Assembly: GCA_016933615.1 (NCBI GenBank)
Contig: JAFGAO010000213.1
Location: 1-56,427 of the forward strand
Direction: 5' to 3'
Length of the DNA: 56,427 nucleotides
DNA from: Acidobacteriota bacterium
GTDB lineage: Bacteria; Acidobacteriota; UBA6911
In this document: positions 1-56,427 of the stretch, in pieces
How the letters are laid out: the number at the start of each line of letters is the position of its first letter
Numbering within the stretch: the stretch's first letter is position 1
Position numbers and translations under genes: made by a program
Notes under the pieces: generated by a model
The model's input: the letters and a program-made list of their open reading frames with translations, nothing else
The model's database searches: none
Told to the model about the DNA's origin: nothing

Positions 1-18
1 CGCAACTCTTGAGTTGCG
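1..18. repeat. Short perfect inverted repeat at the left edge
   Basis: CGCAACTC and GAGTTGCG are perfect complements separated by TT, so the transcript would fold into an 8-bp hairpin. It sits at the cut edge of the window, so its context (for instance the end of a gene upstream of rseP) cannot be judged. Confidence 0.5.
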
Positions 19-47
19 CCGCCTTAGCATCTGCCCGTCCGGCGCTC

Positions 48-85
48 GCGCCAAAATGTAAACTTATTTTTGCGCGAACCCTAAG
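48..85 (-). repeat. Dispersed palindromic repeat, copy 1
   Basis: This is the first of four copies of an AT-centred, GC-armed element (others at 11777, 23236 and 33813), here in the opposite orientation. On the minus strand it reads CTTAGGGTTCGCGC, then AAAAATAAGTTTACATTTTG, then GCGC. The complete consensus is about 48 bp and nearly self-complementary. Confidence 0.75.
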
Positions 86-364
86 ACGGCCCTGCCGACC
101 GGAAATCGATCTTGACCGCAACTCCGACGAAAGAACCCGATCTGTCTACACGAGGGCAGAAAAACAAACAAAACCTCCCGGCACAGGCGTTTCGGGGGAG
201 TTGCGGAATCCCTAAGCTTACAGTCCGGCGCGACGAAGAGAATTAAATACCGGCAAGGGTTGAGCCCCTTCAATCTTTGGTGCATGATATGGAAAGACGG
301 TTGATCGGTCTTTCAGGCAGGATGCAGGGAAGGGCGGCCCGAAAAGCATTCATGGAGAAGACAG
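86..364. other. Intergenic region upstream of rseP, no gene seen
   Basis: Together with the edge sequence this gives about 360 bp without a convincing gene. Short open frames exist on both strands but have no recognisable product. A purine-rich GGAGAAG at about 355-361 just before the TTG at 365 is the probable ribosome binding site of rseP. In related genomes the isoprenoid gene dxr often lies here; if present it is outside the window. Confidence 0.5.
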
Positions 365-1744
365 TTGCTTACGACTATCCTGGCTTTCATAGTGGTACTC
401 GGGATCACCATCACAATTCACGAATTCGGCCATTTCGCAATGGCCAAATTCCTGAAAATCCGGGTTCTGGTTTTCTCAATCGGATTCGGGCCCAAGCTTT
501 TAGGGTTAAAACGCGGCGGAACCGATTACCGTCTAGGTCCCATACCCCTTGGGGGGTATGTAAAAATGGCCGGCGAGAATTATGAAAGCGATCGCGAAGG
601 CGCGCCGGACGAATTCCTGTCCCATCCCAGATGGCACAGGTTTCTCGTGGCCATCTCCGGCCCCCTGATGAACATCCTTCTGGCTGCAGCCATTCTGGCT
701 TTCTTCAATTACACACAGGGAATCTGGGTGGCGCCGCACGAAACGGAACCCGCCATCGTCGGTCCGGTCGAAGCAAATTCGATCGCCAGGAGAGCGGGTC
801 TCCAGACGGGAGACCGCATCCTGTCCGTCTACGGGAACCCGGTCGACACATGGAAGGATCTGGAAATCGCGCTGGTAACGGCGCCTAAGGACACTCTCAG
901 AATGGAAGTGTCTCGAGGCGAGCAGATCCTTCAACTGACCGTCCCCCCTTCGGATGTCGATGTCGTCACTTCCGAATCTCTCGGATTCAGATTCCAGCGC
1001 CCGAAAACAGTCGTGTATGCGGTGGAAAATGATCTGCCCGCCCAGAAGGCCGGTTTGCAGGCGGGAGATATAATAATTTCCGTCACAGGGAACGGCAAAA
1101 CCGGCAGCGATTTCAGTCAAATTTTGAATATCATTTCCGAAAGCAAGGGAGTGCCGCTGGTTTTCCAGGTATTTCGTGTGGAGGAGGGAACGGGGCGCGA
1201 TATATGGGAGACGCCCACCAGTGAACTTCCGGGGAAAATGCTGAATCTGGCCATTACGCCGATCGAACGGGAGGGCCGGTCGCTGATCGGCTTCAGCCCG
1301 GACTACCAGCGAGATCGGCAGAAATTCGGATTAGCGGAAGCCCTGGTTGAATCCGTCCGCCAGAACTATGAAAGAGCCGCTCTCACCTTCCGCGTAATCG
1401 GAAGAATGCTGAAGGGATCCGCTTCCCCCCGCACCCTTTCCGGACCGATCGGGATCGCCCAGATCTCGGGAGATGCCGCCCGCACGGGAGATATTGCGTT
1501 CTTCCTGGAATTTATCGCCTATATAAGCCTCCAGCTCGGTATCTTCAACCTGCTCCCCATCCCGATACTGGACGGGGGGATGATCACGCTTCTCGCCATT
1601 GAAGGGCTGATCCGCAGGGACCTCAGCATCAATCTCAAAGAAAAAATCGTTCAGGTAGGCTTCGTGTTCCTGATCCTGCTGATGGGTTTCGCGGTTTTCA
1701 ACGACCTGTCGAAGGTGATCGATTTCACAAGGATTTTCGGATAG
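365..1744 (+). CDS. rseP: Site-2 intramembrane zinc metalloprotease RseP
   Basis: A membrane-embedded protease of 459 residues, the usual length for RseP. The zinc-binding HEFGH motif lies at residues 19-23 inside the first membrane helix, and the second catalytic motif appears near the C-terminus as NLLPIPILDGG. Between them are two PDZ domains (roughly residues 125-200 and 205-300). The family cleaves anti-sigma factors and remnant signal peptides within the inner membrane. The start is a TTG preceded by GGAG at good spacing; no ATG lies in frame between it and the HEFGH helix. It stands alone here, converging on the STAS gene only 5 bp away. Confidence 0.95.
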   Translation: MLTTILAFIVVLGITITIHEFGHFAMAKFLKIRVLVFSIGFGPKLLGLKRGGTDYRLGPIPLGGYVKMAGENYESDREGAPDEFLSHPRWHRFLVAISGPLMNILLAAAILAFFNYTQGIWVAPHETEPAIVGPVEANSIARRAGLQTGDRILSVYGNPVDTWKDLEIALVTAPKDTLRMEVSRGEQILQLTVPPSDVDVVTSESLGFRFQRPKTVVYAVENDLPAQKAGLQAGDIIISVTGNGKTGSDFSQILNIISESKGVPLVFQVFRVEEGTGRDIWETPTSELPGKMLNLAITPIEREGRSLIGFSPDYQRDRQKFGLAEALVESVRQNYERAALTFRVIGRMLKGSASPRTLSGPIGIAQISGDAARTGDIAFFLEFIAYISLQLGIFNLLPIPILDGGMITLLAIEGLIRRDLSINLKEKIVQVGFVFLILLMGFAVFNDLSKVIDFTRIFG

Positions 1745-1749
1745 GCCCG

Positions 1750-2085
1750 CTAAAAGCTCTCCAAAGCCTTCCGCTCTTCCTCGTAGGTTTGGAAAACCGT
1801 CAATAATTTTGTTATTGCAAGCAGTTCCTGAATCTTCCGTGTCAAACCCAGAAGCTTGAGTTGCCCTCCGTTGTTGGTGACGGTCGTGTACGTGCTCACC
1901 AGCTCTCCGATTCCGGAGCTGTCGATGTAGTTCACCTCGGCAAGGTTGAGAATGATTTTCTTGTTGTCGGCGTTCACCAGTTCACGCACCGTGTTGCGAA
2001 CGACCATGGTTCCTTCTCCCAGCGTAATCCTGCCGCTGCAGTCCAGAATTTTCACATCTCCTACGGTGCGTGTTTCGATCTTCAT
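1750..2085 (-). CDS. STAS-domain anti-sigma factor antagonist
   Basis: A 111-residue single STAS domain of the SpoIIAA/RsbV type. The phosphorylation site is visible in YIDSSGIGEL near residue 58, where the serine would be phosphorylated by a partner kinase. Such proteins in the unphosphorylated state bind the kinase and release its target, classically a sigma factor. The gene starts 2 bp after the stop of the neighbouring kinase gene and has an AAGGAG site, so the two are translated as an operon. No sigma factor or PP2C phosphatase is encoded nearby, so the output is unknown. Confidence 0.9.
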   Translation of the reverse strand: MKIETRTVGDVKILDCSGRITLGEGTMVVRNTVRELVNADNKKIILNLAEVNYIDSSGIGELVSTYTTVTNNGGQLKLLGLTRKIQELLAITKLLTVFQTYEEERKALESF

Positions 2086-2087
2086 AT

Positions 2088-2522
2088 CTATTCTCCTTGA
2101 TTAGATTTCTTTTTCATCATATAGACTTCCGTTCCTCCCTCGGACGGGCATCGGAACTCCGCCTCGTCCATGAAGGTCCGTATGTAGAAAATACCTCTTC
2201 CGCTGGGTTTCAGGAGGTTCGCGGAATCCAGAGGGCTGGGGATCTCGTCCACGCGGAAGCCCGCCCCCTGGTCCTTGACGGTTATGGAAATGCGGTCCGG
2301 CAGAACCTCAAAACGGACATCCACCTTTTTATGGACATCCAGCTTGTTGCCGTGCTGAATCGCATTGGTCACCGATTCCCGGACCGACATCCCAATCCAA
2401 TGCGCGGAATCCTCGTCAAAATGCATAAAACAGGTCAGGCTGTCCGTGAGAACCTGAATCAGCTCGAGGTTGTCCAGGGCGCTACAGATGCTGACCTCGA
2501 CCTCGTTCGCTGTATTGTTCAT
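2088..2522 (-). CDS. RsbW/SpoIIAB-like serine kinase (anti-sigma factor)
   Basis: A 144-residue GHKL-fold ATPase. The N box is seen as ESVTNAIQHGN (about residues 48-58), the G1 box as DQGAGF and the G2 box as GRGIFYI, in the order and spacing of RsbW/SpoIIAB kinases. It lacks a histidine phospho-acceptor, as expected for a serine kinase. It is first in a two-gene unit with the STAS protein, its presumed substrate. No clear Shine-Dalgarno site precedes the ATG at 2522. The controlled partner (sigma factor or another effector) is not in the window. Confidence 0.9.
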   Translation of the reverse strand: MNNTANEVEVSICSALDNLELIQVLTDSLTCFMHFDEDSAHWIGMSVRESVTNAIQHGNKLDVHKKVDVRFEVLPDRISITVKDQGAGFRVDEIPSPLDSANLLKPSGRGIFYIRTFMDEAEFRCPSEGGTEVYMMKKKSNQGE

Positions 2523-2754
2523 TCGGCGGTATCGATAGGATTGGAAATCGCTTCTGCCAACCAGACCATCAAAACATAAAAAGCAATCTTAATAGCCCGC
2601 CTTCCGGCATGTCAAGACAGAACACCCGGTCCGCTCCCCTGTCGGCGCATAAAACGGAAACTTCCCGAAGCGGACGAACGGGACGCCCCGCTGCAGGGGA
2701 TTATTTGTTACAATAGGAGCCGTCGACGGATTTACATTACGGGGGATTGGGCGG

Positions 2755-3159
2755 ATGAAAAAACTGCTTTCCCGGTGGGGGCCGGCATTTTTAATCATGG
2801 GCATCATTTTTATCGCGTCTTCCACCTCGGGATCCCGCCTCCCCGATTTCGGCATCATGAACTTTCTCGCCATGAAGGGAGGCCATTTTGCGGGATACGC
2901 GCTGCTGGGAGCGGCGTATTTCCATGCATTTTCCCGGCAGCGGATTCCGCCACAATCCCGGTTTTGGGCCGCCGGGATCCTGGTGGTTCTATACGCGATT
3001 TCAGACGAATGGCATCAGGGCCTGACGCCGGATAGGTATCCGGCAATCGGAGACGTGTGCATCGATACTGCCGGTGGGATCCTGGGCATAGCCTGCCTGC
3101 ACTACTTCAGGAAAAGATTCATGAAATCAAACGGGGAAGCGAAGACAACCCTCTGCTAA
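2755..3159 (+). CDS. VanZ-like membrane protein
   Basis: A 134-residue protein with three to four hydrophobic segments and the VanZ-family signature: a lysine-rich start, KGGHFAGYALLGA around residues 41-53, and ISDEWHQ around residues 82-88 followed by DVCIDTAGGILG. VanZ proteins are small inner-membrane proteins linked in a few cases to glycopeptide or detergent tolerance; the molecular role here cannot be told from sequence. A G-rich stretch before the ATG can serve as binding site. Its stop overlaps the stop of the convergent coiled-coil gene. Confidence 0.85.
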   Translation: MKKLLSRWGPAFLIMGIIFIASSTSGSRLPDFGIMNFLAMKGGHFAGYALLGAAYFHAFSRQRIPPQSRFWAAGILVVLYAISDEWHQGLTPDRYPAIGDVCIDTAGGILGIACLHYFRKRFMKSNGEAKTTLC

Positions 3160-4079
3160 ATCGTATCCTTAGGGGGCAGCCTGAAAGGCAACGGTTCCCG
3201 GTTATCCTTCCAATCAGCCTGGATATTTTCAATCCCGCGTCTCTGGGGAAACAACATCCCCCTCACGGGCGCCAGGGAAGGAATATCATCGCCGGCCGGT
3301 TCCAGGGCGATCCCCGGATTTTCGCGCCGTTGCGCATTTTTTTCGGGAACCGACGGGACTCCGAATTCCATAGCGCCGCATGGCGGAGCCGCATCCTCCC
3401 GGCAACCCGCGGCGGCCGGTTCGGTCCCGGGGCTCTTTTTACGGGTTTGCTCCATCAGCCTGGTCATGAGCAGCTCGAGTTCCCGTATCATACGAATCCA
3501 TTCCAGTTCCTTGCGCTCGAGAGCCTGTTCGCGCTCCGCGAGATCCCGTTTCAGGGACTCCTGCTTTTCAATTTCCTGCTGCCGGACCTGCCTCAGCTCT
3601 TCCTCCAGCTTCTGCCGGCCCAATACCATTTCCCGGTCGAGCCTGCTGCGGAACGCCTCCTCTTCCTCTCGCCGACGGATGCCGAGCGCCCGGCGGTATT
3701 CTTCATCTTCCTTGCGCATCCGCTCCTGTTCCTCTTCCCAGAGCCTGCGCCGGTTTTCGATAAAATCTTCGAATTCGGACTGCTTCAACCGGTGTTCTTC
3801 CTGGAGTTTCATAAGGGCGGCCGCGGATGTTTCCATGCCGCACAGCTCTTTCAGCTCCTCTTTCTTCCAGGCCAGCGCCTGCCGGACGGTTTTCAGCTCG
3901 CTTAAGGAGTCGATAATTTTACGCGTGATCGCCGAAAGGCAATCCTTCAAGTCGCAGCTGAGACGGGAAAAACGCTCTATTTCGCCGAGAATATCCCAGG
4001 TATTTGGAGCCGGTTCCTGTTCTTCATTTCGGCCGGTTTGTCCGGAAAGCTCGGAAGAGTTCGGCGCCGCTTCGCTCAT
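3156..4079 (-). CDS. Coiled-coil protein of unknown function
   Basis: About 307 residues, dominated from roughly residue 60 to 215 by Glu/Arg/Lys-rich heptad sequence such as RKEDEEYRRALGIRRREEEE, which predicts a long parallel coiled coil. The N-terminal 30 and C-terminal 90 residues look disordered and contain no domain I recognise. There is no signal peptide or membrane segment, so it is probably cytoplasmic. The start at 4079 is chosen because GGAGGT lies 4 bp upstream; an in-frame extension to 4184 has no such site. Function unknown. Confidence 0.7.
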   Translation of the reverse strand: MSEAAPNSSELSGQTGRNEEQEPAPNTWDILGEIERFSRLSCDLKDCLSAITRKIIDSLSELKTVRQALAWKKEELKELCGMETSAAALMKLQEEHRLKQSEFEDFIENRRRLWEEEQERMRKEDEEYRRALGIRRREEEEAFRSRLDREMVLGRQKLEEELRQVRQQEIEKQESLKRDLAEREQALERKELEWIRMIRELELLMTRLMEQTRKKSPGTEPAAAGCREDAAPPCGAMEFGVPSVPEKNAQRRENPGIALEPAGDDIPSLAPVRGMLFPQRRGIENIQADWKDNREPLPFRLPPKDTI

Positions 4080-4211
4080 GGCTACCTCCACAATCGATCT
4101 TCGTCCGTGGCGACCCCCGGCGGCTACAAATGTTTCGCGGACGGATGAAAACGATACTATAATCTTAATACCCTTCCGTCGCAATGGATAGAAGAATTAG
4201 GGATGCAATTT

Positions 4212-6251
4212 ATGGCAATGGACAAAAAAGGCGGTACGGACAGCATCGAAGGAAGGATCGAGACATTACGCGCCATCATCGAATACCATAACCGCAAGTA
4301 CTATATCGAGGCGAATCCCGAAATCAGCGACCTGGAATTCGACCGGATGATGAAGGAGCTCGAGGAGCTCGAAAGACAAAATCCACGGATGATCACACCG
4401 GACAGCCCGACGCAGAGAGTCGGGGGACAGCCGGTCGCGGGCTTCCGCCAGTCGAATCACACCATCCCCATGCTCTCGATAGACAACACGTACAGCGAAG
4501 AGGAAGTGCGGGAATTTGATGCCCGGATCCGGCGGTGGCTTGGAGGCGATTTGCCGCGCTACGTGGTTGAACAGAAAATCGACGGAGTTTCCGCCTCCCT
4601 TCGCTTCGAGCAGGGGCGTTTCGCGCTCGGGCTCAGCCGCGGGGACGGCATCCGCGGAGACGATATCACCCACAATCTGCGCACGGTGAGGGATATTCCC
4701 CTCAGGCTGCACTCCCCCGGGCGCCCCCCCCCGGAGGTGCTTGAAATCAGGGGAGAAGTCTACATGACAAACACCGAGCTGTCCCGGCTGAACAAGCTGC
4801 AGGCGGAGCAGGGAGAGCGGATTTTCGCCAACTGCCGCAATGCAACGGCCGGCAGCCTCAAGCTCCTGAATCCCGGCCAGTGCGCCCGCCGCCGCCTCCG
4901 CTTTTTCGCCTACGGCGAAGGGGAGATGAGAGGCCTGGATCTTTCCTCCCACGATGCGTTTCTCGATATTGTCCGGGATTTCGGAGTTCCCGTCGTCCGT
5001 CACAGCGGAATACTCGACACCATCGACGACGCGCTGGACTATTGCGGGAAGCTGCTGGAGGAGCGCGATTCCTTCGATTACGAAACGGACGGCCTCGTCG
5101 TCAAAGTCAACGACTACGCGCAGCGCGGGAAACTGGGATCCACCAGCAAATCCCCCCGCTGGGTGATCGCGTACAAGGTGGAGCTTTACCAGGCAAGCAC
5201 CCGAATAAAGGAAATCAATGTTCAGGTCGGCAAAACCGGTACGCTCACACCTGTCGCGGAGCTTCAAACCGTCGAAATCGCCGGAACGAAAGTGTCGAGA
5301 GCGAGCCTGCATAATGCCGACGAGATCTCGCGCAAGGATATCCGCGTCGGCGACAGCGTCGTCGTTGAAAAAGCGGGCAAGATCATCCCTCATGTCGTCA
5401 GGGTGGAACTGGAAAGAAGATCCGGTGATGAGCAGCCCTACCTGTTCCCGAAAAGGTGCCCGGTCTGCGACGGCGAGGTGGCCCGTGATGAGGGCGGGGC
5501 ATACATCCGGTGCATCAATCCGTCGTGCCCGGCTCAGCTAAAAGAGCGCCTCCGCTTTTACGCCTCCAGGCAGGCAATGGATATCGAAGGCCTGGGGCCG
5601 GCACTGATCGATCAGCTCGTGGACCGCGGCCTCGTCAGGTCGCTGACCGACCTGTACGGCATCAAGGCGGAAACCCTTGCCGGCCTGGATCGTATGGGCA
5701 GAAAATCGGCCGAGAAACTTGTCGGCGCAATCGACGCCAGCAAAGACCGCGGACTGGCAAGGGTTCTGACCGCCCTGGGCATCCGGCATGTCGGCGAACA
5801 CAACGCCGCACTGCTGGCGGACGCATTGGGGAATATCGACACCCTGATGGAGGCGCCGGCGGATTCCCTGGCCGAAATACCGGGTGTGGGTCCTGTCGTG
5901 GCTGAAAGCGTATCGCGGTTCTTCCGCAGCGGAGCGGGAATACGGACTATCGAAGACCTGAAGCGCAACGGCGTCCGCATGACTCAGGAAAATCCCGAAC
6001 GCTTTTCGTCGGGGCACAACGCGATCCGCGGAAAAACCTTCGTTCTGACCGGAACCATGGAACACTTCAGCCGCATCGAACTGGAAGAACGAATCCACGG
6101 GCTGGGAGGGAAAGCCGCCAAGAGCGTTTCGCTCAATACCGATTATGTGGTAGCCGGAAGCAATCCGGGCAGCAAGCTGGACAAAGCGAAAAAACTGGGC
6201 GTGAAGATCCTGTCCGAAGAAGAATTCAATAATTTGATGAATCCCGGTTAA
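4212..6251 (+). CDS. ligA: NAD-dependent DNA ligase LigA
   Basis: Seals nicks in DNA during replication and repair using NAD+ as adenylate donor. The full domain order is present: Ia domain, adenylation domain with the catalytic lysine in EQKIDG (about residue 122), OB fold, a four-cysteine zinc finger (CPVCDGE ... RCINPSCP near residues 415-437), tandem helix-hairpin-helix motifs, and a C-terminal BRCT domain (about 595-679). Length is normal for LigA. Three nearby ATGs (4203, 4212, 4218) are possible starts; 4212 is preferred because AGGG lies 9 bp before it. First gene of a long forward run. Confidence 0.96.
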   Translation: MAMDKKGGTDSIEGRIETLRAIIEYHNRKYYIEANPEISDLEFDRMMKELEELERQNPRMITPDSPTQRVGGQPVAGFRQSNHTIPMLSIDNTYSEEEVREFDARIRRWLGGDLPRYVVEQKIDGVSASLRFEQGRFALGLSRGDGIRGDDITHNLRTVRDIPLRLHSPGRPPPEVLEIRGEVYMTNTELSRLNKLQAEQGERIFANCRNATAGSLKLLNPGQCARRRLRFFAYGEGEMRGLDLSSHDAFLDIVRDFGVPVVRHSGILDTIDDALDYCGKLLEERDSFDYETDGLVVKVNDYAQRGKLGSTSKSPRWVIAYKVELYQASTRIKEINVQVGKTGTLTPVAELQTVEIAGTKVSRASLHNADEISRKDIRVGDSVVVEKAGKIIPHVVRVELERRSGDEQPYLFPKRCPVCDGEVARDEGGAYIRCINPSCPAQLKERLRFYASRQAMDIEGLGPALIDQLVDRGLVRSLTDLYGIKAETLAGLDRMGRKSAEKLVGAIDASKDRGLARVLTALGIRHVGEHNAALLADALGNIDTLMEAPADSLAEIPGVGPVVAESVSRFFRSGAGIRTIEDLKRNGVRMTQENPERFSSGHNAIRGKTFVLTGTMEHFSRIELEERIHGLGGKAAKSVSLNTDYVVAGSNPGSKLDKAKKLGVKILSEEEFNNLMNPG

Positions 6252-6281
6252 GTAGAATAAAAAAAGGTTCGAACTTTCGAA

Positions 6282-6316
6282 GTTATACGTTCGGCGTTTG
6301 ACGCTGAACATATAAC
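6282..6316 (+). repeat. Strong stem-loop between ligA and pdxB
   Basis: GTTATA, GTTC and GCGT (6282-6297) pair with ACGC, GAAC and TATAAC (6301-6316) across a TTG loop, giving a 16-position stem broken by only one mismatch and one G-T wobble. No T-run follows, so it is not a standard terminator; it could be an RNA-processing or regulatory hairpin or a dispersed palindrome. Confidence 0.5.
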
Positions 6317-6340
6317 GTCTGGACGTTTTCCAGGGCTCTC

Positions 6341-7495
6341 ATGATCATCACCGTTGACGAGGCTATCCCCTATTGGGAGGAAGCATTCTCGGGGCTCGGA
6401 GAGGTCCGGCCCTTTTCGGGAAGACTGCTGAACAAGGAGGCCATCCGGGACGCCGACGCACTGATTGTCCGCACCATCACCCGGGTCGATGCCTCTATTC
6501 TTGAAGGCAGCGCCGTCCGGTTCGTCGCCGCCGCAAGCGCCGGGATCGACCACGTCGACCTGACCTACCTGAGATCACGCGGGATCGGATTCGGCTATGC
6601 GCCGGGAAGCAATGCGGACTCGGTCTCGGAATATATCGCAACGGCCCTCTGCGTTTTTGCCTCCCGGAGAAACTGGAGGCTCAAGGACAAATCCGTTGCC
6701 GTCATCGGTGTAGGGAATGTCGGATCCCGCGTCGTCGGGATAGCGCGGGCTTTGGGGATGGAGGTTTTACTTTGCGATCCCCCCGTAAGGGATCTCACGC
6801 ACGATCCCGAATACAAAAATTTCAACGATATTCTGGGCGCCGATTTTCTATCTTTTCACGTTCCTCTTGTGAAGGACGGCCCGTATCCGACGTTCCACAT
6901 GCTGGACGGAAAAATCCTGGACGGGCTTTCCCCCGGCCGGGTTTGCATCAATGCTTCCCGGGGGGCGGTTTTCAACAATAAAGATCTGCGTGCGGCCCTT
7001 CATAGAAAAAAAATTGAGGGCGCCATACTGGACGTCTGGGAAGATGAGCCCCGAATCGATTATTCCCTGCTGAACCTTGTCGATATCGGGACGCCTCATA
7101 TAGCCGGAAGTTCCCTGGACGGCAAAATCCGGGCGACGGAAATGGTCTGCAAGGCACTGCACGACTTCTACGGCATCCCTTCGCCCTGGTCGGGCGACTC
7201 CCTCTATCCCAATCCCGTCCCGATCCGCCCCGGGAAAAGGCTCGCCGGGCAGGATGCGCTGTTATCGGTCCTGTTGCAGGCCTACAATATCCTCGACGAC
7301 GACCGGAACCTGAGGAGACTGGCAGGGTCCGCTCCTCTTTCCGAAGCGGGTAAAGGATTCGACCGGCTGCGCAGCGGGTACCGGTTCCGGCCGGAATTCC
7401 GCCATTTTACTGTTGTTTTAAACGAACAATGCGTACAATTATCCGTCCTGTTTGAAGCACTGGGATTTCAAGTCCGGCAAATCGCAGAAACATAG
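6341..7495 (+). CDS. pdxB: Erythronate-4-phosphate dehydrogenase (PdxB-like)
   Basis: A D-2-hydroxyacid dehydrogenase of 384 residues whose start, with DEAIPY and GEVRPFSGR, is typical of PdxB, the enzyme that oxidises 4-phosphoerythronate in the DXP-dependent route to pyridoxal phosphate. The NAD-binding motif GVGNVGSR lies near residues 127-134; the catalytic Arg, Glu and His positions fall in the regions NASRGAVF, DVWEDEP and TPHIAG. The C-terminal extension beyond residue 290 fits the PdxB dimerisation domain. AGGG precedes the ATG by about 6 bp. Other vitamin B6 genes are absent nearby, so the substrate is by homology. Confidence 0.85.
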   Translation: MIITVDEAIPYWEEAFSGLGEVRPFSGRLLNKEAIRDADALIVRTITRVDASILEGSAVRFVAAASAGIDHVDLTYLRSRGIGFGYAPGSNADSVSEYIATALCVFASRRNWRLKDKSVAVIGVGNVGSRVVGIARALGMEVLLCDPPVRDLTHDPEYKNFNDILGADFLSFHVPLVKDGPYPTFHMLDGKILDGLSPGRVCINASRGAVFNNKDLRAALHRKKIEGAILDVWEDEPRIDYSLLNLVDIGTPHIAGSSLDGKIRATEMVCKALHDFYGIPSPWSGDSLYPNPVPIRPGKRLAGQDALLSVLLQAYNILDDDRNLRRLAGSAPLSEAGKGFDRLRSGYRFRPEFRHFTVVLNEQCVQLSVLFEALGFQVRQIAET

Positions 7496-7558
7496 CCGGC
7501 TTCATGTTTATGGCTTTACGGCGGGTAACGGGCGAAGCAGCCGGAGATTGCGGGAATA

Positions 7559-8752
7559 ATGGCGATTCAGGAAACGGCGCTGGCGATACTGAATATTCTG
7601 GCGTGGATATTTTTGATCCCGACAATAGGCGGTTCCGCCTATGCGGTCCTTTGCGCCTTCGCCACGGTCCGTTTTCGCACGCTGGCCGCAAAAAAAACGG
7701 CGAACCGTTTCCAATCCTGGCCCCCGTTAACGGTGTTGAAGCCGGTTCACGGCCTGGAGAAGAATCAGGGGGAAAACCTGCGCAGCGCCTGCCTTCAGGA
7801 TTACCCGCAATACCAGGTCGTGTTCTCGGTCCAGGACGACGCAGATCCTGCCATATCTTTGCTCGAGGAAATCCAGCGCGAATTCGGGAAAGAACGGGTC
7901 ACCGTCGCGGTGGAACATTGCCGTCCGGGCACCAACGGCAAGATCAACAATATGGTCGGCGGACTGAAGCACGCGCGGCACGATCTCCTGGTGATCAGCG
8001 ACAGCGATGTATTCCTGAAACCCGATTATCTCAAAACGATCGTCGCGCCCCTTGCGGATCCCGGGGTGGGCTGCACCTGTACGTTTTATAAAGCCGCGGG
8101 GGCGGAAACCTGGTTTGAAAAGGTCGAGCTGCTGACCCTCAATGCGGATTTCATAACCAATGTTCTTTTCGCCCACGTCACAGGCGCCTCCAGGTTCTGT
8201 CTCGGCGCCTCCGCCGCCCTCTACAGGTCGACGCTGCACCGGATCGGGGGATTCGAAGGCCTGTCCGACTATCTGGTGGAAGACTACGAAATGGGCCGGC
8301 GCATCTGGGATCTCGGGAAAAAAGTGGAAATAATCCCCTATTTCGTGGATACCATTGTGGATCTGAAGCGCCCGTCCGAGTGGTGGAATCACCAGGTCTA
8401 CTGGGACCAGAACACGCGCGCGGCCCGACCCTATGCATTTTTCGCCACGGCACTGGTGCGTTCCGTGCCGTTTGCCATCCTCTATGCCGCGTCCAGGATG
8501 GGAGACCCTCTGGGGCTCGGCATCATGGCCGGGGCGATTCTGCTGCGGTTGATCTCGGCCGCCGTGATCCTGGGGCTGGGGCTTCGCGATCGGGAAGGCT
8601 TGCGCAGCCTCGGGCTGCTTGTATTTAGGGATATTTCCGCTCTGATTACCTGGCTGCTCGCCTTCACCAAGCGAACGACCGTCTGGCGCGGAACAAGCTT
8701 CACTCTCACACGGGACGGGAGGCTGGTCACCAGGGAAGCCGGATCCCGGTAG
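7559..8752 (+). CDS. hpnI: Hopanoid glycosyltransferase HpnI
   Basis: A 397-residue membrane glycosyltransferase of the ceramide-glucosyltransferase-like type. There is an N-terminal membrane helix (residues 8-35), a GT-A domain with VLKPVHGLE, the DSD metal motif in ISDSDVFL (about 144-151), EDYEMGRR, and HQVYWDQNTR in place of QxxRW, then C-terminal membrane helices. HpnI is known to add N-acetylglucosamine to bacteriohopanetetrol. The next gene is hpnK, which removes the acetyl group, and this pairing is the main support for the specific call. Confidence 0.85.
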   Translation: MAIQETALAILNILAWIFLIPTIGGSAYAVLCAFATVRFRTLAAKKTANRFQSWPPLTVLKPVHGLEKNQGENLRSACLQDYPQYQVVFSVQDDADPAISLLEEIQREFGKERVTVAVEHCRPGTNGKINNMVGGLKHARHDLLVISDSDVFLKPDYLKTIVAPLADPGVGCTCTFYKAAGAETWFEKVELLTLNADFITNVLFAHVTGASRFCLGASAALYRSTLHRIGGFEGLSDYLVEDYEMGRRIWDLGKKVEIIPYFVDTIVDLKRPSEWWNHQVYWDQNTRAARPYAFFATALVRSVPFAILYAASRMGDPLGLGIMAGAILLRLISAAVILGLGLRDREGLRSLGLLVFRDISALITWLLAFTKRTTVWRGTSFTLTRDGRLVTREAGSR

Positions 8753-8773
8753 GTTTGCCCAGTCACTCCGCAG

Positions 8774-8815
8774 GGGGCGCAGCGCCCCGCAGGGAAATTC
8801 AAATACGAGCGTATT
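8774..8815. repeat. Two short palindromes in the hpnI-hpnK gap
   Basis: GGGGCGC and GCGCCCC (8774-8788, one-base loop) and AATACG and CGTATT (8802-8815, two-base loop) are perfect palindromes in the 123-bp gap. The sequence AAACCCCTAAGG just after them resembles one end of the 48-bp dispersed repeat found elsewhere in the window, but the remainder does not match. Confidence 0.4.
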
Positions 8816-8875
8816 CGGAAACCCCTAAGGCGCGAATTATCGTCCGGCTGCCCTATAGGCGCCGCAGGAACTTTT

Positions 8876-9811
8876 ATGCCGGGACTGAAGACCTTGAGAG
8901 CCGTCATTATTACCGGAGACGATTTTGGGCTGGCCGAGCCGGTCAATGAAGCCATCGTCGAGGCCCACCGACTCGGCGCGCTCACCTGCGCCAGCCTTAT
9001 GGTCGGGGCGGAATCCGCCTCCGACGCGGTCGATAAGGCCAGGGCTCTTCCCTCACTGAAGGTCGGACTCCACGTGGTCCTGGTGGAGGGACGGGCCGTC
9101 CTCCCGCCGGAAACCGTTCCGGATCTGGTGGATTCCGGCGGAAATTTTACGGACCATCTCGTAAAAGCCGGCATCCGATACTTCTTCCGTCCCGGAATTC
9201 GCAAACAGCTCGAGGCCGAGATCCGGGCCCAGTTTCAAAGGTTTCGCGACTCGAGGCTCCCGCTGGATCATGCCAATGCCCATAATCACATGCACCTGCA
9301 CCCGACGATACTGCGCCTGATGGTTAAGGTGGGAAAGGAATTCGGATTGAAGGCGGTGCGCCTGCCGAACGAACCGCCGATCCGGTCCTACAAGGCTTCG
9401 GGGAAAGGGTTCTTGTCCCGGTTTGTGTCCTGGATTTTCCTGTACCCGTGGCTGGCGGCCATGAAGCGCATACTCCGGCGGGCTCATATCCGCTATAATG
9501 ATTCGCTGTTCGGCATGCGGGACAGCGGTGCGATGTCCCTGGAGCTGGCCCTGCGGTTCATCCGTAATCTGCCGCCCGGAATCACCGAAATGCACTTCCA
9601 CCCGGCGACCCGAAGTTGCGCCCGGGTCGAAGCGGCCATGCCGGGTTATGCGCATGAGGCCGAATACAGAGCCCTGACCAGCAAAGCGCTGCTTAAGGCG
9701 CTCGAGGATGCCGGCATCGATAGGATATCCTTCAGCGACATCGCGGGATTCCGGCGATTGGGAACCGGACAGGGAAAAAGGCAGGGAGTGCAGGACCGCC
9801 CGAAGATTTGA
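8876..9811 (+). CDS. hpnK: Hopanoid deacetylase HpnK (YdjC family)
   Basis: A 311-residue YdjC/ChbG-type carbohydrate deacetylase. The metal-binding aspartates are visible in ITGDDFGLAEPVN (Asp15, Asp16) and the histidine cluster in HANAHNHMHLHP (about residues 131-142); a further His lies in MHFHPA near residue 240. HpnK deacetylates the N-acetylglucosaminyl-hopanoid made by HpnI to a glucosaminyl-hopanoid, a precursor of the cyclitol ether form. AGGAA precedes the ATG. The radical-SAM partner HpnJ and the hopene synthesis genes are not in the window. Confidence 0.85.
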   Translation: MPGLKTLRAVIITGDDFGLAEPVNEAIVEAHRLGALTCASLMVGAESASDAVDKARALPSLKVGLHVVLVEGRAVLPPETVPDLVDSGGNFTDHLVKAGIRYFFRPGIRKQLEAEIRAQFQRFRDSRLPLDHANAHNHMHLHPTILRLMVKVGKEFGLKAVRLPNEPPIRSYKASGKGFLSRFVSWIFLYPWLAAMKRILRRAHIRYNDSLFGMRDSGAMSLELALRFIRNLPPGITEMHFHPATRSCARVEAAMPGYAHEAEYRALTSKALLKALEDAGIDRISFSDIAGFRRLGTGQGKRQGVQDRPKI

Positions 9812-9828
9812 ACAGAAAGGAATGCGTA

Positions 9829-10944
9829 ATGGATAAGGTTCCCGCCGCAAAGATACAGTTCCTGCCGGAAGACCGGATATGGATCGCGGAGCGCATCCAG
9901 GAGGTACTCGCCAGCGGGCAGCTGACCCTGGGCAGGTATGGTGCGGACTTTGAAAAAAAATTTGCGCAGCTGTGCGGCGTTCGCCACGCGATCGCCGTAA
10001 ACAGCGGCACCAGTGCGCTGGAAATCATCCTGCGATCGCTCGGGATCGCAGGCAGGGATGTCCTGGTCCCCACCAATACATTTTTTGCCACGGCGGCCGC
10101 TGTTGTTCATGCCGGCGGGAATCCGATTCTGGTAGACATGGATCCCAATTCGTTCGCGGTCCGGCCCGAAGATATCCGAAAGGCCATAACCGCTAAAACC
10201 GCCGGCATGGTGGTGGTCCACATCGGAGGCATCGTGTCGTCCCAAACACAGGCCCTGGTCGATCTGGTGGAGGAAAAAGGCCTCTGGATTGTCGAAGACG
10301 CCGCACACGCACACGGATCGTCGTATCACGGGACCGCCGCCGGAACCTTCGGCATCGCAGGTTCCTTCAGCTTTTATCCGACAAAAGTCATGACGTCGGC
10401 CGAAGGAGGCATGATTGTGACCGATGACGATCATATCGCCGAGGAATCCCGGATCCTCCGGGATCAGGGCAAGGCAAGCTTCACGGTCAATGCCCACGTG
10501 CGGCTGGGCTACAACTGGCGCATGTCGGAACCCCATGCCATCATCGGATTGAAACACCTCGAGCGCCTGCCTGCCATGATAGAGGAAAGAAGAGCCGTCG
10601 CATCCATTTACGACAAGGGCCTGGAGGAATTCGAGAACCTTTGCCCGCTCAAGATTCCCGACGGCGGAATTTGCAATTACTACAAGTACATCGCGGTCAT
10701 GAAGAATCAGCTGGATCGGAAAGCCCTGAAAGCCGAACTGCGGGACCGCTACGGCGTTTCTCTCGCAGGCGAGGTTTATGAAGAGCCTTTGCACAAACAA
10801 CCGGTTTTCGCGCAATACGCCCCGGGGCCTCTCCCTGTTTCCGAGGATCTGTGTGCCCGGCACATCTGCCTCCCGGTCTTTTCAGGCATGACGCCGTCCG
10901 AAGCCGCGCAGGTTCTCGACGCGTTGAAAAAAGTTATCGGTTAG
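9829..10944 (+). CDS. DegT/DnrJ/EryC1-family PLP aminotransferase
   Basis: A sugar-type aminotransferase of 371 residues from the ATG at 9829, which has AAAGGA upstream; an alternative TTG at 9808 overlaps the hpnK stop. The PLP-binding lysine is in YPTKVMTSAEGG (Lys186), with the cofactor aspartate in VEDAAHAHG (Asp157) and NSGTSALE at residues 58-65. The family transfers an amino group from glutamate to a keto-sugar on a nucleotide or lipid carrier. The tight position behind hpnI-hpnK makes a role in decorating surface lipids or polysaccharide possible, but the substrate is not evident. Confidence 0.88.
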   Translation: MDKVPAAKIQFLPEDRIWIAERIQEVLASGQLTLGRYGADFEKKFAQLCGVRHAIAVNSGTSALEIILRSLGIAGRDVLVPTNTFFATAAAVVHAGGNPILVDMDPNSFAVRPEDIRKAITAKTAGMVVVHIGGIVSSQTQALVDLVEEKGLWIVEDAAHAHGSSYHGTAAGTFGIAGSFSFYPTKVMTSAEGGMIVTDDDHIAEESRILRDQGKASFTVNAHVRLGYNWRMSEPHAIIGLKHLERLPAMIEERRAVASIYDKGLEEFENLCPLKIPDGGICNYYKYIAVMKNQLDRKALKAELRDRYGVSLAGEVYEEPLHKQPVFAQYAPGPLPVSEDLCARHICLPVFSGMTPSEAAQVLDALKKVIG

Positions 10945-10960
10945 CGGAGAGTATTTTAAA

Positions 10961-11767
10961 ATGAGTCAAAAGCGGGCGGACATAGAAAAACTGGTTCAAC
11001 TTGTCGAACGCCTGCGCGGGGAAAACGGTTGCCCGTGGGACCGGGAACAGACACGGGAAACCCTGAAGCCGATGCTGATCGAGGAAGCCTACGAAGTGCT
11101 GGATGCCCTCGACATGAAAGATCCCGAAGAACTCAAGGAGGAACTGGGAGACCTGCTCTTTCAGGTCGTTTTTCATGCGCAGATTGCCCGGGAGAAGGGT
11201 GAATTCGATCTCGCCGATGTCATCGACCGATCCTGTGAGAAGATGACCGGGCGCCACCCCCACGTGTTCGGCGATGCGGATCTGAAAACAGCCGGAGAAG
11301 TGCTTAAGAACTGGGAAAGCATCAAGGCTGCCGAAAAGGGCGTTCCATCAGCCTCCCTCCCCGAATCGGAACGATCTCTGCTCGATGGCATCCCCTCCAG
11401 ACTTCCTGCCCTGCACCGGGCCCACCAGATGACGGCCAAAGCGTCCCGCGTAGGATTCGACTGGTCCAGCCTTGAAGGCATTCTTAAAAAGCTACAGGAG
11501 GAGGCTTCCGAACTGCTGGAAGCCCAGGCGGGGAAAAATCCCGGGAGAATAGCGGATGAAGTCGGAGACCTTCTGTTCGTGGCCGTCAATGCCGCCCGAT
11601 TCCTGGGGGTTGACCCGGAAACCGCCCTCCGGCGCAGCAGTGACAAATTCGATCGCCGCTTTCGTTTTATCGAGAACTCGATCAAACGGCAGGGACGGAC
11701 GCTGAAAGACGCCTCGCTCGATGAAATGGACGCCCTCTGGGAAAAAGCCAAAAAAATGGGGACCTAA
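10961..11767 (+). CDS. mazG: Nucleoside triphosphate pyrophosphohydrolase MazG
   Basis: Hydrolyses (d)NTPs to monophosphates and pyrophosphate, a house-cleaning and starvation-response activity. The 268-residue protein has both MazG domains: the first with CPWDREQTRETL and EEAYEVLDAL followed by EELGDLLFQVVFH (metal-binding acidic residues, about 40-75), the second with EEASELLEA and DEVGDLLF (about 180-215). This two-domain length is the E. coli type. It ends the forward run that began with ligA and its stop codon lies inside the left arm of a terminator-like inverted repeat. Confidence 0.93.
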   Translation: MSQKRADIEKLVQLVERLRGENGCPWDREQTRETLKPMLIEEAYEVLDALDMKDPEELKEELGDLLFQVVFHAQIAREKGEFDLADVIDRSCEKMTGRHPHVFGDADLKTAGEVLKNWESIKAAEKGVPSASLPESERSLLDGIPSRLPALHRAHQMTAKASRVGFDWSSLEGILKKLQEEASELLEAQAGKNPGRIADEVGDLLFVAVNAARFLGVDPETALRRSSDKFDRRFRFIENSIKRQGRTLKDASLDEMDALWEKAKKMGT

Positions 11768-11842
11768 TTTGTAGAATCAAGGGTTCGTGCAAAAATAAGT
11801 TTACATTGGACTAGGCCCTAAGTATTAGGTCCCCGCTTTTTT
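11758..11842. terminator. Bidirectional terminator-like inverted repeat between mazG and rng
   Basis: GGGGACCTAAT (11758-11768) is a perfect complement of ATTAGGTCCCC (11824-11834). On the plus strand the second arm is followed by GCTTTTTT; on the minus strand the opposite arm is followed by ATTTTTTT. The pair therefore has T-runs on both exits and separates two convergent genes. The long loop contains dispersed repeat copy 2. Confidence 0.65.
11777..11822 (+). repeat. Dispersed palindromic repeat, copy 2
   Basis: Reads TCAAGGGTTCGTGC, AAAAATAAGTTTACATT, then GGACTAGGCCCTAAG. The left half is very close to copy 1; the right arm is diverged. Like copy 4 it is followed by TATTA. It lies between convergent mazG and rng. 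Confidence 0.75.
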
Positions 11843-11848
11843 ATTGAA

Positions 11849-13870
11849 TCAGTTCACCAGGTCGAAATGCTCGATGTGAAGGCTCGGATCGGCTTTTATG
11901 ATCACGTCTATATCCTTCAGCAGGTGGCGGATCTCCTCGACGACATCCGACTCGGTTTCGCGCAGCGCGCGGGCGACATCCGGGTGCACGCGGATCATAA
12001 GATCGGAACGCTCGTCCATGTGGTCGGCCATCTTTTCGATCTCGTGGTAGATGCTGTAGCACGTCGTCGCGACCGATTTCACCATTCCCGATCCCGAACA
12101 GTAGGGGCATTGTTGGCAAAGGGAGCGCTCCAGGGACTGCTTCACCCTTTTGCGGGTGATGGCGACCAAACCGAACTCGTTGAATTCCAGAATTTTGCTG
12201 GGGGACTTGTCCCTGGCAATCTCCGCGGACAGGGCTTCCATCACCCGTTTCCTGTTCTTGCGCTCATCCATGTCGATGAAATCGACGACGATGATGCCGC
12301 CCAGGTCCCGCAGCCTCAGCTGCCGGGCGATTTCCCTGACCGCTTCCAGGTTGGTTCTTGTAATCGTTTCCTCGAGACTATTGCTGCGGCCTACGAATTT
12401 GCCTGTATTCACGTCGATGCTGACCAGCGCCTCGGTCTGGTTGATGACGATATATCCGCCGGATTTGAGCCAGATCTTCGGTTGAAGAAGCTTGTCTATT
12501 TCGGGCGTGATGCCGTACTCGTCGAAAATGTAGCTGTCCTTGGTATAGAGCTTCACTCGGTGCACCAGGTTGGGATAGATCTTGTCCACAAAATCCACGA
12601 TGCGGCGGTATTCATCCTCGTCATCGACCCGGATCGCGGCGAATTCGTAAGAAAAATGATCCCGGAGAATTCTCTGGACCAGATTCATTTCCGCATGAAT
12701 CAGGGCGGGCGCGGACATTTTTTCCGCCCGCGCCCTTATATCGTTCCAGAGCCTGACAAGAAAATTGAGGTCGTTGACCAGGTCTTCCTCGCTGTGCTCC
12801 TCAGCGGCGGTTCGTACAATGATACCGCCGGGAAACTGGTCGCGATGTTTGAGAATGATGTCCTTCAGCCGCAGCCGCTCCGCTTCCGAACCGATCTTGC
12901 GGGAAACCCCGATATGGGCCACGGTCGGCATGTAGACGAGATACCGTCCGGGAAGGGCTATGTGACTCGTGACGCGGGCGCCCTTTTTGGCGATGGGTTC
13001 CTTGGCAACCTGGACCAGTATTTCCTGGCCTTCGCGAAGCATGGTGTCGATGGAATGATGTTCGGCCTTTGCCGCGTTTCTGGTCGAAGTATAACGTTTC
13101 CGGCGCGTCGCCGCCGCCCGGCGCCGGGCGAATCCCGGTTTGGATTTTTCCGGCTCCGCCGCGAAGGGCAAATGTTCCGCGTCATCCCTCAGGGATGCGG
13201 AATCCGGCAAAGGCGATACGGGATTTTCGGGCCCGTCCCCGGAGGGTGCATCCGGTGCACCTTCAGAAATGGAGGCGTCCGTCTGCCGCCCGAGCAGTCG
13301 GTCCGGCGATTCCTGCGCGGCAATCGCATCCGTCAGCAGCTCACGGGGCTCCGGAATATCGGTCGGTTCATAGAGGGCATCCTGTTCCAGGTGCGATTCC
13401 GTTTCCCGCTCCGTTTCCCGGCCGATATTCCACTGCTCCAGCGGTGCGGCCGCTGCGGTTTCCCTTGAGGGCGGTCTTGAGGGACCGAATCTCGATCTGT
13501 CGGAACGCTCCCTCCGTTCCCGAGTCCGCCCCCTCTCGGGCCTCCTGTCCTTGCGCTGCGGGCGTTCCGTCTCTTCAGTTTCAGCCGAAGACAATTCCAT
13601 CGGCTCCTCGACGTCCGAATACACCTGGTCATACTCATCCGCATCTTCAATCAGATCGGAAACATACAGGAAAGCATCCTTCTCCAGGCCGATATTGACA
13701 AACGCGGACTGCATGCCCGGAAGAACTTTGGTGACTCTGCCCTTGTATGTATTCGCGTAGATGCCTCGGTTGCGCTTCCGTTCGATGTAGAGTTCGGCCA
13801 ATTGATCATCTTCCAAAATCGCTACTTTCGTCTCCAGAGCCGTGCTGGCGACGATCATCTCTTTAATCAT
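11849..13870 (-). CDS. rng: Ribonuclease E/G with a large insert in the S1 domain
   Basis: Endoribonuclease for mRNA decay and rRNA processing. Start at 13870 is chosen because GGAG lies 6 bp before the ATG; 673 residues result. Catalytic aspartates are in SIDVNTG (Asp486) and VVDFIDMD (Asp530); the zinc-link cysteines are in CPYCSGSG (Cys588, Cys591). The S1 domain begins at about residue 38 and is interrupted after FLYVSDL (about residue 73) by roughly 190 residues of Arg/Glu/Pro-rich, probably disordered sequence, resuming at LREGQEILVQV near 278. There is no long C-terminal scaffold as in E. coli RNase E, so RNase G is the better name. Confidence 0.93.
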   Translation of the reverse strand: MIKEMIVASTALETKVAILEDDQLAELYIERKRNRGIYANTYKGRVTKVLPGMQSAFVNIGLEKDAFLYVSDLIEDADEYDQVYSDVEEPMELSSAETEETERPQRKDRRPERGRTRERRERSDRSRFGPSRPPSRETAAAAPLEQWNIGRETERETESHLEQDALYEPTDIPEPRELLTDAIAAQESPDRLLGRQTDASISEGAPDAPSGDGPENPVSPLPDSASLRDDAEHLPFAAEPEKSKPGFARRRAAATRRKRYTSTRNAAKAEHHSIDTMLREGQEILVQVAKEPIAKKGARVTSHIALPGRYLVYMPTVAHIGVSRKIGSEAERLRLKDIILKHRDQFPGGIIVRTAAEEHSEEDLVNDLNFLVRLWNDIRARAEKMSAPALIHAEMNLVQRILRDHFSYEFAAIRVDDEDEYRRIVDFVDKIYPNLVHRVKLYTKDSYIFDEYGITPEIDKLLQPKIWLKSGGYIVINQTEALVSIDVNTGKFVGRSNSLEETITRTNLEAVREIARQLRLRDLGGIIVVDFIDMDERKNRKRVMEALSAEIARDKSPSKILEFNEFGLVAITRKRVKQSLERSLCQQCPYCSGSGMVKSVATTCYSIYHEIEKMADHMDERSDLMIRVHPDVARALRETESDVVEEIRHLLKDIDVIIKADPSLHIEHFDLVN

Positions 13871-14312
13871 GGATATCTCCAGTTTGTGGCGGCGCAAAAT
13901 CGTTGGGGTGTCACGGGAGAAAGCGGGTGCAGAGGAAAAGCGATATCGCCGAAGATCCGGCGTCATGATGCCTGCGTGTTTTCACAGCGGGATTGTCGTT
14001 TTGCCCGAACATCGATTCCGGAACCGGCGTAAAAATCCCGAGCCTGCCGCAGGAGGCGTCGCAAATACCTTTTAAAAGCCTTTTTCTTACGGGCCCATCA
14101 GCCGGATCCAGATCATCGCGGCTGTCGCAATATCCCCGATTTGAGATCCCTATTCTCCAGTGGCGAATCCCCATTCTCAATGCCGATTCGCGACCGGCAA
14201 TCTTGAAAACTCTTCCTATAATAAAAGCAGTGTCGATATGAATGCTTCGGCAAGTACCGGCCTGAAACAACCATGGTAGTAGCGTTTAAGCCCGATTGCA
14301 AGAACATCATAT
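13871..14312. other. Intergenic region between rng and rodA, no gene seen
   Basis: About 440 bp without a supported gene. Short open frames on both strands show no domain, signal peptide or good ribosome binding site. The stretch should contain the rng promoter (minus strand) and the end of the cell-shape operon transcript, but no terminator with a T-run could be picked out by eye. Confidence 0.5.
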
Positions 14313-15398
14313 TTAATTGACGTAACGTCTTACCCAGATTCCCATGCACAGACTCATGGCCGCGTAATACGTGATCAGGGCCGAGCCGCCGGCGCTGACA
14401 AACGGGAGTGGGATGCCCGCTATGGGAAGCAATCCTTGCACCATCCCGATGTTGATCGTCATATGAAACAGCAGCAGGGCCAGAACTCCGGCCACAATCA
14501 TCGTCCCTATTTTGTCTTTCGCCTCCCTGGCGGCTCGCAACATCCTGTAGTAAAGGAGCAGGAACAGGCCCAAAACGGAAAGGCTGCCGAGGAACCCCCG
14601 CTCCTCGGCCAGCACCGCAAATACGAAATCCGTGTGACGGGCGGGCAGGAAACCGAGATTGCCCTGCGATCCCTGCTTGAATCCTTTTCCCAGAAACTTC
14701 CCCGAGCCGATCGCGATCACCGACTGGCGGGACTGGTACCCCACACCGTAGGGATCGCTCGAGGGATTCAGCACATTTCTTATCCGCCCTTTCTGATACC
14801 CCTGCAGGCTGAACCATCCCAGTGGAGCCGCAATGAGCACTACCACGATGAGGAATACCAGGTGTTTTTTACGGATGCCCGCCAGACAGGAAAGAATCCC
14901 GTATATGGGCAGGAATGTGACGGCCGTTCCCAGGTCTTTCTGCAGCACGACCATAGACATGGGGGCCAATACTATGAGACCTCCGAAAAAGAGTTCCTTC
15001 AATCCCAAACGCTCCCCTTCGAGCCTGGAGTAGTATTTCGAAAGGGCGATGATCACGATGATCTTCATCACCTCGGAAGGCTGGAAAGAAAAGAAACCCA
15101 GGTCGATCCAGCTTTTATTGCCGTGAACGGTCACACCGATCAAAAGCACCAGTACCAGGGAAATCATCCCGGCCGCGTATATGAAAACGATAAAATCGGA
15201 AAATACGCGGTAGTCGAAATAAAGGAGGACAAAAAAGACAACCAGGGCGCAGCACAGGTAAAGGACCTGCTTGCCGAAATAGGAGTCCAGGCTGGTTCCG
15301 TCCGTTGTGCTCCAGATCGCGACCAGGCCGGCTCCCGACAAAGCCATAAGAGTCAAAAACCAGAGCCAGTCGAAACCAAGCAGCAGTCGGCGATCCAT
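14313..15398 (-). CDS. rodA: Rod-shape peptidoglycan polymerase RodA
   Basis: SEDS-family glycosyltransferase that polymerises lipid II for lateral wall growth together with PBP2. About 361 residues with some ten membrane helices and the SEDS signatures SWIDLGFFSFQPSE, GYQSRQSVIAIGSGKFLGKG, RHTDFVFAVLAEE and GIPLPFVSAGGSAL. The ATG at 15398 is preferred; a TTG at 15407 with AAGGGG close before it would overlap the mrdA stop by 4 bp and is a real alternative. Last gene of the minus-strand cell-shape operon. Confidence 0.93.
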   Translation of the reverse strand: MDRRLLLGFDWLWFLTLMALSGAGLVAIWSTTDGTSLDSYFGKQVLYLCCALVVFFVLLYFDYRVFSDFIVFIYAAGMISLVLVLLIGVTVHGNKSWIDLGFFSFQPSEVMKIIVIIALSKYYSRLEGERLGLKELFFGGLIVLAPMSMVVLQKDLGTAVTFLPIYGILSCLAGIRKKHLVFLIVVVLIAAPLGWFSLQGYQKGRIRNVLNPSSDPYGVGYQSRQSVIAIGSGKFLGKGFKQGSQGNLGFLPARHTDFVFAVLAEERGFLGSLSVLGLFLLLYYRMLRAAREAKDKIGTMIVAGVLALLLFHMTINIGMVQGLLPIAGIPLPFVSAGGSALITYYAAMSLCMGIWVRRYVN

Positions 15399-15403
15399 AT
15401 TCG

Positions 15404-17191
15404 TCAATTCCCCTTTTTGTAGTAAGAAGCGAATATCGCCCTCGCCAGAGGAGCGGCGACCGCTCCCCCCTTCCCTCCATGCTCGATGAAAACGACTACG
15501 GCGATTTCGGGGTCGTCCTTGCTGCTGAAGCCGGCGAACCAGGCATGATCCTCCGCCGTCCCTTCAAAACGTTTTTCAGTCTCCGTGTTTACAATCTGGG
15601 CCGTTCCGGTCTTGCCGCATATATCCATTCCGGCGATGGCGGCGGCGTGTCCCGTGCCGCCGCCTTTGACCCCTTGCCACATACCTTCCCGGATCCTAAG
15701 CCCGGTATTCTCATGGAGCGGAACCTGTGCCACCGGCCATTCCGGCGTTCCTCCCCCGTATTCCGCATCCATCAAAACGTGCGGTGTAACCAGGCGCCCT
15801 CCGTTGACCAGGGCGCAGACGGCACGCAGAATCTGCAGCGGGGTGGTACTTACGGCGCCCTGCCCGATCGAAACCGGGATTGTTTCTCCCGGGTACCAGG
15901 GCTCTCCCCGGGCTTCCTTTTTCCATTCCGGGCTGGGAATAATCCCGCTCCGCTCACCCGGAAGATCCACTCCGGTTTTTTCACCCAGTCCGAGACTTGC
16001 GGCATGTTCGGCGATTTTAGAAATCCCCAGTTGTTTGCCCGTTTCGTAGAAAAAAATATTGCAGGATTTCGCAATTGCCTGTTCCAGCCGGATTTTCCCG
16101 TGCCCCGTTTTGTCGCCGCAATGAAAAGTCCGGCCGTAATAGTCCGCCGAGCCGCTGCAGAAGACGGATGCGTCCCCATCCAGAATGCCCTCTTCCATCC
16201 CTGCTTTCGCTATAACCAATTTGAAAATGGAACCGGGCGAATAGCTGTTCTGGATAGACCGGTTCTGCATGGGATGGTGGGGATCCTCCAGCAACGCGTT
16301 CCAGTTCTCATGGGAAAGCCTAATCGAAAAATCATTGGGATCGTACGCGGGAGCACTGGCCATGGCCAGGATCTCCCCGTTTACGGGATTCATGGCAACG
16401 ATCGCGCCGACGTTGCCTTCCAGCGCCTTTTCGGCGGCCAGCTGAAGTTTGAGGTCCAATGTCAACCGCAGGCTTCCGCCGACAACCGGGGGAGTTTCGT
16501 CCAGGAGTCCGACTTCCCGGCCCCGGCTGTCGACCAGCACGAGCCTTTGTCCGTTCCGGCCGACGAGGAGCCCGTTGTATATCCGTTCGACGCCGCTCTG
16601 CCCGACCAGAGCGCCGATTTCGGCGCCGGGGAATGCGTTTCTTTCAAGCTCTTGCTCCGTGACCTCCCCGATATAACCAAGGAGATGCGCGGCCAGTTTT
16701 CCGTAGTGGTACAACCGTCGCGGTTTCGGCACCAGCTGGATTTCCGGATGATCCCTGCGGTGCGCCTCGATGATGGAAATATCCTCCATTCCGGCTTCTC
16801 CCTTCACCACGATCGGTCGATACAGGCCGGTCTTTCTGCTTCGGCGCAATTCGGACTCCAGATCTTCAGGATTGACGGCAAGCTTTTCGGTAAGAAAGAG
16901 GGTTGTCGCGTCGGGATCATTCATCGACTCCCGGTACAGGAGCACCGTGAAAGAGGAGCGGTGTTCGACAAGCGGAACCCGGTTCCGATCCAGAATCGCC
17001 CCCCTCGGCGCCGCAAGCTCTATCGTGCGGATCCGGTTATTTTCCGCTTTCAGGGCGTATTCCGAACCCTGGATTATCTGGAGTTGCCAGAGACGTGCGA
17101 CAAGAATCAGGAAAATCAGCAGGACCGGATATCGGAAATAACCCAGCCGTTGCAGTATGAGCTGTTTGTTTGTTTCTTGTTGCAGTTCCAA
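15404..17191 (-). CDS. mrdA: Penicillin-binding protein 2 (MrdA)
   Basis: Peptidoglycan D,D-transpeptidase of the elongasome, partner of RodA. The 595-residue protein has an N-terminal membrane helix (about 18-36), a dimerisation/pedestal region, and the transpeptidase motifs SxxK in SPGSIFKL (serine about 325), SxN in AKSCNIF, and KTG in CGKTGTAQI. The translational start is a TTG at 17191: there is no in-frame ATG before the membrane helix. The gene follows mreD by 12 bp and its stop overlaps the possible rodA TTG, consistent with translational coupling. Confidence 0.93.
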   Translation of the reverse strand: MELQQETNKQLILQRLGYFRYPVLLIFLILVARLWQLQIIQGSEYALKAENNRIRTIELAAPRGAILDRNRVPLVEHRSSFTVLLYRESMNDPDATTLFLTEKLAVNPEDLESELRRSRKTGLYRPIVVKGEAGMEDISIIEAHRRDHPEIQLVPKPRRLYHYGKLAAHLLGYIGEVTEQELERNAFPGAEIGALVGQSGVERIYNGLLVGRNGQRLVLVDSRGREVGLLDETPPVVGGSLRLTLDLKLQLAAEKALEGNVGAIVAMNPVNGEILAMASAPAYDPNDFSIRLSHENWNALLEDPHHPMQNRSIQNSYSPGSIFKLVIAKAGMEEGILDGDASVFCSGSADYYGRTFHCGDKTGHGKIRLEQAIAKSCNIFFYETGKQLGISKIAEHAASLGLGEKTGVDLPGERSGIIPSPEWKKEARGEPWYPGETIPVSIGQGAVSTTPLQILRAVCALVNGGRLVTPHVLMDAEYGGGTPEWPVAQVPLHENTGLRIREGMWQGVKGGGTGHAAAIAGMDICGKTGTAQIVNTETEKRFEGTAEDHAWFAGFSSKDDPEIAVVVFIEHGGKGGAVAAPLARAIFASYYKKGN

Positions 17192-17203
17192 ATTCTTGCT
17201 TTA

Positions 17204-17689
17204 TCAGTGTGACTTGTTCGCCTGGTTGTGCCTGTAGGTCTCCATCGCGGTGAAAAGAACGACCGTGATGAAAGACGTCACCAGCGCCTGCAGGATGGAA
17301 GCGCCGATGAAAAGCCTGCCTGCCGCTCTTTGCATGATCCAGAAAAGGATCAGCATGCTGGCGGAGCTCGCCAAAGAGGCGCCGGCGATGATCGCGAACC
17401 GCACCCAGGATTCGCGCGTGTTCAACCTCTTCCAGGACAGCCCTATGATAAAAGCAGCCAATGTCCTGCCGAATCCGTTATACCCGAGCGGCCATCCCAT
17501 GGCGGCATCGAGAAGCAGCCCCGTCAGAGAGCCTACAAATAGAGCCTGCGTTCGGCTTCGGTAAACGGCATAGTAGGAGACGAGGATCAAAGAGAGATCG
17601 AGGAAATTGAAAATGAAAAAGTTATTCCCCGCAATCATCTGGGCGGTGATGGCCAAAAAGGAAGACAATGCAAGGAACAGGTATTTCAT
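17204..17689 (-). CDS. mreD: Rod shape-determining membrane protein MreD
   Basis: An integral membrane protein of about 161 residues with five predicted membrane helices, typical of MreD in length and hydrophobicity; PLGYNGFGRTLAAFIIG near the middle matches the family. It belongs to the elongasome complex with MreB and MreC. Recognition rests mainly on its place between mreC and mrdA, since MreD sequences diverge fast. The ATG at 17689 is used; a GTG five codons upstream is possible. Confidence 0.88.
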   Translation of the reverse strand: MKYLFLALSSFLAITAQMIAGNNFFIFNFLDLSLILVSYYAVYRSRTQALFVGSLTGLLLDAAMGWPLGYNGFGRTLAAFIIGLSWKRLNTRESWVRFAIIAGASLASSASMLILFWIMQRAAGRLFIGASILQALVTSFITVVLFTAMETYRHNQANKSH

Positions 17690-17747
17690 GGCATTTCGAA
17701 ACACCGGCGGTCGGACCGTCCGCGAGACCGTGCTCCGTCGGGAAGCA

Positions 17748-20996
<3,249 letters not shown>

Positions 20997-21305
20997 TCTT
21001 GAATCGACTCATTCCGAGAAATGCGGATAAAATGAGAACGCAAAAAACAGACTTCAGACAAACACACGTATCAACGCGGTTTCACTATCCTCATCGGAAG
21101 GGCGGGGCTGTATTATTATAGAAACCTGAGGGTTTTAATGAAATCAGGACCGGACCGAAGCCTATTTAAGACACAACTTAACGGAAACGACCCCTCCCAA
21201 TGCGGAAACGGGGTCCGGTCCGGTACGGGGTCGCTTCATTTAGGCGCCGAATCATGTGCTATACTTTGCTTCTTTATTTAAATCCTGACGGAGGTCTGCC
21301 CTTCT
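20997..21305. other. Divergent control region between the GGDEF gene and ppiD
   Basis: About 310 bp without a gene; it must carry the promoters of the cell-shape operon (leftwards) and of ppiD (rightwards). It holds a 10-bp inverted repeat, GGACCGGACC at 21147-21156 and GGTCCGGTCC at 21212-21221, 55 bp apart, whose purpose is unknown. Confidence 0.55.
21257..21265 (+). promoter_or_regulatory. Extended -10 promoter element for ppiD
   Basis: TGC followed by TATACT (21260-21265) is an extended -10 box. No good -35 is visible. Transcription would begin near 21272, leaving a leader of about 34 nt that contains the GGAGGT ribosome binding site at 21291-21296. Confidence 0.5.
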
Positions 21306-23240
21306 ATGCTTGACATTATGCGCAAGAAAAAGCGGATGAAAGCCATTGTTCTATGGATCGTGATTATAGCCGTCGGCGGGTCGATGGTTGTCTGGGGCGT
21401 TGCCCTGAATCTGGGCGGATCCGGGCGTTCATCCATGGACTCCTATGCGGCCATTGTGGACGAACACGCCATACCCATGCAGGAGTTCCTTGAAACCTAC
21501 CGCCGCAGCCTGAGAAATCTGACGGAAAACTCGAGGACGGAACTGGATTCGGAGCTGTTGAGGTCCCTGGGGATATCCCAGCAGGTTCTCAGCGGCATGA
21601 TCCAGGCAAAAATAATCGAGGTTCTGGCCGAACGGCTTGAAATCAAAGTGACCGAGAACGAAGTCCGGCAGGCCATCCTGAGGGTTCCGGGAGTTCGGGT
21701 TGACGGGAAATTTATCGGCCTGCAGCAGTACGAATCGGCGCTGAGACAAATGGGGACCTCCGTCGAAGATTTCGAGAGGGATATCCGTTCTACGGAACTT
21801 TCAAAAAAATTATTCAGAACCATTGCGGACTCCCTCGAGGTCGGCGAACAGGAACTTCGGGAAGAATTCTCCAGGCGGAATCAGACAACCCGCGTCGACT
21901 ACGTGCTGCTCGACAAGGATCTCTTTAAAAAACAGATTCAACCGACGGATGAGGCCTTGCAGGCCTATTTCGAAGAGAACAAGGACAGATACAGGGTCAA
22001 GGAAAAACGGCGGGCCCGGTATCTGCTGGTTCCGACATCTCCAATCCTGCCGACCGTTGAAGTAACCGAGGAGGAGATCAGGGCCGAATGGGACAGCAAT
22101 CCTGTTCCGGAGACCGTGGAAGCCGCCCACATCCTTTTCCTGGTGGAAGATGCCGTCGAGGAAGAAGAGGTTCGGGCAAGGGCGGAAGCCGTCCTTGAGA
22201 AGGCCCGGGCTGGCGAGGATTTTGCGGCCCTGGCCAAACAGCACTCCGAAGATACGAGCAGCGCGGACCAGGGCGGATATATAGGACCCTTCAGCCGCGG
22301 GCAGATGGTCAGGGAATTTGAAAACGCCGCTTTCTCGCTGGAAGCGGGAGACATTTCCGGTCTGGTCCGCACCCCCGAATACGGCTACCACATTATTAAG
22401 GTGATCCGGCGTGACAGGCCGACTCTCGAGTCGAACCGGGCCGGCCTGGTAACGGACATTCGGCTAAGAAAAGCAAAAGAAACGGCCCAAAAGAAAGCCC
22501 GGGAAGCAGCCGCGCTTTTCGCCGACCTGGAGGATTTCGAGGCCGTTGCCCGAAAACTGGATGCGGAATCGCAAGTCAGGGAAACAGGGCTCTTCAAGAA
22601 TGACGACAACCCCATTTCTTTGGGAATTTCGCAGGCTCTGCTGAACGATATCTTCCAGATAAAGGAAATCGGTTCGATCGGCAGCGTGGTTGAGCATACT
22701 CAGGGATATGCGTTCGCCAAACTGGAGGAAGTACAAATGGCCAGACCCGGCCAGTTCGAGGAATCCCGGGAGCAGGTAAGAAGGGATTTTATCGACGCCA
22801 GAGCCGAAGAGCGGATGCAGGAGGCGGCGAAGAAACTGTCGCAAGATGCCGCACGGCTGCAGAGCCTTGAAAAAGCCGCCAGGGAATCGGGGTACATTAT
22901 TGCGACCAGCAAGGATTTCAAAATAGACGAGTCGCCCGGCCCGGACATCGCGGACAGGAGCACCTTCAATGCGGCGGCTTTCGAACTGGAGCCGGGATCC
23001 GTCAGTAAACCACTCCCCATGTCGGGAACGACGGCCGTTGTTCAGGTCAAAGCCCGGTCTCCGTTCGATGAGGCGGCGTTTGAAAAGGAAAGAGACGCGC
23101 TGCGCGACCAGATGCTGGGTTCCCTGCAATCGGCTTACCTGGATGATTACCTCCGGTCCTTCAGGCAGGAACTGGAGGAAAAAGGAAAAATCAGGATCAA
23201 CCCGCAGATCTTTGAAATTGCCGAGCGGGTTTCCCCTTAG
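21306..23240 (+). CDS. ppiD: Membrane-anchored periplasmic peptidyl-prolyl isomerase (PpiD/SurA type)
   Basis: A chaperone and foldase for exported proteins. The 644 residues start with a short basic segment and one membrane helix (about 12-32), placing the bulk in the periplasm. A SurA-type N-terminal chaperone region (about 45-210) precedes a parvulin domain (about 270-367) with AAHILF, GEDFAALAKQHSED, GGYIG and YGYHIIKV; a second, degenerate parvulin-like region and coiled coil follow. This is the PpiD architecture and length. Strong GGAGGT 9 bp before the ATG. Its TAG stop falls within dispersed repeat copy 3. Confidence 0.9.
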   Translation: MLDIMRKKKRMKAIVLWIVIIAVGGSMVVWGVALNLGGSGRSSMDSYAAIVDEHAIPMQEFLETYRRSLRNLTENSRTELDSELLRSLGISQQVLSGMIQAKIIEVLAERLEIKVTENEVRQAILRVPGVRVDGKFIGLQQYESALRQMGTSVEDFERDIRSTELSKKLFRTIADSLEVGEQELREEFSRRNQTTRVDYVLLDKDLFKKQIQPTDEALQAYFEENKDRYRVKEKRRARYLLVPTSPILPTVEVTEEEIRAEWDSNPVPETVEAAHILFLVEDAVEEEEVRARAEAVLEKARAGEDFAALAKQHSEDTSSADQGGYIGPFSRGQMVREFENAAFSLEAGDISGLVRTPEYGYHIIKVIRRDRPTLESNRAGLVTDIRLRKAKETAQKKAREAAALFADLEDFEAVARKLDAESQVRETGLFKNDDNPISLGISQALLNDIFQIKEIGSIGSVVEHTQGYAFAKLEEVQMARPGQFEESREQVRRDFIDARAEERMQEAAKKLSQDAARLQSLEKAARESGYIIATSKDFKIDESPGPDIADRSTFNAAAFELEPGSVSKPLPMSGTTAVVQVKARSPFDEAAFEKERDALRDQMLGSLQSAYLDDYLRSFRQELEEKGKIRINPQIFEIAERVSP

Positions 23241-23274
23241 GATTGGCGCAAAAATAGTTTACATTTCGGCCCAA
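23236..23274 (+). repeat. Dispersed palindromic repeat, copy 3
   Basis: Reads CTTAGGATTGGCGC, AAAAATAGTTTACATTT, CGGCCCAA. The first bases include the TAG stop codon of ppiD, so the element either supplied or just abuts the end of that gene. The right arm is incomplete compared with copy 4. It lies between convergent genes. Confidence 0.7.
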
Positions 23275-23302
23275 ATCATCAGCAGCCCCCGGTCCGATTC
23301 GA

Positions 23303-23962
23303 TCAGGCGCTGTTTCCAACAGCGGTTTCTTCCGGTTTGGGGTTGCATTCTTTTTCACACAGGGAAAAGGCATACTCATGTAATTTTTCAACGACATGGG
23401 CCATTCTCTCGAGTTCGGAATACAGCCTTTCCACATCCGTCCGCAGCTTCCCTGTGCAGTGCATGTTCATGGCCAGCAGTTGCGTGGAGCCCATGATCAC
23501 GGCAAGCGGGTTGTTCAGGTCGTGAATCAGCGCCCGAACCCTGCCGCCGATATCCGCGACCACGGATCCGGATGCTTCTACCGCATCCCCCGGTTCTGCA
23601 AGTTTCGATAGCAGCAGATATCCCGCATGGCGGCTTTTTTTGTCCGAAAGCAGGATCACGGAACTCCGGGTTTTGATTTCCCCGCCCTCCGGGTCACGGT
23701 AGAAGATATCCCCTTCCCACTTACCCGCGTCTTTTACGGTTTCGAGGATTTGCGGCAGTTTAAAAACCGTCTTATCGGCAAGGAACCGCGTGACGGGGCA
23801 TCCGGCCATTTCACGGCCCGCATACCCTGCAAATCCGCCGGCTCCGGGAGACAGGGCCGTAACGAGAGTTTCAGAAGACAGAGTCACCACAATCCAATCG
23901 GACGATCCGGTCAGCCTTTCCATAGCAGGCACGCACCATGAGTGTGTTTGAGTACACTGCAC
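23303..23962 (-). CDS. Orphan PAS-HisKA protein lacking the ATPase domain
   Basis: A 219-residue cytoplasmic protein with a PAS-like sensor (about residues 18-118, including GYAGREMAGCPV) and a histidine-kinase dimerisation helix with the H-box IHDLNNPLAVI (His147). The protein ends about 70 residues after the phospho-acceptor histidine and has no HATPase N, G1 or G2 boxes, and no continuation in the other frames downstream, where ppiD ends. It may be phosphorylated by another kinase, act as a dimerising regulator, or be a truncated kinase. A later start at 23923 is possible. No response regulator is adjacent. Confidence 0.75.
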   Translation of the reverse strand: MQCTQTHSWCVPAMERLTGSSDWIVVTLSSETLVTALSPGAGGFAGYAGREMAGCPVTRFLADKTVFKLPQILETVKDAGKWEGDIFYRDPEGGEIKTRSSVILLSDKKSRHAGYLLLSKLAEPGDAVEASGSVVADIGGRVRALIHDLNNPLAVIMGSTQLLAMNMHCTGKLRTDVERLYSELERMAHVVEKLHEYAFSLCEKECNPKPEETAVGNSA

Positions 23963-24336
23963 TGATCGTCAAAGCGGCAGGCCTTTATTAGGGAATTTGT
24001 ACCGGGCCCCTCGCGCCTCGCGTAATCAGCAGCCCGGCAAAGCCCGGGGCTATATTCTGTGAGCCGCTCGAAGCGGCTGCAACAGCATTGTCGGGATTGG
24101 TATCGGTATCGGCATCGATATGGGTTTTGCCTTCCCTATTTCGATTCCGAGCCTCCGAGACCGACGCCGACTCCGTTCTGTTTGGCGCCGGATGCGCCAA
24201 TAGTGTTGGGCACCCGCCACTTGATTCCTTCGGGATTTTTCCAACTTTTACTGCCTCTACGGCATAGCCGGGGGATCTCCCGGGGGATGAGTGCCTGAAG
24301 GCCCGAGCGGCTCCAGGAGCGTAGCGGGGGGAAAGC
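23963..24336. other. Intergenic compound repeat region
   Basis: No gene is supported. The stretch contains a perfect hairpin, AGCCGCT-CGA-AGCGGCT (24062-24078), a CCCGG/CCGGG stem-loop (24033-24048), an imperfect CCGGGGGATC/TCCCGG palindrome near 24268, and an interrupted hexamer run of GGTATC, GGTATC, GGCATC, GATATG (about 24099-24122). Such hexamer-plus-palindrome clusters look like a repetitive intergenic element rather than coding sequence. Confidence 0.5.
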
Positions 24337-25944
24337 TTATCCTGCAAGTGCTTTAGACATTTGATAATTGTCGGCGCCCTCGCCCCCTGCGGCTTGGATG
24401 CAGGCTCCCAATCCCCCCCACACAGGCTTGAATATTGCGGGTTCCATGACCCTCAGCTTCTCCGATACCCGGGGTTTGAAGTCCATCATGTCCAGGATAT
24501 CCTTCTCGAGATGGATCCCCGGAGCAATCTCCACCAGAACCAGTTGCCCGTTGTCGAGAGTGAAAACACCCCTCTCCGTAATGAAAAGAACGGGCGTCCC
24601 TTTCCTCATTGCGAACGCACCGCTGAAGGTGACCTGGTCCACTTCGGCTACGAATTTCCGGCCTTGACCTATTTTGGTGATTCGCAGCTCCCCGTTCTCC
24701 AGAACCTCCTCGGAACCGGTCGTGAACATTCCGCAAAAGACCACTTTCTTGGAATTCTGCGTGATATTGATGAACCCTCCCGGGCCCGCGACTTTACTGC
24801 CAAATCTGCTGACGTTGACATTTCCGTTGCGGTCCACCTGCGCAAGCCCGACGAAAGCCACGTCCAGCCCGCCCCCCTCATAATAGTCGAACATGGAGGA
24901 GTGCTCGATCATGGCATCCGCGTTGTAAGCGCCGCCGAAATCCAGCCCGTTGGCCGGCACGCCGCCGAAAACCCCCAGCTCCGTCGTAATCGTAATGGCG
25001 TGGCTCATGCCCTCTTCCACGACCGTAACGGCGATTTTGTCCGGGATCCCTACGCCCAGGTTGATGACATAGCCCGGCCTGAGCTCCATGGCGGCGCGGC
25101 GGGCAATCACTTTTCTTACGTCGAAAGGCACGGCCGGGATTATGTCCATAGGCACTTTGATATGCCCGGCCAGCGCGGGATTCATTTGGGTTTTCTGGGT
25201 CTGCATGTGGTTCTCCGGTTTTGCGATGACGACATGATCCACCAGCGTTCCCGGCACCCGGACCCTCTTGGGGTGCAGGCTGTGGTTCATCGAGAGGCTC
25301 TGCGCCTGGGCGAGCACGATGCCGCCGCTGTTTTTCGCGGCCATCGCCAGCGGAAGCGCCTCCAGGAGAACGGATTCGTTGTCCATCGTCAGGTTCCCGT
25401 TCTCGTCGGCCACGGTACCGCGGATCAGGGCCACGTCCACGGGAAACGGCTTGTAAAACAGCTGCTCCCGGCCGGCCACTTCGATCAGGGAAACCATGTC
25501 CTCCTCCGTAATGGAAGTGATTTTGCCCCCTTCCAATCTCGGGTCCACATAGGTGCCGAGCCCTACCGACGTGATGACGCCCACCTTATGGCCGGCGATG
25601 GCGCGCCACATCTGGCAGATCACGCCCTGCGGCAGGAGATAGCATTCGATCTTGTTCCTCTCGATCAGATCGATCATCCTGGGCGACGTCAGCGTGTGCC
25701 CGCAGATCAGCCGTTTCACCAGGCCTTCATGGCCTAGATGCGTAGTCCCCCGGCTCTTGTAATCCCCGCAGGTGCAGGCATGAACCAGGGTAATGTTCTT
25801 CGGATGCCCCGACTCAAGGAACCGGTCCTCAACAGCGAGGGCAATCTCTTCGGCCCACCCGGACAATCCCTGGGTGCTGGCTGCAACGGTGGCGCCGTCC
25901 CCGATCAGTAGGGCAGCTTCGCGTGCGGTTATAACTTTAGACAT
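24337..25944 (-). CDS. Acyl-CoA:acetate/propionate CoA-transferase (fused subunits)
   Basis: A family I CoA-transferase of 535 residues in which alpha and beta subunits are fused, as in propionate CoA-transferase. The glycine-rich oxyanion loop region and the catalytic glutamate in TTELGVFGG (Glu322) are present; the glutamate forms the enzyme-CoA thioester. It moves CoA between short-chain acids. GAGG lies 7 bp before the ATG. The divergent neighbour is an ADP-forming acyl-CoA ligase, so the pair probably act on the same acyl-CoA pool. The exact acyl substrates cannot be read from sequence. Confidence 0.9.
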   Translation of the reverse strand: MSKVITAREAALLIGDGATVAASTQGLSGWAEEIALAVEDRFLESGHPKNITLVHACTCGDYKSRGTTHLGHEGLVKRLICGHTLTSPRMIDLIERNKIECYLLPQGVICQMWRAIAGHKVGVITSVGLGTYVDPRLEGGKITSITEEDMVSLIEVAGREQLFYKPFPVDVALIRGTVADENGNLTMDNESVLLEALPLAMAAKNSGGIVLAQAQSLSMNHSLHPKRVRVPGTLVDHVVIAKPENHMQTQKTQMNPALAGHIKVPMDIIPAVPFDVRKVIARRAAMELRPGYVINLGVGIPDKIAVTVVEEGMSHAITITTELGVFGGVPANGLDFGGAYNADAMIEHSSMFDYYEGGGLDVAFVGLAQVDRNGNVNVSRFGSKVAGPGGFINITQNSKKVVFCGMFTTGSEEVLENGELRITKIGQGRKFVAEVDQVTFSGAFAMRKGTPVLFITERGVFTLDNGQLVLVEIAPGIHLEKDILDMMDFKPRVSEKLRVMEPAIFKPVWGGLGACIQAAGGEGADNYQMSKALAG

Positions 25945-26232
25945 TCCTTAACCTCTCAGTGCTGTACAAAACTTCCTTTTTCCGGGACAACCCTTTACCA
26001 AGTCAACGTATTGGCGTTTCGTTCTACATGGGATGCGATTCAATACATCCCTGAAGCGGCCTGCAGCTTTAACTCCCGATTCCTCCTCGGGAACCCGCCT
26101 TCGGAAAGCACAATGGCTCAATTTTGGGAGAAAGGCGCGCGTGAAAATGAAAGCAGCGTAGTAGTGCGGAATTAACTCTTTGTGACGACTCCTTTTATCA
26201 CCATTTTTTACCGTATGTAAAAAACAGAGCGA

Positions 26233-26261
26233 ATTATATCGCCTAGTCCCGGCATGGGCAA
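26233..26261 (-). promoter_or_regulatory. Sigma70-type promoter towards the CoA-transferase
   Basis: On the minus strand, TTGCCC (26256-26261), a 17-bp spacer and a perfect TATAAT (26233-26238). Transcription would start near 26226 and leave a leader of about 280 nt before the CoA-transferase start. Confidence 0.6.
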
Positions 26262-26379
26262 CCCCCACTTTTATATTTTTGATTATAGGAAAAAAATTAT
26301 TAGCACTTCTAATATCATAGGAATTCTGCAGACATAAGGCGGGTGGTCTGAATACGGGGACAGGAAATGCTTCCCGCAC

Positions 26380-26408
26380 TTGCGGCACAACGATCTATCG
26401 GCTATACT
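26380..26408 (+). promoter_or_regulatory. Sigma70-type promoter towards the ADP-forming ligase
   Basis: TTGCGG (26380-26385), a 17-bp spacer, and TATACT (26403-26408). The start point would be near 26415, giving a leader of about 200 nt before the ligase start codon. Confidence 0.6.
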
Positions 26409-26414
26409 GTGCGG

Positions 26415-26613
26415 GATTTAAAGAGTTTAGAGTAATCTAACCCGGAACCGCGCGGTGCCGGCAGGGATGGCCGCGACCGTATTTTACCTGATTGGAAATC
26501 CGCAGCTGTCAGCGAGAAGTTTCGATAAGGCAGATAAAAAAGAATATGGGGGCGGTCAACGGAATTCGGATTGACGGGAATCGACCTTGCCCGGCCAAAT
26601 TTTGAGGGGAACC
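26415..26613 (+). promoter_or_regulatory. Structured 5' leader of the ADP-forming ligase gene
   Basis: The predicted leader folds locally into at least three hairpins: 26454-26478 (GGT/ACC closing a GC-rich stem with a bulge), 26506-26533 (CTGTC with GGCAG, inner CGA/TCG), and 26555-26575 (GTCAA with TTGAC). Conserved-looking blocks GGAACCGCGCGGTG and ATCCGCAGCTGTCAGC recall, but do not match, cores of known riboswitches. No T-run terminator is visible before the GAGGGGA ribosome binding site. Confidence 0.4.
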
Positions 26614-28800
26614 ATGCCAGACAAAGTACTCAACAACTTTTTCCAGCCGAAAACCATCGCGGTTATCGGCGCTTCAGAAAGCATCTATTCCTACGGAACC
26701 CGTTTTATCCAGGCCCAGCTCGATTTCGGGTACAAGGGAAAAATCTATGCCGTCAACCACAAGGGTGAAAAAACCCTGGGATTGAAGATCTACCGGAGTC
26801 TCGGTGAAATCAAGGACAGGATCGACCTGGCCTTTATCACCATCCCGGCGCGGTTCATCCTGGAAACTCTGGATCAGTGCATGGCCGAGAACATCAAAGC
26901 CGTGGTCGCGTTCACGGCGGGATTCAGTGAAACCGGCGCCGAAGGCCGGGAACTGGAAAAGGAAGTCGTAAAGAAGATTAAGGGGAAAGCCCGGCTCATC
27001 GGCCCCAACTGTTTCGGCCCCTACTGCCCCAGCGGAGGCATAACGGTGGTTACCGGAGGGGAGTTTGCGAGGGAATCGGGCCCGGTCGCATTGATCGCCC
27101 AGAGCGGGCAGCTTTCCGAATGCATCATCGCCCGCGCACAGGGCGAGGGAATCCGCTATTCGAAGTTCGCCAGCTACGGCAACGCCATCGACGTCAACGA
27201 AGCGGACCTTGTCGACTTTCTGATGGATGACAGGGACACCAGGATAATTACCCAGTACCTTGAAGGCGCCCGGGACGGCCGCCGCTTTTTCGATATCGCG
27301 CGCAGAAACGCCGGCAGAAAACCCCATATCATCTGGAAGGTCGGCCTGACTCAAATGGGGGCGACCGCCTCCTCGTCGCACACCGGCTCGCTGGCCGGCA
27401 CAGGGGCGGCCTGGGACGCTTTCTTCCGCCAGACGGGCGCCGTTCAGGTTTCCACCCTCGATGAAATGACCGACGCGACCGTCGCATTCAACCAGATGCC
27501 GAAGGGGTGCGGCCTGAGAGTCGGCTACATCAGCGGGGGCGGAGCCGGCACGGTGCTGGGAGCCGATGCCTGCGACAGCGCAGGCATGCAGATGCCCGCA
27601 TTCGAGAAGCGGACCGAACGGAAACTGGCCGAACTTCTTCCGGGCGTGGGACTGTCCTTCCGAAACCCGGTCGACGTCGGCAATCCGCATCCGCCCAAGG
27701 AACTCCTGTACGACCTGCTCGCGGCCATGTCCGCCGACAAAAATGTGGACGTCGTCGTCGTGAGACGGATTCTGTTTTCGGTCAAGATGAGCAAGATATT
27801 CAGCGGTTCCACCGCGCCTTCGGAAAAAGACCAGCAGGAACTGCTCGAAGTGCCGGTCAAGGTGATGAAGAAGTACAGGAAGCCCATTGTCATCATATTG
27901 CCCGACGATATGACGGGCGCCGGCTCCATCTATCTTGAAGAGGAGAGAAGGAAGATCCGGGACTACTTTTTCGCCAACGGCATCGCAGTTTTCATGTCGG
28001 AGCAAAGAACCTTCACGGCCCTGTCCCATCTCGCCGGATTCAAGATGAGGAACAGCGCCGGAAAGGCCGATGACAGGGAAATCCCTGCGCCGGCGAAAAA
28101 CAGTAGAACAAGGAAACTCTTCCTGAACGCCGTGAAAAAGAGCCGGACGCCCATCCTGGATGAAATACAGTGCAAAAAGATCCTGAAGAGCGCCGGAATC
28201 CGGGTGACGCTGCCGGTTCTGGCCGCTTCCAGGAACGAGGCCGCCGCCGCCGCCGAAAAGATGGGGTTCCCCGTGGCCATGAAAATCGTTTCTCCCGAGA
28301 TCACGCACAAAAGCGACATCGGGGGCGTGAAGCTCAAGCTGCAGAGCAGTGCGGATGTCGGCAGGGCCTACGACGAAATCATGGCGGCGGTCCGGAAAAA
28401 GGCGGCCAAGGCCCGGATTGACGGCGTGTCGGTTCAGAAAATGGCGCAGCCGGGTCTGGAGCTTGTGATCGGCATGACCCGGGATCCGCAGTTCGGACCG
28501 ATGCTGATGTTCGGCCTCGGCGGCACATCGGTCGAAATCCTGAAGGACGTGGCTTTCAGGATTACGCCGCTGACCCGGCGGGACGCAAAGGAGATGATCC
28601 GCCAGATCAAAGGCTATCGCCTGCTTGAAGGCTACAGGGGGCAGCCGCCGGTGGATATCGGACACCTCGAAGACATGCTGATGAAACTGTCGGCCTTTAT
28701 CGAGGACAATCCGGAAATCAAGGAAATGGACATCAATCCGCTGTTTGCCTACAGGAAGGGGGCGGTGGCCGTGGATGCCCGGATCATCCTCGACGAATAA
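26614..28800 (+). CDS. ADP-forming acyl-CoA synthetase (AcdAB-type fusion)
   Basis: Converts an acyl-CoA, ADP and phosphate to the acid, CoA and ATP (reversible). The 728-residue protein has the fused order CoA-binding domain (about 8-130), succinyl-CoA-ligase-like domains with the phosphorylated histidine in SSSHTGSLAG (His256), and a C-terminal ATP-grasp domain (about 515-728, with PVAMKIVSPEITHKSD). The ATG at 26614 has GAGGGGA before it; an upstream in-frame ATG at 26587 has no such site. It is the first of two such genes in the window. Acyl specificity unknown. Confidence 0.92.
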   Translation: MPDKVLNNFFQPKTIAVIGASESIYSYGTRFIQAQLDFGYKGKIYAVNHKGEKTLGLKIYRSLGEIKDRIDLAFITIPARFILETLDQCMAENIKAVVAFTAGFSETGAEGRELEKEVVKKIKGKARLIGPNCFGPYCPSGGITVVTGGEFARESGPVALIAQSGQLSECIIARAQGEGIRYSKFASYGNAIDVNEADLVDFLMDDRDTRIITQYLEGARDGRRFFDIARRNAGRKPHIIWKVGLTQMGATASSSHTGSLAGTGAAWDAFFRQTGAVQVSTLDEMTDATVAFNQMPKGCGLRVGYISGGGAGTVLGADACDSAGMQMPAFEKRTERKLAELLPGVGLSFRNPVDVGNPHPPKELLYDLLAAMSADKNVDVVVVRRILFSVKMSKIFSGSTAPSEKDQQELLEVPVKVMKKYRKPIVIILPDDMTGAGSIYLEEERRKIRDYFFANGIAVFMSEQRTFTALSHLAGFKMRNSAGKADDREIPAPAKNSRTRKLFLNAVKKSRTPILDEIQCKKILKSAGIRVTLPVLAASRNEAAAAAEKMGFPVAMKIVSPEITHKSDIGGVKLKLQSSADVGRAYDEIMAAVRKKAAKARIDGVSVQKMAQPGLELVIGMTRDPQFGPMLMFGLGGTSVEILKDVAFRITPLTRRDAKEMIRQIKGYRLLEGYRGQPPVDIGHLEDMLMKLSAFIEDNPEIKEMDINPLFAYRKGAVAVDARIILDE

Positions 28801-28969
28801 GTAAAGATTTACCGAGAAATAAGGGCCAGGGTCGCACGGCCAGAGGCCGCGGATTTACTTGTAATTAAACCGCAGGCTGGCAAGCTTTGTAGTGCCTGAA
28901 TTAAGCATGTCCGCTTTTTCGGTTGGCCCGATTATTCAGAAGTGGCGCGGGAATTGCAAGGCGTTCCGG

Positions 28970-30517
28970 TTATATGGGCTTCGTCAGCGGCATCTCGAAG
29001 CCGTCCCAGACGCGGCGCTCCTGTTCATAGGGAGCGGTTTCAAGCCGGCATTCTTTATCCAGCACCATGACATTTCTTCGATCGCCATAGGGCTCCCAGG
29101 CGCCGAGGCTTTCGCAGCCGGGATTTCCGGTGCGCGCGAATGCAATCCAGGCATCCTGCATTTTCCGGGAGAGGGCGGCGGCATCCGGGCCGGCGCCGTG
29201 GAATCTTTCGTCGTAATTGCCGAAAACAAAACCGATCTCCAGGGTATGGCAGGCTCCGAGCTTCCCCTTCATCAGGGGCGATTTCCAGGTGAAAAGATAG
29301 TTGAAGGCGGGCCGGCCGTTGCGGCACTGCGCCTCGACAAGCCGGAGAACCGGGATGCGGAACATGTAATCGGATTGAATGGCCGTTAAAATATCGCCGG
29401 CGACCGGGTCTGCCCCGCGCTGCTTTAATGCTCTCCCGTAGGTGGCAGTAAAACCCGGAACGCGCTCCGGCGGAATTATGGCTTCCAGCCGCCGGGCCAT
29501 GCCCGCTTCATCCATATTCCCAAAGTTCCGATCCAGGGCGTTGAACAGCCTGAATTCGTCGAGATTGGTTCCGGCCAGAACCGGGATGCCTTTCGCGGAA
29601 CCTTTTTCAATGGCGTGGATGGGAACTTCGGGCATCACTGTTCCGTCGACAACCGGCTGAAAGGGAGTCAGCCTTCCGTCTTTCTCATTCAGCAGAGCAG
29701 CCAGCTTCTGCTGGGCCTCGAGGATCCGCGGTACGGTCAGGGCCAGCAGCGCGTCCGAATCCGTGCCCTTTACCTGCAGGATTTGAAGAAACTGCTCCGC
29801 CACGGCGACGCCGTCCTGCAGCGTGCCGACCGTTGCGGCGCCGCCGCTTTCCAGAATGGCTTTCCGGAATTTCCCTTCTGCCGCGGGCATGCCCAAAAGG
29901 TTCCCGATGCTCATCGCGCCGGCGGATTCCCCGAAAACCGTCACGTTGTCCGGATCCCCTCCAAACGCTTCGATGTTTTCGCGGATCCAGTCCAGCGCGG
30001 TGATCTGATCCAGCAGCCCTTCGCACCCGGTGGCGGGGATTCTTCCCTGCGTGATCTCTTCGAGGTTCAGGAATCCCAGGGCTCCCATACGATAGTTGAT
30101 CGTGACAAGAACGACATCTCCGCCCGGTACGAGGGTGTTTCCCCGGAACATCTCCTGGGAACCCGAACCGACGATGAAGGCCCCCCCGTGAATCCAGACC
30201 ATGACCGGGCAACGGGCCCTTCCGGTCCCGGGGGTCCAGATATTCAGATAAAGGCAGTCCTCATCCTGCGGTTCCGTGACGGCAAAGTCGGCCATCGCTT
30301 CCATGCCGGGCAAGGGATTCTGGGGGGCGACGGGTCCGAATTCCCGAGCCGGCCGCACTCCGTTCCACGGCTCGGGCGGCTGAGGCGCATGCCAGCGCAG
30401 CCTGCCGGCGGGAGCCGCCGCATAGGGAATTCCCCTGAAGACATACTGTCCATCCTCGCAGTTCCCTTCCACACGGCCGTATGCGGTACGGACCAACCAT
30501 GCATTTTTGGTGTGCAT
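28970..30517 (-). CDS. Type B carboxylesterase
   Basis: An alpha/beta-hydrolase of 515 residues of the cholinesterase/PnbA type, hydrolysing carboxylic esters. The oxyanion-hole motif HGGAF is at 110-114 and the nucleophile in FGESAGA (Ser198), with the EDCLYLN signature at 86-92. A catalytic acid and histidine lie further on (LACHTLEIGFVFG around residues 412-424 holds the histidine). No signal peptide, so cytoplasmic, unlike many homologues. AGAGGG precedes the ATG. The neighbouring PhzF gene on the same strand is 120 bp upstream and could share a transcript. Confidence 0.9.
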   Translation of the reverse strand: MHTKNAWLVRTAYGRVEGNCEDGQYVFRGIPYAAAPAGRLRWHAPQPPEPWNGVRPAREFGPVAPQNPLPGMEAMADFAVTEPQDEDCLYLNIWTPGTGRARCPVMVWIHGGAFIVGSGSQEMFRGNTLVPGGDVVLVTINYRMGALGFLNLEEITQGRIPATGCEGLLDQITALDWIRENIEAFGGDPDNVTVFGESAGAMSIGNLLGMPAAEGKFRKAILESGGAATVGTLQDGVAVAEQFLQILQVKGTDSDALLALTVPRILEAQQKLAALLNEKDGRLTPFQPVVDGTVMPEVPIHAIEKGSAKGIPVLAGTNLDEFRLFNALDRNFGNMDEAGMARRLEAIIPPERVPGFTATYGRALKQRGADPVAGDILTAIQSDYMFRIPVLRLVEAQCRNGRPAFNYLFTWKSPLMKGKLGACHTLEIGFVFGNYDERFHGAGPDAAALSRKMQDAWIAFARTGNPGCESLGAWEPYGDRRNVMVLDKECRLETAPYEQERRVWDGFEMPLTKPI

Positions 30518-30636
30518 AGAATCCCTCTAGTAAATAAGATTTTGTATTCCTGCGGATATATTCCATTCCCCTTGACGCAAAACGCCGCTGACGAGACCGC
30601 CGCCAAGCGCTCCGCTGCGTCCGGGCGTTCGGCAAA

Positions 30637-31419
30637 TCATAAAAAAATGGTGCCGGACAGGTACGTGACGCACCTTCCTCCTATCGAGACCCTGTCGTCC
30701 CTGTCGGTGCAGAACAGCTCGCCGCCCCGCCTGCTCAGCTGCAGCGCGTGGAGGTTCTTCTTATTCAGACGCTCCGCCCAGTAAGGAATGAGCGTACAGT
30801 GCGCCGACCCGGTTACGGGGTCTTCCGGGATCCCGGCACGAGGGGCAAAAAAGCGGGAAACAAAATCCGAATTCCGGCCGGGGGCCGTAACGATCAGCGC
30901 GAAGTTGTCCAGCTTCGCAACAGAGTCCGGATCGGGATCGAGAGCACTCACCGCATCCTCATTCTCTAGGACCGCCATCAGGTCCCGGGAGGACAGGACT
31001 TCCGACGGCTCCCGTCCGAGTATGGATGCGAGGCCGTCCGGCGCCGGGCACGGCAGCGGTTTCCGTGACGGGAAATCCAGAAACAGCAGGTCGTCTTTCC
31101 GCTCCACGGACAAAGCGCCGCTTTTGCTCCGGAATTCAATTCGCCCCGCATCCCGGTCCACAAACTCAAAGATGGCATGTCCGCTTGCCAATGTTGCGTG
31201 GCCGCAAAGATCGACCTCGACCGTCGGCGTAAACCAGCGCAGATCGTAGAGGCCCTTCCTCCGAACCAGGAACGCCGTTTCAGGCAGGTTGTTTTCTGAA
31301 GCGATGGACTGCAGAATTTCGTCCGGCAGCCACTCCCCGAGAAGGCAAACTCCGGCGGGATTTCCCGCGAACGCCCGGGATGCGAATGCGTCTATCTGGT
31401 AGAATTGAATCTCCGTCAT
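30637..31419 (-). CDS. PhzF-family isomerase-like protein
   Basis: A 260-residue protein of the PhzF/diaminopimelate-epimerase fold. Family marks are FAGNPAGVC near the start, the catalytic glutamate in NNLPETAFL (about residue 47), DLCGHATLASGH around 71-82, and DPVTGSAHC near 216-224. PhzF itself isomerises an intermediate of phenazine synthesis; most homologues have unknown substrates, and no phenazine genes are present here. GAGGAA precedes the ATG. It lies 28 bp after the molybdopterin enzyme gene on the same strand, so the two probably form an operon. Confidence 0.9.
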   Translation of the reverse strand: MTEIQFYQIDAFASRAFAGNPAGVCLLGEWLPDEILQSIASENNLPETAFLVRRKGLYDLRWFTPTVEVDLCGHATLASGHAIFEFVDRDAGRIEFRSKSGALSVERKDDLLFLDFPSRKPLPCPAPDGLASILGREPSEVLSSRDLMAVLENEDAVSALDPDPDSVAKLDNFALIVTAPGRNSDFVSRFFAPRAGIPEDPVTGSAHCTLIPYWAERLNKKNLHALQLSRRGGELFCTDRDDRVSIGGRCVTYLSGTIFL

Positions 31420-31447
31420 TTCCTCTTTCCCCTGAACCTTTCCGGTT

Positions 31448-33739
31448 TCAAATCTGGGCGGCCCGGCTCACCCGGCACAGCAGGGCTCTCCCCGGCCAGC
31501 TTCCGGTAACTTGGTCGCAGGCATCGAACTCGTCCGTCGTCAGCACGTTCACGTTCGACTGCCACAGTCCGTGCAGGGACGGTTCGGCTCCGGGCTGCTC
31601 CGGAAACCACCAGCAGTGTTCCGCATGCACCACGCGCGGATCGATTCCGTCCGTGATCAACGTCTTCATCACAATGGCGCCTCTAGGGGTTTCGATCCTG
31701 GCCCAGTCGCCCGGGCCGAGACCCAGTCCGGCGGCGGTTTGCGGATGAATCTGCAGGAGCGGATCCGGGTGCTGCTCGCGCAGGCCCATGCCGAACTGGC
31801 GATGCTCGGACTGGAACTGGGGCAGGAATCTTCCCCCGTTGATCAGGATGAGCGGATATTGCGCCGCTATCTCCGGCGTGCTGACGGGACTCTCCGGGGG
31901 CTCTTCGTAGTGCGGCAGGGGATCGTACCCCAGCTCCTCGAGCAGGTTTGAATAGAGTTCGAACCTGCCGCTCCGTGTCGCGAATCCGGTAACCTTGCCG
32001 GTCCGCGGGTTTATGCTGTCATGGGTCCAGGGTTCCCCGCTGGCGATCACATATTTCTGAGTGGCCGCCTCCTGAAAAGTAACGCCCAGGGGCTCGAGGC
32101 GGTAGTCGTACAGCTCCTCCTCCGTCTTCCAGGGGAAGTGCTCGCCGAAACCGAGCCGGACGGCGAGTTCCCGGAAGAAATAGTAGTCGGGCTTGCGCTC
32201 GCCGAGCGGTTCTACGGCGCGCTCGGCGGCAACCAATACGGACGTGAAGTCCTCCATGGTGGACAGAGTCCCCCGCTCCAGCTTGCTGGCGGCCGGAAGC
32301 ACGTAGTCCGCCAGCATGGCCGTCGGCGTCATGAAGTGCTCGAGCACCACATGAAGATCCAGGTTGGGGCTTTTCAGCGCTTTGTAAACCATCTTGGTGT
32401 TGGCCGCATTGAGAAGGGGGTTGCTGCCCCACGTAATGAGCGCCTTGGTCGGATATGGAATACCGTCCACAATGCTGCGCCAGATGACCGGTTCCGGAGC
32501 GGCGAAGCTGTGCCCGCTCATGCACAGGGGCACCCCGTAGGTCCGCTCGTAGAATCCGTTCATACGCTCGTACGCGGGCCAGGTCATCAGTTTGAAGCGG
32601 TCGCTGCCCAGCTGTTTGGCGCGCTGCCCGGGAGAGCAGCGCTCCGCCATCTGCAGCATGGAATCGCGCATGGCCATCACGCCGTCGACGACAGGGCCGG
32701 GCCCTTCGGGAGCCATGCCGGGCGCCGCGCCCCGCATGTTTCCCGTGATGGCATGCAGGCACAGTTTGGCCTGCTCCACGCGCGTGGCGTTGCGCCCCAG
32801 CTGATCCGGCGCCAGGCCGCTGTGGATGCAGCCGGGCTTGTTGCCTGCATAGCTAATGGCGGAAGCAACGATCTGATCGGCCGGGATCCAGGTGATCTCG
32901 GCGACCCGTTCCGGCGTGTACTCTGCGGCGCGCTGCCTGAGCCGCTCGAAGCCGTATGTCCACTGCTCCACGAATTCTCGGTCGTAGAGCCCCCGGTCGA
33001 TGATCACGCGGATCCAGGCCATGAGCAGGGCCGTGTCGGTGCCGGGACGGATCTGCAGCCACATGTCGGCCATCTTCGCCATCTCCGTTTGCCGCGGATC
33101 GACCACGATGAAGCGGGAATCGGGTTTCCGGGTGCGCCATTTCTGCATCGGGCGCCGGCGCACCGGGTTCGCTTCGGTGTAATCCCGCCCCAGCAATACC
33201 AGGCAGTTCAAATGCTTGATGGGGGGCGCCAGAATACAGGGAATGTTCGTGCCGGCCAGCGCGTAGGACAGCGCAACCTTGTTGCAGGCGCAGGCGGTGC
33301 CGGCGGCGCCCACGTTGGCGGGATTTCCGAACAGATTCAGGAAGCGCGCGCGGACGGCGTAGAAATCCGAACGGTAGGTCCCCTCGATGGTGGAGAGGCT
33401 TTCGGCGCCGTATTCTGCCCTGATCGTCCGCAGTTTCTCCGCGATCTCGTCGAGCGCCTGCTCCCAGGAAATTCTCTCCCAGCGGTTCTCCCCGCGCCCG
33501 CCCCGCCGTTTGAGCGGGACCATCAGCTGGTCGGGATGTTCGAGCCACCTGCGAAAATACGGCACCCGTTCGCAGACCGAGCCGCGGTTGTATGGGAAAT
33601 CCGGATTTCCTTTGATGCTCAGGATCTTGTTGTCCTTGACAAGCACCAGAAGCCCGCAATTGCAGTGACAGCCCGGAGACGGCCAGCACAGGGTCTTTTT
33701 GACTTCGACTCCGACTTCCTCTTTCGCGACATCGCCCAT
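31448..33739 (-). CDS. Molybdopterin (Mo/W-bis-MGD) oxidoreductase
   Basis: A cytoplasmic member of the DMSO-reductase superfamily, 763 residues. The N-terminal [4Fe-4S] site appears as cysteines 18, 24, 28 and 56 (C-x5-C-x3-C-x27-C), after which come the molybdopterin domains and a C-terminal dinucleotide-binding domain beginning near residue 650 (LINGGRFLPQFQSEHRQ). A cysteine in AGTACACNK may ligate the metal. There is no twin-arginine signal. The start at 33739 follows GGAGGGAGGG; upstream ATGs lack one. Partner electron-transfer subunits are absent, so it may be a hydratase- or transhydroxylase-like enzyme or use soluble carriers. The substrate cannot be named. Confidence 0.88.
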   Translation of the reverse strand: MGDVAKEEVGVEVKKTLCWPSPGCHCNCGLLVLVKDNKILSIKGNPDFPYNRGSVCERVPYFRRWLEHPDQLMVPLKRRGGRGENRWERISWEQALDEIAEKLRTIRAEYGAESLSTIEGTYRSDFYAVRARFLNLFGNPANVGAAGTACACNKVALSYALAGTNIPCILAPPIKHLNCLVLLGRDYTEANPVRRRPMQKWRTRKPDSRFIVVDPRQTEMAKMADMWLQIRPGTDTALLMAWIRVIIDRGLYDREFVEQWTYGFERLRQRAAEYTPERVAEITWIPADQIVASAISYAGNKPGCIHSGLAPDQLGRNATRVEQAKLCLHAITGNMRGAAPGMAPEGPGPVVDGVMAMRDSMLQMAERCSPGQRAKQLGSDRFKLMTWPAYERMNGFYERTYGVPLCMSGHSFAAPEPVIWRSIVDGIPYPTKALITWGSNPLLNAANTKMVYKALKSPNLDLHVVLEHFMTPTAMLADYVLPAASKLERGTLSTMEDFTSVLVAAERAVEPLGERKPDYYFFRELAVRLGFGEHFPWKTEEELYDYRLEPLGVTFQEAATQKYVIASGEPWTHDSINPRTGKVTGFATRSGRFELYSNLLEELGYDPLPHYEEPPESPVSTPEIAAQYPLILINGGRFLPQFQSEHRQFGMGLREQHPDPLLQIHPQTAAGLGLGPGDWARIETPRGAIVMKTLITDGIDPRVVHAEHCWWFPEQPGAEPSLHGLWQSNVNVLTTDEFDACDQVTGSWPGRALLCRVSRAAQI

Positions 33740-33812
33740 CGGATTCCCTCCCTCCATTGGGAATTCAGCGTATCCCGCTTTGCGCTGGGCGTCAATGACA
33801 TGCATGGCGAAT

Positions 33813-33860
33813 CTAAGGGGCTGCGTAAAAATAAATTTACATTTTGGCGCAACCCCTAAG
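33813..33860 (+). repeat. Dispersed palindromic repeat, copy 4 (complete)
   Basis: The most complete copy, 48 bp: CTAAGGGGCTGCG, TAAAAATAAATTTACATTTTG, GCGCAACCCCTAAG. The outer 13-14 bases of each end are near-perfect complements and the centre is also quasi-palindromic, so either strand would fold into a single long hairpin. It lies between divergent genes and is followed by TATTA as in copy 2. Confidence 0.8.
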
Positions 33861-33938
33861 TATTATCTCTCGTGTGCGAAATGGGATATATATACCGTAT
33901 GAAAAAAGCGGCATCGAACCGCTACAGGGAGATTCCTG

Positions 33939-36056
33939 ATGAATAAACTGGCTTTCGCATCGCTCATTCTGTGTTCAATTACGATACTCGCCGGCTGCAA
34001 TATGGATCAGAGAATTGAATACCCGGTTACCAGAAAGGTGGATCACGTCGACGACTATTTCGGCACCAGGGTCGCCGATCCCTACCGCTGGCTGGAAGAC
34101 GACCGGTCGGACGAATCCGCGGAATGGGTCGAAGCCCAGAACGCGGTCACTTTTAAATACCTCGAAAAGATCCCCTATCGGGAAGCCCTCAAACGGCGTT
34201 TGACGGAAATACAGAATTATCCCCGCTATTCTGCGCCTTTGCGCGTGGGGGAGCATTACATTTTCTCGAAAAACGACGGACTGCAGAATCAGGCCGTGAT
34301 CTATGTCCAGAAAGGACTGGACGGCGAAGCAGAAGTGCTGATCGATCCGAACGAACTCTCCGCAGACGGAACAATCCGCATCGGTCTTGCCGGAGTTTCG
34401 GGCGACCGGAAGTACATCGCCGTCACCAAGGGGGAAGCGGGATCGGACTGGTCGGAAATCAACATTATGGAGCTGGCCTCAAAAAAGATACTCCCGGACC
34501 GTATCCTCTGGACCAAATTTTCGGCGGCGGCCTGGTACCGGGACGGGTTCTTTTACAGCGGGTACGACGAACCCGCTCGAGGCGGGGAACTGACCGCCCG
34601 GAACCAGTTCCAGAAAATTTTCTACCACAAGATGGGCGATCCCCAGGAAAAGGACACTCTCATTTATGAAGATGCACGGAATCCGCTCCGCTATTTCAGC
34701 CTGGAAGTCAGCGAAGACGAAAAGTACGCATTTCTTGGAATCAGCGAAGGCACCTCGGGAAACGAGCTTTACTGGAAGGACCTAACTCGTGCGGAGGCTC
34801 CGTTTGAGCCCCTCATAGAGGGGTTCGAGTTCGACAGCTACCCCGTCGACAATGTCGGGCGCAAATTCCTCATATACACCAATGTCGACGCTCCGAACTA
34901 CAAGGTCGTGCTCATCGATCCGGACAAGCCTTCCAAAAATAACTGGAATACGGTCATCGGCGAAAAGCCCGAGGTTTTAAGCTCGGCCGGAACCGGGGCC
35001 GGGAAGCTTTTCTGCTTTTATCTGAAAGACGCACGCACCCAAATATACCAGCATGAACTGGACGGAACTCCTGTCCGTGAAATCGAACTGCCTGCGCTGG
35101 GGACCGCAAGCGGTTTAAGCGGCTGGAAAGACGACACGGTTCTCTTCTACACCTTCACCTCCTATACTTCGCCGCCGACAATTTACAAATACGATCCCGT
35201 GAAAGGGGAATCGGAGATTTTCAGGAGGTCCGCCGTCCGGTTCAATCCCGGGGACTTTGACGTAAAACAGGTTTTTTACGAAAGCAGGGATTCCACCAGG
35301 ATACCGATGTTCATCGTTCACAGGAAAGGGATCGCGCTCGATGGGAGCAATCCCTGCTACTTGACGGCCTACGGGGGCTTCAACAACAGCATCGTTCCCG
35401 CATTCGACCCGCTGAACATCGCGCTTTTTGAAAACGGCGTCGTGTTCGCCCAGCCCAACCTGCGCGGGGGAGGGGAGTATGGGGAGAAATGGCATAAAGC
35501 CGGGATGCTCGACAAAAAACAGAATGTATTCGACGACTTTATCGCGGCGGCTGAATATTTGATTAGGGAAAACTACACGGCCCCCGAAAAACTGGCCATC
35601 AGGGGCGGTTCCAACGGGGGGCTGCTCGTCGGGGCCGTGATGAACCAGCGGCCCGATTTATTCAAAGTCGCCCTGCCGGCCGTCGGAGTCATGGACATGC
35701 TGCGCTTCCACAAATTCACGGTCGGATGGGGCTGGGTGGTCGAATACGGTTCGAGCGACAACGAGGAGGGGTTCAGGAATCTCTACGCCTATTCGCCTCT
35801 TCACAACATCAGGGAAGGGGTCGACTACCCGGCAACGCTGGTCACCACCGCCGACCACGATGACCGCGTGGTGCCGGCTCATTCATTCAAATATATCGCG
35901 ACGCTCCAGGAAAAGTACAAGGGCAGGAACCCTGTGTTGATCAGGATTGAAACCCGTTCCGGCCACGGATCGAGCAACGTGACCAAAGACATCGAGGAAA
36001 CAGCCGATGTTTTTTCCTTCTTTTTCCACAACGTCGGAATGAATGTCCAATACTGA
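33939..36056 (+). CDS. Prolyl oligopeptidase (S9A), predicted lipoprotein
   Basis: A serine peptidase of 705 residues that cleaves short peptides after proline. The signal peptide ends in the lipobox LAGC (Cys19-20 region), so it should be lipid-anchored in the cell envelope. A seven-bladed propeller domain (about 90-430) covers the active site; the catalytic domain has the nucleophile in GGSNGG (Ser558), the aspartate in DHDDRVVP (about 642) and the histidine in SGHGSS (about 677). GGGAG precedes the ATG and TATATA at about 33890 may be a -10 box. Envelope peptide scavenging is the likely role. Confidence 0.93.
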   Translation: MNKLAFASLILCSITILAGCNMDQRIEYPVTRKVDHVDDYFGTRVADPYRWLEDDRSDESAEWVEAQNAVTFKYLEKIPYREALKRRLTEIQNYPRYSAPLRVGEHYIFSKNDGLQNQAVIYVQKGLDGEAEVLIDPNELSADGTIRIGLAGVSGDRKYIAVTKGEAGSDWSEINIMELASKKILPDRILWTKFSAAAWYRDGFFYSGYDEPARGGELTARNQFQKIFYHKMGDPQEKDTLIYEDARNPLRYFSLEVSEDEKYAFLGISEGTSGNELYWKDLTRAEAPFEPLIEGFEFDSYPVDNVGRKFLIYTNVDAPNYKVVLIDPDKPSKNNWNTVIGEKPEVLSSAGTGAGKLFCFYLKDARTQIYQHELDGTPVREIELPALGTASGLSGWKDDTVLFYTFTSYTSPPTIYKYDPVKGESEIFRRSAVRFNPGDFDVKQVFYESRDSTRIPMFIVHRKGIALDGSNPCYLTAYGGFNNSIVPAFDPLNIALFENGVVFAQPNLRGGGEYGEKWHKAGMLDKKQNVFDDFIAAAEYLIRENYTAPEKLAIRGGSNGGLLVGAVMNQRPDLFKVALPAVGVMDMLRFHKFTVGWGWVVEYGSSDNEEGFRNLYAYSPLHNIREGVDYPATLVTTADHDDRVVPAHSFKYIATLQEKYKGRNPVLIRIETRSGHGSSNVTKDIEETADVFSFFFHNVGMNVQY

Positions 36057-36161
36057 TCCTTCAATAAAGGACGGTTTTCCACTAAACTGTAAGGAGTGAA
36101 CATTCAAATACGGGCTGAAAAGCCTGCGGCTTTGGGCCCGGTTGAAACAGGGAGGTTTCTG

Positions 36162-37136
36162 ATGCATAAGCGGAGTAGCCTGGGATTTTTTGCCGCTATT
36201 CTCTGCTTATCTTTTCCGGTATGCGAATCCGGGGCCGCATCCCCTCAAGACGGCGCCGTCACTCCTATAGAACTCATAGATAAGCACATAAGATCCATTG
36301 GACGCCCGGAAACCCTGGCCGCGATCCGATCACGCGGGATCAGCGGCAAAGCGGGAGTCCGGTTCATCCTGGGAGCAACCGGGAATCTGGAAATGGGGGA
36401 TTTCATGTACGTTTCCGAGGGCTCGAAGACGGGCCTCCGGATGGTTTTCGACGACATCAATTACCCCGGAGAACATTTCACGTTCGACGGCAGCGATGTC
36501 AGCGTGGCCTACATCACCCCGGGGCAGCGTTCCCCGCTGGCGGACTTTATATTCAGGCATCATTCCATTATGAAGGAGGGGTTGCTGGGCGGCGTTCTGA
36601 ATACTGCCTGGCCGCTGCTGGACATGGAGAAAAATCGGTCCGGAGTAAAATTGACCGAAAGCGAGGTCGAGGGGCGCCTTCTGTATGAGCTGGAATACGG
36701 AACTCCCGGGAAAAGGCCCGGTTTCATGACCGTAAGCCTTTTTTTCGACATGCAGAGTTTCCGCCACTTGAGAACCGAATATAAAGTCAACATCGCCAAC
36801 GATCTGACAGCCGCACGGAAAATTCTCACAGGCGACGACCTGTCCCTCTCCAAGGCCATGGACAGTGCGGGCGATTCCATTTTTATCGCGGGGGAGCCGG
36901 GCCGGATGACGGAGAAGCCCACCATCATGGACAGCCTGGCCGACTCCAAGTACCTGTTGGTGGAAAGGTTCGACAATTTTTCCAATGTCGGGGGCGTGAT
37001 CCTGCCCGAATCCTATTCGATCGACTACTCCCTGGAAGGCCAGGGAGTTACATTCATAGGCAAATGGGAAATCCGGGCTGAATTCTATACAAACAACGGG
37101 ACCATCGACCAGTCGTTCTTTCAGGCTTCCAATTAA
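36162..37136 (+). CDS. Exported protein of unknown function
   Basis: About 324 residues, starting at an ATG with GGAGG 7 bp upstream; a frame-open extension to 36096 lacks a site. Residues 1-25 form a signal peptide (basic MHKRSS, hydrophobic core, then ESGAA-S). The mature part is beta-rich, with alternating hydrophobic residues and segments such as GFMTVSLFFDMQSFRHLRTEY that recall LolA/LppX-like lipid-carrier folds, but I cannot assign a family. It follows the prolyl oligopeptidase by about 100 bp and may be co-transcribed. Function unknown. Confidence 0.75.
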   Translation: MHKRSSLGFFAAILCLSFPVCESGAASPQDGAVTPIELIDKHIRSIGRPETLAAIRSRGISGKAGVRFILGATGNLEMGDFMYVSEGSKTGLRMVFDDINYPGEHFTFDGSDVSVAYITPGQRSPLADFIFRHHSIMKEGLLGGVLNTAWPLLDMEKNRSGVKLTESEVEGRLLYELEYGTPGKRPGFMTVSLFFDMQSFRHLRTEYKVNIANDLTAARKILTGDDLSLSKAMDSAGDSIFIAGEPGRMTEKPTIMDSLADSKYLLVERFDNFSNVGGVILPESYSIDYSLEGQGVTFIGKWEIRAEFYTNNGTIDQSFFQASN

Positions 37137-37444
37137 GCGCAGTCCTTGTGGAAATGATGGCGGCAGGCTTTGTATACGAACCGGATCAGATACGCGATCG
37201 AAACGACGCATATCCCCGCCAGTGCGCCGATTATAATGATAGGGTGGCTGAATGCGAGGGCTACCATGGCTCCGTATTTACAGCATGCGCACCAGTCCTC
37301 GTGCAGCTGTGTATGCCCATGATAGACGCAATAGGCGAAACTGCCCGAAAGCGCGGCGATGGCGCCTACAAGCGCCGCGCGCCAGATGTACTTCAACTTT
37401 CTGTTTTGCGCTTTCTCGTCCGCCTCTGCAGCTTTATCCGGCAT
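37133..37444 (-). CDS. Small two-helix membrane protein, unknown
   Basis: About 103 residues with two hydrophobic segments (about 22-42 and 61-88) separated by a loop rich in His and Cys, HGHTQLHEDWCACCKYG, and a C-terminal RHHFHKDCA. The clustered Cys/His residues suggest a metal or haem site, but no family is recognised. AAGGA before the ATG at 37444 is better than any site before the upstream ATG at 37465. Its stop overlaps that of the convergent exported protein. Confidence 0.6.
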   Translation of the reverse strand: MPDKAAEADEKAQNRKLKYIWRAALVGAIAALSGSFAYCVYHGHTQLHEDWCACCKYGAMVALAFSHPIIIIGALAGICVVSIAYLIRFVYKACRHHFHKDCA

Positions 37445-37890
37445 CCTTCGTCCTTTAGCGCCCATATTACCAAGGACGCATGCATTCCAGAACTCTTTTT
37501 TAATCCTCCTGATCCCTACAACTGCGATGACCGTCAGCCCTACCTGTAAGACACAACGGTCAGAAATCCCGGTTTCGTAATTCGCGCGAACTTGGAATTC
37601 TGATAATCGGGAACGAGCGCTCCTCGGCTCTCCGGTTGAGAACGCACCGCCGGGGCTGCAATCGCGTTTCCCGCGCGCCGCTTGCGGCCATGCACGGCAC
37701 GGATCGGATCAAGCCCACGCCGGCCGTGCCCGCGGCAGAAGGATTCCGGCTGGTCTCCGGAACCGTGGAGGGTCAGATGCCGGTTTTATAATATTCGGGA
37801 TTGTGTTATGAAATTCCTGCGGAGCGCAAACGTTTCGGCGGTCCCGGCGCCTGTTTGGGCGGGGACCATAAGGAATCCGCCGAGGGGATC
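37445..37890. other. Intergenic region upstream of the cytochrome genes
   Basis: About 440 bp without a well-supported gene. It contains a strong hairpin at about 37841-37868, GGTCCC with GGGACC enclosing CGCC/GGCG. A GTG-rich and ATG-containing frame beginning at 37808 (MKFLRSANVS...) ends at 37924 and is too short to trust. The cytochrome frame is open back to a TTG at 37801. Confidence 0.45.
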
Positions 37891-39009
37891 ATGCCGGGTT
37901 ACCGCTCTTATTGCAATTTTGTAAAATCACTGCGCACCGCGGCCCTCTGTTTGCTGCTGGGGACCGGTTTTGAACCGGCGCTGGAGGGATTCGAGGGCGA
38001 GGACGCCGCCTGTGTCGGCTGCCACACCACGGAAGGCTTGACCACCCGGTTTGCCGGTTCCGAAGTGCTGCCGCTCACAGTGGACGTCGAGTCCCTGAAA
38101 GGATCCGTGCACGGCGGGATGGCGTGCACGGCCTGCCACAGCAATATTGAAAAGTTCCCGCACCCCGAAAATACCGCCCGGGATCACCGCGAATTCCAGC
38201 TGGAAAACAGCGACCGGTGCCGAGCATGCCATGCCGGGCAGTTCGAAGAGCTGCGGGACAGCAATCATGCGCGCGCGCTGGCGGCGGGAAACAGGGATGC
38301 CGCGGTCTGTATCGACTGTCACGGCAGCCACGCCGTCGCCCGGCCGGGCCGGCCGCGCCACCGGATCCCGACATCCTGCGGAAAGTGCCACAGCGCCATT
38401 TATGCCGGATACATCGGCAGCGTCCACGGCGAATCCCTGCTGGAAAACGGAAATCCCGACGTGCCGGTCTGCACGGACTGCCATGGCGTGCACAGCCAGG
38501 CGGACCCCGAAAGAGCGGCCTTCCGGCTGAAATCTCCCCGGCTGTGCGAGAAATGCCACGGCGACGCGGACATGATGCGCAAATACGATATCAGCGCCGA
38601 CGTTTTCAATACCTATGTTGCGGATTTTCACGGCATGACCATAACGCTGTTCGAAAAACAGCATCCGGATCAGCCGGTGAATACGGCCGTCTGCACCGAT
38701 TGCCACGGCATTCACGATATCATGGGGACAAAGGTCGCGAATTCCAACGTCATCAAGGAAAACCTTCTCGGCACATGCCGCAGATGCCACCCCGACGCTT
38801 CCGCGACCTTTCCGGACAGCTGGGTCGGTCATTTCCCGCCGTCCTGGAACCGGTATCCCCTGGTTTACTTCACGGACCTTTTTTATCGCTTTCTTATCCC
38901 GATAACGATCGGCGGCATGGCCCTGTTTGTGATAATCGATGCGGGAGGGAGAATCATCCGCGCTTTCCGCAAAGGGCGCACGGGCAGAAGTTGGGAGGAG
39001 GACGCATGA
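37891..39009 (+). CDS. Membrane-anchored nonahaem cytochrome c
   Basis: About 372 residues with nine CxxCH haem-binding motifs (CVGCH, CTACH, CRACH, CIDCH, CGKCH, CTDCH, CEKCH, CTDCH, CRRCH) and a C-terminal membrane helix (about 325-348). The N-terminal hydrophobic stretch acts as export signal. It should lie on the periplasmic face and shuttle electrons between the quinone pool and periplasmic acceptors. The ATG at 37891 has GAGGGG upstream; the frame is also open to 37801. Its TGA overlaps the ATG of the next gene (ATGA), so the two are coupled and likely form one complex. Confidence 0.9.
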   Translation: MPGYRSYCNFVKSLRTAALCLLLGTGFEPALEGFEGEDAACVGCHTTEGLTTRFAGSEVLPLTVDVESLKGSVHGGMACTACHSNIEKFPHPENTARDHREFQLENSDRCRACHAGQFEELRDSNHARALAAGNRDAAVCIDCHGSHAVARPGRPRHRIPTSCGKCHSAIYAGYIGSVHGESLLENGNPDVPVCTDCHGVHSQADPERAAFRLKSPRLCEKCHGDADMMRKYDISADVFNTYVADFHGMTITLFEKQHPDQPVNTAVCTDCHGIHDIMGTKVANSNVIKENLLGTCRRCHPDASATFPDSWVGHFPPSWNRYPLVYFTDLFYRFLIPITIGGMALFVIIDAGGRIIRAFRKGRTGRSWEEDA

Positions 39010-40238
39010 ATGAGGAAAAACCATCCATGCCTCGAGCCCCTTCGAGCCGGCTGCGCTTTTCAGTGCCGCAACGGCTGGAGCACCTCGTGCTGATGCTTTC
39101 TTTCACAATCCTCGGGGTAACCGGCCTGGTTCAAAAATACGCCCGAAAACCTCTGTCGGAGTGGCTTATAGAAATGACGGGCGGGATCCAGTCGACCCGC
39201 ATTCTCCACCGTGCGGCTGCCGTCGTCTTTTCCCTGCTGGCCGTTTATCACATCATAGCCGTTGCCTACAAGCTTTACGTGCGCCGGGACGCGGCGGCGA
39301 TGCTTCCCGGGACGAACGACTTCAGGGATGCCTTCCATTCCGTGAAGTACAGCCTGTTCCTGAGCCGGAAAGCGCCCCGAATGCCGCGATATAATTTTGC
39401 CGAGAAGATTGAATATTGGTCCCTGGTCTGGGGCGGCATCATCATAGTGATCACGGGCTTTATGCTGTGGAATCCCCTGATGACCACTGCATTCCTGCCG
39501 GGCCAGGTCATACCCGCCGCCAGGACCGTGCACGGCGCGGAAGCCGTTCTTGCGGTCCTTGCCATACTGGTCTGGCACGTCTACCACGTCCACGTAAAGA
39601 TATTCAATAAGAGCATGTTCAACGGGAAAATGACCGGGCACCAGATGGAGGAAGAGCACGGGGCCGAATGGAGCGATATAACTTCAAGCAAAGAAGCGCA
39701 TCCCGGACCTGCCGATCCCGCCCGGCGCCGACGGCAGGCGGTTTTTCTGCCTGCCGCGGCGCTGTTCGCGGCCCTCAGCGTGGGCGCCATTTACTGGGGC
39801 GCCACAGCCGAGGCCACCGCAATCGAAACCCTTCCCGAACCGGCTTCCCGGCCGGAGACATACAGCCCCAAAATGCCGGATCCCCCGCTGCCGGCCGGAC
39901 CGGAATCCGTTTCCGCCCCGCTCATCCCGCATGCGGTCGAGGGACGGGAGAAGTGTGACACATGCCACGGCCCGTCCAAAATGAGCCCCATGCCGGCAAA
40001 CCACCGGGGCAGACCGCTGGAATCCTGCGGCATTTGCCATAAGCCGTCTCCCGCGAAAAAAACGTCGGGAACCGGTCCCGGGGAAGCAAAGGCAGGCGGT
40101 CCCCAACCCGTCCCGCATCCCGTCGATGCAGCCCCCTACACAAACTGTCTGAACTGCCACGGCACGGGCAAGGTCAAGGCGTTTTCCGAAAATCATTCCG
40201 GCTACCCCGTCGAAAGCTGCACGGCATGCCACAAATGA
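39006..40238 (+). CDS. Cytochrome b561-type subunit fused to a tetrahaem c domain
   Basis: A 410-residue membrane protein. Residues about 15-200 form four membrane helices of the cytochrome b561/hydrogenase b-type fold, with histidines in LEHLVLM, ILHRAAAVV, VYHIIAV, TVHGAEAV and VWHVYHVHV suited to bind two b haems and quinol. A fifth helix (about 240-262) leads to a periplasmic tail with four CxxCH motifs (CDTCH, CGICH, CLNCH, CTACH). The fusion suggests quinol oxidation with direct transfer to c haems. It is translationally coupled to the nonahaem cytochrome. The physiological acceptor is unknown. Confidence 0.88.
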   Translation: MNEEKPSMPRAPSSRLRFSVPQRLEHLVLMLSFTILGVTGLVQKYARKPLSEWLIEMTGGIQSTRILHRAAAVVFSLLAVYHIIAVAYKLYVRRDAAAMLPGTNDFRDAFHSVKYSLFLSRKAPRMPRYNFAEKIEYWSLVWGGIIIVITGFMLWNPLMTTAFLPGQVIPAARTVHGAEAVLAVLAILVWHVYHVHVKIFNKSMFNGKMTGHQMEEEHGAEWSDITSSKEAHPGPADPARRRRQAVFLPAAALFAALSVGAIYWGATAEATAIETLPEPASRPETYSPKMPDPPLPAGPESVSAPLIPHAVEGREKCDTCHGPSKMSPMPANHRGRPLESCGICHKPSPAKKTSGTGPGEAKAGGPQPVPHPVDAAPYTNCLNCHGTGKVKAFSENHSGYPVESCTACHK

Positions 40239-40471
40239 AAAAATCCGTACCCGGCTGCGGGATCTCATTGTAAAATGCGGCTGCAGTCCAGGCACAAAAT
40301 CGAAGCCAACGGAATACTTGTCATCAAAAGCGGGACATAAGGCATAAACCGAAGCACCCGCAAGACGGCGGATGCCTCTTTCCAGGGAAACTACATGGAC
40401 GGCCCGTCTTAAAGGTGGAGCGTCCGAAATGACACCAACAGGGATCATGAACAAAACCTAAGGAGTGGAGT

Positions 40472-41233
40472 ATGGCGCAAAGAAAATTGGCGCTGGTGAC
40501 CGGCGCTACAATGCCGCGGGGGATTGGTAGAGCCACCGCCCTGACCCTGGCGCGCGAGGGATACGATGTGGCGGTAACCGGATTCAACAATATGGATAGG
40601 GCCCGGTCCGTTTCGGATCAGATAATGGAGATGGGCCGGAGGTCGATCGCCGTAAAGATGAACGGTCGGGATTACGGCGACGTCCAGAAGGCGTTTGCAA
40701 CCATTAAGAGTGAACTCGGCCCCGTTGAAATACTTGTAAACAACGCGGCGCAGATGCGCCGCATGGTGACGATCGCCAAGACGACTATCGAAGACTGGGA
40801 AGACGAGGTGAAACTCTGTCTCCACTCCGCCTTTTATTGCATCAAGGAGGCCTGGGGCGACATGTGCGCCAACAAGTGGGGCCGGATTGTGAACATAACC
40901 TCGGTCGCGGGCGTCATGGGCGGCTACGGCCAGTCGGGCTACGGGTCGGCCAAGGCCGGTCTCGTGGGCCTCGCCAAATGCGCGGCCCTGGAAGGAGCCA
41001 GGTTCAATATCACCGCGAACTGCGTCCTCGTCGGGATAGCGCAGACGGAAGCCTACGACGAGACGATTTCGGAAGAAATCCGGAAAACTCTTGAGAAAAG
41101 GATTGCCTTTCGCCGTGCGGCGTCCCCCCAGGAAGTGGCCGATGCCGTCGCCCATGTCGTTTCCGACAAGGCCGGGTATATGACCGGGAGCATCGTCAAC
41201 CTGATGGGCGGGCTCGACCTCTTCATCCTTTAG
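40472..41233 (+). CDS. Short-chain dehydrogenase/reductase (FabG-like)
   Basis: A classical SDR of 253 residues. The cofactor motif is TGATMPRGIGR (10-20), followed by NNAAQ (90-94) and the catalytic Ser144 with Tyr157 and Lys161 (YGSAK). It reduces or oxidises a carbonyl/hydroxyl using NAD(P)H; the position away from fatty-acid genes leaves the substrate open, though 3-oxoacyl substrates are common for such sequences. AAGGAGTGGAGT lies before the ATG. Its 3' end overlaps the convergent cupin gene by 11 bp. Confidence 0.9.
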   Translation: MAQRKLALVTGATMPRGIGRATALTLAREGYDVAVTGFNNMDRARSVSDQIMEMGRRSIAVKMNGRDYGDVQKAFATIKSELGPVEILVNNAAQMRRMVTIAKTTIEDWEDEVKLCLHSAFYCIKEAWGDMCANKWGRIVNITSVAGVMGGYGQSGYGSAKAGLVGLAKCAALEGARFNITANCVLVGIAQTEAYDETISEEIRKTLEKRIAFRRAASPQEVADAVAHVVSDKAGYMTGSIVNLMGGLDLFIL

Positions 41234-41672
41234 CGATTGCCTTTTTATACCTGTCTGCAGGCCCCGTTGCAAGGTACCAGATCGGCCTTTCGATCTTTCT
41301 GAAATAAATCGGGGCATGCTTCAGTCCCGCGGGTATGAAAACGGCGCAGCTTTTCGTGAGCATGTGCTTCTCTCCGCCTATCCACAGCTCGACTTCTCCC
41401 CCCAGGTCGTTGGGGTCCTGGGGATTCGTGCCGAGAAACACCAGGTATTCATCAAACTCATGATCGTGTTCCTCCGCGGGACTGCCTTCGCCCGTGATCT
41501 TTTTCCACCATGCGGCCATAAAATAGTAAGCTCCGGGAACCACCTCTTCGTCGACGTAGATGGGAAAGGTAACATGCTCTTCCCGCTTCCGGGCTTGTTC
41601 AGGGGTCTCCGGCGGACCGAAGCCTTCCTTTGCCCTATCTATGATATTCCCTGCATATTTTCCCTCGGACAT
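41223..41672 (-). CDS. Cupin-like protein
   Basis: A 149-residue protein with one predicted double-stranded beta-helix. Motif 1 is represented by EEHDHEFDEYLVFLG (about residues 67-81), carrying His and Glu ligands, and motif 2 by IPAGLKHAP (about 112-120). Many such small proteins bind a metal and act on or sense small carboxylic or sugar ligands; none can be chosen here. GGGAGG precedes the ATG at good distance. It converges on the SDR gene. Confidence 0.7.
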   Translation of the reverse strand: MSEGKYAGNIIDRAKEGFGPPETPEQARKREEHVTFPIYVDEEVVPGAYYFMAAWWKKITGEGSPAEEHDHEFDEYLVFLGTNPQDPNDLGGEVELWIGGEKHMLTKSCAVFIPAGLKHAPIYFRKIERPIWYLATGPADRYKKAIAKG

Positions 41673-41776
41673 AAGCCTCGTCCTCCCGTTGCGGCCCCAT
41701 GAAATTCAAGGGAAACCGCGGATCCTGGAAAGTGGCCGTCCGCTGTTCGCGTCCACTCCCGGTTATAAAAATGCCC

Positions 41777-43030
41777 TTACTGTTCTTCAAGGAGTAAAAA
41801 CATAAACGGCAGGACGGCGGATTTTTTATAGACGTAGGAAGCTCCGGAATCGGTTCCTCTGTCGTCGTCACCGAATGCTCCGATAACGACCGCATCCGGA
41901 CTGACCGCTACGGACCTGCCGAAGTTGTCCCCCGCGGCGCCATCCGAGGCCGTGAACTTCCGCTGCTCGCCCCAGGTGCCCCCGCTTCTTACAAAAACAT
42001 AAGCGGATCCCGAATTGGTTCCCTTGTCGTCGTCATAATCCGCCCCGATGACGACCGTATCGCCCGTGATCGCCACGGACCAGCCGAAGTAGTCTCCCGC
42101 CGCCCCGTCCGATGCCGTCAGCTTCTGCTGCTGGCTCCAGGCGCCCCCGCTTCTTACAAAAACATAGGCGGATCCGGATTCAAACCCGCTGTCATCATCA
42201 TAATCCGCCCCGACGACAGCCGTGTCGCCGCTGATCGCCACGGAATCGCCGAAATAGTCTCCTTCCGCCCCGTCCGATGCCGTCAGCTTCCGCTGCTGGC
42301 TCCAAATGCCTCCGCTTCTCACGAAAACGTACGCGGATCCGGATTCCACCCCTGTGTCATCGTCGCCATAGGCCCCGATGACAACCGTATCCTCATCAAT
42401 CGCCGAGTTCCAGCCAAAGAAGTCTCCCGCAGCTCCGTCCGATGCCGTCAGCTTCTGCTGCTCGCTCCAGGAGCCCCCGCTCCTTACGAAAACGTACGCG
42501 GATCCGGATTCGACGCCATTGTCACCGTCATAGTCTGCCCCGACGACGACCGTATCGCCGCTGATCGCCACGGAATCTCCGAAATAGTCCCCTTCTGCAC
42601 CGTCCGATGCCGTCAGCTTCTGCTGCTCGCTCCAGGAGCCCCCGTTTCTCACGAAAACATAGGCGGATCCGGATTCAATACCTTTGTCGTCGTCACCGTA
42701 GGCCCCGATGACAACCGTATCGCCGCTGACCGCTACTTTCCATCCGAAGTAGTCTCCCGCAGCCCCGTCCGATGCCGTCAGCTTCTGCTGCTCACTCCAG
42801 GCGTTTCCGCTTCTCACGAAAACATACGCGGATCCGGAATCAATGCCTTTGTCGTCGTCATAATCCGCCCCGACGACGACCGTATCGCCGCTGATCGCAA
42901 CAGACCTGCCCAGGTAATCCCCTGCGGCTCCGTCCGATGCCGTGAGTTTGGTTTCATGGGCAACAGCCGCATTCAGGACGCCGGAGAATAAGAAAAATAT
43001 CACTGTCAGCGAATGTTTTTTTCCATGCAT
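41777..43030 (-). CDS. Exported seven-repeat FG-GAP protein with C-terminal tag
   Basis: About 417 residues: a signal peptide (MHGKKHSLTVIFFLFSGV, cleavage near ANA), then seven tandem repeats of about 55 residues, each with LTASDGA-GDYFG, SGDTVVVGA and DDDKG-SGSAYVF elements. Seven FG-GAP units with Asp-rich calcium loops predict one closed integrin-alpha-like beta-propeller. The repeats are so alike that 165-bp DNA repeats are obvious. The start at 43030 has AAGGAAA upstream. It ends LPFMFLLLEEQ, resembling the ends of three other exported proteins here. Probable surface or periplasmic binding protein. Confidence 0.85.
   Translation of the reverse strand: MHGKKHSLTVIFFLFSGVLNAAVAHETKLTASDGAAGDYLGRSVAISGDTVVVGADYDDDKGIDSGSAYVFVRSGNAWSEQQKLTASDGAAGDYFGWKVAVSGDTVVIGAYGDDDKGIESGSAYVFVRNGGSWSEQQKLTASDGAEGDYFGDSVAISGDTVVVGADYDGDNGVESGSAYVFVRSGGSWSEQQKLTASDGAAGDFFGWNSAIDEDTVVIGAYGDDDTGVESGSAYVFVRSGGIWSQQRKLTASDGAEGDYFGDSVAISGDTAVVGADYDDDSGFESGSAYVFVRSGGAWSQQQKLTASDGAAGDYFGWSVAITGDTVVIGADYDDDKGTNSGSAYVFVRSGGTWGEQRKFTASDGAAGDNFGRSVAVSPDAVVIGAFGDDDRGTDSGASYVYKKSAVLPFMFLLLEEQ
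41820..42960 (-). repeat. Tandem 165-bp DNA repeats within the FG-GAP gene
   Basis: Seven near-identical units encode the FG-GAP blades. Units 1, 3 and 5 share one variant (GADYDDD-like loop) while units 2 and 4 share another (GAYGDDD), suggesting growth by duplication of two-unit blocks. Homology at DNA level makes copy-number change by recombination plausible. Confidence 0.7.
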
Positions 43031-43370
43031 GTTAAATTTCCTTGTACTCAATGAAATTATCCGTCTTCTTTGGGTCGCGGATTCATCGGTGACCCTGGTT
43101 TGACGCCAATCACGCCGGGGAATGGCCCGTCCTTGATTGTTGTACCACTTTTAAGTCGAGAGGCATAGAAATTGAATACGGCCGGCTATCCAAAATCATT
43201 TTTTATGGTCCGATTTACCCGGAACTGCAGTAAAATTCATTCTGCGAATCACAATTAATTACATAGAACGTCGATTTCATGGTCTGGCGGCATTCCGTGG
43301 CAGCGGGTGAGTCCTGGATACAGGCGCCCGTTCATCATATCCTCTCATGGAAGCGAAAGGATAAATAAAA
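43031..43370. other. Divergent intergenic region between two exported-protein genes
   Basis: About 340 bp, clearly AT-richer than the neighbouring genes, with no supported gene. It should contain the promoters of the FG-GAP gene (leftwards) and the YWTD gene (rightwards), but no box pair with correct spacing stood out on reading. Confidence 0.5.
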
Positions 43371-44267
43371 ATGAGACTGAAACGATTGCTTTTGGGGGCT
43401 TCCATCTGCCTGGTCCCCGCGATGGTTCAGGCGCAGGCTCCTACAAAAATCTATTGGACGGAGAGCTATCCCAGCGGCACGCATCCGGTCTCCAAGGCGA
43501 ACCTCGACGGATCGTCCCCGCAGGAACTCTGCACGTCTTCAAGGGGCTTTACGGGTGTGGCGGTAGACCCGGTCCATCGCAAGTTGTACCTGGCCGGCTG
43601 GGACAAAATCGAACGCGCCGATCTCGACGGCTCCAACAGGCAGGACCTCGTAACCAGCATCTATCCCGAGGACCTCGACCTGGATCTTTTGGCCGGGAAA
43701 ATGTACTGGACGAACTATACCTATGACGACGCGACTATCATGCGGGCCAACCTGGACGGCTCCGGCGTGGAAACCCTGACGGGGCACCTGGGCGACGGCT
43801 GCGTGCTCACGGGGATCGACGTCGATGCGGCCGGCGGCAAGGTTTATTGGGTGGAGAGATTTGACGATCAAATCATGAGGGCGAATTTGGACGGCTCCGG
43901 AATGGAAACGCTGCTGCGTTGCTCCGATGGCGTCTCAAATTCCTATGATGTGGTTATATACGGATCCTATTTGTACTGGACGGACTGGAACTATGGAATC
44001 TGCAGGGCGGAGCTCGATGGAGACAATCCTCAAGCGCCGTATATCTCCGGCCTCAATGATCCTCTGTACATTGACGTCGACCGGACGAACGGAAAATTCT
44101 ATTGGGCAAGCTACGGAGACGACAGCATCAAGCGGTGCAACCATGACGGCACGGGCATGGAAACCCTGGTTACGGGGATCCTGTATCCCCAGGCTGTCTG
44201 CCTCTCCGCCGAATCCCTGAGCCGGCGCACCGTTCCGATCCTGCAGATGCTGCTGTTGGAAGAATGA
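43371..44267 (+). CDS. Exported YWTD-type beta-propeller with C-terminal tag
   Basis: A 298-residue protein with a clear signal peptide (MRLKRLLLGASICLVPAMVQA, cleavage after AQA). The mature chain has about six repeats of 40-45 residues of the LDL-receptor class B type: IYWTES, LYLAGW, MYWTNY, VYWVER, LYWTDW, FYWASY, each followed by (R/C)A-LDGS-(G/N)-ET. This predicts a six-bladed propeller, usually for protein or ligand binding. AAAGGA precedes the ATG. It ends VPILQMLLLEE, like the tag of neighbouring exported proteins. Confidence 0.85.
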   Translation: MRLKRLLLGASICLVPAMVQAQAPTKIYWTESYPSGTHPVSKANLDGSSPQELCTSSRGFTGVAVDPVHRKLYLAGWDKIERADLDGSNRQDLVTSIYPEDLDLDLLAGKMYWTNYTYDDATIMRANLDGSGVETLTGHLGDGCVLTGIDVDAAGGKVYWVERFDDQIMRANLDGSGMETLLRCSDGVSNSYDVVIYGSYLYWTDWNYGICRAELDGDNPQAPYISGLNDPLYIDVDRTNGKFYWASYGDDSIKRCNHDGTGMETLVTGILYPQAVCLSAESLSRRTVPILQMLLLEE

Positions 44268-44468
44268 TACCGGTCCGTGCAGCAGGCCCGCATCACCTCC
44301 ACAGAATTGATAAAGAACGGCGTCGTTGAGCCTTTCATCAGCGCCGCCCGCGATCCTTACCTTTCCTGTAATATACCGTGGCCGCTGCCAGACAGCCGGC
44401 CGCGGCGGTCAGCCCCGAACGCCCGGCGCAAAAATCCTGCCTGAAAGTCTCCATTCCGCAAAGGATTC

Positions 44469-45167
44469 CTATTCCAGGGGAATTACTACCACGCCTTGCC
44501 TACCTTCGATAAATTGTTTCAGAAGAATATTTCTTTCTTCAACCTCATTTTCCTCGCAATCCAGGGAACCGCAAGTCATAAAGCAACCCGGAGTGCTGTT
44601 TGTTTCGCTCACCCGGTACATTTTTACCGGCCCGACGCCTCTTGCGAGCCATACTCTTTCCGTGTAGATTCCGAGCCCGTCGTCCACGACAATTTGCATT
44701 CTCAGCGCATTGTTGAACGTGCCGGCAGGCACCGTAACCGTTTCTTCGGCTTGCAGGGTGATCTCGAAGGAAATGGCATCCTCATCGATGACGCCGGCCG
44801 GTATCGTCGTCGAAACGACATCTCCGAGATCCATCTGCGCATTGGCGAACTTGACGGGCGTTGAGGAAAAATCGATCCATGAATTGCTATCAAGGCTGTA
44901 AATACCGATTCCCAGAATGCCTTCCGGACCCGTGTAGACGTAGAAATAACCGTCGCAGATGCCGCGTGCCTGCATGAACTGAATGCCCGTGTAGCTCGCG
45001 AATGCATGTTCCTCCGCGCCCACCACAAACAGGTCCCGGTCGTAGATCCAGACATTTCCCGCATCGAAGGACCAGTAATCGGCCATCGTGTATGCGCGGG
45101 CGGCCGTCGAGGATGCAAACAACAAATAAGGCGCAAGCATTAAAAAAAGAACCGTTTTCTTTTTCAT
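44469..45167 (-). CDS. Exported protein of unknown function
   Basis: A 232-residue protein with a signal peptide (MKKKTVLFLMLAPYLLFASSTAARA). The mature part is beta-rich and contains TVPAGTFNNALRMQ and ERVWLARGVGPVKMY, a pattern seen in many bacterial secreted proteins of unknown role. A CysxxxCys-containing segment (CFMTCGSLDCEE) lies near the C-terminus. The chain ends GVVVIPLE, hydrophobic then acidic but without the triple leucine of its neighbours. GGAAG precedes the ATG. Function unknown. Confidence 0.75.
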   Translation of the reverse strand: MKKKTVLFLMLAPYLLFASSTAARAYTMADYWSFDAGNVWIYDRDLFVVGAEEHAFASYTGIQFMQARGICDGYFYVYTGPEGILGIGIYSLDSNSWIDFSSTPVKFANAQMDLGDVVSTTIPAGVIDEDAISFEITLQAEETVTVPAGTFNNALRMQIVVDDGLGIYTERVWLARGVGPVKMYRVSETNSTPGCFMTCGSLDCEENEVEERNILLKQFIEGRQGVVVIPLE

Positions 45168-45421
45168 GTCTTCCTACCTCTCTATTCCTGGGATCGGGCA
45201 GAGACTTTCCCCCAAACGGAAGCCAGCTCAAAGCCCGGGTTATACCAAAATGCCGGCAGGGAGCGGCAAATCCTCATCGAATATGCAACTCAGAGGCGAC
45301 AATGACAGGGTATATCAATCACCGCAGGACAGGCAACTATTTGGATACGGGCTCCATCCGATTATTCAACATTAAAATTGCGATCTATCGGGCCGATCCC
45401 TATTCGCGCTGTTTCTTTGAG

Positions 45422-46273
45422 CTACGGATCCAGGAGCAGGTAAATAAAAGGCAAATGGGCACGTTCATCGTAGTTCCAGCCGGAACAGGGATCAAAAACG
45501 TTCATAACGATCATTTCGGCGAAATTCCAATCCCGCCCCTGAAACGTGTAAGCGCCCGAAGCCCGGCCGATGCCCAGGAAACCTTCCATGCCCGCAGTCC
45601 CGGAGTTGTCATTGTAGGAATACCAGAGTATGGCATGCCTATGGCCCCATGAGCAGCAAGTCCCGTCATCGTACATCCAGGCATATATGGCGCGCTCCAA
45701 AGGGAGGGGTATGCTCGATGCGGTTGCCATGAATACGGCGAGATTCTCGGCGACACTGAGAAAGTCATGACAGGCGCTGATGGCCTCATTGGAATTAAGC
45801 CTCTCCCATGGATCCCGGCCGTCTGCGTAGTGCCCCCAGGCATCATTGTCCAGAAGATATTGTGCGTAATACTGGGCCACTGAACCCACGTTCGTTTCCG
45901 CGCCATGCAGGGCGTCGATGCCGCGGTCAAGCCGTTCACGGTTGATCAGCCAGAGCGCCTTTTCAGAATCGCGCATGCCGTCCCATGTCGCTTGAGAAGG
46001 CATCGTCAGAGCCGGAATGGCTTTGCCGAGCAAACGATTTTCTTCCGACCGGGCGAAATTGAATGCACATTGAACGTCAGCCACACCGGAAGCGGAGCAG
46101 TTCCAGGCGATGTCCGCAAGGGGATCCGCCGGATACGCCATCGGTGCAATCTTTCGGGATGAGGGCTTTTTAATTATCGGCTCTCCGGATCGAAAAGTCT
46201 CTTCGGCCGGCGCCGCCGATACCAGGGGCCATAGAAATAATGCGAATATTTTCAAGACGATTGATCGGCTCAT
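45422..46273 (-). CDS. Exported CAP/SCP-domain protein with C-terminal tag
   Basis: About 284 residues. A signal peptide (MSRSIVLKIFALFLWPLVSAAPA) precedes a Cys-containing linker and a CAP domain (about 105-265) with WLINRERLDRGI, VAQYYAQYLLDN, WGHYADG, SVAENLAVF and WGHRHAIL, which supply the two His and acidic residues of the CAP cavity. CAP proteins act outside the cell; functions vary from proteolysis to lipid binding. The start at 46273 is the first ATG; a TTG lies five codons earlier. The chain ends HLPFIYLLLDP, nearly the same as the end of the FG-GAP protein. Confidence 0.85.
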   Translation of the reverse strand: MSRSIVLKIFALFLWPLVSAAPAEETFRSGEPIIKKPSSRKIAPMAYPADPLADIAWNCSASGVADVQCAFNFARSEENRLLGKAIPALTMPSQATWDGMRDSEKALWLINRERLDRGIDALHGAETNVGSVAQYYAQYLLDNDAWGHYADGRDPWERLNSNEAISACHDFLSVAENLAVFMATASSIPLPLERAIYAWMYDDGTCCSWGHRHAILWYSYNDNSGTAGMEGFLGIGRASGAYTFQGRDWNFAEMIVMNVFDPCSGWNYDERAHLPFIYLLLDP

Positions 46274-46284
46274 GTGTTTCCAAC

Positions 46285-47187
46285 TCAAAAATTACTCAAA
46301 GCGATCCAGACGGAGATGACGATGAGTACGGACGCCGCCAGGCGAAGCGAATAGATTCTGCCGCTCTGCGTCTCGAGCACCGTGCTGCCGCGATGGGTCA
46401 AAACGGCGCTGATAAGCACGATAAAGATCCCGCGGGTCGACTGCAGAATGTTGGGGATCACCACGCCGTTTCCCATTTCCAACAGGATCACGTAGAGCAG
46501 CGTCGCCGCGACAATGGAAACCGAGGCATAAATACCGAGCCTCAGATCCGCGCCTTTCAACACGAGCGGCACCCGTTTTTTCCTGATGTGGGGAATGACG
46601 CCAAGCGATAGAAGGCCGACGATACCGTTGTAGTAAACCATGAAATTATAGGAATCCACATAAAAAAGAGCCCGCTTTATGAAGATGTCGGTAAATCCGA
46701 ATATGAGGCTGCAGGCTGCCATCAGGGCAATCGGCTTCATCGGGAATCTGCTGCGGCTGCCCTTCGAGGGAGAGTAGCCGAGGACCGCGATCGCGACCGC
46801 TACCAGAACGGCGGCTGTATAGACCTGCCAGGTGTGCTTCTCCCCGAGCATGGGAATCGCCAGGAGACCTGCGAAAACCACCTTGCTTCCCATAATCGGC
46901 ATCACGCTGGAAGCGTCCCCGTAATGAAGCGCCGCGTAAAGAAAAAGATAGGCGGCAACGCAGGTAGCGCACGATGTTAAAAGCGGCGCCCACCCGCCCG
47001 GCGCGGGGGATTGCGGCCGGATAAAAAGCCAGAGCAGCGGAGTAACAAGCGCCTGGATGCCGTTTATATAAAGAAATAGAAGAAACGGCTCCCGGATTCG
47101 GTTTTTTAACAGCGCCTTGGACAACGCGGAATAGATGCTGTGCGCAAAGCCCGAAGACACGCCCACCAGGAGGAAGACGATATTCAT
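46285..47187 (-). CDS. EamA/DMT-superfamily transporter
   Basis: An inner-membrane protein of about 300 residues with some ten membrane helices in two five-helix halves, the drug/metabolite transporter layout. Features are GVSSGFAHSIYSALSKALL at the start, YGDASSVMPIMGSKVV closing the first half and GNGVVIPNILQSTRGI closing the second. The start at 47187 is where the first helix begins; the frame is open far upstream through the inverted-repeat region, which is not expected to be coding. Transported substrate unknown. Confidence 0.82.
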   Translation of the reverse strand: MNIVFLLVGVSSGFAHSIYSALSKALLKNRIREPFLLFLYINGIQALVTPLLWLFIRPQSPAPGGWAPLLTSCATCVAAYLFLYAALHYGDASSVMPIMGSKVVFAGLLAIPMLGEKHTWQVYTAAVLVAVAIAVLGYSPSKGSRSRFPMKPIALMAACSLIFGFTDIFIKRALFYVDSYNFMVYYNGIVGLLSLGVIPHIRKKRVPLVLKGADLRLGIYASVSIVAATLLYVILLEMGNGVVIPNILQSTRGIFIVLISAVLTHRGSTVLETQSGRIYSLRLAASVLIVISVWIALSNF

Positions 47188-47205
47188 AATCGGAATTTCA
47201 TCGGA

Positions 47206-47256
47206 AATTTCGGTGACAGTGGCAATTTCGAGGTTATGGTGACTGTCACCGAAATT
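47206..47256. repeat. 15-bp perfect inverted repeat upstream of the DMT transporter
   Basis: AATTTCGGTGACAGT (47206-47220) and ACTGTCACCGAAATT (47242-47256) are perfect complements around a 21-bp spacer. The right arm also contains the internal palindrome GGTGAC-T-GTCACC (47238-47250). It may be an operator for the transporter gene, a hairpin, or the core of a small mobile repeat. Confidence 0.65.
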
Positions 47257-47369
47257 ACAACGGGCTCCTGAATAAGATACCCAGGAGCCCGCGGCGGATT
47301 TCTTCATCACGCCCGCCCCCCGCCGGAGAGACGCTCCTTCAGGGGCCGGCATACTGTGAGTCTATAAGG

Positions 47370-49379
47370 CTATTTGCCGAATTCGGGTTTTCTCTTTTCC
47401 ATGAACGCCATGACGCCTTCCTTGCAGTCCGCGGCGCAGGAGATGTCGCCGGCGCCCAGATAGGCGATCTCCAGCGCTTCGGCGAGCGTTTTGACTTTTG
47501 CGGCCTTGTTGATGACCCCGCCGATGATTCCCAGGATTTCCTTGCTGAGCGGAAGATCCCCGGCCTTCGGATCGTCCGGTATGACGAACTCCGGAATATC
47601 CAATGGACCGTCGGCGATCCTGGGAATGTTCCCCTGGAGCCTGTTCACTTCGGCGATGGCCGCGTCGATCAGCTCGGGGAAAGTCTTCGCGGTTTTCTTG
47701 ACAATCCCGATTTCCACCGCTTCCGGAACCGTCAACCTTTCGGATTTGCCGATCATGGCGTGGAACTTGGCAGCGGCCTGGGGCCATTTGCGATACGGGA
47801 TCACGACACCGCCCATGCCCGGGATCATTCCCAGGGTGATTTCCGGAAGCTGCATGAAGGCCTTTTCCATCGCCACCATGCTGTGGCATCGGGTGGCCAG
47901 TTCGGTGCCGCCACCCATGGCGAGACCGTTGAGCGCAGCAACGACCGGCTTGCCTATCCGGTCCATGTACTCCAGGACCTTCGAATTTCCGCGCGACAGC
48001 GACTGGCCCTTTTCGTGGTCGCCGAAGGTGGCGATGAATCCGCCGATATCGGCGCCGGCGCAGAAGGCCTTGGGGCCGTAACCCGTGATCACGAATCCTT
48101 TCACGGACGCATCCGCCTCGCCTTTTTTGAGTTCGGCCAGTATTTCATTGCACGTGTGGTCGCTCAGCGCGTTGGCCGCCTGGGGCCTGCGGATGGAAAG
48201 GATTTTCACCCCATCCATCTCGTCGACCAGGATGTCCCGGGGAAAATCGACATACTCTTCAATCGGTTTTGTGGGTTCCGGGAAACCGGGGCGCTCGGCA
48301 AGGAATTTCTTCATGATGCCGGCGACCTTCTCGGCGCCGAGATTCTTCATGAGGTCGAAAATGCCTTGTTTATAGCCGAGGGCGACCATGCTGCCGAAAT
48401 TGAGATCGGAGCTGGTGCCGATGCTCTTGTCGGCGATATAGAAGGCCTGCGAAAAGACGCACCCCAGAAAGCGCGTCCGGATCCACTCCGCAATCTCGGG
48501 ATCCACGTCGACTTTCGTCCGGGGCTTGTTGTAGGTCCATTTGTCCACCGACAGCAGCAGTTTGTTCGGCTTATAGGCGGGATTCTCGGCCGATCGCCGG
48601 GTCTGGGACGCGTAGGTCAGCGGATTGGTCATGATGCCGAAAGGCCCCATTCCCAGAAATTCTTCGCTGATGAAATCGATTTCCTTGCTGGTGGCCCGGT
48701 CCAGCATGAACGTGGTCTCGCTCCCCCAGCTCTCAAACAGCCGGTTCAGAAGGAAGGAAAAGACATTCGCGGCGGCGAGCGGCGTTTTCCCGTTCTGGGC
48801 CATGAGCCAGAGAAGATAATCGATGACTTTCTTGTCCGACTTCTCCCAGGCGATGACCTCGACGCCCAGGCTGCGCCAGGCCGGTTCGAAAAAGTGGGTG
48901 TTTGCGGTTCTTTCCGGATGTTTCAGGTGGCTGAAGATCTGGTTTGCCAGAATGCCGCTGGTGTTGGACGTGATGATCGCGTTCTCCCCGACTTTCGATT
49001 CGACCAGCGACAGGATTTTCTTTTTTATCTCCAGGTCTTCCGTCGCCGCTTCTATGACCAGGCCGCAGTTTTTAATCTTGTCGTAATCGGTGGTGTATTC
49101 GATGTTGCCCAGGACGCCCTCCACCTGTTCGGGACGCAGCTTTTTGAGCTGAACCCCCTTTTGCGCGTAGCTTTCGAACCGCTGCTGCGCTTTCTTGAGG
49201 GGTTCTTCAACCACATCCACCAGGTACAGCTTCTTTTGAGGAAAGGCGAGCCGGAAGGAATACGCAATATCGGGCCCGATATGGCCGGCGCCGAGCACGG
49301 CCATCTCCTCGGGTATGGGCCGGAAGGGCCGGATGAGGTAGGGATTCTGAAAGCTTGGATACAGGTCTTTTACTGTCAT
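47370..49379 (-). CDS. 3-hydroxyacyl-CoA dehydrogenase / enoyl-CoA hydratase fusion (HAD first)
   Basis: A 669-residue bifunctional enzyme. Residues 1 to about 390 are an NAD-dependent 3-hydroxyacyl-CoA dehydrogenase (LGAGHIGPDIA, SNTSGI, catalytic His in HFFEPA); about 400-610 are a crotonase domain with FCAGADI, and both catalytic glutamates in GGGTELA and LPEITLG. The domain order is the reverse of FadB and matches the fusions described from archaeal crotonyl-CoA hydratase/hydroxybutyryl-CoA dehydrogenases. It follows the thiolase gene by 30 bp with AAGGAG, so the two form a beta-oxidation or beta-oxoacyl operon. Direction in vivo is not evident. Confidence 0.92.
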   Translation of the reverse strand: MTVKDLYPSFQNPYLIRPFRPIPEEMAVLGAGHIGPDIAYSFRLAFPQKKLYLVDVVEEPLKKAQQRFESYAQKGVQLKKLRPEQVEGVLGNIEYTTDYDKIKNCGLVIEAATEDLEIKKKILSLVESKVGENAIITSNTSGILANQIFSHLKHPERTANTHFFEPAWRSLGVEVIAWEKSDKKVIDYLLWLMAQNGKTPLAAANVFSFLLNRLFESWGSETTFMLDRATSKEIDFISEEFLGMGPFGIMTNPLTYASQTRRSAENPAYKPNKLLLSVDKWTYNKPRTKVDVDPEIAEWIRTRFLGCVFSQAFYIADKSIGTSSDLNFGSMVALGYKQGIFDLMKNLGAEKVAGIMKKFLAERPGFPEPTKPIEEYVDFPRDILVDEMDGVKILSIRRPQAANALSDHTCNEILAELKKGEADASVKGFVITGYGPKAFCAGADIGGFIATFGDHEKGQSLSRGNSKVLEYMDRIGKPVVAALNGLAMGGGTELATRCHSMVAMEKAFMQLPEITLGMIPGMGGVVIPYRKWPQAAAKFHAMIGKSERLTVPEAVEIGIVKKTAKTFPELIDAAIAEVNRLQGNIPRIADGPLDIPEFVIPDDPKAGDLPLSKEILGIIGGVINKAAKVKTLAEALEIAYLGAGDISCAADCKEGVMAFMEKRKPEFGK

Positions 49380-49409
49380 TGGATGTCTCCTTCAAATATC
49401 AACTTGCCG

Positions 49410-50597
49410 TTAATTCACTTTGATTACCAGGGCGGCTCCTGTATCGCCCGCCGCGCAGCCGGCCACCAGTCCGTAACCGCCGCCTTTCAGGACCAGCTCC
49501 TCGATTGCTTCAATCGCCAGCCTCATGACCGTAGGTCCCTGCGGGTGCCCCCAGATCAGAGAGCTTCCGTAATTGTTGAATATCCTGTCGTCGACCCCCA
49601 TCTCTTTTCTCATGATGATGTCGTTGACCGAGAACGGATTGTGGGTCTTGACCACGGCGAGATCGGAAACCGCGACTGCCGCCTTTTCCAGCGCCTTCTT
49701 CGATGCAGGCACCGGCGCATTGGGCATGTGGGCCTTCTTGGCGCGCGCAACGCCATAGGAAAGAATCTGGATGGTCACGTTTTTATCTGCGGAGAGCTCG
49801 TCCGCTTTACCCTTCGTGGTGACGATCATGCCGGCATTGCCGTCGGCCGCGTGGGTCTGGGAACCGGCATGTATGATCGAATCCGGCATTGTCCTCAGCT
49901 TTGCCAGGCCTTCGGCCGTGCAGGGCGTGATCCCCTCGTCCTCTTCCACCATGATGGACTCTTTTTTGGAGATCTTCACTTCCACGGGCAGCATGAAGCG
50001 TTTCTGAAATTCGCGGTTGTTCGCCGTCGACATCAGGTACTTGTTGTACCGGTCGACGACCAGGGCATCGGACTCTTCGCGCGTGATTCCGTGCTCTTTT
50101 GTGACGTTGATGGCGGTTCCCAGCGGGCCGGTGTCCCCGGTCGGTTCGAACATGAAACCGTCCATCATCCAGCTCTCGAAGTCCGGCTTCCCGCCGAGCC
50201 CTGCAGGATTCGGCCAGAGAATGTTCGGGCAGTTGGACGCGCGGTCGCAGGTAGCCACCAGCACATTGGCGTCGCTTTCCGCCTCGACGGAGGTTGCGGC
50301 GGTCTTGATGGCAACCGTCGCTGTGGCGCACGCCTGCGCGACCCGGGGACCGGCGAGGTAGGGATTGCCTATCAGCGAGGCGAACCAGGGGGCGTCGTAA
50401 AACCACATCTTCTGGGGAATGGTCGCGCCGAAGACGAGGCTGTCGAAGATATCGGGCGTGATCCCGCGCAATTCAAAAAACTTCTTCGCAGTATCGGCCG
50501 CCAGTACCACGGCGTGCTGCGTTTGGAATGATCCCTGCCATTTGCAAAAAGGCGAGCACCAGTATCCTTTGTAGGGAACATATACATTCTTGAACAT
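49410..50597 (-). CDS. Thiolase (acetyl-CoA acyltransferase)
   Basis: A 395-residue thiolase that joins or splits acyl-CoA units. The nucleophilic cysteine is Cys90 in RVAQACATA; the C-terminal catalytic elements are NDIIMRKE, WGHPQGPT (His) and GCAAGDTG (Cys). The usual GGxxALGHPxGxTG is altered to NYGSSLIWGHPQGPT, which points to a divergent thiolase branch. AAGGAGC lies before the ATG. First gene of the pair with the HAD-ECH fusion and divergent from an ADP-forming acyl-CoA ligase. Confidence 0.92.
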   Translation of the reverse strand: MFKNVYVPYKGYWCSPFCKWQGSFQTQHAVVLAADTAKKFFELRGITPDIFDSLVFGATIPQKMWFYDAPWFASLIGNPYLAGPRVAQACATATVAIKTAATSVEAESDANVLVATCDRASNCPNILWPNPAGLGGKPDFESWMMDGFMFEPTGDTGPLGTAINVTKEHGITREESDALVVDRYNKYLMSTANNREFQKRFMLPVEVKISKKESIMVEEDEGITPCTAEGLAKLRTMPDSIIHAGSQTHAADGNAGMIVTTKGKADELSADKNVTIQILSYGVARAKKAHMPNAPVPASKKALEKAAVAVSDLAVVKTHNPFSVNDIIMRKEMGVDDRIFNNYGSSLIWGHPQGPTVMRLAIEAIEELVLKGGGYGLVAGCAAGDTGAALVIKVN

Positions 50598-51254
50598 TTC
50601 CAGCTCCTTTCGAATACGCTATTTCGCGACTCTCTAATTTAAGATCTTACATTGAGGGCTTTTAGGTGATGCAGATAGGAATGCAACGCTCTCGGGCTTT
50701 GGATTTGGCTAAATGTTTCCGTTAAAACGAATATTATTCCCCTCCCTCTCCCCTGCAACATTTTGATGCCGCCCGGCAAGGCCGCTTACCGGGCCCCGCA
50801 CATTCGGGGACAGTTCCACGACAAGCCTCCGCCACCGAATACGCCACGACGGCCTTCACATAGCCTTGCTCCCGTGAAGGCCTTCGTTGAAGGATTCGCA
50901 ACTTTGCCGTCTGTTCCCTGCCCGCTTTTTAACGGCTTACTACTTCGAAATCCCGTGCGCCGGCAAAACCGCAGATGCGCAGAAATGCAACAGATTTCGC
51001 AAAATAGAATAGGAGAGACGCAGAATCATAGTCAAGCACGAAATGCCGCGCCCCGGAACTATCCCGATGCATTTGCGCAAGTCAAAACAGGCACGGGGCA
51101 AAAACAATTGACACCCAAACAAACATGTTGATACCGTAAAACCCGATTTCATTGAATGGAACAAACCTGTTTTTACGTTGAAGCAGCACGCGACGGGTCG
51201 AAAGTTTTTTAATAACAATATAATACACGGATTTGACGGACACGGGAGAGAGCG
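50598..51254. other. Divergent region between thiolase and second acyl-CoA ligase
   Basis: About 655 bp without a supported gene. Short open frames on either strand show no family features. The right part (51100-51250) is AT-rich and contains a perfect TTGACA at about 51105-51110 without a well-placed -10, and a perfect TATAAT at 51219-51224. Confidence 0.55.
51219..51224 (+). promoter_or_regulatory. Putative -10 box of the second acyl-CoA ligase gene
   Basis: TATAAT 31 bp before the ATG at 51255. A matching -35 is poor, so only the -10 box is claimed. Transcription near 51231 would leave a very short leader containing GGGAGAGAG. Confidence 0.4.
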
Positions 51255-53405
51255 ATGGGGAAAACCACTTCGTTGGATGCATTCTTTAAGCCGAAAAGCG
51301 TGGCGATTGTCGGAGCGTCCTCCGATCCCAAGAAACCGGGCCATACCGCGCTCAAAAACCTCGTGTCCCTGGGCTACAAGGGGAAGGTCTTCCCGGTCAA
51401 TCCGCGCGAGGATTCCATCCTCGGATTCCGCTGTTGCAGGAATATGCTGGATATACCCGAGCCGGTGGATGTGTGCGTTTTGCTGGTATCGGCGGATCTC
51501 ACGATGAAAGTCGCCGACGAGCTGGTAGAGAGGAAGCGACGTTTTGACGACGTAACCGCCGCCGTTTGCATGTCCGCGGGATTCGGAGAGCTGAACACGA
51601 GCGAGGGAAAAGAGCGGGAACGGGACCTTGTCCGGACGCTTTCATCGGCTTCGATCCGGCTTATGGGACCCAACTGCGTCGGTGTATTCGACACGTACAG
51701 CGGATTCAATACGAATTTCGACATTTCGACCTACCCGAAGGGCGGAGTGAGCGTTCTCACCCAGAGCGGCGCGTTCGCCAATTCCATGCTCTTCTGGGCG
51801 GAAAGGCTGCGCCTGATCGGCGTCAGCAAATTCGCCTCGATCGGCAACATGGCGGACGTGACCATGGGGGAACTGCTGAATTACCTCAAAGACGACGACT
51901 CCACGCGCGTGATCGCCCTTTACATGGAGGGTTTCTCAAGACCGAGGGAGTTTTTTGAGATCGCTCGCAAAGTCAGCGCCCGAAAGCCCATCGTGGTCAT
52001 GAAAACCGGCAGGAGCGATATGGGTTCGAAAGCCGCCCTGTCGCACACCGGTTCCGTGGCCGGATCCGATGCGATTTACGACGGCGCCTTCAAACAGGCT
52101 GGCCTCCTTCGCGCCGGATCCATCCTGGAGTTCTACGACACTATACGGGCGTTCGAAAAGCAGCCGGTGCCCGGAGGGAACCGCGTATCCATACTCACGC
52201 ACATGGGCGGGCCTGGAACCATCTGTATCGACGAAATTTCCGCGAACCGCAGGCTCGAGCTGGCAAAGCTTTCGCCCTCTACGGAAAAGGCTCTCAAAAG
52301 CATCTGCGCCCCGATGGCCAATATCGGGAGTCCGGACGGATATGTCGATCTGACGGCCGCGCATTATGAAAAACTGCACAACGAAGTGCTGCAGATTCTG
52401 TTCCGGGACAGAAACATCGACATGGTCCTGCAGATCCTGGCGCCGAGCGCCTTCCTGGACCAGAAGCTTCTCGTCGAGGAGATCCGGGAGGCCTGCAGGG
52501 CGCGGCAGGGCGAAAAGACATTTCTGAACGCGGTGACTTTCGGTGAATTTGCCTACGCCGTCCGGCAGGGGCTCGAAGACGCGGGCATGCCCACGTACGA
52601 ATATTCCGACATGCTCGCCAGGGTCGCGGGAAACATGGCGACCTATGCGGTCTACCGCAAATCCCGTTCCGGCCGAACCGGGATTCCGAAATACAGGCCG
52701 GATCCGCAAAATCGTTCCGCAAAGATAATATCGGGCGCATCCAGCCGTGGGCGTATCAGCCTTCTGGAACCGGAGGCATACAAGGTATGCGGCGAATATG
52801 GAATCAAGGTGCCTCCCTACCGGGTCGTGGGATCTGTCGAGAGCGCCCTCGCAGCAGCCCGAAAAATCGGGTATCCGGTTGCGCTGAAGGTGGTCTCCGA
52901 GGAAATCCTTCACAAGACGGACGCAGGCGGCGTGATGCTCGGAATCGATTCGGACGGCGCTTTGAAGGGTTCGTACAAACGGCTTGCGGCCAATGTAAAG
53001 AAAGCGGCTCCCGGCCTGTCCGCGATGAAGGTGCTGGTGCAGAAGATGATCCCGTCCAACACCGAGCTGGTTCTGGGGGCGCTCAGGGACAAATCCTTCG
53101 GGCCGACGGTCATGTTCGGGATGGGCGGCATTTATGTGGAAGCGCTCAAGATGGTGGGTTTCCGCCTCTCGCCGGTTTCGCCGGAAGAAGCGAAGAATCT
53201 GATCGTGGAAACGCTCCCCCCCCCCTTGATCCGGGGCGTGCGCGGCAGGGACCCCATGAACGTGGATGCGATCGCGGGAGTCCTAGTCTCGCTGGGGCGG
53301 CTGCTCGAAGAACAGCCGCAGATCGAGGAAGTGGATTTCAATCCCGTCCTTCCCTACCGGGACGGCTGCATCGCGGTCGACGCAAGAATCATCATCGCAA
53401 AGTAG
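51255..53405 (+). CDS. ADP-forming acyl-CoA synthetase, second paralogue
   Basis: A 716-residue paralogue of the gene at 26614, with the same order: CoA-binding domain (about 8-130; KPKSVAIVGASSDP), ligase domains with the phosphohistidine in LSHTGSVAG (His264), and ATP-grasp (about 505-716; PVALKVVSEEILHKTDAGG). It would interconvert an acyl-CoA and its acid with ATP formation, and stands opposite the thiolase/HAD-ECH operon. GGGAGAGAG precedes the ATG. The TAG stop is fused to a GGGGCGAACC hairpin, and the last 44 bp of the gene recur at 56347. Confidence 0.93.
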   Translation: MGKTTSLDAFFKPKSVAIVGASSDPKKPGHTALKNLVSLGYKGKVFPVNPREDSILGFRCCRNMLDIPEPVDVCVLLVSADLTMKVADELVERKRRFDDVTAAVCMSAGFGELNTSEGKERERDLVRTLSSASIRLMGPNCVGVFDTYSGFNTNFDISTYPKGGVSVLTQSGAFANSMLFWAERLRLIGVSKFASIGNMADVTMGELLNYLKDDDSTRVIALYMEGFSRPREFFEIARKVSARKPIVVMKTGRSDMGSKAALSHTGSVAGSDAIYDGAFKQAGLLRAGSILEFYDTIRAFEKQPVPGGNRVSILTHMGGPGTICIDEISANRRLELAKLSPSTEKALKSICAPMANIGSPDGYVDLTAAHYEKLHNEVLQILFRDRNIDMVLQILAPSAFLDQKLLVEEIREACRARQGEKTFLNAVTFGEFAYAVRQGLEDAGMPTYEYSDMLARVAGNMATYAVYRKSRSGRTGIPKYRPDPQNRSAKIISGASSRGRISLLEPEAYKVCGEYGIKVPPYRVVGSVESALAAARKIGYPVALKVVSEEILHKTDAGGVMLGIDSDGALKGSYKRLAANVKKAAPGLSAMKVLVQKMIPSNTELVLGALRDKSFGPTVMFGMGGIYVEALKMVGFRLSPVSPEEAKNLIVETLPPPLIRGVRGRDPMNVDAIAGVLVSLGRLLEEQPQIEEVDFNPVLPYRDGCIAVDARIIIAK

Positions 53406-53442
53406 GGGCGAACCTTGTGTTCGCCCACCTTGTGTTCGCCCA
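53362..53442 (+). repeat. 81-bp direct repeat, left copy
   Basis: Identical, apart from one C/T difference (53378 region), to 56347-56427 at the right edge of the window. It covers the last 44 bp of the acyl-CoA ligase gene plus the post-stop hairpin and part of the 15-bp tandem array. Confidence 0.9.
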
Positions 53443-53456
53443 CCTTGTGTTCGCCC
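53406..53456 (+). repeat. Post-stop hairpin and three 15-bp tandem repeats
   Basis: GGGCGAAC (53406-53413) pairs with GTTCGCCC (53419-53426) around CTTGT, a perfect 8-bp hairpin starting one base after the stop codon. The unit ACCTTGTGTTCGCCC is then repeated three times in tandem (53412, 53427, 53442). A T-run of only four follows, so it is at best a weak terminator. Confidence 0.75.
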
Positions 53457-53979
53457 TTTTCTCTTCCTTGTGATTTTCCCCTTCTCTGTCGGAAATTCAT
53501 TCGGACCGCATGGAAACAGGGTTGAAAACGGTCTGATTGTATGGGTTCTGTTGACGGGTCGGCATGCGGCCCATGTGCAATCCGAAGGAAAAAACCGGCA
53601 TGCCCGGCGCAACAGACGGCAGGGGCTTGCCGCGGATTAATCGCCGTTTAAAAGCAGATCGAGAATGCCCGGAATTGTTTCACCTGTGCTTTTTTTCAAA
53701 AAAAACAGCCGTTACGGAACGAGGAGCGGATATTGTCAGATTGCATGGATTGGAGTTATCGGCCAAATCGCCGCTTCAACCGGTAAAGACATATCCGGGG
53801 TTAAAGACAGTACCCCCGGGAGCTGCGTAATAGTCAATTGTCACCATGGAAAGCGAACCGCCGACCGCCGGCAGTTCCGCCGGCATCAAGAAGAGAATCA
53901 AGCTCAAAAGGGAAGCCGACCTGTGCAGTTTCGATGGCCACATTTCGAGACTCACAATTATTCTTACGGGATAAAGCGG
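53457..53979. other. Intergenic region between acyl-CoA ligase and second FG-GAP gene
   Basis: About 520 bp between convergent genes. Several overlapping short open frames are present on the plus strand but none has a recognisable product, good start site or sensible hydrophobicity. No clear terminator was found. Confidence 0.5.
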
Positions 53980-56049
53980 CTAATCATCCAGCAGCAGGAG
54001 AGGAAGGACTCCCGGGTGGATGGCCAGACCAGGAGAAAACACATAGGCGGCGCCTGAATCCGTTCCGGCGGTCACGGAATCGGCCCGGTAAGCTCCGACT
54101 GCGATGGTGTCAACGCTGAAAGCGACAGACACGCCAAAACCGTCTTCCTCGGCGCCGTCCGAAGCGGTGATTTTTCCCAGCTCTCCCCAGTTGTCTGAGC
54201 CGCCATGGTCCTGGCCGAAAATGTAAGCCGCTCCGGACCAGCTGGCGCGATCATCGTCACCCACCGCACCGACGACCACCCTGTTCCCGCCGGCGGAGAC
54301 GGACCTGCCAAAATCGTCCCCCTCCTCCCCATCCGAGGGGATAATCTTTTTTACTACCTGCCAGCTGCCCGGCCCGCCCTCGTCGCGGCCATAAACATAG
54401 GCCGATCCCGAGCCGATGCCCTGATCGTCGTCACCACTTGCGCCCACCACAATGGTGTCCCCGCCGATGAACACCGCCATACCGAAAGCATCGCCCACAT
54501 CGCCGTCAAAGGCGTTCAATTTCTTTATCTGCCCCCAGTTGTCTGGGCCATTCTCATTCCGGTCGAATATAGCGGCCGAACCGGAGCAGTCTCCGCCGTC
54601 ATCGTCGTAAGGAATACCTGCCACCAGGACGTCGCCGCCGATGGAAACGGAAAAACCGAACTCATCATTCGTCGCGACGTCCCAACCGGTGATTTTCTTG
54701 ACCTCACCCCAGTTGTTCGCTCCCCCGTAATTTCGCTCAAAGATGTAGGCTGCGCCGGACCGCGGCCCGTGGTCACCGTCAAAGGGAGCCCCCACCACAA
54801 TGGTGTCCCCGCTGACGGAGACGGAATAACCGAATGAGTCGCCCCCCTCGCCGTCGGAAGCGGTGAGTTTTTTTACCTGCCCCCAGTTGTTTGCTCCGTC
54901 GTGATCCCGCTCAAAGATGTAGGCTGCTCCGAGGCCCTCGAGGGTGGGAGAATCATCCCCTCGCGCCCCCACCACCACGGTGTCCCCGCTGACGGACACG
55001 GAAAAACCGAACAGGTCATACCGGGCTCCGTCGGAGGCGGTAAGTTTTTTTACCTGCCCCCAGTTGTTTGCGCCGCCGTGATCCCGCTCAAAGATGTAGG
55101 CCAGTCCGGTGCTTTCCACGATGTCGCTCTCCTGGGGCGCGCCCACGACTACCGTATTCCCGCTGATGGAGACGGAATGGCCGAACGTGTCATCCTGTGT
55201 GCCGTCCGAAGCGGTGATTTTCTTTTCTCGAGCGAACACAGGGTCAATCGTCAGCGGATAAACGGCCCTGGCGTCGTCAACAACATAAACGATTTGGTAA
55301 GAAGGGCTTGCCGCATTGTTGTTTCGGACTTCAAGTTTTGCCGGGAGAGGCTTGCCGGTCGCGTCCCATGCTGCAAGTGCACTGTAATGCAGCACCGGCT
55401 CGCCTTTTACCGTACAGAAAAAGGCATCGCGTCCTTTTTCCCGAACCCGGGCTCGCAACGAACTCGATACGGTCCATTCTACAACCAGCGGCTGGCCGGT
55501 CTTTCCCGACGGCGGCTCTTGAAGCGTGATTCCCTGCTCCAGGCCGCGCTCATCGTTTAGGTACCATTCCGTGAGTTTTGCATGCCCGTATTCAATCCGG
55601 CTTCCCGATACCGCGATTGCATCTTTTTCCAGCTCTTTCACGCGTACCGATGCTTCACCATAGCCGTAGCCGCCCAGGGACATCTCCACCTGCCAGGCAG
55701 GTTCGCTTTCGCGTCCCGGAAGAATCCGGATTCCGTGTTCGGTGAAATAAGCATTCAGGTTTTGCGACCGGTTTACGGCACGATATAAACTCTCTTTTCC
55801 TAAAGGAGGGGTTCGCTCGCAAACCCTTAAATCATAGCGGGATTTGCCTGACTGCTTTGAGATGTTCTCCCGAACTGCGGGTGTTGGATCCACCGGCTGT
55901 CTTATGTCTTCTTTCTTCGCTGCCCGTATTGCGGAAAACGGGGTGTCGGTATCGGCAATAACCCCGCTCCTGTCTCCAGGGAATCCTCCCCATAGAAGGA
56001 GCATCAAAAAAACAGCAGCTGACGGCGAGGCGATCGATTTTTTTTGCAT
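53980..56049 (-). CDS. Large exported FG-GAP protein with C-terminal tag
   Basis: A 689-residue protein with a signal peptide (MQKKSIASPSAAVFLMLLLWGG). The first 280 residues after it form a beta-rich module ending in YPLTIDPVF, often found in front of repeat domains in bacterial surface proteins. Seven FG-GAP repeats of about 58 residues follow (about 283-675), each with (K/L)TASDG-DxFG, SGDTVVVGA and AAYIFERD-GGANNWGQV, predicting a seven-bladed propeller. It is a longer, more diverged relative of the gene at 41777. The chain ends GVLPLLLLDD. GGGAG precedes the ATG. Confidence 0.85.
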   Translation of the reverse strand: MQKKSIASPSAAVFLMLLLWGGFPGDRSGVIADTDTPFSAIRAAKKEDIRQPVDPTPAVRENISKQSGKSRYDLRVCERTPPLGKESLYRAVNRSQNLNAYFTEHGIRILPGRESEPAWQVEMSLGGYGYGEASVRVKELEKDAIAVSGSRIEYGHAKLTEWYLNDERGLEQGITLQEPPSGKTGQPLVVEWTVSSSLRARVREKGRDAFFCTVKGEPVLHYSALAAWDATGKPLPAKLEVRNNNAASPSYQIVYVVDDARAVYPLTIDPVFAREKKITASDGTQDDTFGHSVSISGNTVVVGAPQESDIVESTGLAYIFERDHGGANNWGQVKKLTASDGARYDLFGFSVSVSGDTVVVGARGDDSPTLEGLGAAYIFERDHDGANNWGQVKKLTASDGEGGDSFGYSVSVSGDTIVVGAPFDGDHGPRSGAAYIFERNYGGANNWGEVKKITGWDVATNDEFGFSVSIGGDVLVAGIPYDDDGGDCSGSAAIFDRNENGPDNWGQIKKLNAFDGDVGDAFGMAVFIGGDTIVVGASGDDDQGIGSGSAYVYGRDEGGPGSWQVVKKIIPSDGEEGDDFGRSVSAGGNRVVVGAVGDDDRASWSGAAYIFGQDHGGSDNWGELGKITASDGAEEDGFGVSVAFSVDTIAVGAYRADSVTAGTDSGAAYVFSPGLAIHPGVLPLLLLDD

Positions 56050-56346
56050 CTCTTTTTCTCCCGGTAAGGGTTACCGCGCAGAGTTATGGAGCAAAAAAAG
56101 CGAAAGCCCCATTGGAATTTTATGTTTCCCATGAGGCTTGCTATTCATTGTATTCATGGCTTCCCCCCCCCTCGCCGACCGACTTGTAAAGGAGCAAGCC
56201 CCTAGGAATGCACATGCCAAGCCGAAGAGAATTGCCCGCCCGATAAAAATCTTCCACTCTTTGTACAGGCAGAAATCAAAATTTCTTTGCTTCCGGCAGC
56301 AATGCTTTCCATCCATCCGGCTTTGCAATTCCGTGGCGTTTCTTTA
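56050..56346. other. Region upstream of the FG-GAP gene, possible small lipoprotein remnant
   Basis: No gene is well supported. On the minus strand an 85-codon frame (56328 to 56071) contains a hydrophobic segment followed by a lipobox-like FLGAC, but its start region is not hydrophilic-basic in the usual way and there is no binding site, so it may be a decayed lipoprotein gene or chance. A tract of eight C lies at about 56163-56171. Confidence 0.4.
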
Positions 56347-56390
56347 ACGGCTGCATCGCGGTTGACGCAAGAATCATCATCGCAAAGTAG
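56347..56390 (+). pseudogene. Duplicated 3' fragment of the acyl-CoA ligase gene
   Basis: Encodes GCIAVDARIIIAK and TAG exactly as at the end of the gene at 51255, with one synonymous base change, but the sequence just upstream is unrelated and no start exists. It is a gene-end fragment carried with the hairpin that follows. Confidence 0.75.
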
Positions 56391-56427
56391 GGGCGAACCT
56401 TGTGTTCGCCCACCTTGTGTTCGCCCA
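56347..56427 (+). repeat. 81-bp direct repeat, right copy (runs off the window)
   Basis: Matches 53362-53442 with a single mismatch. The window ends inside it, so its true length and what lies beyond are unknown. Confidence 0.9.

Follow-up and report, generated by a model that had tools for sequence, protein, structure and literature searches.

Seven proteins encoded by a single Acidobacteriota genome (G000) end in a short tail that combines a proline, a run of leucines and an acidic residue close to the stop codon. The tail is strictly terminal, is concentrated on exported-type proteins of several architectures, and is encoded by independent DNA. That it is a tag is well supported; its function we infer. 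The best reading, tentative and a little short of an even call, is that a putative envelope partner binds the tail as a short tag for docking or sorting. The analysis yields a concrete motif that is open to testing, together with seven substrates.

The window, which is the whole stretch of 56,427 nucleotides that was analysed, contains four of the seven carriers (Table 1). A sequence-only reading had claimed similar ends on four exported proteins of three folds. All four tails were confirmed in frame, with a stop codon directly after each: ...AVLPFMFLLLEEQ in the 41777 protein, ...TVPILQMLLLEE in the 43371 protein, ...AHLPFIYLLLDP in the 45422 protein, and ...HPGVLPLLLLDD in the 53980 protein. 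The folds had also been named correctly, namely FG-GAP_2 (seven stretches in each of two proteins), an Ldl_recept_b/DUF5050 propeller, and CAP. The tail is present on 4 of the 12 exported-type genes of the window, as classed by a crude signal-peptide caller. For the 41777 gene, this caller prefers an ATG start, which gives 417 aa and a gene extending to 43030.

Table 1. Tail-bearing genes of the window, their tails, and an untagged exported gene among them.
Feature	Coordinates	Strand	Basis
Exported seven-repeat FG-GAP beta-propeller, 424 aa from TTG	41777..43051	-	Sequence, domain matches, AlphaFold model
C-terminal tag LPFMFLLLEEQ	41780..41812	-	Sequence, tail comparison, model
Exported YWTD/LDL-receptor class B propeller, 298 aa	43371..44267	+	Sequence, domain matches
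C-terminal tag VPILQMLLLEE	44232..44264	+	Sequence, tail comparison
Exported protein without tag, ends GVVVIPLE, inside cluster	44469..45167	-	Sequence, crude caller
Exported CAP-domain protein, 288 aa	45422..46288	-	Sequence, domain matches
C-terminal tag HLPFIYLLLDP	45425..45457	-	Sequence, tail comparison
Exported seven-repeat FG-GAP protein with long N-terminal region, 689 aa	53980..56049	-	Sequence, domain matches
C-terminal tag VLPLLLLDD	53983..54009	-	Sequence, tail comparison

Three further carriers were found on other contigs of G000: an FG-GAP protein on C31, found by FG-GAP homology; a protein of tandem repeats on C257, found with a tail profile; and an SGL/SBBP propeller frame on C45, the only one to come from untargeted stretches. 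The seven carriers have at least five architectures (FG-GAP three times, YWTD propeller, CAP, tandem repeats with no Pfam match, and SGL+SBBP propeller), which extends the three unrelated folds noticed earlier. An N-terminal signal peptide is present in six of the seven, five by the crude caller and that of C257 by eye; the C45 carrier is an open frame lacking its 5' part. Over the last 9 to 12 residues the consensus is approximately [VL]-P-hydrophobic(1-4)-L-L-L-(L)-[DE/G]-[DE/P].

Enrichment in exported over other proteins had been proposed as a check on the original claim, and it was found. A strict pattern drawn from the four discovery tails, P.{0,5}LL[LI][LI]?[DEGN].{0,2} at the protein end, closes 5/177 exported-like genes, 0/155 membrane genes and 2/482 others in the classes of the crude caller, the two others being the C257 protein, whose signal peptide the caller missed, and the C45 propeller. 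Among the 177, 0.06 such ends are expected when the last 20 residues are shuffled, and 0.009 from interior positions. With the discovery four removed and the two missed proteins reassigned by hand to the exported class, the comparison is 3/175 exported vs 0/635 (Fisher p ~0.01). Of six-frame ORFs in 29% of G000, 8/8,449 end in the motif, and seven of these eight are the carriers; in a control of 157 loci of other genomes it ends 2/6,242 ORFs, both of 62-71 codons. When 14,666 ORF ends were ranked with a model built from the four tails of the window, the three tails held out came 5th, 8th and 17th. Chance was rejected as the source of the tail by class enrichment, shuffling, control ORF ends and held-out recovery. 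The tag is nevertheless rare, with a single strict match among the 745 genes (161 exported-like) of stretches not picked for a carrier.

The AlphaFold model of the 41777 FG-GAP protein has a mean pLDDT of 91.9, and its best PDB matches are integrin alpha chains. No strand follows residue 409, and residues 414-421 have pLDDT below 50, a low value that is partly built in because the alignment homologues were taken from the propeller match only. As modelled, the propeller is complete without the tail, which is predicted to be unstructured and to lie beyond the integrin-like fold. The CAP protein, modelled without an alignment, gave a mean pLDDT of 35.8.

The tail had not been recognised as a named signal, and this stands for the signals tested: it has no transmembrane-length stretch and no basic end, matches no CTERM model, and no exosortase was found. 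The PEP-CTERM/exosortase system (TIGR02595, PF09721) is similar in acting on several signal-peptide proteins of different folds per genome through a C-terminal motif containing Pro. However, in PEP-CTERM a Pro-Glu-Pro motif is joined by a stretch of 14 residues that probably spans the membrane and by a basic end (PMC1569441, in the parts available), while Pro-Glu-Pro occurs in 0/7 of the present tails, none has a transmembrane-length stretch followed by basic residues, and their end is acidic. Exosortase PF09721 had no match in G000 at E<=0.01, an absence that is no proof because the MAG is 82% complete. No NCBIfam CTERM model was among the matches listed at E<=1 for the seven carriers, in a search where HMMER filters can lose very short models. 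LPXTG was rejected since the seven tails have no LPXTG motif, transmembrane helix or basic end. MYXO-CTERM and GlyGly-CTERM, handled by myxosortase and rhombosortase, resemble the present case in having several substrates, one proposed handler, and surface proteins. Each of these signals has three parts, among them a hydrophobic helix and a positively charged terminus, and MYXO-CTERM has an invariant Cys (PMC11980579, in the parts available). Unlike them, the tails here have no helix and no positive end; none of the seven has Gly-Gly, or any Cys, Arg or Lys in its 10-13 residues. No T9SS C-terminal domain was found in the seven carriers at Pfam E<=0.01, or at NCBIfam E<=1 among the matches listed. 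By eye, T9SS C-terminal domains and dockerin modules occupy the same slot behind FG-GAP propellers in other phyla. Those modules are folded domains of several dozen residues, whereas the tail has 9-12 residues and is predicted to be unstructured. In encapsulin cargo peptides and the like, a short terminal peptide docks unrelated cargo to one receptor; encapsulin cargo is cytoplasmic, whereas the present carriers are exported. No description of a leucine-acid tail was found in the literature searched, to the extent that its text was available.

The likeness to CTERM systems raises the possibility of a processing signal, with a putative protease or transpeptidase cutting at or near the Pro and removing the leucine-acid end, like a minimal CTERM. 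As in those systems, a Pro precedes a hydrophobic stretch at the very end of proteins that have a signal peptide and differ in fold (PMC1569441, PMC11980579, in the parts available). We consider it unlikely, given an uncharged run of only 9-10 residues, no basic end, and a net charge of -1 to -2 in all seven tails, besides the missing exosortase and CTERM matches. A stop-transfer segment that spans the membrane would have to be longer than the tail, and a basic end is missing, which favours recognition by binding over sortase-like transpeptidation. A passive hydrophobic end that aids oligomerisation, envelope association or packing, with no dedicated recogniser, would explain why the spacing from Pro to the Leu run varies while hydrophobic content is high in all seven. 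It would not lead one to expect the Pro and the acid within the last three residues to recur in 7/7 tails. Comparable ends are also seldom seen on exported proteins: LLL or four hydrophobics in a row occur within the last 14 residues of 15/177, five of which are carriers. A passive role is accordingly rated as improbable.

The tail was searched for in related genomes with profile A3 (15 family genomes at E<=10; 396 phylum genomes at E<=0.2) and profile A6 (38 class genomes at E<=3), each count including G000 and the sets overlapping. No second carrier genome appeared among 14 family, 37 class and 395 phylum genomes at the limited sensitivity of the tail profiles: A1 and A3 missed the 53980 tail despite its membership and did not find C45, A6 missed 53980, and A4 missed 41777 and 45422. 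The 43371 tail was matched by profiles that include it as a member. All 24 foreign matches were located, and not one proved to be an exported protein with the tag at its end. Twenty-one sit at least 9 residues before the stop; the others are L066 (YLPALFMLLLFDKY, closing a frame of 302 aa, in hydrophobic surroundings), L067 (with an internal stop codon) and L086 (a 26-codon frame). Non-carrier matches within G000 lie 71 (C296) and 15 (C109) residues before the stop.

The ends of homologous proteins give a similar picture. For FG-GAP, 79 loci provided 68 closed ends, none with the tail, a few being perhaps in a neighbouring frame (e.g. L163). Several of these homologues bear clade-typical C-terminal modules instead, MYXO-CTERM-like, dockerin-like or T9SS-like by eye, and the FG-GAP proteins of G006 and G008 end ...SGAVYLY and ...SGAVYMY. 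Within G000, an FG-GAP protein on C200 has no tag and stops at ...SGAVYMY. The propeller carriers have distant homologues only, and none of those read has the tail. The YWTD propeller has matches in 13/395 other genomes, and the closed ends in eight (G011, G022, G034, G092, G305, G359, G367, G390) are without the tag; those in G354, G246 and G253 were left unread, and those in G193 and G378 run off the locus. At the cut-offs used, no homologue was found for the CAP protein in 39 other genomes or for the C257 protein in 395. From these sequences, the relatives searched seem to be without the tail.

With every carrier found in one genome, the tails could be functionless today, left by an ancient shuffling or duplicating of 3' ends or by composition that converged within one lineage. 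Some carriers may also be acquired, because the tetranucleotide composition of C31 is atypical (rank 46/48). However, in the six carriers compared, the same residues are kept in different codons and the downstream DNA is unrelated; these differences, with a repeat search of window 41000-56427, rule out a DNA repeat at gene ends. Moreover, identity to the 41777 protein is as low as 50% and 41% in the two further tagged FG-GAP proteins, yet each retains an equivalent tail in a wording of its own. Among 48 stretches of at least 8 kb, the window contig has the most typical composition; it is at the same time the longest of them, and length tends to make the distance small. A misbinned contig was rejected on this ground for the window contig, C31 not being typical. 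An origin without present function therefore has a low probability. It is highly improbable that the tails are recognised by a periplasmic protease of the PDZ type (Tsp/Prc/CtpA) for turnover or trimming. Substrates of these proteases usually have exposed hydrophobic C-termini, but all seven tails close with Asp, Glu, Gln or Pro instead of an Ala- or Leu-like residue, and turnover would be a strange fate to signal on propellers and a CAP protein.

We return to the docking or sorting tag. A terminal motif common to non-homologous exported proteins, the general mark of such tags, is what was found. The carriers would leave the cytoplasm by their ordinary N-terminal signal peptides, and the main domain, usually a beta-propeller, would fold, leaving the flexible leucine-rich, acid-ended tail exposed. 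The last 9 to 12 residues would serve as a short linear address on extracytoplasmic proteins, and one putative envelope or surface receptor would recognise them and dock or route the carriers. Exposure in vivo, a single shared partner, and routing to the surface or to secretion are what we infer. Of the candidate sorting signal first proposed, the several architectures, the concentration on exported-type proteins, the lack of a DNA repeat or of a match to a named signal among those tested, and a tail predicted to lie outside the folded domain (in one good model) are supported; sorting, anchoring or processing would be its putative roles. No shared membrane protein gene was obvious by eye in the gene lists of the examined stretches of C31, C45 and C257. 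This and the rarity of the tag count against the tag reading, as do the untagged FG-GAP protein on C200 and the one untagged exported gene in the window cluster. The lack of a second carrier genome is odd for a sorting system and also counts against it. More specifically, P-x-hydrophobic-LLL(L)-[DE], 9 to 12 residues without a transmembrane helix or basic end, might be the entire signal of an undescribed envelope address system, read by a putative envelope receptor and perhaps working also at a mature N-terminus; this is possible but doubtful.

Sortase, exosortase, archaeosortase, rhombosortase and myxosortase read tripartite signals that include a hydrophobic helix and close with positive charge (PMC11980579, PMC1569441, in the parts available). 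If the present tag works without either, a different kind of recogniser would be needed. Current models could miss such tags, and therefore exported proteins relying on them would look untagged.

One protein with an N-terminal variant of the motif was seen on C45. Its homologues occur in 40/296 other genomes, with the motif at neither end in loci of 29 genomes inspected by eye, a few of them incomplete or in doubtful frame. In the protein itself, which is exported and encoded next to the C45 carrier, SGSSSLPAIHGLLLLSDDD closely follows the signal peptide, a single case whose count is not significant.

The tag, a short C-terminal motif of Pro, hydrophobic residues, a Leu run and an acidic residue, is a real, non-random feature of the ends of exported proteins, and apparently a lineage-restricted one. 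The four open reading frames with such tails that the sequence-only reading had picked out were borne out in the sequence of the window, where they lie within 14 kb, a local concentration. Pfam also recovered the folds named for them: FG-GAP_2 in two proteins (each with 7 stretches), Ldl_recept_b together with DUF5050 in the YWTD-type propeller protein, and CAP, by a weak match, in the fourth. The tails follow the consensus [VLAI]-P-x(1-4, mostly hydrophobic)-L-L-L-(L/I)-[DEG]-[DEP], with an uncharged run of 9-10 residues, a net charge of -1 or -2 and neither Lys nor Arg. Identical residues use different codons, which rules out a DNA element at the gene ends that is mobile or was duplicated recently; the DNA 3' of the stop is unrelated among the four. 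The 41777 protein was modeled with AlphaFold (mean pLDDT 91.9, 30 sequences in the alignment), and integrin alpha chains are the model's best matches in the PDB. The confident propeller runs from about residue 30 to about 410 and is followed by an unstructured end (pLDDT about 50), so that the tail is predicted to lie outside the fold, its low confidence coming partly from the alignment not covering it. Amid the cluster, an exported DUF3108-like protein has a hydrophobic and acidic end without the tag.

Features in the window and beside the carrier on contig C45
Feature	Position	Strand	End
FG-GAP carrier	41777-43051	-	GCC GTC CTG CCG TTT ATG TTT TTA CTC CTT GAA GAA CAG, stop
YWTD carrier	43371-44267	+	ACC GTT CCG ATC CTG CAG ATG CTG CTG TTG GAA GAA, stop
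DUF3108-like gene	44469-45167	-	GVVVIPLE
CAP carrier	45422-46288	-	CAT TTG CCT TTT ATT TAC CTG CTC CTG GAT CCG, stop
FG-GAP carrier	53980-56049	-	GTC CTT CCT CTC CTG CTG CTG GAT GAT, stop
CoA-synthetase-like gene, 3' end	53362-53442		
Repeat of that 3' end	56347-56427		
C45 carrier frame	L175:1907-2893	-	...NTAPWIPLLLLD
Adjoining delta-60/SBBP-like gene	L175:220-1683	-	

Further carriers occur in the same genome (3.62 Mb in 298 contigs, 82% complete, the window being from contig C184). It encodes two more FG-GAP proteins, one on C31 that ends in ...LTPAVPLLLLGD and is a carrier, and one on C200 that ends in ...SGAVYMY, without the tail. When this genome was searched with profile A1, built from five tails, four of those tails came back together with two new matches, on C257 (E = 0.89) and C296 (E = 0.97). 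The C257 match falls exactly on the C-terminus, ...TANVPIIQLLILDE, of a tandem-repeat protein that has a signal-like N-terminal stretch and matched no Pfam family; C296 was rejected, its match sitting 71 residues ahead of a stop. The seventh carrier, an SGL and SBBP propeller frame on C45, came from stretches not chosen for carriers. No start with a signal peptide is seen in this frame because the 5' portion is either absent or lies in a different frame. Contig C31 has an atypical tetranucleotide composition, and short repeats read as GIYITKAAASCRTP / ALSRNLHYESG flank its FG-GAP carrier on both sides (locus L028).

Enrichment was measured over the window and 120 further stretches (1,066,389 bases, 29% of the genome, with C31, C200 and C257 deliberately included); a custom gene caller yielded 814 scored genes that have a stop. 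The strict pattern, P.{0,5}LL[LI][LI]?[DEGN].{0,2}, ended 5/177 exported-like, 0/155 membrane and 2/482 other proteins, the last two being the C257 and C45 carriers; 0.06 (shuffling) or 0.009 (interior positions) matches were expected among the 177. Fisher's test gave p = 0.007 for the classes as called (5/177 vs 2/637), p = 2e-5 with the two missed proteins moved to exported by hand (7/179 vs 0/635), and, with class again assigned by hand, p = 0.01 without the four discovery proteins (3/175 vs 0/635). Among six-frame ORFs of at least 60 codons the pattern ended 8/8,449, the eighth a 93-codon ORF on C31, and in 157 control loci from other genomes 2/6,242 (both 62-71 codons), a count that should be raised by control loci fetched as tail-profile matches. 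When an HMM built from the window tails only was run on 14,666 ORF ends, these ranked 1-4, C257 5th, C45 8th and C31 17th; ranks 6 and 7 were control ends from loci fetched earlier as tail-profile matches, and non-carrier ends held ranks 9-16, so that, taken singly, C31 would not be conspicuous. In the stretches picked without regard to carriers, a strict match ended one of 745 genes (161 exported-like); the tag is therefore a minority feature.

Profile searches of 15 family, 38 class and 396 phylum genomes (each count including the source) found carriers only in the source genome, and none of the 24 foreign matches, all located in their loci, was an exported protein with the tag at its end. 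The tail profiles are weak, losing some of their own members, so divergent tails may occur elsewhere. At the cut-offs used, the CAP carrier had no homologue in 39 other genomes and the C257 carrier none in 395. The YWTD carrier has homologues in 13 other genomes, all distant, and the tag was absent in the eight with closed ends read. It was likewise absent from all 68 closed ends read for FG-GAP homologues. In FG-GAP proteins of other phyla its slot often holds other modules, judged by eye: those of Polyangium, Minicystis and a further myxobacterium look MYXO-CTERM-like, those of Planctomycetota and of two genomes named Desulfobacterota dockerin-like, and those of KSB1, Calditrichaeota and Bacteroidales T9SS-like. 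By eye, T9SS-like C-terminal domains also end a YWTD-type homologue of the same class (L315, genome G034) and an SBBP-like one of the same phylum (L283, genome G101), so T9SS may be present in this phylum. A one-species system with unrelated codons is puzzling: either the system is old and its relatives are unsampled, or each tail was acquired independently.

The tag falls outside every named signal family tested. CTERM-style cleavage of the tail is possible, but the tail lacks the defining parts of CTERM signals, which combine a motif with a hydrophobic helix and basic residues (PMC1569441, PMC11980579). No CTERM model matched the carriers, and no exosortase was found in the 82% complete genome. 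We favor a docking or sorting peptide, which would be bound by a putative envelope receptor. No membrane protein common to the neighborhoods of the C31, C45 and C257 carriers was seen by eye.

The exported gene adjoining the C45 carrier has SLPAIHGLLLLSDDD, which resembles the tag, right behind its signal peptide at the mature N-terminus; a same-genus homologue (52% identity) has a lipoprotein-like start instead, with GCGWFFSDEDDEED. This likeness is a lead only and may be chance, since a looser pattern also matches internally in one other exported-like protein and in six called cytoplasmic. The window closes with 81 bases that repeat the CoA-synthetase-like gene's 3' end at 99% and include a short GGGCGAAC...TTCGCCC type repeat; they are probably an assembly repeat where the contig ends.
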